Positions 1-40,877 of a stretch of DNA of 40,877 nucleotides are shown in pieces. Each line of letters starts with the position of its first letter. Within the stretch, counting starts at the first letter, position 1. Source of the stretch: Betaproteobacteria bacterium (GTDB taxonomy: Bacteria; Pseudomonadota; Gammaproteobacteria; Burkholderiales; Gallionellaceae); contig JAIOPT010000010.1 in NCBI GenBank assembly GCA_021413765.1, positions 1 to 40,877 on the forward strand. The letters run 5' to 3'. The notes below the pieces were generated by a model, which had not been told where the DNA came from, did not search any database, and saw only the letters and a list, made by a program, of their open reading frames with translations. The translations under genes were made by a program, and so were the position numbers.

Positions 1-834
1 TAACCAGCGCGCCCATTCTGTTACCTCAGTGGCTGTCATGCCGATTGTAACTTTCTGTTTTGCCATCGCATCGCCTGCCGCGCCATGCAGGTGCACTGCC
101 AACAATAAGGCTTGATCCGCATCCAATCCTTGAGCGATAAAGGCGGCGATCATGCCAGTCAATACATCGCCCATGCCGGGGCTGCTCATGCCAGGGTTGC
201 CGGTCTTGTTTACAACTATCTTGCCATTGCGAGTGACGCACAGGCTGTGAGCACCTTTTAGTACTACGGTGTAATGAAAGCGTTTAGCTAGTTTCTGTGC
301 GGCTTCGGCGCGTGCGGCCTGTACCGCTTCAGTGTTGCAGCCGAGCAGGTGTGCTGCTTCTCCCGGATGCGGGGTAATTACGCTGACATTCTTGCGTGAA
401 ATTAATGCAGTGCGCAAATCTGGGCGGATGGCGAGAATGTTAAGTGCGTCAGCATCCAGTACCAGTACGGTGTCCAGCTTGAGCGCATCATGCAAGATTT
501 GCTGAGCAGCATCGTTATGCCCCATGCCGCAGCCGATGGCGAGCACATCCAGCTTGGGTAGATGCAATGCAGCTTGTGCGCTATGCAGCATTAACTCGGG
601 TTGCAATATATCAACACTTGGGGCGTTGTCCGCCAGCAAGCCAACATGTACGCAGCCAGCCCCCAGCTTGAGCGCCGCACGCGCAGCCAGCAGCGGTGCG
701 CCGACCATGCCGCTGGCACCTCCTATGACGGCCACTGTGCCAAACATGCCCTTATGGCTGTCAGGCGGGCGAGGGGCGAGAAAGGTGGCGACTTGTTTTT
801 GTGTAACGGTGGGGATGCGCGGCGCGGCTGGCAT
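1..834 (-). CDS. nnrD: ADP-dependent NAD(P)H-hydrate dehydratase (YjeF C-terminal / carbohydrate-kinase-like), 3' end truncated by window edge
   Basis: Own translation of the minus strand from ATG at 834: MPAAPRIPTVTQKQVATFLAPRPPDSHKGMFGTVAVIGGASGMVGA...VLDADALN...VITPHPGEAAHLLG...VLKGAHSLCV...NPGMSSPGMGDVLTGMIAAFIAQGLDADQA; the PHPGE and GMGDVLTG motifs are typical of the family. Absent from the ORF track because it runs off the window. Confidence 0.9.
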   Translation of the reverse strand, partial: MPAAPRIPTVTQKQVATFLAPRPPDSHKGMFGTVAVIGGASGMVGAPLLAARAALKLGAGCVHVGLLADNAPSVDILQPELMLHSAQAALHLPKLDVLAIGCGMGHNDAAQQILHDALKLDTVLVLDADALNILAIRPDLRTALISRKNVSVITPHPGEAAHLLGCNTEAVQAARAEAAQKLAKRFHYTVVLKGAHSLCVTRNGKIVVNKTGNPGMSSPGMGDVLTGMIAAFIAQGLDADQALLLAVHLHGAAGDAMAKQKVTIGMTATEVTEWARWL

Positions 835-914
835 GAATGTATTTTCCTTCGAGTGCAAATGAGGTCACATAGTATAATGGCAAGCTGTTTTTAACAGCCC
901 CTGAGAACCTGTTT

Positions 915-3900
915 ATGTTTCGCGTCTCCCCCGGCAAGTCCGCGCTGTCTTCCTTCCGCCTCGAAAAATTGCGTGCAGTCGTTAGCAACGCCCTTCCAAA
1001 TATACATATAACAAATGCATGCCATTGGTATTTTGTTGCGCTCAATGCGGATTTGTCAGCCACTGAAGACAATTTGCTGGATAAATTGCTCGATTTGGAT
1101 GATGCAGGAGATGGAGATCATAGAGGTAAGGGCAGGTTGCAACATCTGCTGGTTGTGCCGCGCTTGGGTACCATCTCGCCGTGGTCCTCCAAGGCCACGG
1201 ATATTGCGCAGCATTGTAGTCTGCATAGGGTTGAGCGCATTGAGCGCGGCATTGTGTACTCAGTCAAGACGAAGGGTGGCAAAGCGCTGACGCAAGCAGA
1301 ATTGAAAGTGTTGCTGTCGCTATTGCATGACCGCATGACAGAATCCGTGTTTGATCCTGTGGTTAATCTCAAAACAGGCTTCAATGATGTGGCAAAAAAG
1401 ATTTTCCGTCATGGTGAGCCACTGCCGCTCGCTACTGTGGACATCATGCACGGTGGCAATACGGCGCTGGCAGCGGCTAATATCGAGATGGGGCTGGCAT
1501 TGTCCAGCGATGAGATTGACTATTTAGTGGAGAGTTTCCATCGAATAGGACGCAATCCTACCGATGTAGAGTTAATGATGTTTGCACAGGCGAACTCCGA
1601 ACATTGCCGCCACAAAATTTTCAATGCGGATTGGGTGATAGACGATGAGCAGCAGGCGATCTCGCTGTTCGGCATGATCCGCAATACCCATAAGCTGCAT
1701 CCAGAAGGTACGGTGGTTGCATATTCTGATAATTCCTCCGTGATCGAAGGCGCGCGCATTGAGCGCTTTTATCCGCGCGCCGATGGCGGCTATGCCTACA
1801 ACGACGAGCTGACGCACACGCTGATGAAAGTGGAAACGCATAACCATCCCACGGCCATCTCGCCCTTCGCTGGTGCAGCCACCGGAGCGGGTGGCGAGAT
1901 ACGCGATGAAGGCGCAACGGGTTCCGGCTCCAAACCCAAGGCGGGGCTAACCGGGTTCTCTGTGTCCAATTTGAATATCCCTGGCTTCGAGCAGCCGTGG
2001 GAAATTTATGGCAGCGCTCGCGCTAACCCCCTTTCGGGTGGAGCCCCTCCGATTTATGGCAAGCCGTCACGCATCGCCTCTGCCTTGCAGATCATGCTGG
2101 AAGGACCACTTGGCGGTGCAGCGTTCAATAATGAGTTTGGCCGTCCCAGTCTAGCTGGTTATTTTCGCACCTTTGAAGAGACCGTTAACGACGAGGTACG
2201 CGGTTATCACAAGCCCATTATGCTGGCTGGTGGAGTGGGCAGTATCGCGGCGCAGCATACGCACAAGCATGCATTGCCTGTGGGCGCGCTGCTGATCCAA
2301 CTGGGCGGGGCAGGGATGTTGATCGGTCTGGGCGGGGGTGCGGCATCCAGCATGGATACCGGTGCCAATGCGGAAAACTTGGATTTTGCTTCGGTGCAGC
2401 GCGGCAATCCCGAGATGCAACGTCGTGCGCAGGAAGTAATTGACCGTTGCTGGCAGATGCGTGAGAACAATCTCATCTTGTCCATACACGATGTTGGTGC
2501 GGGCGGCATCTCCAATGCTTTGCCGGAACTGGTGCATGGCGGTGGACGCGGCGCTCGTTTTGAATTGCGTGCCGTTCCTTCTGAAGAGCGAGGGATGTCG
2601 CCGATGCAGATTTGGAGCAACGAAGCGCAGGAGCGCTATGTGCTAGCGATTGATCCGGCACGTTTGGATGAGTTTAAAGCGTTGTGCGAGCGTGAACGTT
2701 GTCCATTCGCAGTATTGGGGCACGCAATTGTCGACGACCAATTGGTTGTGCATGACGAACTATTTAACAATAATGCGGTGGATATGCCGTTGTCGGTACT
2801 GTTGGACAAGCCACCTAAAATGACGCGCAATGTAAAGCGCGAGGGTGTGAAACTTCCTGCATTTGATGTCAGCAAAATAAATCTGAAAGATGCAATCGAG
2901 CGCACGCTGCGCTTACCCTCCGTGGCCGACAAAACTTTCCTTATCAGTATCGGTGACCGTACTGTGGGTGGCTTGACTGCACGCGACCAGATGGTGGGGC
3001 CGTGGCAAGTTCCAGTCGCGGATGTGGCAGTGACCTTGATGGGCTTCAATACGGCATTGGGTGAGGCTTTCGCCTTGGGTGAGCGCACTCCGCTAGCGGT
3101 GTTGAACGCTCCGGCTTCTGGGCGAATGGCTGTGGGAGAGGCGATTACCAACATTGCAGCGGCGCGCATCGAAAAGATCGGCGACATCAAGCTATCGGCC
3201 AACTGGATGGCGGCCGCCGGTCATCACGGAGAAGACGCTGCGCTGTTTGACACCGTGCGTGCGGTGGGCATGGAGCTGTGCCCGCAACTCGGCATTAGCA
3301 TTCCAGTAGGCAAGGACTCCATGTCCATGCGTACAGCATGGCAGGAAGGCACCGAGAAAAAGGCAGTAACGGCCCCATTGTCGCTCATCGTGACAGCCTT
3401 CGCGCCGTGCATGGATGCACGTTTGACATTGACGCCGCAATTGGCTGCCGATTTGGATACCGTATTGCTGCTGATTGACCTGGGCGAAGGCAAGAACCGC
3501 ATGGGCGGCTCGGCGCTGGCGCAGGTGTATAAACAGGTCGGTAATGTCGGGCCCGACCTCGACGATGCGGGCAAACTCAAAATCTTTTTCGACGTTATCC
3601 AGCGACTGAATAAAGAGGGCAAGTTGCTGGCTTATCATGACCGCTCGGACGGCGGATTGTTCACCACGTTATGCGAAATGGCGTTTGCTACCCATGTCGG
3701 CCTGACTATAAATCTTGATGAATTGAAGGGAGACATCCTAAGCTCGTTGTTCAACGAAGAGCTGGGTGCGGTGGTGCAGGTATATCGCCGCGATTTACAG
3801 TATGTACTGGATGTGTGTCATAGCGCGGGGCTTGCAGCGGTTCGTTCGGCTGCAACACTGAATGTAAATGGCACGGTAGATATCGTGCAGCAAGGCAAAA

Positions 3901-4865
3901 CATTGTTTAGTGATACCGGTGTTAATCTGAAGCGCATCTGGTCTGAAACGACTTATCGGATGCAGATGCTACGTGACAACCCGGCTTGCGCCCAGCAAGA
4001 ATATGATCGCATCCTGGATGCTGCCGATCCTGGCTTGCAAGTGAAACTCACTTACGACCTGAACGAAAATATTGTCGCGCCTGCGCTGTTGAAATGTCGA
4101 CCAACAATCGCCATATTGCGGGAACAGGGTGTGAATGGCCATGTCGAGATGGCGGCGGCGTTTGATCGCGCTGGCTTCACGGCGGTGGATGTGCATATGA
4201 GCGACATCATCACTGGCCGCGTTAAGCTGGCGGATTTTAAAGGTGTGGCGGCGTGCGGCGGTTTCTCTTATGGCGATGTACTAGGGGCGGGCGAGGGCTG
4301 GGCGAAATCCATCTTGTTCAATCCACGTGCACGGGATGAATTTGAAGCCTTTTTCAAGCGCGATGATACGTTTGCTCTAGGCGTGTGTAATGGTTGCCAG
4401 ATGATGAGCAATTTGCATGAAATTATTCCAGGGGCAGAGCATTGGGCACATTTTGGGCGCAATTTGTCGGAGCAGTTTGAGGCGCGTTTCGTGATGGTGG
4501 AAGTGCAGTCCTCGCCCTCAATCTTATTTGATGGCATGGCAGGTAGCCGTATGCCCATCGTGGTGGCGCACGGTGAGGGATATGCCCATTTCGGTAACAA
4601 CAAGCGCTTGAAGGCGGCGCAGCCGTTGGTCACACTTCGTTATGTGGACAACTACGGCCAGCCGACAGAAATCTACCCACTTAATCCTAACGGTTCGCCA
4701 CTGGGTATTACCGGACTGACTACAGCTGACGGACGATTCAGCATCATGATGCCGCACCCGGAACGACTCTTTCGGGCGTTGCAGCATTCCTGGCATCCGG
4801 CAGAATGGAAGGAAAGTGGAGCATGGTTGAAAATGTTCCAGAATGCGCGCAAGTGGGTTAACTAG
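915..4865 (+). CDS. purL: Phosphoribosylformylglycinamidine synthase (1316 aa, PurL with C-terminal glutaminase domain)
   Basis: Full-length ORF with FGAM synthase motifs ([39 protein letters not shown]) and class I glutaminase motif [11 protein letters not shown]. Confidence 0.97.
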
Positions 4866-4940
4866 CTCTTATCCAAAATGCGCGCGGAACCGCACATACC
4901 AAACGCTGTCCTAGCTTTCTACCCATCACAACTCTAATGT

Positions 4941-5360
4941 ATGAATAACATGGACGAAAAAATGGATGAAAAAAAAGATAACGCCAAATTTCGCATAGAC
5001 AAATGGCTATGGGCCGCACGTTTTTTCAAGACACGATCTTTAGCTGTGGATGCTTTAGAGTGCGGCAAAATATTATGCAATGGCGTGCGGGTTAAGCCTG
5101 CAAAATCTGTTGCACTAGGCGATATGCTTTCTATCCGCCTTGGGCCATATCAATTCATGGTAGAGGTATTGGCGCTGTCCAGTAAACGAGGGCCAGCTCC
5201 CCAAGCACAGTTGCTCTACAGCGAGACAGAAGAAAGTCTCCTACGGAGGAAAGCACTATCTGATGAGTTAAAAGCACAACCGATGCCCACTTTTCTTGGA
5301 GGGAGGCCGACCAAACGCGATCGAAGAGAAATTGAGAAGCTGAAGGGTAGTGTTTGGTAA
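4941..5360 (+). CDS. hslR: S4-domain RNA-binding protein, heat shock protein 15 family
   Basis: FRIDKWLWAARFFKTRSLAVDALECGKILCNGVRVKPAKSVALGD S4 domain; basic C-terminus GGRPTKRDRREIEKLK. Confidence 0.85.
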   Translation: MNNMDEKMDEKKDNAKFRIDKWLWAARFFKTRSLAVDALECGKILCNGVRVKPAKSVALGDMLSIRLGPYQFMVEVLALSSKRGPAPQAQLLYSETEESLLRRKALSDELKAQPMPTFLGGRPTKRDRREIEKLKGSVW

Positions 5361-5575
5361 ATTCATGTTCTGATTCGTTCTCGTTGCATCGACAAATCCA
5401 ATCCTGTGTACTTCTTTTGGGTAAGCTTAGACCTTGCTCTCACCCGCCGCAGAAATATCTTTAAGCAGTTTTTCTTGCGTTGCTCAGTACCGTGGTGGCT
5501 TTATTGCAGCTCCGATTCAATTATAGTTCAAAATTATGTACCCTGATTTTTGAGCCACTCTTTCCGCTCATCCAA

Positions 5576-7015
5576 CTACTGCCAACCTCCACCAAGTGAT
5601 TTATAAAGATCCACCATTGCGTCAATTTGCTTTTGTTTCGTTTCAATTAGGTCTTTTTTGGCATCCAAGGTATCCCTTTGTGCCAATAGCACATCCAGGT
5701 AGTCCACACGGGCAGATTTGAATAGCTGGTTAGCGACATCAATTGATTGGGCGAGCGCTTCTACTTGGCTTGTTTTAAGTTGATAGTTTTTGTCGAGGTT
5801 GTCGATGTTTGAAATTTGATTCGCTACTTCAGTATAAGCTTTGATAATGCTTTGCTCATACTCATAAGCTGCCTGAATCTGCTTGGCATTGGCGTTTTTA
5901 TATTCCGCTATGATGGCATTCTTATTGACCAGTGGAGCCACTAATTCTCCGGCGATATTGGCCGCCAATGACTCTGGGGTATTGATCAGGTACTTAAGTG
6001 CAAAAGCTTCAAACCCAATTCCGGCGTTTATGCTAAAGGAGGGATAGAAATTTGCCCTAGCCACCTTTATGTTTAATGCCGCTGCCGATAGCTCAAGCTC
6101 CGCTTGCCTAATATCAGGTCTATTTTGTAGCAATTGTGACGGAATACCTGTCTCTAGCACTTTGGGTTTTAACTCCATAAAACTACTAGAAGCACGCTGG
6201 ATAGGCTGAGGTGTTCTCCCTAACAAGAAATTTATTCGGTTTTGAACAACTGTAATATGCTGATTTAGTTCATATATTTTACTTTTGTTTTTTGCCACTT
6301 CTGCTTCATAACGTCTGACAGCAAGTGCAGTTGTTCTTGCATACAGCTGTAGCTGCTTGACCATCGCCAACCCATTTTGCTGGATACTAATATTTTCTTC
6401 TAAATTTTTAAGCTGGTTATCCAAAGCAAGTAGTTCATAGTACGAATGGGCAATTTCAGCAACCAGGTTGGTCACCAAAAAATTCTTACCTTCTTTTGAT
6501 GCCATATACTCGATAACAGCGACCTGTTTCGCATTCCTCAACTTTTTCCATACATCTATCTCCCAGGTTGAAAATAGCCCAAAGTGAAAATCGCCCAAGT
6601 ACGTAGGGAAAGCCTTGCCGTTGGCTATTGGCAGATTGGTATCAACAGCGCCATTGCGCGTCAACTGCCCGGTTTTGTCCCCGCCTGCTCCAGCACCAAT
6701 ATTTACAAATGGCAAATATTGGCCTCTGCGCGCTTGAATTTCATTTTCTGCAACGCTGATGCGCTGCATCATGATATTAATTTCTTTATTGTTAACAACA
6801 GCTATGTTTAGCAAACTTAATAAGTTAGGGTCGTCGAAAAAGTCTTTCCATTTGATATTCGCCGTATTGGTCTGGTCCAAAACGCCCGGTTTGAAACCAG
6901 TAGGAAGATGCGTATCTTCTTTTTTGATTATTACGTCAGGAGTACCACAGGCCTGTAACATTAGCCCTAACAAGCCTAAAGCCATAAACTGAAATGCTTT
7001 AGTTTTGGTTGTCAT
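5576..7015 (-). CDS. RND efflux outer membrane lipoprotein (OprM/NodT family)
   Basis: Lipobox GLMLQACG; outer membrane efflux protein repeats (PLVNKNAIIAEYKNANAKQIQAAYEYEQSIIKAYTEVANQI, LLQNRPDIRQAELELSAA). Confidence 0.9.
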   Translation of the reverse strand: MTTKTKAFQFMALGLLGLMLQACGTPDVIIKKEDTHLPTGFKPGVLDQTNTANIKWKDFFDDPNLLSLLNIAVVNNKEINIMMQRISVAENEIQARRGQYLPFVNIGAGAGGDKTGQLTRNGAVDTNLPIANGKAFPTYLGDFHFGLFSTWEIDVWKKLRNAKQVAVIEYMASKEGKNFLVTNLVAEIAHSYYELLALDNQLKNLEENISIQQNGLAMVKQLQLYARTTALAVRRYEAEVAKNKSKIYELNQHITVVQNRINFLLGRTPQPIQRASSSFMELKPKVLETGIPSQLLQNRPDIRQAELELSAAALNIKVARANFYPSFSINAGIGFEAFALKYLINTPESLAANIAGELVAPLVNKNAIIAEYKNANAKQIQAAYEYEQSIIKAYTEVANQISNIDNLDKNYQLKTSQVEALAQSIDVANQLFKSARVDYLDVLLAQRDTLDAKKDLIETKQKQIDAMVDLYKSLGGGWQ

Positions 7016-10000
7016 TCGGGCCGTAGTGATAAGTTTCGGTTAAAGGATAAAGGTCTTCATGTTGAATTAATTTTTTGCCTTCTATCATTTTGGCAAAAAT
7101 ATAATAAAGCCCTGGAATAATGATGACACCAAACACGGTACCGAAAAGCATCCCACCCAGCGCTGAGGTACCAATTGTTCTGTTGCCTATTGCTCCCGCC
7201 CCCGTAGCCATCGCTAAGGGTACCAGCCCGGCTATAAAGGCAAATGAAGTCATCAAAATCGGGCGAAAGCGCTCTTTCGCACCCGCAATCGCCGCCTCTA
7301 AAACAGTCATGCCTTGGGTTTGCTTCTGGGTTGCAAATTCGACAATCAATACCGCATTTTTGCCGAGCAAACCAATTAACATAATCATTCCCAATTGAGA
7401 ATAGACATCATTGGCAAGCCCTAATCCTTTTAACAATAAGAAAGCACCGAAAATACCGGGCGGCAGCGAACATAGCACGACCAAAGGCAACACAAAGCTT
7501 TCGTATTGTGCGGCTAACACCAGGTAAACAAACATGATAACGATCGCGAAGATCAGCAGGGCTTCATTGCCCCGGAGGGCTTCATCAAATGACAAGCCTT
7601 CCCAGGCAACGTCAAAACCCTGCGGCAAAGTGGCTTTCGCAACCTCTTCAACTGCCTTGATGGCCGCGCCAGTGGTATAACCCGTTGCGGGCTCGGCGCG
7701 GATCGCCGCCGAGTTATAGAGGTTGTAACGCGTGATTTCGTTGGGCCCCTGCTTTTTCACCATAGTCATGAAAGCGGAATACGGCACCATTTCGCCTTTA
7801 TCATTCTTCACAAAGTATTTCAACACATCCTCAGGAGAACGCCGGAATTCCGGCAAGGCCTGGGCGTAGACTTTAAAAAAGTTATTGAAGCGAATAAAGC
7901 CCTGTTCATAGGTACTACCGATCATGATATCCAGGTGATTCATCGCTTTTTCGATGGTAACCCCTTTTTGCATAGCCAATTTATTGTCGATGACCAGTTC
8001 GTATTGCGGATAATTGGCCGCATAAAATGTAAACAAGCCGGTCAGCTCCTTACGTTTACGCATCGCATCCATAAACGCTTGGTTAATTTTATCGAATTCG
8101 AAATAATTCGTGTCTAATGTCTTGTCCAATAAGCGGAACGCCAAACCCGATGCCGCTCCGTATCCCGGCACTGCCGGAGGTTGAAAAAACTCGATGATTG
8201 CGCCCAAGTTATGGGCTTTTTCTTCTAACTCGTGGATAACGTCTTGTACCGAATGTTTACGTTGTGACCAATCTTTCAGATTGATAATACTAGTGCCTGC
8301 ATTTGATCCGCGGCCTTCGGTGAGTATTTCGTAGCCGGCTAAGGAAGAAACCGATTGTACGCCTTCAATTTTTGCTGCTATCACTTCCAGTTGCCGTGCC
8401 ACTCTGTTGGTCACTTCAATGGTTGAGCCGGGCGGTGTTTGGATAATCGCGTAAATCATGCCTTGGTCTTCTCCGGGAATAAAGCCGGCAGGCAAGGTTT
8501 TATCGATCACGAAAACGCCGAAACCAAACCCGGCCAACACCAAAACCGTGACAATGCGCCGGGTGACCGTGACATTCAACAATTTGATGTAGCGCCCGGT
8601 GACCTTTTCGAAAACAAAGTTAAAACCATCGATGAAAAGGCTGATTGGATTTTTCCGTTTCGGGTGGCCTTGGGTGTTTTTAAGGATCATGGCACACAGT
8701 ACCGGGGCAAGCGATAAAGCCACAACTGCTGAAATAATGATCGACGACGCCATAGCGATAGAGAACTGCCGATAAAACACGCCGACCGGCCCTGGCATAA
8801 ACGCAATAGGGATGAACACCGACACCATGACCAGCGTAATCGCTACAATGGCGCCACCGATTTCCCCCAATACTTTTCGGGAGGCCTCATATGGGCTGCA
8901 ATTTTCGGCTGCCATTTTTGCATGCACAGCCTCCACCACCACAATGGCATCATCAACCACAATACCAATCGCCAACACTAAGGCAAACAAGGTGATGAGG
9001 TTGATGGAAAGCCCGAACGCAGACATAACGGCGAATGCCCCGACCAGTGAAACTGGTACCGCGAGGATAGGAATCAAAGTGGAACGCCAGTCGCCGAGGA
9101 AAATAAAGACCACTAAGGAGACCAATAAGAAGGCTTCCACCAAGGTATGCAGCACTTTTTCGATGGATGCATCAACGAAACGCGATACATCATAATTAAT
9201 TTCGTATTCCATGCCTTCCGGGAAGGATTTTTGCATTTCTTCCAGTTTTTCCTTCACATTCTCTATGACCTTTTGGGCATTAGTGCCGTAGTTTTGCTTA
9301 AGCACGATGGACGCCGAAGGGTACCCGTCTTTGTCAGAGAAAATATTATAAAACTCGCTGTTTAAATCGACCTTGGCAACGTCTTTAATACGCAGAATTT
9401 CGCCTGTCGGGGTAGACCGGATAATAATGTCTCCATATTCTTCTGGTTTGTTGAAACGTCCTTTATAGACCAGCACATACTCTTTGGATTGGGCGGCCAT
9501 GCCTGTGCTTTGTCCCAGTCGACCCGGACGTCCGATAATGCTTTGATTCCCGATAGCCTCCATCACCTCCTCTGACGAGACGCTATAGGCTCGCATTCGT
9601 TCCGGATTCAGCCAAATCCGCATCGCATATTGGCGGGCGCCCAATATGGTTGCTTGGGCTATTCCAGTAATGCGCTGAATTTCTGGAATAACATTAACAT
9701 AGGCGTAATTAAATAAAAGGTTCTGATCGGCGTTTTTGTCTTTGCTGAAGAGGTTGACATACATGAGCATGCTGGGCTGGACGAAGTTCACGATCACGCC
9801 TTCCAACTGCACTAGCTTGGGCAGTCTGCTCATCATCTGATCCACGCGCGTCTTCACATTAACCATCGCAATATTGGGATCGACACCTAGATTAAAATAC
9901 ACTTGAATGGTCGCTTCGCCAGCGCTGGTCGCATCCGAAGTGATGTATTTCATGCCGGGCACGCCATTGATAGCGCGTTCCAACATAATCAGGGACGATT

Positions 10001-10175
10001 TCACCAGTACATCGGCGCTGGAACCGGGAAACGATATCGAAACCGTGACCCGCGGAGGCGCAATATCTGGAAACTGGGAAATGGGCAATGATTTCATTGC
10101 CACAAACCCCATGAATAGGAACATCAGCGATAACACGATCGCCATCACCGGTCTCTTGAGAAAAATATTAAACAT
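6999..10175 (-). CDS. RND multidrug efflux permease (AcrB/MexF-like, HAE-1)
   Basis: 1058 aa; N-terminus MFNIFLKRPVMAIVLSLMFLFMGFVAMKSLPISQFPDIAPPRVTVSISFPGSSADV; GIVVDDAIVVVEAV in TM4; PGEDQGMIYAIIQTPPGS. Confidence 0.96.
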   Translation of the reverse strand: MFNIFLKRPVMAIVLSLMFLFMGFVAMKSLPISQFPDIAPPRVTVSISFPGSSADVLVKSSLIMLERAINGVPGMKYITSDATSAGEATIQVYFNLGVDPNIAMVNVKTRVDQMMSRLPKLVQLEGVIVNFVQPSMLMYVNLFSKDKNADQNLLFNYAYVNVIPEIQRITGIAQATILGARQYAMRIWLNPERMRAYSVSSEEVMEAIGNQSIIGRPGRLGQSTGMAAQSKEYVLVYKGRFNKPEEYGDIIIRSTPTGEILRIKDVAKVDLNSEFYNIFSDKDGYPSASIVLKQNYGTNAQKVIENVKEKLEEMQKSFPEGMEYEINYDVSRFVDASIEKVLHTLVEAFLLVSLVVFIFLGDWRSTLIPILAVPVSLVGAFAVMSAFGLSINLITLFALVLAIGIVVDDAIVVVEAVHAKMAAENCSPYEASRKVLGEIGGAIVAITLVMVSVFIPIAFMPGPVGVFYRQFSIAMASSIIISAVVALSLAPVLCAMILKNTQGHPKRKNPISLFIDGFNFVFEKVTGRYIKLLNVTVTRRIVTVLVLAGFGFGVFVIDKTLPAGFIPGEDQGMIYAIIQTPPGSTIEVTNRVARQLEVIAAKIEGVQSVSSLAGYEILTEGRGSNAGTSIINLKDWSQRKHSVQDVIHELEEKAHNLGAIIEFFQPPAVPGYGAASGLAFRLLDKTLDTNYFEFDKINQAFMDAMRKRKELTGLFTFYAANYPQYELVIDNKLAMQKGVTIEKAMNHLDIMIGSTYEQGFIRFNNFFKVYAQALPEFRRSPEDVLKYFVKNDKGEMVPYSAFMTMVKKQGPNEITRYNLYNSAAIRAEPATGYTTGAAIKAVEEVAKATLPQGFDVAWEGLSFDEALRGNEALLIFAIVIMFVYLVLAAQYESFVLPLVVLCSLPPGIFGAFLLLKGLGLANDVYSQLGMIMLIGLLGKNAVLIVEFATQKQTQGMTVLEAAIAGAKERFRPILMTSFAFIAGLVPLAMATGAGAIGNRTIGTSALGGMLFGTVFGVIIIPGLYYIFAKMIEGKKLIQHEDLYPLTETYHYGPNDNQN

Positions 10176-10197
10176 GGTTTAATCCCGACCTGAAGGG

Positions 10198-11292
10198 TTA
10201 CTCTGTATACAATTTCTTCAACTCTGAGCGAACTTTTTGGGGTGGTCTTAAATCGATCTCCACCTTTTCTCCAGGACGAACTTTGCGTATACCTTCGAGC
10301 AGAACCCTGTCAGTGTTATTCAGGCCATCTTTAACAATAAACAGCTGTGGCAATTCGGCCTCTATATGGATCAGCCTTTGCTCCACTTTTTCTTCTTTGT
10401 TGATGACGTAGACATAGGTTTTATCCATGATTTCGAACGTCGCTTTTTGGGGGATGAGCATGGCGTTAGGGTAAGGCCTGGCCATTAGGATTGTTCCTGT
10501 CTCACCATGCCTGAGAATTTTGTCCGGGTTAGCGAACAAGGCACGGAATTGGATATTGCCGGAAGTATTATTAAAATCACCTACAATTGCCTCAATGACC
10601 CCCGTTTGATTGAAAATCTCGCCATCTGCCATTTTTAGCTGCACTGTTTCACCGATTTTGTCTTTTTTGTGCGTCTTAAAATCTAGGTATTGGGCTTCTG
10701 GAACGTTGAAATAGACCCACAATTGGCTGACGTCAGACAGTGTTGTCAACAACGCACCTTCATCGAGAAGGCTGCCGACCCTAACAACTAAATGATCCAT
10801 AATCCCTTCAAAAGGTGCTTTGATATCGGTGAAACCTAAGCGGGTTTCCGCCATTTTCACTTCCGCCTTAGCCTTATCTAATTTTGCTTTTGCCAAAGCC
10901 AATTCATTGGTCGATACGATATTCTTATCAGCCAGGCCTTTGGTATTAAGGTATTCGATGTTCATCTTTTGCGCTTCGGCTTCCGCTTTTAGAAGTTCTG
11001 CCTGATAGATATTGGGCATGATTTTAAACATGGGCTGTCCCTTTTTTATCAATTGCCCTTCATCCACAAAAATATCTTGTAAGTAGCCCTTTTCCAAAGA
11101 GCGGACTTCAATATGCCTAATGGCACGAATCTGTGAGACATAGCCTTTCGTGAGGGAAACGTCTTCACGGAACGGTGTAGTTGCCGCATATTTAGGCATT
11201 TCTTTATGTATCTCAGTTTCTGCCTGAAGATGACATCCACTCAAAAATAGCGTGGCGATTAAGCCTAGAATTACGGATGATTTAGTGATCAT
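10198..11292 (-). CDS. RND efflux periplasmic adaptor subunit (AcrA/MexE-like membrane fusion protein)
   Basis: Lipobox-like LFLSGC; VRSLEKGYLQDIFVDEGQLIKKGQPMFKI lipoyl half-motif; coiled coil; TDIKAPFEGIMD second half. Confidence 0.93.
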   Translation of the reverse strand: MITKSSVILGLIATLFLSGCHLQAETEIHKEMPKYAATTPFREDVSLTKGYVSQIRAIRHIEVRSLEKGYLQDIFVDEGQLIKKGQPMFKIMPNIYQAELLKAEAEAQKMNIEYLNTKGLADKNIVSTNELALAKAKLDKAKAEVKMAETRLGFTDIKAPFEGIMDHLVVRVGSLLDEGALLTTLSDVSQLWVYFNVPEAQYLDFKTHKKDKIGETVQLKMADGEIFNQTGVIEAIVGDFNNTSGNIQFRALFANPDKILRHGETGTILMARPYPNAMLIPQKATFEIMDKTYVYVINKEEKVEQRLIHIEAELPQLFIVKDGLNNTDRVLLEGIRKVRPGEKVEIDLRPPQKVRSELKKLYTE

Positions 11293-11499
11293 TGTTTATG
11301 GCGTTTAGGTTGTTGTAAGGGAGCAATGTGTTTTGTTAAGGTAATTAGTCTTTGACGATGGATTACAAGCCTTATTCCGCGATATCCATGTTAAGCATGG
11401 CGGTAATCTCATCGAAACCAATGAGGTACCCGTAAACTCAATGTGATGTAATGTAAATTAGGAGAGAGGCATTAGACAAACGATTTTTATTGGACTTTG

Positions 11500-11518
11500 G
11501 TATCGATATATCCGATAC
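11500..11518. promoter_or_regulatory. Candidate LysR-type regulator binding site (ATC-N9-GAT / T-N11-A) in a perfect GTATCG-N7-CGATAC dyad
   Basis: Sequence GTATCGATATATCCGATAC immediately upstream of the likely LysR start at 11526, in the LysR/efflux divergent region. Confidence 0.5.
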
Positions 11519-11525
11519 TAAACTT

Positions 11526-12386
11526 ATGGATATAGATCAGATTAGAACTTTTTTGGGTGTGGTCGCCAATAATAGCTTCCTTGAAGCTGCCAATAGACTG
11601 CATGTTACCCAGTCAACAGTCAGCACACGCATACAAAGACTGGAAGCCTATCTTGGCGTTACCCTGTTTGTGCGTAATCGTTCCGGTGCAACATTATCAC
11701 TCGCAGGACAACGCTTCTTTCGTCATGCGAAATCATTTTTATTGACTCTAGAGCAAGCGCGGCATGATATTAAATTGCCTAGTCGATTCCACGCCAGTAT
11801 TACTGTGGGAGCTCGGATCGCCTTGTGGGAAGAATTGTTGCCCCGGTGGATTGGCGCATTACGTATTCAAGAGCCGGATATTTATATTCGTAGCGAAATT
11901 GGCTTTGAAGAAGATTTAATTCGCGGGCTTATCGAAGGCAGAATGGATGTGAGCATGATGTACACACCACAACAAAGCCCTGGCCTTCAGATTGAGCATT
12001 TATTTGATGAGATATTGGTGTTAGTGACCACTGACCCGGATAAGCCTTGGCCAAATGAAGATTATATCTATGTAGACTGGGGGCCGGCATTTTACGAGCT
12101 GCATAATAGCTATTATCCAAATATGGAACGTCCCCCCCAAGTTGTAAATATTTTCTGGCTCGGAGTACAGCTAATCATAAGTAATGGCGGATCATGTTTT
12201 CTTCCTACGCGTATAGCTGAACCATTAATTCAGACAAGAAAATTGTTTCTTGTGCCTGACAGTGCGAAGTTTAGGTTACCTGCTTATATGATGTTTCCAC
12301 GGGATAGTGATTCCATTGTTTTACAGCAGGTGCTGGAAAGTTTACGTTCATTAGCTGTTATTGAGAGACAAAAAACTAAGAACTGA
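11526..12386 (+). CDS. LysR-family transcriptional regulator, divergent to the RND efflux operon
   Basis: MDIDQIRTFLGVVANNSFLEAANRLHVTQSTVSTRIQRLEAYLGVTLFVRNRSGATLSLAGQRF wHTH. The ORF track start at 11490 is TTG; ATG 11526 preferred. Confidence 0.9.
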   Translation: MDIDQIRTFLGVVANNSFLEAANRLHVTQSTVSTRIQRLEAYLGVTLFVRNRSGATLSLAGQRFFRHAKSFLLTLEQARHDIKLPSRFHASITVGARIALWEELLPRWIGALRIQEPDIYIRSEIGFEEDLIRGLIEGRMDVSMMYTPQQSPGLQIEHLFDEILVLVTTDPDKPWPNEDYIYVDWGPAFYELHNSYYPNMERPPQVVNIFWLGVQLIISNGGSCFLPTRIAEPLIQTRKLFLVPDSAKFRLPAYMMFPRDSDSIVLQQVLESLRSLAVIERQKTKN

Positions 12387-12544
12387 ATGAAATTTATATA
12401 GTTGTGCCAACTTAAATCTGAATAAAATGCATCAGCAATATCCCCTGAAAATATTATCAACCAGTTGTGCAATATAGGGTTGTTGCATAACAAACTGATC
12501 TTTTTTTTACAAGGATTTTTTATCAGTTAGCATGATGTTTAACT

Positions 12545-13051
12545 ATGAGAATAATCAATAAAATGCATCAGGAAATATTGATTCGCTTTGCTGAAATTCG
12601 TGATGCTTTAGTTATAACTAAATTTAATCGAGCCATGGCTCTCGAAACAGAACAGAAAAAATTAATACCGGATGTAATTTTAAAGGGTGTCGATAAACTT
12701 TTAAATAATCCCAATCTTGGTTTCTATGTTGTTGCAGAACGTGATAATGAAGTTATTGGATCACTGATGGTAACTACGGAATGGAGCGATTGGCGAAATG
12801 GTATGTTTTGGTGGATTCAAAGTGTCTACGTCAAGCCAAGTGAGCGTCGAAAAGGGATTTATACAGAACTTTATAAGTTTATTAAAGAGTCTGCGAATAA
12901 TAACCCAACTGTTTGCGGGTTTCGCCTTTATGTGGATACAAAAAACATTCTTGCACAAAATACATATGAAGCTCTTGGCATGATGGAAACGGATTACCGG
13001 ATATACGAAGAACTAAAGCCAGGAATTCGTTTCTGTATGGACGCAATATAA
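12545..13051 (+). CDS. GNAT-family N-acetyltransferase
   Basis: FYVVAERDNEVIGSLMVTTEWSDWRNGMFWWIQSVYVKPSERRKGIYTELYKFI...GFRLYVDTKNILAQNTYEALGM matches the GNAT fold motifs A/B. Confidence 0.85.
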   Translation: MRIINKMHQEILIRFAEIRDALVITKFNRAMALETEQKKLIPDVILKGVDKLLNNPNLGFYVVAERDNEVIGSLMVTTEWSDWRNGMFWWIQSVYVKPSERRKGIYTELYKFIKESANNNPTVCGFRLYVDTKNILAQNTYEALGMMETDYRIYEELKPGIRFCMDAI

Positions 13052-13111
13052 AAAAATTCCAGAGTCCGCGCCCAGTACGTTTGCACAAAACTACTTACGC
13101 CCGATTACGTA

Positions 13112-14041
13112 TTATTTCCTATGTTTCTTCATCCACTCACTGGCTCGTCGCTGAGCTTCGGCAATTTCTGCTGGCGTCATGAATGATTCCACAATCCCCA
13201 GCCCGCTTCCTATATCTGCATCATCACCCATGCCCGCAATATTGTTGACCCATTCACCAGCAACTTTAAACCACTTGCCACCTGCACCAGCAATATTGAA
13301 CCACTTGTGAGCTTCGATGTAGTCCCGGGGAACACCCAAGCCCATGTCATACATGACTCCCAGATTGTTTTGGGCCTCCACATCACCCTGTTCAGCAGCC
13401 TTGTTCCACCAAAATACTGCTTGCTGGGTATTCTGAGGAACGCCTATGCCGTTGTCATACATGAACCCCAGTTTAAATTGTGCGTGTACGACCCCTTGCT
13501 CTGCGGCCTTGTCATACCAGAATACAGCCTGTTCATCGTCCTGAACAACGCCGTTGCCCTCTTCGTACATAACGCCCAGTTTGTATTGGGCCTGCGTAAT
13601 TCCCTGCTCTGCGGCCTTGTCATACCAAGACACAGCCTGCTTGAAATCTTGTGTAACGCCTTGACCTTTTTCGTACATGAGGCCTAGTGTGTATTGTGCT
13701 AATGCATCTCCTTTCTCCACAGCCTTTTTATACCAATGCACGGCCTGTTCGTAGTCGTGCGTAACGCCCTGGCCTTTGTAATACATTACTCCCAAATTAA
13801 ATTGGGCCTCCGCAAAACCCTGATCTGCGACCTTACGGTACCAATGCATAGCCTGTTGGTAGTCCTTTTTAACCCCTTGACCATCGGCATACATATTTGC
13901 CAGATAAAATTGCGCTTCCACATGTCCATGTTCCGCAGCTTTTTTTAATGACTCAGCTGCTTTAACATAGTCCTTGCGGTCAACAAATTTCATCCCATCC
14001 TCAAAGTCTTTAGCGAAATTTTGAGGTGTCAGTGCTGCCAT
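13112..14041 (-). CDS. Sel1-like (SLR/TPR) repeat protein
   Basis: Tandem 36-aa repeats of the form AQFNLGVMYYKGQGVTHDYEQAVHWYKKAVEKGD; start MAALTPQNF at 14041 preferred over 14122. Confidence 0.92.
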   Translation of the reverse strand: MAALTPQNFAKDFEDGMKFVDRKDYVKAAESLKKAAEHGHVEAQFYLANMYADGQGVKKDYQQAMHWYRKVADQGFAEAQFNLGVMYYKGQGVTHDYEQAVHWYKKAVEKGDALAQYTLGLMYEKGQGVTQDFKQAVSWYDKAAEQGITQAQYKLGVMYEEGNGVVQDDEQAVFWYDKAAEQGVVHAQFKLGFMYDNGIGVPQNTQQAVFWWNKAAEQGDVEAQNNLGVMYDMGLGVPRDYIEAHKWFNIAGAGGKWFKVAGEWVNNIAGMGDDADIGSGLGIVESFMTPAEIAEAQRRASEWMKKHRK

Positions 14042-14211
14042 AAAATCATCCTTATCATTAATATATTCATAATTATCCCTTGGTCTCAATATTAAGCAAA
14101 ATAAGCAAATGTGGTGCTGCATATCCAGCTAGGAATTTTCCGTTTCATTACTATATCAATTTATTGCCCTCGTCGGTATTGAAGGGCTAGCGCTCTAGAG
14201 ACAATCTCAGC

Positions 14212-14907
14212 TTATGCAGCTGTTCCAAACAGAGCGCCAACGCCAGCGGTCAACCCCATGGCTAGAGCACCCCAAAATGTGACGCGTATTGCACCTATGG
14301 CTACTCGCGCTCCGCCGGCTCGCGCAGCTACACCACCCAGAAGCGCAAGGAACGCAAGTGAAGTAACTGAGATGATGGGAATCAAGCTTGCTGCTGGAGC
14401 AAATGCTGTGACTATGAGAGGCATGGCTGCTCCAACAGCGAAGCTGGCTGCTGAAGCAAAGGTAGCCTGAAGCGGACGCGAATTATGTGCCTCAGATATC
14501 CCAAGTTCGTCGCGAATGTGTGCGCCAAGCGCATCATGCGCCATGAGTTGATCGGCTACATGCTTCGCAAGCGCAGGATCAAGACCGCGGCCGACATAGA
14601 TTGCTACTAGTTCTTTGCGCTCGCCAGGATCATCTGTCTCAAGTTCATTTCGTTCACGCTCAATGTCTGCCTGTTCGGAATCTGCCTGTGACCGGACGGA
14701 CACATACTCGCCTGCAGCCATTGACATGGCTCCTGCGACAAGACCGGCAATTCCCGCAAGCATGATGCTGTCGTGGGTTGCATGTGCAGCTGCAACACCC
14801 AGCACCAAGCTTGCAGTGGAAACGATACCGTCGTTCGCGCCTAATACTGCTGGGCGGAGCCAGCCGATTTGTCCAGCGAGGTGTCGTTCCATGTGGCGTG
14901 GGCGCAT
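14212..14907 (-). CDS. VIT1/CCC1-family Fe/Mn transporter
   Basis: HLAGQIGWLRPAVLGANDGIVSTASLVLGVAAA...AGAMSMAAGEYVSVRSQADSEQADIERERNEL is the VIT family signature. Confidence 0.93.
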   Translation of the reverse strand: MRPRHMERHLAGQIGWLRPAVLGANDGIVSTASLVLGVAAAHATHDSIMLAGIAGLVAGAMSMAAGEYVSVRSQADSEQADIERERNELETDDPGERKELVAIYVGRGLDPALAKHVADQLMAHDALGAHIRDELGISEAHNSRPLQATFASAASFAVGAAMPLIVTAFAPAASLIPIISVTSLAFLALLGGVAARAGGARVAIGAIRVTFWGALAMGLTAGVGALFGTAA

Positions 14908-15284
14908 TTTTTAATGTTTCCGTGAAGTAATGTGTGTTGAGTAAAGAAATTTGTGAGAAGGCTTTGCATCTCACGTATCAGCCAGTGGGGAGTTACAATA
15001 CGCCCCCAAAAGTGCAAATGATAGCCCGTCTCACTTGATTGATGGGTTAAGAAAAAAATTCCATTGAGTTAGATGGCCTAACAAATAGGGGATGTGTCAC
15101 ATATACAAGTGTAGTGGGCTGCGGCCTATTATTTGTGGCTGGCAGTGGCAAATATTCAACGGATATACCCAAATCAGTTTGCAAGAAGTGGGCGCATTTG
15201 GCGCGCGGTCGTTACAATTAAAAACGGATATCAAAGCGCATTGACGGGCACCAAGCCCAGACAGAACAAAAGGATGGTAGCAAT

Positions 15285-16037
15285 ATGATGCTTATGCTTA
15301 GCAATGATGATGGTTATTTTTCACCTGGCTTGGCTTGCCTTGCGGAAACGCTGTCTACTATTGCCGAAATAATAGTGGTGGCGCCAGAGCGCGATCGCAG
15401 CGGTGCAAGCAATTCGCTGACGCTGGATCGCCCGCTCAATTTACGCCGCGCAGCCAACGGATTTTATTATGTAAATGGAACGCCTACCGACTGCGTGCAT
15501 TTGGCGGTTACCGGCATGCTGGATACTCAACCGGACATGGTTATCTCCGGCATTAATGCGGGTGCCAATATGGGCGACGATACAATTTATTCAGGCACGG
15601 TGGCAGCTGCGACGGAAGGTTTTTTGCTGGGCATTCCGGCTATAGCTATATCGCTGGCGGGCAAGGGGTTGGCGCATTACGATACTGCTGCACGTGTGGT
15701 GGCTGATCTGGTACGGCAATTTGAAAAACGCACTCATTCTCTTCCTTGGTTGCTCAATGTTAATGTGCCAGACATTCCCTACGAGCAATTGCAAGGCCGC
15801 GAAGTAACCCGTTTGGGCAAGCGCCATAAGGCCGAGCCAGTGGTAAAGAGTACCAATCCGCACGGGGAGACTGTGTACTGGGTCGGCGCGGCAGGCAAGG
15901 CGCAGGACGCGGGTGCGGGTACGGATTTTTATGCTATTGCTCAGCACCGAGTATCAATTACGCCGTTACAGATGGATTTGACGCAATATAGCCAGCTTGA
16001 TGCGGTTGGAACGTGGCTGGCAGGTGACGCCGCATGA
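15285..16037 (+). CDS. surE: 5'/3'-nucleotidase SurE
   Basis: [71 protein letters not shown]. Confidence 0.97.
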
Positions 16038-16690
16038 GCGGACGCCATAGTGGCATTGGTATGACCTCGCAGCGCACGCGCGGGCGGTTGATAGAACGGT
16101 TGCGTGCGCAGGGGATTGAGGATGAGGTTGTACTGGCGGCAATGAATGCGGTGCCGCGCCACATATTTATCGACGAAGCGCTGGCCAGCCGCGCCTATGA
16201 CGATGTATCGTTGCCGCTGGGTTTTGGTCAGACCATTTCGCAACCTTACATTGTGGCGCGCATGATCGAAATTCTGCGCAAAGGCATGGCGCTAAAGCGC
16301 GTGCTGGAAGTGGGTACCGGTTGCGGTTATCAGGCAGCGGTGCTAGCGCAGGTGGCACATGAGGTATATTCGGTGGAACGCGTGCAGCCTTTGTACGAGC
16401 GCGCGGCAGGCTACATGAAAGAATTGCAGGTAAGAAATGTTACCTTGCGTTATGCGGACGGCAACATTGGTTTGCCGGCAGTCGCACCATTTGATGGCAT
16501 CATCATGGCGGCAGCAGCTACGCATGTATCGCCAGCATTGCTGGAACAGCTAGCCGTGGGTGGTAGAATGGTGCTGCCATTGGGCGCACAGGAACAGTTT
16601 TTATGCCTGATTGAGCGTGGGGCACAGGGCTACCGTGAAACTCGCCTGGAGGCGGTGAAATTCGTGCCACTATTGATGGGGAAAGTATGA
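16034..16690 (+). CDS. pcm: Protein-L-isoaspartate O-methyltransferase
   Basis: [32 protein letters not shown] motifs; 4-nt ATGA overlap with surE. Confidence 0.96.
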
Positions 16691-17655
16691 TGCTGAAAAA
16701 ATTCACTTTTCAATTACATTCCATAGCTAGTGCCATTATTGTCGCAGTGCTAGTGGCAGGCTGTTCTTCGAGCGGGCCTCACGCACCTGTAGTGGAACGT
16801 GGGGCAGAACGCGAAATAGAAAGCGGAACCAAGTCGAAAAAATCGGCTGCACCGATAGCTGCGCCAGCTATGAAAGCTGTGCCACGCGATAAAGACGGGC
16901 GTCCGCAGATTTACGTAGTACAAAAAGGCGATACGTTGCATAGCATAGCCTTTAACTATGGTCTGGATTATCACGAAATTGCCGAACTAAATAACATTCA
17001 AAATCATGGCATGATCCAGGTAGGTAAGGAGTTGCGTTTGCCGACTGCCAGCACTTCGGCTGTGGCTAAAACTATGGTTGAAAGCAAGCCTCTGGAAGTT
17101 CCCGTCAAGAGTCAACCTAAGGTGGCTCAGCTGCCATATTCCGAGCAGGCAGTGGCACAGATTGAAAAAATGCAGGAAGGCTTGCAAAAGCCTGAAGTTA
17201 TGGCTGTGGCCAAAGTTCAGGCTAAGCCTGAGATTAGAACCGAGGCCAAGATCGATAGTAATGCCGATGACGATGGCAATACGTTGGAGTGGAGTATGCC
17301 AACGTCTGGAACGTTAATAAGCGAATATTCTGAAACTGCCAACCGCAAGGGAATCGATATTGCCGGCAAACTGGGCCAAGCAATAGTTGCCAGTTCGGCG
17401 GGCAAGGTAGTCTATAGTGGCAATGGCCTGCGCGGATATGGCAAGCTAATTATCATCAAGCATAACAAGACTTATCTCAGCGCTTACGCACATAATGACC
17501 AGCTGCTAGTAAAGGAGGGGCAGAACGTAAGCAAAGGGCAGAAGATCGCAGAGATGGGCAGCACTGATACAGATCAGGTTCGTCTGCACTTCGAGATACG
17601 CCGCTTTGGCAAGCCAGTTGATCCTGCCAAATACCTTCCACTCGTAAAGTCTTGA
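16687..17655 (+). CDS. nlpD: LysM + degenerate LytM/M23 lipoprotein, NlpD family
   Basis: Lipobox VLVAGCSSS; Lys[32 protein letters not shown]-terminal LytM domain; overlaps pcm by 4 nt in the surE-pcm-nlpD arrangement. Confidence 0.93.
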
Positions 17656-18506
17656 GCAACATAGGTCTTGATGTAACCGACCACAGTCGCGATAGCGCGG
17701 GGTTGCGCTATGTTTATCCCGTGGTGTCGCGGCGGGCGGGCGGGGTGTCAGTTGGCATCAATCTCAATACCAATAATGCCTGCAATTGGCGCTGCATATA
17801 TTGTCAGGTGCCGGAACTTATGCGCGGCACAGCTCCGCGGGTTGATCTGGAGTTGCTGGAGCAGGAGTTACGTGGTTTTCTTCATGAATTGCTGCACGGT
17901 GATTTCATGCTGCGCCGCGTGTCGGAAGGGGCGCGCCGCATTACCGATATTGCCTTGTCCGGCAATGGGGAACCGACCAGTGCCAAAGAATTTGAGCAAG
18001 TTATTACGCTCATTGGCAAGCTGCGACAAGAATTGGCGTTGCCCTCCCATATCAAACTGGTTCTCATTACTAATGGCAGTCTTATGCACCGCAAAAACGT
18101 GCAGCAAGGCCTGCGCACGATGGCGCAACTTAATGGTGAAGTGTGGTTCAAGGTTGACCGTGCCAGCAAGGCGGGCATGCAACGAATCAACAACACCCGC
18201 ACAAATCTGGTTAAGGTACGCGAGAACCTTGCCACCTCCATTGCGTTGTGCCCAACTTGGCTGCAAACCTGCTGGTTCATGCTGGATGGCGAGCCGCCGA
18301 GCAAGCAGGACGAGGACGATTATCTGAATTTTCTGGCCACATTGCTGCATGACAATATTAAACCTGAAGGTGTGCTGCTTTACAGTCTGGCACGCCCCAC
18401 GTTACAACCAGAAGCACCGAAATTGGCTGCGCTGTCAGAGCAGCAATTGGAAGCGTTCGCTACGCGCATTCGAGCATTGGGAGTAGAAACTAAGGTGGCA
18501 ACATGA
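17652..18506 (+). CDS. Radical SAM protein (TTG start overlapping the nlpD stop)
   Basis: CX3CX2C cluster motif NACNWRCIYCQVPEL, followed by DIALSGNGEPTSAKEFEQVI (SAM-binding GGE-like region). Confidence 0.88.
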   Translation: MSNIGLDVTDHSRDSAGLRYVYPVVSRRAGGVSVGINLNTNNACNWRCIYCQVPELMRGTAPRVDLELLEQELRGFLHELLHGDFMLRRVSEGARRITDIALSGNGEPTSAKEFEQVITLIGKLRQELALPSHIKLVLITNGSLMHRKNVQQGLRTMAQLNGEVWFKVDRASKAGMQRINNTRTNLVKVRENLATSIALCPTWLQTCWFMLDGEPPSKQDEDDYLNFLATLLHDNIKPEGVLLYSLARPTLQPEAPKLAALSEQQLEAFATRIRALGVETKVAT

Positions 18507-18722
18507 GTTGGGAGACTGTCTCCGAGCGTGCAAGTTTTTTCGATCCTGAAACCTTAACAGTGACATATGTCGTATATGAAACCCAAATATCGAGTTCATT
18601 CGGCATCTCAGACTTTTTGAAAAAATTGAAAAAATAAATCTGCTGCAATTAACCACGCACTTGGAGAATGGCCTGCCTGCCTTTAGGTATAATCCGCGCC
18701 TCATATATTTCTTGAACTCTCC

Positions 18723-19502
18723 ATGAGCATTTTGGTCTGGATTATTATCACCTGCATTGTAGGTGGCACGTTGAGCGTAGTATGCGCAGCATTATTTGCG
18801 CTCAACAAACGAACACAGCATTACCTTGGTGGCATGGTGAGCTATGCAATCGGTGCGTTGCTTGGAGCAGTATTTCTTAATATTTTGCCCGAGGCTATAA
18901 AACTAACCCCTAATGTAGCTATTTTGAGCGGTACGGTGTTGTTCGGCATCCTGCTGTTTTTCATCCTGGAAAAACTGGTGCTCTGGAGGCATTGCCACCA
19001 TGAGCATTGCGAAGCACATGTAACAATCGATGCAGAGCATGGGGCTGACCATGGTCGCAGTGGCATGATGATTATCATAGGTGACACTTTCCATAATTTC
19101 GTGGATGGCATCATCATAGCTGCAGCTTTTCTTACTGATGTGCATCTGGGCCTCGTCACGGCACTGGCCATCATCGCACACGAGATTCCGCAGGAAATGG
19201 GTGATTTCGCTATCCTGCTGCATTCTGGCTATAGCAAACTGCGTGCCTTTCAATTGAATTTAATATCCAGCTTTGCTTCTGTAGCAGGCGGCATACTTGG
19301 ATACTTTACCTTGCAGACTATGCAGTCATGGATACCATCATTGCTGGCGCTGGCAGCTGCGAGCATGATTTATGTTGCGGTGGCAGACCTGATACCCGGA
19401 TTGCACAAGCGCGTGCAGTTACGCGATACCGTGCAACAAGTTGTGCTGATTGTATCGGGCGTAGGGACAGTGTGGTTGATGAGTGTGTTAATGGTAGAGT
19501 AA
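18723..19502 (+). CDS. ZIP-family divalent metal transporter
   Basis: GDTFHNFVDGIIIAAAF and ALAIIAHEIPQEMGDFAILLHSG are the ZIP TM4/TM5 metal-binding motifs; His-rich loop CHHEHCEAH. Confidence 0.94.
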   Translation: MSILVWIIITCIVGGTLSVVCAALFALNKRTQHYLGGMVSYAIGALLGAVFLNILPEAIKLTPNVAILSGTVLFGILLFFILEKLVLWRHCHHEHCEAHVTIDAEHGADHGRSGMMIIIGDTFHNFVDGIIIAAAFLTDVHLGLVTALAIIAHEIPQEMGDFAILLHSGYSKLRAFQLNLISSFASVAGGILGYFTLQTMQSWIPSLLALAAASMIYVAVADLIPGLHKRVQLRDTVQQVVLIVSGVGTVWLMSVLMVE

Positions 19503-19617
19503 AAAGCGTTCCCTCCTGCACTATCACAGTCCACTCTTTGTGTAATTATTAAGAGCTCAGCGAAGATAAAGCTAGCGGTAATAAAAATATGTTCAATCCA
19601 ATATATAAAGTTAAAAC

Positions 19618-20940
19618 ATGAGCAAACAGAACACAGCGCCACGCGTCGGCTTCGTATCTCTTGGTTGTCCTAAGGCGACGGTGGATTCTGAGCAAATCCT
19701 TACTCGCTTGCGCACTGAGGGTTACATTATTTCTCCAAACTATGCGGACTCCGATCTGGTGGTAGTTAACACTTGCGGTTTCATAGACAGTGCAGTGGCA
19801 GAATCGCTTGAAGCAATCGGCGAGGCGCTGGCCGAGAATGGAAAAGTTATTGTGACCGGCTGCTTGGGTGCCAAGGGCAATGTGGTGAAAGAAGCGCATC
19901 CAAAAGTATTGGCAGTCACTGGTCCACATGCGACAGATGAAGTGATGGAAGCCATACATGCCCATTTACCCAAGCTGCATGATCCATACAGCGATCTGGT
20001 CCCGCCGCAAGGAATAAGGCTGACACCCAAGCATTATGCTTATGTGAAAATTTCCGAAGGCTGTAACCATCGCTGCACCTTTTGCATCATCCCCAGTATG
20101 CGCGGCGATCTGGTGAGCCGTCCGGTGGGTGACGTAATGCAGGAAGCGCAGAATCTGGTGAACGCAGGCGTGAAAGAATTGCTGGTTATTTCGCAAGACA
20201 CCAGTGCCTATGGCGTAGACGTAAAATATCGCACGGGTTTCTGGGGCGGGCGGCCGATCAAGACGCGTATGACCGAGCTTGTGCAGGCGATGGGAGAGCT
20301 TGGCGTATGGGTGCGATTGCATTACGTTTATCCTTATCCACATGTAGATGAAGTCATCCCGCTGATGGCGCAGGGGAAAATCCTGCCTTATCTGGATATC
20401 CCTTTTCAGCACGCAAATGCGCGCATTCTTAAATTAATGAAACGTCCCGCCAGCAGTGAAAATGTGCTTACGCGCATTCAGCAATGGCGGAAAATCTGTC
20501 CGGATATAACTTTACGCAGCACTTTCATCGTCGGATTCCCCGGCGAAACCGAAGAAGAATTTGAAGATCTGCTCGACTTTCTCGAAATGGCTCAACTGGA
20601 TCGCGTCGGTGCATTTATGTATTCGCCGGTGGAAGGTGCTGCAGCCAATAAATTACCGGATCACATCCCACTTGAAGTCCAGCAAGAACGTTTGGGCCGT
20701 TTGATGCAATTGCAGGAAGAGATCAGTGGTGAACGTCTTGCATGTAAAATAGGCAAGACCATGCAGGTGTTGGTGGATGAAGTGGACGAGGAGGGCGCAA
20801 TTGCTCGTAGTTCAGCTGATGCACCAGAAATCGATGGTTTGGTTTACATCGGTAACGGCCAGACATTAAAGGTAGGTGATTTTGTAAGTGTCCGAATAAT
20901 TGATTCTGATGAACACGATTTGTGGGCGGAAACGGTTTAA
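19618..20940 (+). CDS. rimO: Ribosomal protein S12 methylthiotransferase RimO
   Basis: [53 protein letters not shown]-terminal TRAM domain. Confidence 0.97.
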
Positions 20941-21108
20941 CCAGTCAACTACTGGTGTAGCGAGCAAATGGAATATTCGGACTTGAATATATGATTTCCC
21001 CGGTTAAATTCAACTCCCGGGAGTGGTAAAAATGTGCTGGGCGAAATTTTTTCGAGAGATACGAATACCCGGCTTTGCATCTATTTTAAGTAATATTTTT
21101 TACCATAG

Positions 21109-21375
21109 CTATCGACTGTCCAGTGCGCATTTTTTTGCTTTAGTTTGTTCGTCATTTATCTGGCTTAGGTCGATGATTTCTTTAGCTGCCTTTGGCGGGA
21201 AGCCTTTCCGCGGCACGGCACGCGTGTGTAACATTAGATCGATGAAATATTGATTAATTGCCGGCAAACCCCATAGCTCCATGATTTTGGTAGCAACATG
21301 TGGAAACTGCTGTTCCAATGTATGTGGATATTTATCTTCAGCGCCATCCAACAACTGTAAAAGTTTTTTATTCAT
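21109..21375 (-). CDS. Small conserved-looking hypothetical protein (88 aa)
   Basis: ATG at 21375 preceded by an AGGAG Shine-Dalgarno (ttttaggagtcactgATG); folded-protein-like composition (HTLEQQFPHVATKIMELWGLPAINQYFIDLMLHTR). Confidence 0.7.
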   Translation of the reverse strand: MNKKLLQLLDGAEDKYPHTLEQQFPHVATKIMELWGLPAINQYFIDLMLHTRAVPRKGFPPKAAKEIIDLSQINDEQTKAKKCALDSR

Positions 21376-21564
21376 CAGTGACTCCTAAAATAACAAGCTG
21401 CGGCATATTTTAAGCTAATTATCAAGGAACATGCCGGGCTACCCATTAACTCTGCCAGCCACTTGGTATTGCCGGGTGGATTTGATCGTAATTTCATAAG
21501 TTGAATTTTCAACTTTCCTGGACCATTTCAGTTTATAACCCGCCGTTTATGGCGGAGTACTTTA

Positions 21565-22752
21565 TTACACTAGGATGTTAAGAATACTATTCCGTGATTT
21601 TTGATAGACGTATTTAAGTTTTATCCAGTATTTGTCAGGCATCAATGGCTTACATACTTTAATCACACTTGTTTTAATTTTTCGGATAATGAGATACAAA
21701 ATAATCGCAAGATGATCTCTATTTGGAGTGTACTTCCAAACGCAATAACGATTGGTTGCTAGTTCCCATAATTTAATTCTTGAAAAATATGGCAAAAGAA
21801 TTTTATCAGGATATGCGAGATTAATCGGATAAGGATGTTGTAATGTATTGCTGGTCGAAAAAAAATTATTGATTTGAACGGCAGGGTCATCCCCGAAGTA
21901 TTTTGAGAAATCAACCCAAGCGTTTGGTCTCATATCTGCTTCAATATAATATCTTTTTTGATCGTGATCCGATTGAATACAAGCAACATTCACAAAACCA
22001 TTTGCTCCAAGCGCCTTACCTAGCAGATTTAACTCATCAAAAATTTCCTTTTTTAAATGTGCTATTTGTACATAAGTTCTTAGTGCAGATGCACCAAATT
22101 TACCATTGACTCTCTCTATCCTCGAGCAGCTAAAGTGTATCAACTTGCTATTCTGATAAAAACCACTTAAATCTAACTCAACACCTTGCATTTTTTTCTG
22201 TAACAGAACTGGATATGTCTGCAGTTTATTCAATAAAACTTCAACATCGCCATTGCTCGAGCATTCAGATACGCCGAAACCTCCGCCAGAGGAATCAATC
22301 TTGACGAGAACTGGATATCCTAAAGACTCAACGAACTTTTTTAATTCGGATTTATCTTTTGCAATGCGAAATTCTGGTGTGTTAATTCCAAACTCTTGAA
22401 ATACCCTTGAAAGCCCAATTTTTGAATAAATGTGATCAAGGTTTTTTATTGTCATAATGGGTAGTAACTCTAATTTTTCTTCATCTGACAAATCTGAATT
22501 CAAGATTTTACTTAATGTGTTGTCGTCTCCAATAACAATTAACGAGTAATTTTTTTTGTTTTTTTCAGAAGCAGTTCTAGTTATGTCATCATAATTAGCT
22601 ACAAATACAAAATTTCTTATAGCCGGATGTTTTTTAAAAATGTAGCAATTTGTTATGACATCTACAACAAAACCTGCCCTACTCAATAAAGTTGGCACCG
22701 CTATCATTAATTCAACATTTTCGCCCACTAGCAAGGCTTGTAAATTTTCCAT
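21565..22752 (-). CDS. ATP-grasp domain protein (carboxylate-amine/thiol ligase-like), AT-rich orphan gene
   Basis: ATP-grasp features: DKSELKKFVESLGYPVLVKIDSSGGGFGVSECSS, LLQKKMQGVELDLSGF, YYIEADMRPNAWVDFS. Confidence 0.8.
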   Translation of the reverse strand: MENLQALLVGENVELMIAVPTLLSRAGFVVDVITNCYIFKKHPAIRNFVFVANYDDITRTASEKNKKNYSLIVIGDDNTLSKILNSDLSDEEKLELLPIMTIKNLDHIYSKIGLSRVFQEFGINTPEFRIAKDKSELKKFVESLGYPVLVKIDSSGGGFGVSECSSNGDVEVLLNKLQTYPVLLQKKMQGVELDLSGFYQNSKLIHFSCSRIERVNGKFGASALRTYVQIAHLKKEIFDELNLLGKALGANGFVNVACIQSDHDQKRYYIEADMRPNAWVDFSKYFGDDPAVQINNFFSTSNTLQHPYPINLAYPDKILLPYFSRIKLWELATNRYCVWKYTPNRDHLAIILYLIIRKIKTSVIKVCKPLMPDKYWIKLKYVYQKSRNSILNILV

Positions 22753-22940
22753 TTTCTTGTTTTGGTTTTCTAAAGCTTTAAAGGTAAGCTATACAACGCC
22801 TCGCAGAAATGCAAGTTTTTAATTTCCAGAAAGCTGCGTAATCGTGCCTACCAGACCCAGAGTACTCCTGAAAATTATTACGGTTGCTGGAGCGATTCTT
22901 GCCCTGACTTGATGCTAAGGGGTTTAATGGCGATTTCTGC

Positions 22941-23147
22941 ATGATCATAGACGTGATGTCAAAAAGGTTATCAAAGGAAGGTCATATTGAGATACGTGAC
23001 TTTGGTAGCGTTAAGCTGAATTACAAACCGCCACGGCAGGGTAGGAATCCGAAAACGGGCGCAAAGGTAATGGTTCTATCCAAATATGTGCCGCATTTCA
23101 ATGCCAGAAAAAAACTTAATGGGTGTGTAGTCAAGGGCGGAAGTTGA
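22941..23147 (+). pseudogene. N-terminally truncated IHF/HU-family (IhfB-like) DNA-binding protein remnant
   Basis: IIDVMSKRLSKEGHIEIRDFGSVKLNYKPPRQGRNPKTGAKVMVLSKYVPHFNARKKL resembles the C-terminal two thirds of IHF-beta; no N-terminal helices found in frame upstream (stop at the tga in 'cctgactt'). Confidence 0.7.
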
Positions 23148-23284
23148 GGAAATAATCGCCCCGATATTTCCATATCTATATCCCCCAATAAGAAATGTAT
23201 TTGGTATAGTTGTGGAAATTGGTTTAAGGTTCATGGAACAATGTATATGCGTTGCTTCCGACTAAGCATTACTGTTTTATCGAT

Positions 23285-23411
23285 TTAAGGCCACGCTGAA
23301 CAAGTCCCTCCGTTCGGGCTGAGCCTGTCGAAGCAATATGCAAGCTATTGATTTGCAGGGCGAGCGTTTCGACAGGCTCAACGCGAACGGTCTTGTTCAG
23401 CGCAGCCTTAA
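23285..23411. repeat. MITE/REP-like inverted repeat (about 48-bp imperfect arms)
   Basis: Left arm TTAAGGCCACGCTGAACAAGTCCCTCCGTTCGGGCTGAGCCTGTCGAAGC (23285-23334) is an imperfect reverse complement of GCGTTTCGACAGGCTCAACGCGAACGGTCTTGTTCAGCGCAGCCTTAA (23364-23411). Confidence 0.85.
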
Positions 23412-23444
23412 GCAAAAAAAAATGAAATCAAAAGGAAAGAAGTT

Positions 23445-26228
23445 ATGCTAAAGACTAACAGGCAAAAAATAACCGCTTCTATAATTTCTGGAACGATACT
23501 GTTCATGGGTGGCATGACCGCCTGCGGCAAAACGCAGACCTCCGAGACACTTGTTAATGAAGCCAAGCAGTACCAACAGAAGGGCGACAGCAAGGCCGCC
23601 ATCATCCAACTAAAAAATGCGTTACAGAAGAACCCGGATGATGTCGAGGCTCGTTATCTATTGGGCACCATCTACAATAAAACAGGAGATTTCCCATCAG
23701 CCGAGAAGGAACTCCGTAAGGCATTGAGTTTGGGCACGAGTCCCGCCAAGGTATCTCCTGACTTGGGCAAGACCTTGCTCATGCAAGGGAAGTTCCAGAT
23801 GGTGCTGGATGAAATAAAGCAGATTCCAGGAGAAAAAGAATCTGCTGAAATATCAACTTTGCGCGGTAATGCTTACCTGGCCTTAGACAAAGGCAAAGAA
23901 GCCAAGGAATCGTTTGAGCAGGCCCTAAAGATAACGTCTGATTTCCCGGACGCGCTCATTGGGCTAGCTAGACATTCTATTACGGAGAAAAATGTTGATG
24001 CCGCAACTCGTTTTTCCGAGCAAGCTGTAACCAAAAATCCACAAAACACGGACGCTTTGCTCTTTAAAGGCGATCTTCTGCGCGCCCAAGAAAAAATCGA
24101 ACCCGCTCTTGCCGCTTATGACCAAGTGTTAAAATTACAACCGGACAATAACTCAGCACATATCAACAAAGCCTTCCTGGAAATTGGTACAGGGAAATTC
24201 GATGCAGCCAAGGCAGACATCGACGCGGCACGTAAAACATCTCCGAACAATCTCACTAATATTTATGCGCAAGCTCTACTTGATTTCCGCCAAGGGAAAC
24301 ATGCTGCAGCATTGGAATCTTTACAGCAGGTTCTGCGTGCAGCACCAGAGCACATGCCTAGCGTTCTGCTGGCAGGAGCCGTGCAATTAGCGCTTGGATC
24401 ATTACCGCAAGCCGAACAACACATTAAAAAATACCTGGAGAAGGATCCAGGTAATCTCTACGCTCGTAAATTAATGGTATCCACATTATTGAAAAGCCGC
24501 CGGACAAAAGACGCAGTCGATGTATTGTCGCCAGCGCTTAAAGTTGCGCAACAAGATGATGTTCAAATGTTAGCTCTCGCGGGCGAAGCATATATGCAGG
24601 CAGGAGACTACACAAAGTCGACGGAATATTTTACAAAGGCCAGCTCGCTTGCTCCCAAAGCTGCAGAACTACACACTGCTCTAGGCTTAAGCAAACTGGC
24701 GCTAGGCGAGAAAGACCGTGCCGTGGCCGAAATGGAAACAGCTGCAGCATTGGACACCAAGTCACCCAAGGCAGGCACCATGCTGGTGATGACTCGCCTT
24801 CGCCTTAAAGAATACGATAAGGCACTCGCAGCAGCGAAAACCCTTGAGAAAGAACAGCCAGACAACCCCCTTGCTCACAACCTGAAAGGCGCTGCCTACT
24901 TGGGCAAAAATGATAGCGCTGCCGCACGCGCGAGCTTTGAAAAGGCACTTTCCATTCAACCTACCAATTTTCCTGCTGTTATGAACCTCGTGCAACTTGA
25001 CTTGCGGGACAAAAAGCCAGAAGCAGCCAAAAAACGACTTGAGGCTATCCTTGAAAAAGATAAAAAAAATTCTCAAATTATGACTGCGCTAGCCGATCTT
25101 GCGCTCTCTCAAGGGCAAACAAAGAATGCCACCACTTGGCTAGAGAATGCCAGCAAAGAAAACCCGGATGCATTGCAGCCGGCCATGCTGCTGGCAACTC
25201 ATTATTTACGCATAGGTGAAAAACAGAAAGCACTTACCCTCGCCCGAAAACTTCAAGGCTCCAACTCAAGCAACCCAGAAGTTCTCAATATCCTGGGACA
25301 AGCCCAATTCGCCAACGACGATAAGCCAGCTGCTTTGGAAACCTACAGCAGACTTGCCGCCATGAAGCCGGACTCCGCCCCTGCCCAATTCCTGATCGCC
25401 GCCGTTCACATGGCAATGCAAAACCAGCCGGCAGCATCAGATGCCCTCAAAAAGGCGCTATCATTGCGACCGGATTATCTGGATGCGCAATTGGCACTTG
25501 CCTCTCTGGAGGCCAACAAAGGAAATTATGAGCAAGCGCTCACAATTGCCCGGCAGCTTCAGAAAAAGAACTTTAAATCACCTGTAGGCTACGAGCTGGA
25601 AGGTAATCTGCTGATGGCGCAAAGAAAACCTGATTTAGCAGTGAAGGCCTATGAACAGGCGTTCACTATCAGCAAGAATGGTGCGCTCATGGTGAAGTTG
25701 CATGCTGCCCTAGGCCAAGCCGGTAAAGGCAAGGTAGCAGACACACGTCTGTCTCAATGGCTAAAAGAACATCCTACCGACGAACCCACCCGCATGTATC
25801 AGGCAGGAATTTATCTTGCAAACAAGCAGAACAAAGCTGCTATCGAGCAATATCAGGCTGCGTTGCAACAAAATTCAAAAAACATTCCGGCGCTGAACAA
25901 TCTTGCTTGGCTCTATCAGCAGGAAAAAGATCCGCGCGCCTTGGAGTATGCCGAGAAAGCCAACCAACTGGCACCGGACAATCCCGCGATACTCGACACC
26001 TTGGGTTGGATGCTGTTAGAGCAAGGCAACACAACGCGCGGCCTGCCACTTCTGCAAAAGGCTGCCAACGCAGCGCCGGAAGCAGCAAGTATCCGTTACC
26101 ATCTCGTGTTGGGGTTGGTTAAATCTGGGGACAAGGCCAATGCGCGTAAAGAGTTGGAGAAGATTCTGGCCACTGGAAAACCTTTTCCCCAGATTGAGGA
26201 AGCAAAAACTTTGCTGAAGCAGTTGTAG
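23445..26228 (+). CDS. prsT: PEP-CTERM system TPR-repeat lipoprotein, PrsT family
   Basis: Lipobox GGMTACGKTQTSETLVNEAKQYQQKGDSKAAIIQLKNALQKNPDDVEARYLLG; 927 aa of TPR repeats; typical PrsT N-terminus; PEP-CTERM genes nearby. Confidence 0.9.
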   Translation: MLKTNRQKITASIISGTILFMGGMTACGKTQTSETLVNEAKQYQQKGDSKAAIIQLKNALQKNPDDVEARYLLGTIYNKTGDFPSAEKELRKALSLGTSPAKVSPDLGKTLLMQGKFQMVLDEIKQIPGEKESAEISTLRGNAYLALDKGKEAKESFEQALKITSDFPDALIGLARHSITEKNVDAATRFSEQAVTKNPQNTDALLFKGDLLRAQEKIEPALAAYDQVLKLQPDNNSAHINKAFLEIGTGKFDAAKADIDAARKTSPNNLTNIYAQALLDFRQGKHAAALESLQQVLRAAPEHMPSVLLAGAVQLALGSLPQAEQHIKKYLEKDPGNLYARKLMVSTLLKSRRTKDAVDVLSPALKVAQQDDVQMLALAGEAYMQAGDYTKSTEYFTKASSLAPKAAELHTALGLSKLALGEKDRAVAEMETAAALDTKSPKAGTMLVMTRLRLKEYDKALAAAKTLEKEQPDNPLAHNLKGAAYLGKNDSAAARASFEKALSIQPTNFPAVMNLVQLDLRDKKPEAAKKRLEAILEKDKKNSQIMTALADLALSQGQTKNATTWLENASKENPDALQPAMLLATHYLRIGEKQKALTLARKLQGSNSSNPEVLNILGQAQFANDDKPAALETYSRLAAMKPDSAPAQFLIAAVHMAMQNQPAASDALKKALSLRPDYLDAQLALASLEANKGNYEQALTIARQLQKKNFKSPVGYELEGNLLMAQRKPDLAVKAYEQAFTISKNGALMVKLHAALGQAGKGKVADTRLSQWLKEHPTDEPTRMYQAGIYLANKQNKAAIEQYQAALQQNSKNIPALNNLAWLYQQEKDPRALEYAEKANQLAPDNPAILDTLGWMLLEQGNTTRGLPLLQKAANAAPEAASIRYHLVLGLVKSGDKANARKELEKILATGKPFPQIEEAKTLLKQL

Positions 26229-26322
26229 TAGGCGGCAACATTGGCACCCTGCGCTGACCCGTTACACTAGGCATGGCAAAGTAGCCACTGGAACATCATT
26301 GCAAAAGGGTGGTCAGGTTGGA

Positions 26323-26455
26323 AATACTGTTCGCTTAACCGTTCGTGGTGAGAAGGAGCCAGAAACACCATGCAAGCTTGTCGAACCACCAGCCGCTAAC
26401 CCAGAGCCCTTTGACAAGCTCAGGGCAAACGAAATTTCTTTAACCAAACAGTATT
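26323..26455. repeat. Second, divergent MITE/REP-like inverted repeat
   Basis: Outer arms AATACTGTT (26323-26331) / AACAGTATT (26447-26455); internal AGCTTGTCGAACCACC and CCCTTTGACAAGCTCAGGGCAAACG belong to the same 'TTCGACAAGCTCAGGGCGAACGG' style repeat class. Confidence 0.6.
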
Positions 26456-26721
26456 GAGTCAGGTGGCAATATTAACCATGGCAAGAACAAAAGGAAACCA
26501 GCGATGCCAGGCTGAGTTCGTAATGACCAAAAAATACTGGCTCCATTATTTCTTTTGCATGCGATGCTGAGCAGCATCTTTAAGCATAAATAAATTACCG
26601 CTCATGCATCAAGTTATTCTGCGTTGTTGCCGATATGGCAACTATCAGCAACAAACGGATTACATTCTGACAAAACCATAATTGGTTGTTTATCAGGCTC
26701 TGTATCCAACATAACCACATT

Positions 26722-27516
26722 ATGAGTACAGGCTCCTACCACTTCGAAACTCTCAATGACGCTGCTTTTCAAGCCGAGCGGCTGCGCCAGCAAGCCCAAG
26801 CAGTCCGTGGCATGGAGGCCGGCATATTGCGTTCGGCAGGCATTCAGTCCGGGCACGATGTACTTGAATTGGGCTGCGGCCCAGGGTTTGTTTCCGACCT
26901 ATTAGCCGAACTGGCACCAGAGGGTAGCCTGTATGCCGTGGAGCCAAGCCCCACTCTGTTGGCTCGGGTGGAGGGCAATGTTCGCAAAAAACCTGCCCGG
27001 GGCTTGTTCCCGATTCAGGCATACGGAGACCACTTGCCCGTCCCGGATAGCAGCATCGATTTTTCCTACGCCCGGTTCGTTCTTCAGCACATTCCCCAGC
27101 CCGAAACCGTAGTCTCGGAAATCCACCGGGTTATGAGGACAGGTGGACATTTCTGCGCCGTCGACTCCGACGATGGTTTAGTCGTTTTATACCCTGAAGA
27201 TTCCCGCGTCAGTCAAATTCTGCACACGGCGCAGACAACCCAAACTGAAAAGGGGGGAGATCGTTTTATTGGCCGCAAATTGCAACACATGATGACCCGC
27301 GCAGGTTTTATCAACGTCAAAAGTCGCATCCTCGCCCTCACCAGCAGCGAACTACCCTTCGATGCGCTATTCAACATCCTTCTGGGTTACAAAGCTTCTA
27401 TGCTGGGCGATGCCGTCGACATCAAGCAATTGTTCGATGATCTGTCGCAGAAAGTAGTGGGCGGTCGCCAATTAATCGCCGGTGGTGTATTCATCGTCAC
27501 CGGAGAAAAAGCTTGA
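26722..27516 (+). CDS. Class I SAM-dependent methyltransferase
   Basis: GHDVLELGCGPGFVSDLLAELAPEGSLYAVEPSPTLL; FSYARFVLQHIPQPETVVSEIHRVMRTGGHFCAVDSDDG. ATG 26722 (MSTGSYHFETL) preferred over 26686. Confidence 0.9.
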   Translation: MSTGSYHFETLNDAAFQAERLRQQAQAVRGMEAGILRSAGIQSGHDVLELGCGPGFVSDLLAELAPEGSLYAVEPSPTLLARVEGNVRKKPARGLFPIQAYGDHLPVPDSSIDFSYARFVLQHIPQPETVVSEIHRVMRTGGHFCAVDSDDGLVVLYPEDSRVSQILHTAQTTQTEKGGDRFIGRKLQHMMTRAGFINVKSRILALTSSELPFDALFNILLGYKASMLGDAVDIKQLFDDLSQKVVGGRQLIAGGVFIVTGEKA

Positions 27517-27542
27517 ATATCAACCAGACTAAGGGGCCTAGT

Positions 27543-28271
27543 ATGGAAACCGTCTATTTCCGTTTCGAGGAGGTTGTGCTGGGAACCCCTGCCTATGAAT
27601 TTTATCTTGAATTCCGTTATGAAATATTCTGCAAAGAACTTCAACGGATTACTCCGTCCCCACATCTGTTATCCAGCAATGGCCGACCCATAGAAACTGA
27701 TCAATATGACCCACACAGTCGCCATTTCATGGCCTACCACAAAGCTACCGGCAGCTCCGCGGCATCAGCCCGAGTCATTCTCCCCAACCCCATTGGGCTA
27801 AATGTGACTCCTAGATACATCATTGAGCGCCCCCTACCCTACCCAGATGCGACCGATGACAATACGGGTGAAATCTCCCGCATGGCCATTGCACAACAGT
27901 TCCGGCGTCGTCAAGAGGACAGAGACAAGCCATTTCAGGGTGACCCTGAACCTGAAATGAGCTGCCAGCCTGAAAAAAACCGTCGCCGTCAACCAGAACT
28001 AGTTTTGGGCATATACCGGGAAATCTATCTACTCTGCCAACAAGTTGGCATTAGATACTGCATGGCAGCCATGGATAATCGCTTCAGTCGACTCCTTAAT
28101 ACATTGGGGTTCCCATGTGTTCCAGTTGGACCCGTCAATGAAAATATCCAACCCCCAAGGCGGGTCTATCTCATCAGCGCATTTGAAATGGAACGCAGCC
28201 TGAGCCAACGCGAAACGTGTACCCTCAGTTTTCTTAAAGCGCAAGATACGCCCCCCTCTCCCTCACCCTGA
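27543..28271 (+). CDS. PEP-CTERM/exosortase system-associated acyltransferase (LuxI/N-acyl amino acid synthase-like), paralog A
   Basis: EFRYEIFCKELQRI, ETDQYDPHSRHFMAYH, GEISRMAIAQQFRRR, CMAAMDNRFSRLLNTLGFPCVPVGPVNENIQPPRRVY; overlaps the upstream methyltransferase ORF. Confidence 0.85.
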   Translation: METVYFRFEEVVLGTPAYEFYLEFRYEIFCKELQRITPSPHLLSSNGRPIETDQYDPHSRHFMAYHKATGSSAASARVILPNPIGLNVTPRYIIERPLPYPDATDDNTGEISRMAIAQQFRRRQEDRDKPFQGDPEPEMSCQPEKNRRRQPELVLGIYREIYLLCQQVGIRYCMAAMDNRFSRLLNTLGFPCVPVGPVNENIQPPRRVYLISAFEMERSLSQRETCTLSFLKAQDTPPSPSP

Positions 28272-28576
28272 CTAATAGTAAGGCCGATACAGAAGCTATA
28301 ATTTGACGTGAGAACCGTACTCTGAATTCTGCAAGACGTTGTAAACGCAATACCGCCGACCTCCAATCCCGCATACAAATCAAGTACCCCGCCGCAAGCA
28401 GCGAGGTGTTAACACCGCTCTCCAAACTGCCGGCTTTTAGCCAGCATTAACCCCAATAGACAGGAAATTTAACCCATAAAGATTTAACGGCATTCTGAAT
28501 AGTCTATGCTATGAACTATATACAAAACTATTTATAAATAAACTATTCTATTCCGTACATCTTACAAAAACCACGA

Positions 28577-28598
28577 TTTGTCTCTTTTTAACGACAAA
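28577..28598. promoter_or_regulatory. Candidate activator dyad UAS-1 (TTTGTC-N10-GACAAA)
   Basis: TTTGTCTCTTTTTAACGACAAA, about 125 bp upstream of the candidate sigma-54 -24 element. Confidence 0.4.
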
Positions 28599-28640
28599 AA
28601 TATTTGTTTAATTTCAAATGATTATCATAAAATCTTGATT

Positions 28641-28662
28641 TATGTTGCCATATAACGACATA
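28641..28662. promoter_or_regulatory. Candidate activator dyad UAS-2 (TATGTT-N10-GACATA)
   Basis: TATGTTGCCATATAACGACATA: same geometry and shared right half AACGACAWA as UAS-1, 64 bp downstream of it. Confidence 0.4.
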
Positions 28663-28722
28663 TTTAGCAAAAAATATAACTACACATACTTTAACTGTAT
28701 GATTTTTATTTATAATAAATAA

Positions 28723-28738
28723 TGGCATGATTCATGCT
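28723..28738 (+). promoter_or_regulatory. Candidate sigma-54 (-24/-12) promoter upstream of acyltransferase B
   Basis: TGGCATGATTCATGCT against TGGCACG-N4-TTGCW, with exactly 10 nt between GG and GC; GTG start 47 nt downstream of the -12 element. Confidence 0.7.
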
Positions 28739-28784
28739 TTATAAATAATGAAATGTTGTGTATTAATAAAGGAGCATTGTAAAA

Positions 28785-29504
28785 GTGGAGAAAAACTTCG
28801 AATATTCCATAGTGATGCCGGGTAGCCGGGCATACCGGGATTATCTTGCTCTGCGACATACAGTCTTCTGTGAAGAATTAAAGCGTGTGCCCAGTATTAA
28901 CCGATTTTTAAGTGACGTTCCGTTGGAGAGTGATGCTTACGATGCACACAGTGTTCACGTGCTGTGCCGTTCATTGGAAACGGGTACTGCCGTGGGCTGT
29001 TCTCGGCTGATTCTGCCCAGTGCCAAAGGCCTGAGCATTACCTCCCGTTACCCGATGTCCCATCAGGTAGCCATCTCGTCCAACCAGATTGGGGAAATTG
29101 GTCGTTTGGCCATTGCCAAAGAATTACGCCGAAACCGCGGTGAACTCTCAAGTGCCGGGCTGCATCAGACATCATCACAACGCCCACATGCTGCAAGCGC
29201 GTCTGACAAACAAGACGGACCGCTCGTGGCTATGGGGCTGTATAACGAAATCTTCAAACTTGCTAACAAATATGGCCTTGCTCACTGCTACGCTGCCATG
29301 GAGCCCTCCTTGGCCCGATTACTCACTCGGATCGGCTTCCCATTCCAAGTTGCCGGCCCTCTCAATAGCGCAGTTCAACCCCCGCGCCAACCCTATTCCA
29401 TTGAAGTCCATGTCACTAAAACAGTCTTTGCCAACCGTGGCACCTGTCTGCCACTTTGCATATCCAGAGATTCTCATCTGAACGCATCTCTGCTTGCCGC
29501 TTAA
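28785..29504 (+). CDS. PEP-CTERM/exosortase system-associated acyltransferase (LuxI/N-acyl amino acid synthase-like), paralog B
   Basis: GTG start with AAAGGAG Shine-Dalgarno; LRHTVFCEELKRV, ESDAYDAHSVHVL, GEIGRLAIAKELRRNRG, CYAAMEPSLARLLTRIGFPFQVAGPLNSAVQPPRQPY parallel paralog A. Confidence 0.85.
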   Translation: MEKNFEYSIVMPGSRAYRDYLALRHTVFCEELKRVPSINRFLSDVPLESDAYDAHSVHVLCRSLETGTAVGCSRLILPSAKGLSITSRYPMSHQVAISSNQIGEIGRLAIAKELRRNRGELSSAGLHQTSSQRPHAASASDKQDGPLVAMGLYNEIFKLANKYGLAHCYAAMEPSLARLLTRIGFPFQVAGPLNSAVQPPRQPYSIEVHVTKTVFANRGTCLPLCISRDSHLNASLLAA

Positions 29505-29900
29505 CCTATTCACACAAATTAGAATTCTATAGAATCAGCCATCCAATAGATTGGCCAAGACATCTGAATTCTGACTTTCCCGGGAAGGATAAGTCGAACT
29601 AATTTGTGATGTCTATGACCGATTCTAAAAATCTTTTGCAAACTGGAAGCCAGAGAATATAGCCTATATCCAGTAATTAATCCAAGAAAACAACTCTATT
29701 TTTAAATTTTTTCACGCAGCAAATAATAGCCTTGGGTAAAACGTGGCGAGACTAACCTACGAGAAAAAGGTAAAAAAAATTTCAAGTTCACCCGGCTTTA
29801 GAATATAGCAAACAACCAGTAATGGTCTGCGGGCTTTTATGAAAATTATTCGAACCAAACCTTATCGTAGTTATTGTTATAACTTTCTAGACGCAGCAAT

Positions 29901-29936
29901 AAACAAAGCCGCGCAGTTACCTGCGCGGCTTTGTTT
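29901..29936 (-). terminator. Rho-independent terminator-like hairpin downstream of the PEP-CTERM gene
   Basis: Perfect 16-bp stem AAACAAAGCCGCGCAG-TTAC-CTGCGCGGCTTTGTTT, just past the stop of the minus-strand gene at 29951. Confidence 0.85.
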
Positions 29937-29950
29937 GGATCAAACTTAAG

Positions 29951-30889
29951 TTAAGCAGCTTTTTTATTGCGGCGACTGAAGCTTAAACCCAGCAGTCCTA
30001 AACCCAACAGGGCGATACTAGTTGGTTCAGGAACAGAATACTCGATCGATCCGTCATGATCAGAATGAATTATTTGCAATTGATTACCAAATCCAGCCGG
30101 ACCAGCTGAACCATTACCTGCCACATTGACTACATGGTTTGTGTTCTGATCAACAGAAGCGTTCAATTTTATCGGAATCAATAAGCCCAGTAAGTCATGG
30201 AAATCTTTATCACCCGCATCTACTATGCCATTTCCATTATCAAACCAAAAGAAATTATCCCGGGCGAAAGTTATCTCAGCAAACAGGTTGGATGAACCAG
30301 TAACAAACTGTCCAAGCGAGTTGAAAGTGCTTGAACCAGTACCACTGGTAAGAGTAAGAGTTAATACGTGAGTTCCATTGCCAAAGCCGCTATCATCACT
30401 CGTACCAACCGATGCCCCATAATTAGCATTACCCGGAGCATCGAAGTAAAAATTAAATACGCCACCAGCAACATAGTTAGTTGTAGTAATAAAGCCACCA
30501 GTCAAGGAGCCAGTTGTAATCGGCGTTACGGCAGATATTGAGCCTACCAAATTATTCCATTGAGTAGTGATCTCTGCAATAATGCCAGAGCCAATATCCA
30601 GATTGATACCTTCCTGATCACCGCTTGGCAATCCACTCGTAAAGTGTGCATCACCAGCGTCAATAAACTTATCACCGACATTCAGCGATCCAGAATTATT
30701 TGTATCGTAAATTACTGAAGTTGTGTTTGCAAATACCTGATGAGAATCAAAAGTTCTAGTTGTGGTATTTGCATCTCCGATAGCCGGTCCAAGCCCACCA
30801 ACATTAATATAAAATGGATCTGCCAGTGCGACACCCGAAGCTATCGCGAAAGGGATTGCCATCAATACAATCAGTTTCTTAAGTTTCAT
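29951..30889 (-). CDS. PEP-CTERM sorting-domain exported protein
   Basis: Signal peptide MKLKKLIVLMAIPFAIASGVALA; C-terminal YSVPEPTSIALLGLGLLGLSFSRRNKKAA (VPEP + hydrophobic stretch + basic tail). Confidence 0.96.
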   Translation of the reverse strand: MKLKKLIVLMAIPFAIASGVALADPFYINVGGLGPAIGDANTTTRTFDSHQVFANTTSVIYDTNNSGSLNVGDKFIDAGDAHFTSGLPSGDQEGINLDIGSGIIAEITTQWNNLVGSISAVTPITTGSLTGGFITTTNYVAGGVFNFYFDAPGNANYGASVGTSDDSGFGNGTHVLTLTLTSGTGSSTFNSLGQFVTGSSNLFAEITFARDNFFWFDNGNGIVDAGDKDFHDLLGLLIPIKLNASVDQNTNHVVNVAGNGSAGPAGFGNQLQIIHSDHDGSIEYSVPEPTSIALLGLGLLGLSFSRRNKKAA

Positions 30890-30948
30890 TTTATTCTCCT
30901 ATTTTATTTTAAAATTCTGTCAGAGCGTTACACTCTCACCCTAGTTAA

Positions 30949-30964
30949 AGCACATTCCATGCCA
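30949..30964 (-). promoter_or_regulatory. Candidate sigma-54 (-24/-12) promoter for the PEP-CTERM gene
   Basis: Minus strand TGGCATGGAATGTGCT: same TGGCATG-N4-NTGCT form as 28723-28738; 59 nt upstream of the ATG at 30889. Confidence 0.65.
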
Positions 30965-31132
30965 TAAATATAATATGTAAATTAATCAATATGATATTTC
31001 TATCTCAATAATTTTTCAATTGTATGAGTGTAAAATTTTTCGACAAGCAGTTTCCAAGAATGAATCTATTGCTGAGCATAGTAATAGGTGGATACACAAC
31101 CTACTACGCTTGCAATTTCTACCTCCCTACGT

Positions 31133-31148
31133 GAAGATGTGCATCTTC
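31133..31148. promoter_or_regulatory. Dyad GAAGATG-TG-CATCTTC upstream of the ThiF-like gene (possible operator)
   Basis: Perfect 7-bp arms with a 2-nt centre, 25 nt upstream of the ATG at 31174. Confidence 0.35.
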
Positions 31149-31173
31149 AATTACCAGTTTATAGAGGTCTTCG

Positions 31174-32040
31174 ATGACTGAATTTGATTATGATAGTGCC
31201 TTTAGCCGCAACTTGGGTATTGTCAGCTCGGATGAACACACTCGTCTGCGCCTATCCACTGTAGCTATCGCCGGTATGGGTGGTGTCGGTGGGGATTACC
31301 TCATCAGTTTGGTGCGCGCCGGGGTTGGCGGGTTCCACATCGCCGAGTTCGATGAGTTTGAGATGGCCAACTTCAACCGACAGTACGGGGCCAATACCCG
31401 CACGCTCGGCCGCCGCAAGATTGAAGCGATGCTTGAATATGCATTGGAAATCAATCCTGAACTACGTGTAAAAATTTTCGACAAAGGCCTTGATGTAAGT
31501 AATATTGACGCATTTCTCTCAGGCGTGGATCTGGCCGTTGACGGCATGGATGTGTTCGCGGTGGACATGCATCCGCTGCTGATAAACTCAGCCACGGGAC
31601 GGGGGCTTATCACCGTGGCAGCGGTGCCACTGGGACTGGGGGCGGGCGTGCTGGCATTTGGACCGGGGGGCATGTCTTATGAAGATTACTTTGCCATTTC
31701 CCCGGAGATGAGCGAAGAGGAAAAGATCATCCAGTTTGCTTTGGGCTTTGCCCCCGAGATGTATCATCTGAAATATCTGGATCCAAAATCAATTAACCTA
31801 AAGGCACGCAAGGGACCAAGCTCAATCGCCGGCTGCAAGCTGTGTGCAGGCTTCATCACCACCCAAGCGCTGCTAGCCTTGTTACATCCGCAGGAATTGC
31901 ACTTGGCGCCTTGGTACACTTATCTGGATGCTCGTCTCAACCGCTTTCATCACCGCCGCTTATGGCTTGGCAACCGTAATCCGCTACAACGACTGAAGAG
32001 CTTTGTAGCAAAGAAACGATTAGATAAAGCCAGTAAATAA
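31174..32040 (+). CDS. ThiF/MoeB/HesA-family E1-like adenylyltransferase
   Basis: VAIAGMGGVGGDYLISLVRAGVGGFHIAEFDEFEMANFNRQYGANTRTLGRRKIEAM (nucleotide-binding GxGxxG, NRQ); single CxxC (GCKLCAGF). Confidence 0.9.
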   Translation: MTEFDYDSAFSRNLGIVSSDEHTRLRLSTVAIAGMGGVGGDYLISLVRAGVGGFHIAEFDEFEMANFNRQYGANTRTLGRRKIEAMLEYALEINPELRVKIFDKGLDVSNIDAFLSGVDLAVDGMDVFAVDMHPLLINSATGRGLITVAAVPLGLGAGVLAFGPGGMSYEDYFAISPEMSEEEKIIQFALGFAPEMYHLKYLDPKSINLKARKGPSSIAGCKLCAGFITTQALLALLHPQELHLAPWYTYLDARLNRFHHRRLWLGNRNPLQRLKSFVAKKRLDKASK

Positions 32041-32157
32041 GCGTAGCAGCTTTACAAGGCAGGTATTAAACTAAAAGTTAGTTAATCTGCCTGAGTTAAA
32101 GATTCATTCATATTTTCCGAATATAAATAAACTACTCACTCATAAATTAAATTGCCG

Positions 32158-32173
32158 AGGCAATAATTATGCC
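32158..32173 (+). promoter_or_regulatory. Weak candidate sigma-54 promoter upstream of the MMPL-LolA gene
   Basis: AGGCAATAATTATGCC has the GG-N10-GC spacing but is also inside a GAGGCA-N7-TGCCTC palindrome, so it may be coincidental. Confidence 0.3.
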
Positions 32174-32260
32174 TCTTACTCAGCATGAAATTTAGGCATG
32201 CTGGTTCAACTCTACCAATTTTTGAGTAATTCCGGATGTCTGATTAGCAAAGAGGTAAGC

Positions 32261-35200
32261 ATGCAACGCTACATAGAATGGATTATTCGCTACCGATTCG
32301 TAGTCATTACCTTGACGTTAGTCATCACAATTGCAGCAGTCATTCAGGCCAAAAACCTGAATATCATTATCGATCCTAATACCATGCTTCCCCAGTCTCA
32401 TCCCTATGTGACGACGAGCAACCTGGTTGAAAAGGTTTTTGGGTCGAAGTATGTTGTCATGGTAGGGATCACTCCGAAAGAGGGTGACATCTACCAGCCA
32501 GTAGTATTGGAAAAGGTTCAGCGTATGACGGCGGCTTTTCTTCAGACGCCTGGCGTGGTTAAAGAAAATCTGCTGAGCCTTTCCTCGAAACGCGCCAAGA
32601 ATATTGCTGGTACAGCAGAAGGTTTGGAAGTCAAGCCGTTAATGTCAAATGTTCCAACTACGGCCGCGCAAATTATAGAACTAAGAAAAGCAATCGAGAA
32701 GAACCCTGTTTATTTGAATTCCATCGTGTCTGTTGATGCAAAAACAACTGCCATTCTCGTGGAATTCAAGGACGGGCCGGGTGGTTTTCGGGCAATCATG
32801 AATAAAGTGGAGGCTGTCGTTGAGCATGAACGAGACTCCCGGGTTGAAATCAACGTGGGGGGAATTCCAAGTTTTCTTGCCCGCATTGAAATTTACTCAG
32901 AGCGTATAGGATTTCTCTTCCCAATTGCTATCTTGGTTTTGAGCCTGGTCCTTTTTGAAGCCTTTCGGACGAAGCAGGGGCTTGTCTTGCCACTTCTAAC
33001 GGCGGGTCTGGCGGTAGCGTGGGGGGTGGGCGTTATGGGCGCTTCCGGCATTCCAATGGATGTGTTTAACTCCGCGACCCCAATTTTGATCCTAGCGGTG
33101 GCGACAGGTCATGCTGTGCAGTTGCTCAAGCGCTATTACGAAGAATATTTCCGCTTGCGTGAAACAACTGATCTTTCTCCCAAGGCTGCAAATAATCAAG
33201 CTGTCGTTTCTTCTCTTATCCGCGTTGGACCAGTCATGATTGCCGCCGGAGTGGTCGCCTCACTGGGATTCTTTTCCTTGGTGATATTTAAAATCAGCAC
33301 GGTGCGCACTTTTGGGATTTTTACCGGCATCGGGATCCTTGCGGCATTGACTCTTGAAATGACTTTTATTCCGGCTTTACGTTCAATGCTGGCTCCACCA
33401 AGTGATACTGAAAGCAAGCGTGTACAGAAGGGGCGGATTTGGGACAAAACGACCAACGCGATAGCGAGCTGGGTGACTGGCACCAGCCGGCACAGGGTAT
33501 ACGGGGGTGTTTTGCTTTTCGTAATTATTACCTTGATCGGCGTAAGCAGGGTTACAGTAGATAATTCCACCAAGAGTTTTTTTTCTCCTGAACTGATTTT
33601 TGAAACAGACGATAAAGCACTGAATGATCGCCTTGGCGGTACCAATACAATGTATTTGCTGATTGAAGGCGCAAGCGACGATGCCATCAAGAATCCCAAA
33701 ACACTTCACGCCATAGAAGAGCTGCAACGTTTTCTTGAAAAACAGCCCTATGTAGGTAAGACTCTTTCGTTAGCCGACTTTATAATGCGCATGAATCAGG
33801 CTATGCATGGAGACGATCCCGCTTATTATAAAATTCCGGACAGTCAGGAATTGATTTCGCAATATTTACTGCTCTACTCAATGTCCGGCGAACCGGGCGA
33901 TTTCGATTCCTATGTCGATTTTGGTTACCGCTCCGCCAATCTGACGGTATTTCTGAAGACTGATAGCAGCGCCTACATAGAGAAGCTGGTCAAAGAAATT
34001 AATGCCTTCACAGCACTAAACTTCGATAAAAATGTGCATATTGGAATTGGCGGTAGCGTCCCTCAAGGCGCAGCGCTCAATGAGGTTATGGTTTACGGGA
34101 AGATACTCAACATTCTACAAATCACTGTTGTTGTTTTCATTATATCCAGCCTGATTTTCCGTTCATTGATAGCAGGAATGCTGGTTCTTTTGCCTCTTCT
34201 GGTTGCTGTGCTGGCTAACTTTGGCCTTATGGGGTGGAGTGGAATCCCACTGAACATATCAACTTCACTTATCTCGGCGATGGCCGTTGGAATAGGCGCA
34301 GATTACGCAATTTATCTGATCTACCGGTTACGCGAAGAACTTATCATGGGAACCGACGAAATCACAGCTGTCCGAAACGTCATTGGAACAGCTGGCCAAG
34401 CTATTCTATTTGTCGCGATCTCGGTATCAGCTGGTTACGGGGTACTGCTGTTGTCATTTGGGTATAATATCCACAAGTGGTTGGCTATTCTGATTGCTGA
34501 GGCCATGATTATGAGTTCGCTATCTGCGCTATTGCTGATTCCCGCGCTAATTCTTACATTCCGTCCCGATTTTATTTTCAGGAGAGCTGCCATGAAACAG
34601 AATTCAATGCCTATATCAATCGTTATATTGGTACTTGTTTTTGGTCTGTCAATGCAATCTAAAAATAGCTGGGCAGCGGAAATTGATCTGACTCAAATCA
34701 TGCAAAAGAATTTTGTCGTTTCCAAGGTTTATGATTCGATGGCTGATGCCACGTTTACCCTGATTAATAAGTCCGGACAGGAACGGGTGCGTAAAACTTT
34801 CGGCACGACCAAGCTTGAGGAAAATAGCATCGACAACATGCGCATGACGCGGTTCTTATCACCACCGGATGTAAAAGGAACGGTATCACTGCTGATCGAA
34901 CATGCCGACAAGGATGACGACATCTGGATATATCTACCTGCACTAAAGAAAGTGCGACGCCTTGTTTCCAACAACAAGAAAGATAGTTTTGTGGGAACGG
35001 ATTTTTCGTATGCCGACGTGATTGGTTATAAGGTTGGCGAATGGAATTACAAGTTGCTGAAAGAGGAGTTGGTAGAGGGGCAGCCCTGTTACGTTATCGA
35101 AGCAATACCAAAATCTGAAACCGTTAAAACTAATAATGGCTACTCGAAACGCGTCGGCTGGCTGCGCAAGGACAATTTAATGGCAGTAAAAATGGATTTT

Positions 35201-35407
35201 TGGGATGAGGCAGGGCAGCTGTTAAAAACCTCGACATATACAGATATTCAATTGGTAGACAAGACGCGTGGCAAGTGGCAGGCAATGCGTCTTGAAGCAA
35301 CTAATGTTCAGACCGGCCACCGTACAGTGATTAAATTCGATAATTTCAAGGCAAACCAGCAGGTGAAGGATGAATTCTTTACTACACGGTACATGGAAAA
35401 AGAATAA
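32261..35407 (+). CDS. MMPL/RND-superfamily exporter fused in frame to a LolA-like outer-membrane lipoprotein-sorting protein
   Basis: N-terminal half has RND topology with two TM blocks (MQRYIEWIIRYRFVVITLTLVITI; ISAMAVGIGADYAIYLIYRLREE). C-terminal part MKQNSMPISIVILVLVFGLSMQSKNSWAAEIDLTQIMQKNFV...LPALKKVRRLVSNNKKDSFVGTDFSYADVIGYKV is LolA-like. ATG 32261 preferred over 32198. Confidence 0.88.
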   Translation: MQRYIEWIIRYRFVVITLTLVITIAAVIQAKNLNIIIDPNTMLPQSHPYVTTSNLVEKVFGSKYVVMVGITPKEGDIYQPVVLEKVQRMTAAFLQTPGVVKENLLSLSSKRAKNIAGTAEGLEVKPLMSNVPTTAAQIIELRKAIEKNPVYLNSIVSVDAKTTAILVEFKDGPGGFRAIMNKVEAVVEHERDSRVEINVGGIPSFLARIEIYSERIGFLFPIAILVLSLVLFEAFRTKQGLVLPLLTAGLAVAWGVGVMGASGIPMDVFNSATPILILAVATGHAVQLLKRYYEEYFRLRETTDLSPKAANNQAVVSSLIRVGPVMIAAGVVASLGFFSLVIFKISTVRTFGIFTGIGILAALTLEMTFIPALRSMLAPPSDTESKRVQKGRIWDKTTNAIASWVTGTSRHRVYGGVLLFVIITLIGVSRVTVDNSTKSFFSPELIFETDDKALNDRLGGTNTMYLLIEGASDDAIKNPKTLHAIEELQRFLEKQPYVGKTLSLADFIMRMNQAMHGDDPAYYKIPDSQELISQYLLLYSMSGEPGDFDSYVDFGYRSANLTVFLKTDSSAYIEKLVKEINAFTALNFDKNVHIGIGGSVPQGAALNEVMVYGKILNILQITVVVFIISSLIFRSLIAGMLVLLPLLVAVLANFGLMGWSGIPLNISTSLISAMAVGIGADYAIYLIYRLREELIMGTDEITAVRNVIGTAGQAILFVAISVSAGYGVLLLSFGYNIHKWLAILIAEAMIMSSLSALLLIPALILTFRPDFIFRRAAMKQNSMPISIVILVLVFGLSMQSKNSWAAEIDLTQIMQKNFVVSKVYDSMADATFTLINKSGQERVRKTFGTTKLEENSIDNMRMTRFLSPPDVKGTVSLLIEHADKDDDIWIYLPALKKVRRLVSNNKKDSFVGTDFSYADVIGYKVGEWNYKLLKEELVEGQPCYVIEAIPKSETVKTNNGYSKRVGWLRKDNLMAVKMDFWDEAGQLLKTSTYTDIQLVDKTRGKWQAMRLEATNVQTGHRTVIKFDNFKANQQVKDEFFTTRYMEKE
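34592..35407 (+). CDS. Possible internally initiated LolA-like periplasmic protein nested in frame within the MMPL ORF
   Basis: AGGAGA at 34580-34585, 6-nt spacer, ATG 34592, then a complete signal peptide MKQNSMPISIVILVLVFGLSMQSKNSWA. Confidence 0.55.
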   Translation: MKQNSMPISIVILVLVFGLSMQSKNSWAAEIDLTQIMQKNFVVSKVYDSMADATFTLINKSGQERVRKTFGTTKLEENSIDNMRMTRFLSPPDVKGTVSLLIEHADKDDDIWIYLPALKKVRRLVSNNKKDSFVGTDFSYADVIGYKVGEWNYKLLKEELVEGQPCYVIEAIPKSETVKTNNGYSKRVGWLRKDNLMAVKMDFWDEAGQLLKTSTYTDIQLVDKTRGKWQAMRLEATNVQTGHRTVIKFDNFKANQQVKDEFFTTRYMEKE

Positions 35408-37080
35408 TGCTGCAAATGCGCGTCAGTATTATATGTTGCGCAAGGCGCGCTTTAGTATCGGCATTTTTTTTTGCATCGCTCAGCGCACAGTCAGCTCATG
35501 CTTTATTCATAGGTGAAATCGAAATTATCAGCAGGGAAGGAGAACCTCTGCTCGCGTATGTTCAAATATCCCCGACAAGACCTGACGAAAAAATATCTGC
35601 CACCTGCTTTTCATTGACGAAGGCAGGGGGCGGCCCCGTGCAAGAAGGGCCAGACTTGTCAGCTGCAAAATTGGAACTGGAAGGAAGCAAAAATATTGGC
35701 CAACGAATTAAAATTTCCACAGCGGCCCCAATCAATGCGCACTTGCTGACGTTCCAGCTAAAAGCGCGCTGTGTCTCGAATGGTCTAATTATCCGCGAAT
35801 TCAATCTCGAATTGAAACCAGCGAGAAACCCGTTATCCTCTCAGGCAGAGAGCTTCTCGGCGCCAGCGGAAAAAATTATTGTGGATGACTTTCAAAAGCC
35901 AGATGAAAAAAGTGTTCTACGGAAGCCTGATCTGAATGGCTCGGTTCGTGCGGGATATTTCAGCTCGTCGCGCAAGCTGGATGGGAAAAATGATTTGGGT
36001 ACCGGCTCGGTATGGCTTAAAGCTACACAAAATATCGGGGAGGACATTTCCCTAGTCGCTAAGGGATGGGTTCGAAACGATGAATCTTATGGGTCTTTGA
36101 AAAAATTACAAGAGGGATATCTGAACTTCAGTTCCGGAAATGTGGATTATCGAGTCGGCAGACAGATCATAGTATGGGGACGTGCAGATCGCTTGAATCC
36201 AACCGACAATCTGACACCACGAAACTTCACTCTGCTAACTCCGGAGGAAGATGATCAGAGAATAGGATCGTTGGCAGCGAAAGTAACTTATCACTTACAT
36301 GACAATTCGCTGACCGGCATATGGCTCCCTGATATGAATCCCAATATTTTTCCTGTCACTACAACGCCGGGAATTTTTTTTACTCAACACATTCCTAATA
36401 CTAACCGAATTGCACTCAAGTTCGATCGAAGTGGAGGTGATGTGGATTGGTCAACTTCTTACTATAGTGGGCTGGATCTGAATCCTGACATTGCCATTGG
36501 AGCAGCAACCACATCTGGAACAAATTTAATATTTAATCACAATCACATCCGAGTATTTGGAATGGATGCCGCTACGGTCATTGGGCGCTATGGATTGCGT
36601 GCTGAAGCTGCATACACTTGGACAGCTAACACCGGTGTGAGCGACTTTCTGATCAAAAAACCATTTCTCTACATGGTGATGGGAGGTGATAGAACTTTCT
36701 TCGATTATCTTAATGTCAATATCCAATATTACCTCCGCCATGTTACAAATTATTCCGATCCACAGGCGATAGCCGATCCTCTCCTGCGAACAGTCGCGGT
36801 TCAAGCAGCTGCGCTATGGAACCAGTTCAGCCGCTCTCAGCATGGGATAAGTGTCCGGGTCAGCAATAAATGGTTTAATGAAACGCTGGAAGGCGAAATC
36901 GCTACTGTCGCCTCTTTTGGACTCAGCAATTATTTTATAAGGCCTAAATTGGTATATGCCTTTAGTGACAACGTGAAAGGATCGCTTGGCCTGGATATTT
37001 ATCGAGGAGAAAGTAATACGTTCTTCGGTCGGTTACGGGACAACTCGTTGTTATTTGCGGAGATGAAATACGGCTTCTGA
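35407..37080 (+). CDS. Outer-membrane beta-barrel protein (alginate-export/DUF1302-like) with FimV-like N-terminal domain
   Basis: Signal peptide ending AQSAHA; N-domain LFIGEIEIISREGEPLLAYVQI...RCVSNGLIIREFNLELKP; barrel part YRVGRQIIVWGRADRLNPTDNLTPRNFTLLTPEEDDQRIGSLAAKV, terminal MKYGF. Confidence 0.75.
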   Translation: MLQMRVSIICCARRALVSAFFFASLSAQSAHALFIGEIEIISREGEPLLAYVQISPTRPDEKISATCFSLTKAGGGPVQEGPDLSAAKLELEGSKNIGQRIKISTAAPINAHLLTFQLKARCVSNGLIIREFNLELKPARNPLSSQAESFSAPAEKIIVDDFQKPDEKSVLRKPDLNGSVRAGYFSSSRKLDGKNDLGTGSVWLKATQNIGEDISLVAKGWVRNDESYGSLKKLQEGYLNFSSGNVDYRVGRQIIVWGRADRLNPTDNLTPRNFTLLTPEEDDQRIGSLAAKVTYHLHDNSLTGIWLPDMNPNIFPVTTTPGIFFTQHIPNTNRIALKFDRSGGDVDWSTSYYSGLDLNPDIAIGAATTSGTNLIFNHNHIRVFGMDAATVIGRYGLRAEAAYTWTANTGVSDFLIKKPFLYMVMGGDRTFFDYLNVNIQYYLRHVTNYSDPQAIADPLLRTVAVQAAALWNQFSRSQHGISVRVSNKWFNETLEGEIATVASFGLSNYFIRPKLVYAFSDNVKGSLGLDIYRGESNTFFGRLRDNSLLFAEMKYGF

Positions 37081-37358
37081 TTGAACAGAGGAATATGCGA
37101 ATACTAAAGCTCCCCGAATGCCTTGCTTCGATGGTATTGAAGGCCATGCCATTATTTGCAGAAGCACAAGAAAAAAATGAGTAAGTCCTGATATCGCGTT
37201 TTGATAGCAGAGCCTGCATTTATGAATACTTCCTTCGGCTTGAGTTTCAAGATGAACTTACTACGTTACCACTCGCGCAACGCGCGGAATCAGTATTTCT
37301 CGATGATGAAGATTAAGAGTGGAAGTTATTTAAAATTTAGAGTGTAGACCCTAAATTG

Positions 37359-38168
37359 CTATGGCTTTATTTTATTAGCAACTTTCTGCAAGGAGAGCGT
37401 GTTGACTGTCATTTTCGCTATTTTCCGTTCTTTTCGCTTACTGTGTTGTTGCAAGTTATCACTTAATTGGCTGATAATCTCTGAAGCTGCACTGATAATT
37501 TGATTTGAGCCGAATCCTCCTCTGGTCATTTCTTTGTAGAAAGATTTTGCATATATTTTTGCTATTTGATCAGGATTGTGCAAAACGTCACCCAAAGATG
37601 CATCAATATTATTTTGGACTTCTTGGGCTAGTGCCAGTTGAGCAAAGCGCGAATTCAGAATGCTTTGCAATTGGATTGACTGGATCGATTTACCGATGAA
37701 TAAAGCAACCACATTGAGAAGATTCAAGTCAACCAGATTGAATGCACAATCAGCCATGTGACCACTTATGTTAACTACTCCTACAATGTGCCCACTAATG
37801 CTGATAGGCGAAGAAATCAGGCTTTTACCTGGATCACTTGCATGTCGAGCAAATTTTGCGAACTCCGAGCAGTTAATATCTTCAATCAACAAAGATTGCC
37901 CGGTTGCAATCACATAGCCAGCAATACCCTCGCCCTTCCCTATCAATTCTTTGAAAGCAGCAGCTGGCATTGAGCCGTAGCTAGCGCAAACACTCATGAA
38001 CAAATTGTCGGACTTGCCATCATTGAGCAACATGATTGAGCAGTTTCTGGCGCTCAATATTTTTGCTGTCATTTCCGCGAGTTGCGCGAGGTTATCATTT
38101 AGATTGCCCTTTTCTAAAAAACTGGACAAATCCTGAAGCCTGATCAACTGAGTTTTCACATCATTCAT
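37359..38168 (-). CDS. GAF-domain protein
   Basis: MTAKILSARNCSIMLLNDGKSDNLFMSVCASYG...GEGIAGYVIATGQSLLIEDINCSEFAKFA...LISSPISISGHIVGVVNISGH is a GAF domain. Confidence 0.88.
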   Translation of the reverse strand: MNDVKTQLIRLQDLSSFLEKGNLNDNLAQLAEMTAKILSARNCSIMLLNDGKSDNLFMSVCASYGSMPAAAFKELIGKGEGIAGYVIATGQSLLIEDINCSEFAKFARHASDPGKSLISSPISISGHIVGVVNISGHMADCAFNLVDLNLLNVVALFIGKSIQSIQLQSILNSRFAQLALAQEVQNNIDASLGDVLHNPDQIAKIYAKSFYKEMTRGGFGSNQIISAASEIISQLSDNLQQHSKRKERKIAKMTVNTLSLQKVANKIKP

Positions 38169-38321
38169 TGTGAGATTATCCTCATCTCTACTATATTAAG
38201 CAGTCAAGTAGCCCACTTTTTTACTGATCCAAGCACAGAAATAACTAACAGTTTAATTGTCTGCATTGTCCAAGACAGCGTATGCATTAATCGCAAGATG
38301 TCCACTTAAGAAATAGGGAGT

Positions 38322-38575
38322 GCTGTCCGGTTACGAGGAGCCACCTTTTTTTGTGCAAATACTGGGCTCTTTACATATCTCGCTGCTCACCCCGTTACGC
38401 CACCTCTATCCACGTTATACTCGTCAAGCCAGCAATTTGTCTGCGGGCTTCCTTCAGATTCCATCTTGCGATGGGCACCCTTACAGTTCAATTAACATTT
38501 CCCCTTGCCGGGTTTGTAGAGGGCTTTCACCACTGACCACCACGTCAGTCAAGTTGCACTTGCGTGCAACGCGTC
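38322..38575 (-). ncRNA. Orphan group II intron 5' (domain I) fragment, no RT ORF in window
   Basis: Minus-strand RNA contains GTTGCAC-GCAA-GTGCAAC, GTGGTGAAAGCCCTCTAC-like and CCATC-GCAA-GATGG-AATCTGAAGGAAGCCCGCAGACAAA...CTTGACGAG motifs that resemble bacterial group II intron domain I as I remember it; ends approximate. Confidence 0.7.
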
Positions 38576-38591
38576 ATGCTTATGCACCAAC

Positions 38592-38620
38592 AAAAAAAGC
38601 GACCAATGGCCGCCTTTTTT
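38592..38620 (-). terminator. Terminator hairpin downstream of the ppiC-like gene (possibly bidirectional)
   Basis: aaaaaaagcgaccaatggccgcctttttt: GC-rich imperfect stem flanked by an A-run and a T-run, 14 nt past the stop at 38634. Confidence 0.75.
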
Positions 38621-38633
38621 CAATTAAATTGGA

Positions 38634-39419
38634 TTATTCAATCTTTGCTTTGGCGCGCATATCAACGATTGCCTTCTGTATGGTTTGTTGTTGCAGGCGT
38701 TGCATTATGTTCGCTTTCACGTCCCGGTAAGAGGGGAACTTGAAATCACGCACATCTTCCTGCTTAATCAGATGCCAGCCAGCATCAGATTTTACTGGCG
38801 CACTCACACCACCTTTTTTCAAATTTACCAGAGCGTCAGCAAACGTCTGCATGAAATTGCCTGGCAGAGCCCAACCAAGAGATCCACCCTTGTCGCGCGA
38901 ACCCTGATCTAGGGAGTGTTTTTTTGCCAGATCCTCAAACTTGGCCCCTTTTTTTAGTTGAGCAGCAATAGATTTCGCTTCACTTTCATCTTTTACCAAA
39001 ATGTGACGCGAATTGTATTCCTTGCTTCCGGTGGTTTGTTTGACGTTTTCATATTCCTGCTTGATTGAATCTTCGCTAATTGGATGGTTTTTAAGATAAC
39101 CCTGTAAAAATGCATTTACAAGTACGGTCTGTTTGGCTAGCTCAAATTGGCTAATGGTTTCAGGTAGTTTATCCAAGCCTTGTTTTATCGCGTCTTGCGC
39201 CATTATCTCACGGTTGATTAATTCCTCTTTAATGGCAAGACGCATCTCCGGGGAATCCATTTTACCTTGCGAAGCGGCAGCCTTGACGTGCATGTCCACG
39301 CGTGCTTGCGGGATGATGACGCCATTCACTACTGCGGCAGGTTTTTCTTGCGCATAAACCTGATTAATTACAAGCACAGAAAATAGAGCGATAGCGGCAA
39401 GTTTTGAAGATTTCAGCAT
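38634..39419 (-). CDS. Parvulin-type peptidyl-prolyl cis-trans isomerase, exported (PpiC/SurA-like)
   Basis: Signal peptide; KEYNSRHILVKDESEAKSIAAQLKKGAKFEDLAKKHSLDQGSRDKGGSLGWALPGNFMQTFADAL rotamase domain. Confidence 0.95.
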   Translation of the reverse strand: MLKSSKLAAIALFSVLVINQVYAQEKPAAVVNGVIIPQARVDMHVKAAASQGKMDSPEMRLAIKEELINREIMAQDAIKQGLDKLPETISQFELAKQTVLVNAFLQGYLKNHPISEDSIKQEYENVKQTTGSKEYNSRHILVKDESEAKSIAAQLKKGAKFEDLAKKHSLDQGSRDKGGSLGWALPGNFMQTFADALVNLKKGGVSAPVKSDAGWHLIKQEDVRDFKFPSYRDVKANIMQRLQQQTIQKAIVDMRAKAKIE

Positions 39420-39453
39420 TGTTCAGTCCTCGTTGAAAGTTTAAATAAAAAAA

Positions 39454-39744
39454 TTATAGTTCTTCTGGTGTATAGGCAGCAATGGCCAGTGCATGAATAT
39501 CGTGCTTCATCATGTCTCCCAGAGCAGAATATACCATACGGTGCCGTGTCAGAGTAGGCTTGCTGGCAAACTGCGTGGACACAATCAGGAGGCGGTAATG
39601 TCCGCCACCCCCACGCGCGCCAACGTGCCCTGCATGCTTGTGACTATCGTCGGCAATCTCTATTTTTGTAGGTTGAAGCGCCGCAAGGAGGGCATTCATC
39701 TGATCTATGCGGTTATTTGAATGATTGGTTGCGGGATGGTTCAT
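39454..39744 (-). CDS. bolA: BolA-family protein
   Basis: [74 protein letters not shown]. Confidence 0.93.
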
Positions 39745-40043
39745 GTTGGAAATACTTTCTTAAATGGTTTGACCAGAATTTGCGCATATATCCCAGCGAC
39801 CATATAGGGGTCAGCCTGAGCCCATATTTCTGCGTCCTCAAACGTAGCAAATTCTGCCACTATCAAGCTACCGGAAAAACCCGCAGCGCCGGGATCCATA
39901 GCATCTACATTTGGGAAAGGGCCAGCTAGAATTAAGCGCCCTTCGTTTTGTAATGTCTGTAGCCGCGCTACGTGTGCGGGGCGTGTTGCCAGACGTTTTG
40001 TTAAACTGTCAGGTACATCATGGCCGATAATGGTGTATAGCAT
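39741..40043 (-). CDS. yciI: YciI family protein
   Basis: [42 protein letters not shown]...[29 protein letters not shown]. Confidence 0.93.
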
Positions 40044-40592
40044 TTAGTTACTTTCCTTCTCTTCTTGCTCGTATTTCGACAGCACCATTGCTTGCAGCAG
40101 CACGAATACTAGCATCATTCCGGTGGCACCGAAGAGTTTGAAATTAACCCATGCATCTGTAGAAAAGTTAAATGCAACATATAAATTTACAACGCCGAGT
40201 AGGACAAAGAACAGACTCCAGCCCAGGTTGACTTGATTCCATACCTTAGTTGGAAGCGTAAGTTTTTCCTTCAGTAGACTATGCATCAGGTTCTTTTTTA
40301 AGAGTAGGTTGGAGCCCAACAGTATGGTGGCGAACACCCAATATAGAATAGTAGGTTTAAATTTGATGAATGTCTCATCATGAAGAATTAGTGTCGCGCC
40401 ACCGAATACGGCAATGATGGCAAAGCTTACCCATAGCATGGTATCTACCTTGCCGTGCCGCCATTTAACCCACCCAATTTGAGCCATAGTGGCGGCAATC
40501 GCAGTGCCCGTGGCAACATAAACGTTGAACATTTTGAAAGCGACAAAGAATAGGATAACGGGGAATAGATCAAATAGTAGTTTCATGGTCAC
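40044..40592 (-). CDS. yciB: Inner membrane-spanning protein YciB (septation protein A)
   Basis: MKLLFDLFPVILFFVAFKMFNVYVATGTAIAATMAQIGWVKWRHGKVDTMLWVSFAIIAVFGGATLILHDETFIKFKPTILYW. Confidence 0.95.
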   Translation of the reverse strand: MTMKLLFDLFPVILFFVAFKMFNVYVATGTAIAATMAQIGWVKWRHGKVDTMLWVSFAIIAVFGGATLILHDETFIKFKPTILYWVFATILLGSNLLLKKNLMHSLLKEKLTLPTKVWNQVNLGWSLFFVLLGVVNLYVAFNFSTDAWVNFKLFGATGMMLVFVLLQAMVLSKYEQEEKESN

Positions 40593-40610
40593 TTGATTAT
40601 GTAGGGAAAT

Positions 40611-40877
40611 TTATTCTCGGTCTAGCGTCAGAGTGGCGGAGTTGATGCAGTAGCGAAGTCCTGTCGGTTTCGGGCCATCTTCGAATACATGGCCAAGATG
40701 GGCGTCACAGCTGCTACATAGAACTTCCTTGCGTTGCATACCATGACTGCCATCTATTTTCTCGGTAATGCTGTCAGGCAGGTGCGGTTGCCAGAAACTG
40801 GGCCAGCCGCTGCCGGAGTCGAATTTCACTTCTGAATCGAACAGTGCGTTACCACAACACACACAGCGATACAGTCC
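40611..40877 (-). CDS. msrB: Peptide-methionine (R)-S-oxide reductase, 5' end truncated by window edge
   Basis: [31 protein letters not shown]...[31 protein letters not shown]; open to position 40877. Confidence 0.97.

Follow-up and report, generated by a model that had tools for sequence, protein, structure and literature searches.

A conserved methyltransferase–acyltransferase–ThiF cluster of Candidatus Nitrotoga and its probable role in synthesis and export of an acylated amino-acid lipid

The window analyzed here, the whole stretch of 40,877 nucleotides, originates from Candidatus Nitrotoga, a nitrite-oxidising bacterium, and carries a conserved cluster that fairly probably, in connection with the XrtA/PEP-CTERM surface system, directs the synthesis and export of an acylated amino-acid lipid. 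A preliminary description of the region 26722–37080 had proposed acylated-metabolite synthesis and export tied to an exosortase. Profile searches recovered every gene named there, with PrsT upstream (Table 1), and the core of that proposal stands, as the genes remain neighbours in different lineages and every type A genome (defined below) encodes XrtA. Its assumptions about the exporter and about the novelty of the pathway had to be revised.

Table 1. Features of the cluster and of its upstream flank, with the profile matches of their products
Feature	Coordinates	Strand	Profile matches and remarks
PrsT, XrtA/PEP-CTERM system TPR lipoprotein	23445..26228	+	TIGR02917 988 bits (cut-off 312)
SAM-dependent methyltransferase (MTase)	26722..27516	+	Methyltransf_11 70 bits
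Acyltransferase AT1, LuxI/FeeM fold	27543..28271	+	Acetyltransf_5 36.9 bits; TIGR03694 105.9 bits
Acyltransferase AT2, AT1 paralogue	28785..29504	+	TIGR03694 130 bits
PEP-CTERM protein, probable XrtA substrate	29951..30889	-	PF07589 32 bits; tail VPEPTSIALLGLGLLGLSFSRRNKKAA
Stand-alone E1/ThiF-like adenylyltransferase	31174..32040	+	PF00899 104 bits; NF006077/PRK08223 342 bits (cut-off 266)
HAE3-like MMPL/RND permease fused to C-terminal LolA-like domain	32198..35407	+	PF03176 154 bits, PF17131 (LolA_like) 193 bits, one frame
Outer-membrane beta-barrel-like protein, DUF1302-like	35407..37080	+	FimV_N (PF25800) 33 bits; DUF1302 22.8 bits

Conservation of the type A cluster

In Nitrotoga, PrsT marks the upstream flank of a variable cassette, a position shared by 10 congener loci. 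The version present in the window, MTase-AT1-(AT2)-PEP-CTERM-ThiF, is designated type A; its PEP-CTERM gene is convergent with AT2 and divergent from ThiF. Four congeners repeat this gene order, and at least seven further betaproteobacterial genomes at species level show it with variation, a recurrence far beyond chance. Together with an exporter, the set is found in six or more betaproteobacterial families; its hosts are Nitrotoga, Sulfuricella, Rugosibacter, Methylophilaceae, Thauera, Hydrogenophaga, and Sulfurimicrobium. The ThiF proteins of type A form one clade (support 100/100), and the tree of acyltransferases places AT1 in a clade of its own, with AT2 as its sister (97/95), both nested in a clade found only in type A (100/100); the parts therefore travel together. 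AT2 is absent from two of the 12 type A loci, which weighs against the proposed pathway.

The MTase is specific to, and conserved in, this version of the cluster. Its orthologues in 11 related loci share 61–88% identity, with the SAM motif VLELGCGPGF almost invariant, and every one of the 12 type A loci with the upstream side covered has it, against none of the 66 type B loci. The distribution of the nitroreductase is the reverse, in type B and not in type A: no match to the cassette nitroreductase was found in the genome of the window or in the four type A congeners whose listed completeness is 100%, nor any convincing one in ten other type A genomes. The PEP-CTERM gene occupies the matching place in 12 related loci, with mature domains that belong to different families; as the search pattern for these proteins was loose, counts were limited to type A, for which the aligned tails were inspected.

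In some Nitrotoga, the same flanks (PrsT on one side and MMPL-LolA-barrel-GAF on the other) enclose a FeeM, ThiF, and nitroreductase cassette instead, which is the Oxz/Tyz set exchanged into the same site, with the same exporter alongside. Beyond this group, Nitratidesulfovibrio vulgaris encodes a 989-aa FeeM-ThiF-nitroreductase fusion within an XrtA locus with PEP-CTERM genes, and Bdellovibrio has a LolA-ABC-FtsX-ThiF arrangement.

Acyltransferases, the ThiF-like enzyme, and the proposed route

AT2 exceeds the curated cut-off of TIGR03694 (111.95 bits), which AT1 misses narrowly and the AT1 of one congener narrowly passes; an alternative in-frame TTG start of AT1 is possible at position 27513. 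Against the profile of the FeeM-type N-acyl amino acid synthase (PF21926, gathering cut-off 27 bits), AT2 scores 21.3 bits and AT1 gives no match. The cassette ThiF retains the motifs GxGGVGG and NxNRQ, as well as Lys82 and Asp126, all aligning with MoeB of the same genome, and the adenylation residues (GxGxxG, NxxRQ, Lys, and Asp) are invariant in 10 cassette ThiF proteins. We propose that this protein is a carboxylate-activating cyclase. In oxazolone pathways, ThiF is an ATP-dependent cyclase that converts an N-acyl amino acid to an oxazolone; its homologue TyzB uses ATP to cyclize N-acyl-Tyr (PMC10404671), and TrzS yields a saturated cyclized product once desaturation is blocked (PMC12856293). 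A long branch of 1.58 changes per site leads to the type A clade of ThiF, so that the reaction of these proteins may differ from that of TyzB.

In the route proposed here, AT1 and/or AT2 would acylate an amino acid, with a fatty acyl-ACP or acyl-CoA as donor, and the free carboxylate of the resulting N-acyl amino acid would be adenylated by the ThiF-like enzyme. Cyclization to an oxazolone (azlactone), as by TyzB and TrzS, is probable, and the ring would be left saturated, since the genome has no cassette nitroreductase. The MTase may methylate the product or an intermediate. Free saturated oxazolones have not been described as end products, and the oxazolone ring is readily hydrolysed (PMC12856293), which makes the acid, an ester, or an amide possible exported forms. 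Stieleriacine-type clusters encode both ThiF and a nitroreductase, yet an oxazolone product was not seen (PMC12479983).

Other products and other roles of these enzymes have to be weighed against this route. It is conceivable, albeit unlikely, that a different nucleophile accepts the acyl-adenylate, or that the MTase forms a methyl ester, the end product being an ester or amide of an N-acyl amino acid rather than an oxazolone. The tight association of the MTase with type A, mirrored by that of the nitroreductase with type B, would fit such an outcome, as would the matches of the MTase to generic and carboxylate-type MTase profiles, although the family does not predict the methylation target, the closest solved structures are methyltransferases without assigned function, and in stieleriacine clusters the MTases act in C- or O-methylation of the ring (PMC12479983). 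The fold of AT1 raises the question of a diffusible acyl-homoserine-lactone-like signal, as the top PDB matches of its AlphaFold model (pLDDT 83.6) are the AHL synthases BjaI, TofI, and LasI, with FeeM ranked lower. We nevertheless judged a signal very unlikely, since the cluster contains no LuxR partner and a canonical LuxI with an adjacent LuxR is encoded separately in the same genome; moreover, a lactone would offer the ThiF adenylyltransferase no free carboxylate, and the sequence families assign both AT1 and AT2 to the exosortase-associated group. Membership of the cassette ThiF in the ThiF/MoeB/E1 superfamily could also be taken to indicate sulfur-carrier or protein-conjugation chemistry with no role in lipids, a reading so improbable that it was rejected: the protein has a single CxxC (221–224) and is missing the second CxxC of MoeB, a separate MoeB is encoded elsewhere in the genome, no ubiquitin-like or sulfur-carrier small protein with a GG end was found in the cluster, and close relatives of this ThiF are fused to, or lie beside, FeeM and nitroreductase.

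The exporter and the association with XrtA

The MMPL-LolA fusion matches the HAE3 family (TIGR00921, 236 bits); in two genomes MMPL and LolA are separate genes. The start of the barrel gene overlaps the MMPL-LolA stop, and the barrel adjoins MMPL-LolA downstream in every congener with a complete copy of the latter. Its signal peptide and C-terminal Phe can be read directly in the sequence, whereas its AlphaFold model (mean pLDDT 32.5) was set aside, so that the assignment relies on family matches. MMPL/RND, LolA-superfamily, and DUF1302 components are thus encoded together, with the barrel of the window itself just below the DUF1302 cut-off (23.2 bits), which homologous barrels of related exporters exceed. 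A hopanoid transporter, HpnN, was rejected, with scores of 73 and 48 bits against NCBIfam cut-offs of 751.85 and 1100.

The earlier view of the MMPL-LolA-barrel trio as a component of the pathway holds in a modified form. The exporters of type A loci are of three non-orthologous forms, varying by lineage, which led us to reject a single orthologous exporter common to all clusters. The conserved trait is the presence, beside the cassette, of an exporter of either the LolA/barrel/MMPL or the LolA/barrel/FtsX kind; each of the 12 related type A loci with sufficient sequence downstream has one. It could be argued that the trio is an independent transporter, exporting toxic hydrophobes or taking up lipids, that simply lies beside the cassette, since its homologues in other families (49–67% identity) lie beside TetR, lactate permease, or dehydrogenase genes and not beside acyltransferases, and the same architecture in Thalassolituus (TOL_3187/3188) is induced on long alkanes (PMC6304351). 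We regard this as rather improbable, because other loci of types A and B have non-orthologous LolA/barrel exporters in this position, the FtsX form is present in Nitrotoga genomes that have no MMPL-LolA, and seven control loci gave no LolA, barrel, or permease match. Homologues of the Nitrotoga exporter outside the genus occur without the cassette, an observation that counts against the model. If the exporter does serve the pathway, MMPL would pull the product out of the inner membrane, LolA would cover its acyl chain through the periplasm, and the DUF1302-like barrel would hand it to the cell surface, presumably at the site where PEP-CTERM proteins and the XrtA-associated exopolysaccharide (EPS matrix) are assembled.

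For more than ten years a connection of exosortases with N-acyl amino acid synthases has been recognized, with its role never clear; Craig, Cherry and Brady reportedly drew attention to PEP-CTERM/exosortase-associated acyltransferases in 2011. The genome of the window encodes XrtA (TIGR03109, 357.9 bits), as do 15 of 15 type A genomes. Order-wide, XrtA is found in 62 of 66 genomes bearing ThiF and in 36 of 333 without it; counted by genus, the association holds in 29 of 32, and in 20 cases ThiF and XrtA lie within 25 kb of each other. We can speculate, at a low level of probability, that the cassette supplies the exosortase system with an activated lipid partner: a saturated acyl-oxazolone, or a methylated form of it, would be exported to the surface and be an acyl donor or anchor for XrtA-cleaved PEP-CTERM proteins or exopolysaccharide. 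This would account for the co-occurrence of the ThiF cassette with XrtA, as well as for the fixed place of the PEP-CTERM gene despite its swapped mature domains. However, 36 of 98 XrtA genomes have no ThiF cassette (19 have neither the cassette nor a TIGR03694 acyltransferase), thus an acyl-oxazolone could not be an anchor in all of them. A Methylomonas mutant in an exosortase-linked N-acyl amino acid synthase lost a polysaccharide band (PMC11072679), hence the product may be of importance when biofilms and flocs form.

The cluster makes it possible to test the long-suspected connection of exosortases with acylated small molecules. The ThiF cyclase of the oxazolone pathway is a partner of XrtA in most ThiF-bearing genomes of one bacterial order, and it adjoins dedicated lipid exporters in several lineages. 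The concrete route to be tested (acylate, activate, export) is offered in cultivable hosts, Thauera linaloolentis and T. propionica.

Comparison with known systems

The closest known chemistry is that of the oxazolone/N-acyl-tyrosine pathway (OxzAB, TyzABC, TrzAS, and stieleriacine clusters), and the initial statement that no described pathway combines these parts is therefore partly wrong. An acyltransferase with a ThiF-like enzyme is already described in OxzAB of Pseudoalteromonas, TyzABC and TrzAS of Mycobacterium, and N-acyl-dehydrotyrosine clusters (PMC10404671, PMC12856293, PMC12479983), whereas the present version has no nitroreductase desaturase and includes an MTase. In common with OxzAB, TyzABC, and TrzAS, the conserved cluster of the window combines a LuxI/FeeM-fold N-acyltransferase with a ThiF-like cyclase (PMC10404671, PMC12856293), and tyz is also flanked by an MMPL gene, mmpL9. 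It differs from them in that the genome has no nitroreductase/FDO (flavin-dependent oxidase of the nitroreductase superfamily), and in the presence of two paralogous acyltransferases, the MTase, a PEP-CTERM gene, and a LolA-barrel exporter.

The stieleriacine, thalassotalic, and kyonggic acid clusters likewise combine NAS and ThiF, several of them with a methyltransferase and multiple NAS copies (PMC12479983), and the ThiF of Thalassotalea PP2-459 is 42% identical to that of the window. These N-acyl (dehydro)tyrosine clusters include a nitroreductase, and the available part of their description mentions no exporter or PEP-CTERM gene in them (PMC12479983). In addition, the NAS-like proteins of the window are TIGR03694-like and not FeeM-like. 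Within TIGR03694, to which AT2 belongs by score and AT1 comes close in a genome that has XrtA, both proteins form a clade apart from the canonical copies and are accompanied by ThiF, the MTase, and an exporter.

The exporter resembles AmeABCD of Castellaniella, consisting of an HAE3 RND permease, LolA/DUF1329, and DUF1302 (PMC6394551), as well as the aryl polyene exporter ApeL/ApeM/ApeN, in its HAE3 RND/MMPL permease, LolA-superfamily periplasmic protein, and hydrophobic cargo, which in the window would be the acylated product (PMC6394551, PMC8253772). The outer-membrane partner is a DUF1302 protein in Ame and LolB-like in Ape (PMC6394551, PMC8253772). In the window, permease and LolA form a single fused protein, and AmeC has no counterpart. 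While the Ame genes are tied to terpene catabolism and Ape to aryl polyenes, the exporter of the window is tied to N-acyl amino acid genes.

Host and Gene Content of the Window

The window corresponds to contig C130 in a draft genome of 2.5 Mb, and its organism is a nitrite-oxidising Nitrotoga, since the stand-alone ThiF-like protein (ThiF) is 93–94% identical to those of four named Candidatus Nitrotoga genomes. Family searches recovered every gene listed in the preliminary description, each at the position given there. AT2, one of two LuxI/FeeM-fold acyltransferases, scores over the cut-off of TIGR03694 (the exosortase-associated family) and AT1 slightly under it; the AlphaFold model of AT1 (pLDDT 83.6) matches the AHL synthases BjaI, TofI, and LasI, with FeeM next. 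ThiF is a member of PRK08223, which is related in NCBIfam to the longer PRK14851 and PRK14852. MoeB's adenylation residues are conserved in ThiF, but the second CxxC of MoeB is missing. Further genes of this genome are included in the table.

Coordinates of features in the window, its genome, and compared loci
Feature	Location	Strand	Content
RND multidrug efflux operon	window 5576-11292	-	complete: adaptor, AcrB-like permease, NodT-type outer-membrane factor; LysR regulator upstream
PEP-CTERM gene	window 29951-30889		between acyltransferases and ThiF
Quorum-sensing pair (L117)	G000:C143:5000-7500		canonical LuxI-type AHL synthase adjoining LuxR-type regulator; separate pair in the window's Nitrotoga
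Acyltransferase pair (L118)	G000:C135:500-2500		OlsB-like ornithine-lipid N-acyltransferase beside PlsC-like acyltransferase
ABC ATPase-FHA gene (Nitrotoga sp. 1052)	L023:12724-13704		ABC ATPase fused to FHA domain; between barrel and LolA genes of FtsX-type exporter
Fusion gene (Nitratidesulfovibrio vulgaris DP4 plasmid)	L122:8068-11034		single 989-aa FeeM-ThiF-nitroreductase protein

Conservation of the Cluster and the Cassette Slot in Nitrotoga

Scanning 84,980 species genomes for ThiF yielded 80 best loci. Of these, 14 have a ThiF of the window type (75% or more): Nitrotoga (4), Sulfuricella, Rugosibacter, a Methylophilaceae bacterium, Thauera (4), Hydrogenophaga, and Sulfurimicrobium (2). 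Among the 12 such type A loci with upstream sequence, all have the SAM-dependent methyltransferase and AT1, 10 have AT2, and none has the nitroreductase that was sought. LolA, barrel, and MMPL or FtsX permeases are found in all 12 with enough downstream sequence, the exporter genes of the Methylophilaceae locus being counted after the sequence examined was extended. Type A ThiF proteins form one clade (support 100/100), and AT1 and AT2 are sister clades nested in a type-A-only clade at 100/100. The exosortase XrtA is present in 10/10 non-Nitrotoga type A genomes; the exosortase-linked island is real and conserved, its genes recurring together across lineages.

Four congeners (G003, G007, G009, G017) keep the window order PrsT-methyltransferase-AT1-AT2-PEP-CTERM-ThiF-MMPL/LolA-barrel. 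In G006 and G008, window-type flanks enclose a different cassette, comprising a TIGR03694 acyltransferase, a true FeeM (191 bits), a ThiF with just 43–45% identity to the window type, an Acg/FDO-type nitroreductase, and a PEP-CTERM protein. The FeeM-ThiF-nitroreductase set occurs in G010, G013, and G014 (whose contig begins within it), while in G015 FeeM and ThiF are present but the nitroreductase is missing. In G010 and G013 the cassette is adjoined, within 10 kb, by genes for a DUF1302 barrel, an ABC ATPase, a LolA-like protein, and two FtsX-type permeases, this FtsX-type exporter standing where MMPL-LolA would be. Since cassettes differ between like flanks, the single site downstream of PrsT is a slot for interchangeable acyl-amino-acid cassettes in Nitrotoga, adjoined by a LolA and barrel exporter in every locus with sufficient sequence.

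The PEP-CTERM gene holds the same position in 12 related loci. The encoded proteins (window, L035-L046, L102) share signal peptide and sorting tail, with mature parts from different families, that of the window being unlike those of its congeners; the protein looks like swapped XrtA cargo rather than a pathway enzyme.

Other ThiF Loci and Association with XrtA

The 66 non-type-A loci include that of Thalassotalea PP2-459 (L112), a known producer of thalassotalic acid (PMC12479983). Nitroreductase is found in 51/66, exporter permease or LolA genes in 15/66, and the methyltransferase, also looked for, in 0/66. Two cases lie outside Proteobacteria. The N. vulgaris fusion, of the same length as PRK14852, sits inside an XrtA locus, with XrtA polysaccharide genes on one side and three PEP-CTERM genes after it. 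A Bdellovibrio sp. HAGR004 plasmid (L123) carries LolA-like, ABC ATPase, FtsX permease, and cassette-type ThiF genes in a single run. Transposases lie near this run.

Among 399 genomes of one order, with XrtA counted over the family cut-off, cassette ThiF occurs in 66, XrtA in 98, and both in 62 (on one contig in 26, within 25 kb in 20). The odds ratio is 128 and, by genus, XrtA is present in 29/32 with ThiF versus 13/126 without; p-values at both levels are inflated by relatedness, and the effect is large at either. In Nitrotoga, the 12/19 genomes with cassette ThiF are exactly the 12 with XrtA. The cassette is dispensable for XrtA presence, because 36 of the 98 XrtA genomes lack cassette ThiF and 19 lack both ThiF and TIGR03694.

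Proposed Pathway and Its Precedents

The preliminary description knew of no pathway combining these parts; the combination has precedent, the cluster being a variant of known oxazolone/N-acyl-amino-acid pathways. TyzB and TrzS are homologues of ThiF encoded next to acyltransferases of this kind; both use ATP to cyclise N-acyl amino acids (PMC10404671, PMC12856293), and TrzS yields a saturated ring once desaturation is blocked (PMC12856293). By analogy, the acyltransferases would N-acylate an amino acid and ThiF would activate or cyclise its carboxylate. Nitroreductase was absent from the window's genome and all type A genomes tested, and the predicted product is therefore saturated. The methyltransferase may then methylate it, a step that type B clusters (the other ThiF loci) would lack, and MMPL-LolA-barrel would export it.

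As far as the literature searched shows, neither the exporter link nor ThiF-XrtA co-occurrence has been described before. In composition, the exporter is like AmeABCD (PMC6394551) and the Thalassolituus MMPL-LolA/porin pair (PMC6304351), and in part like the aryl polyene exporter (PMC8253772), each of which is linked to hydrophobic cargo.
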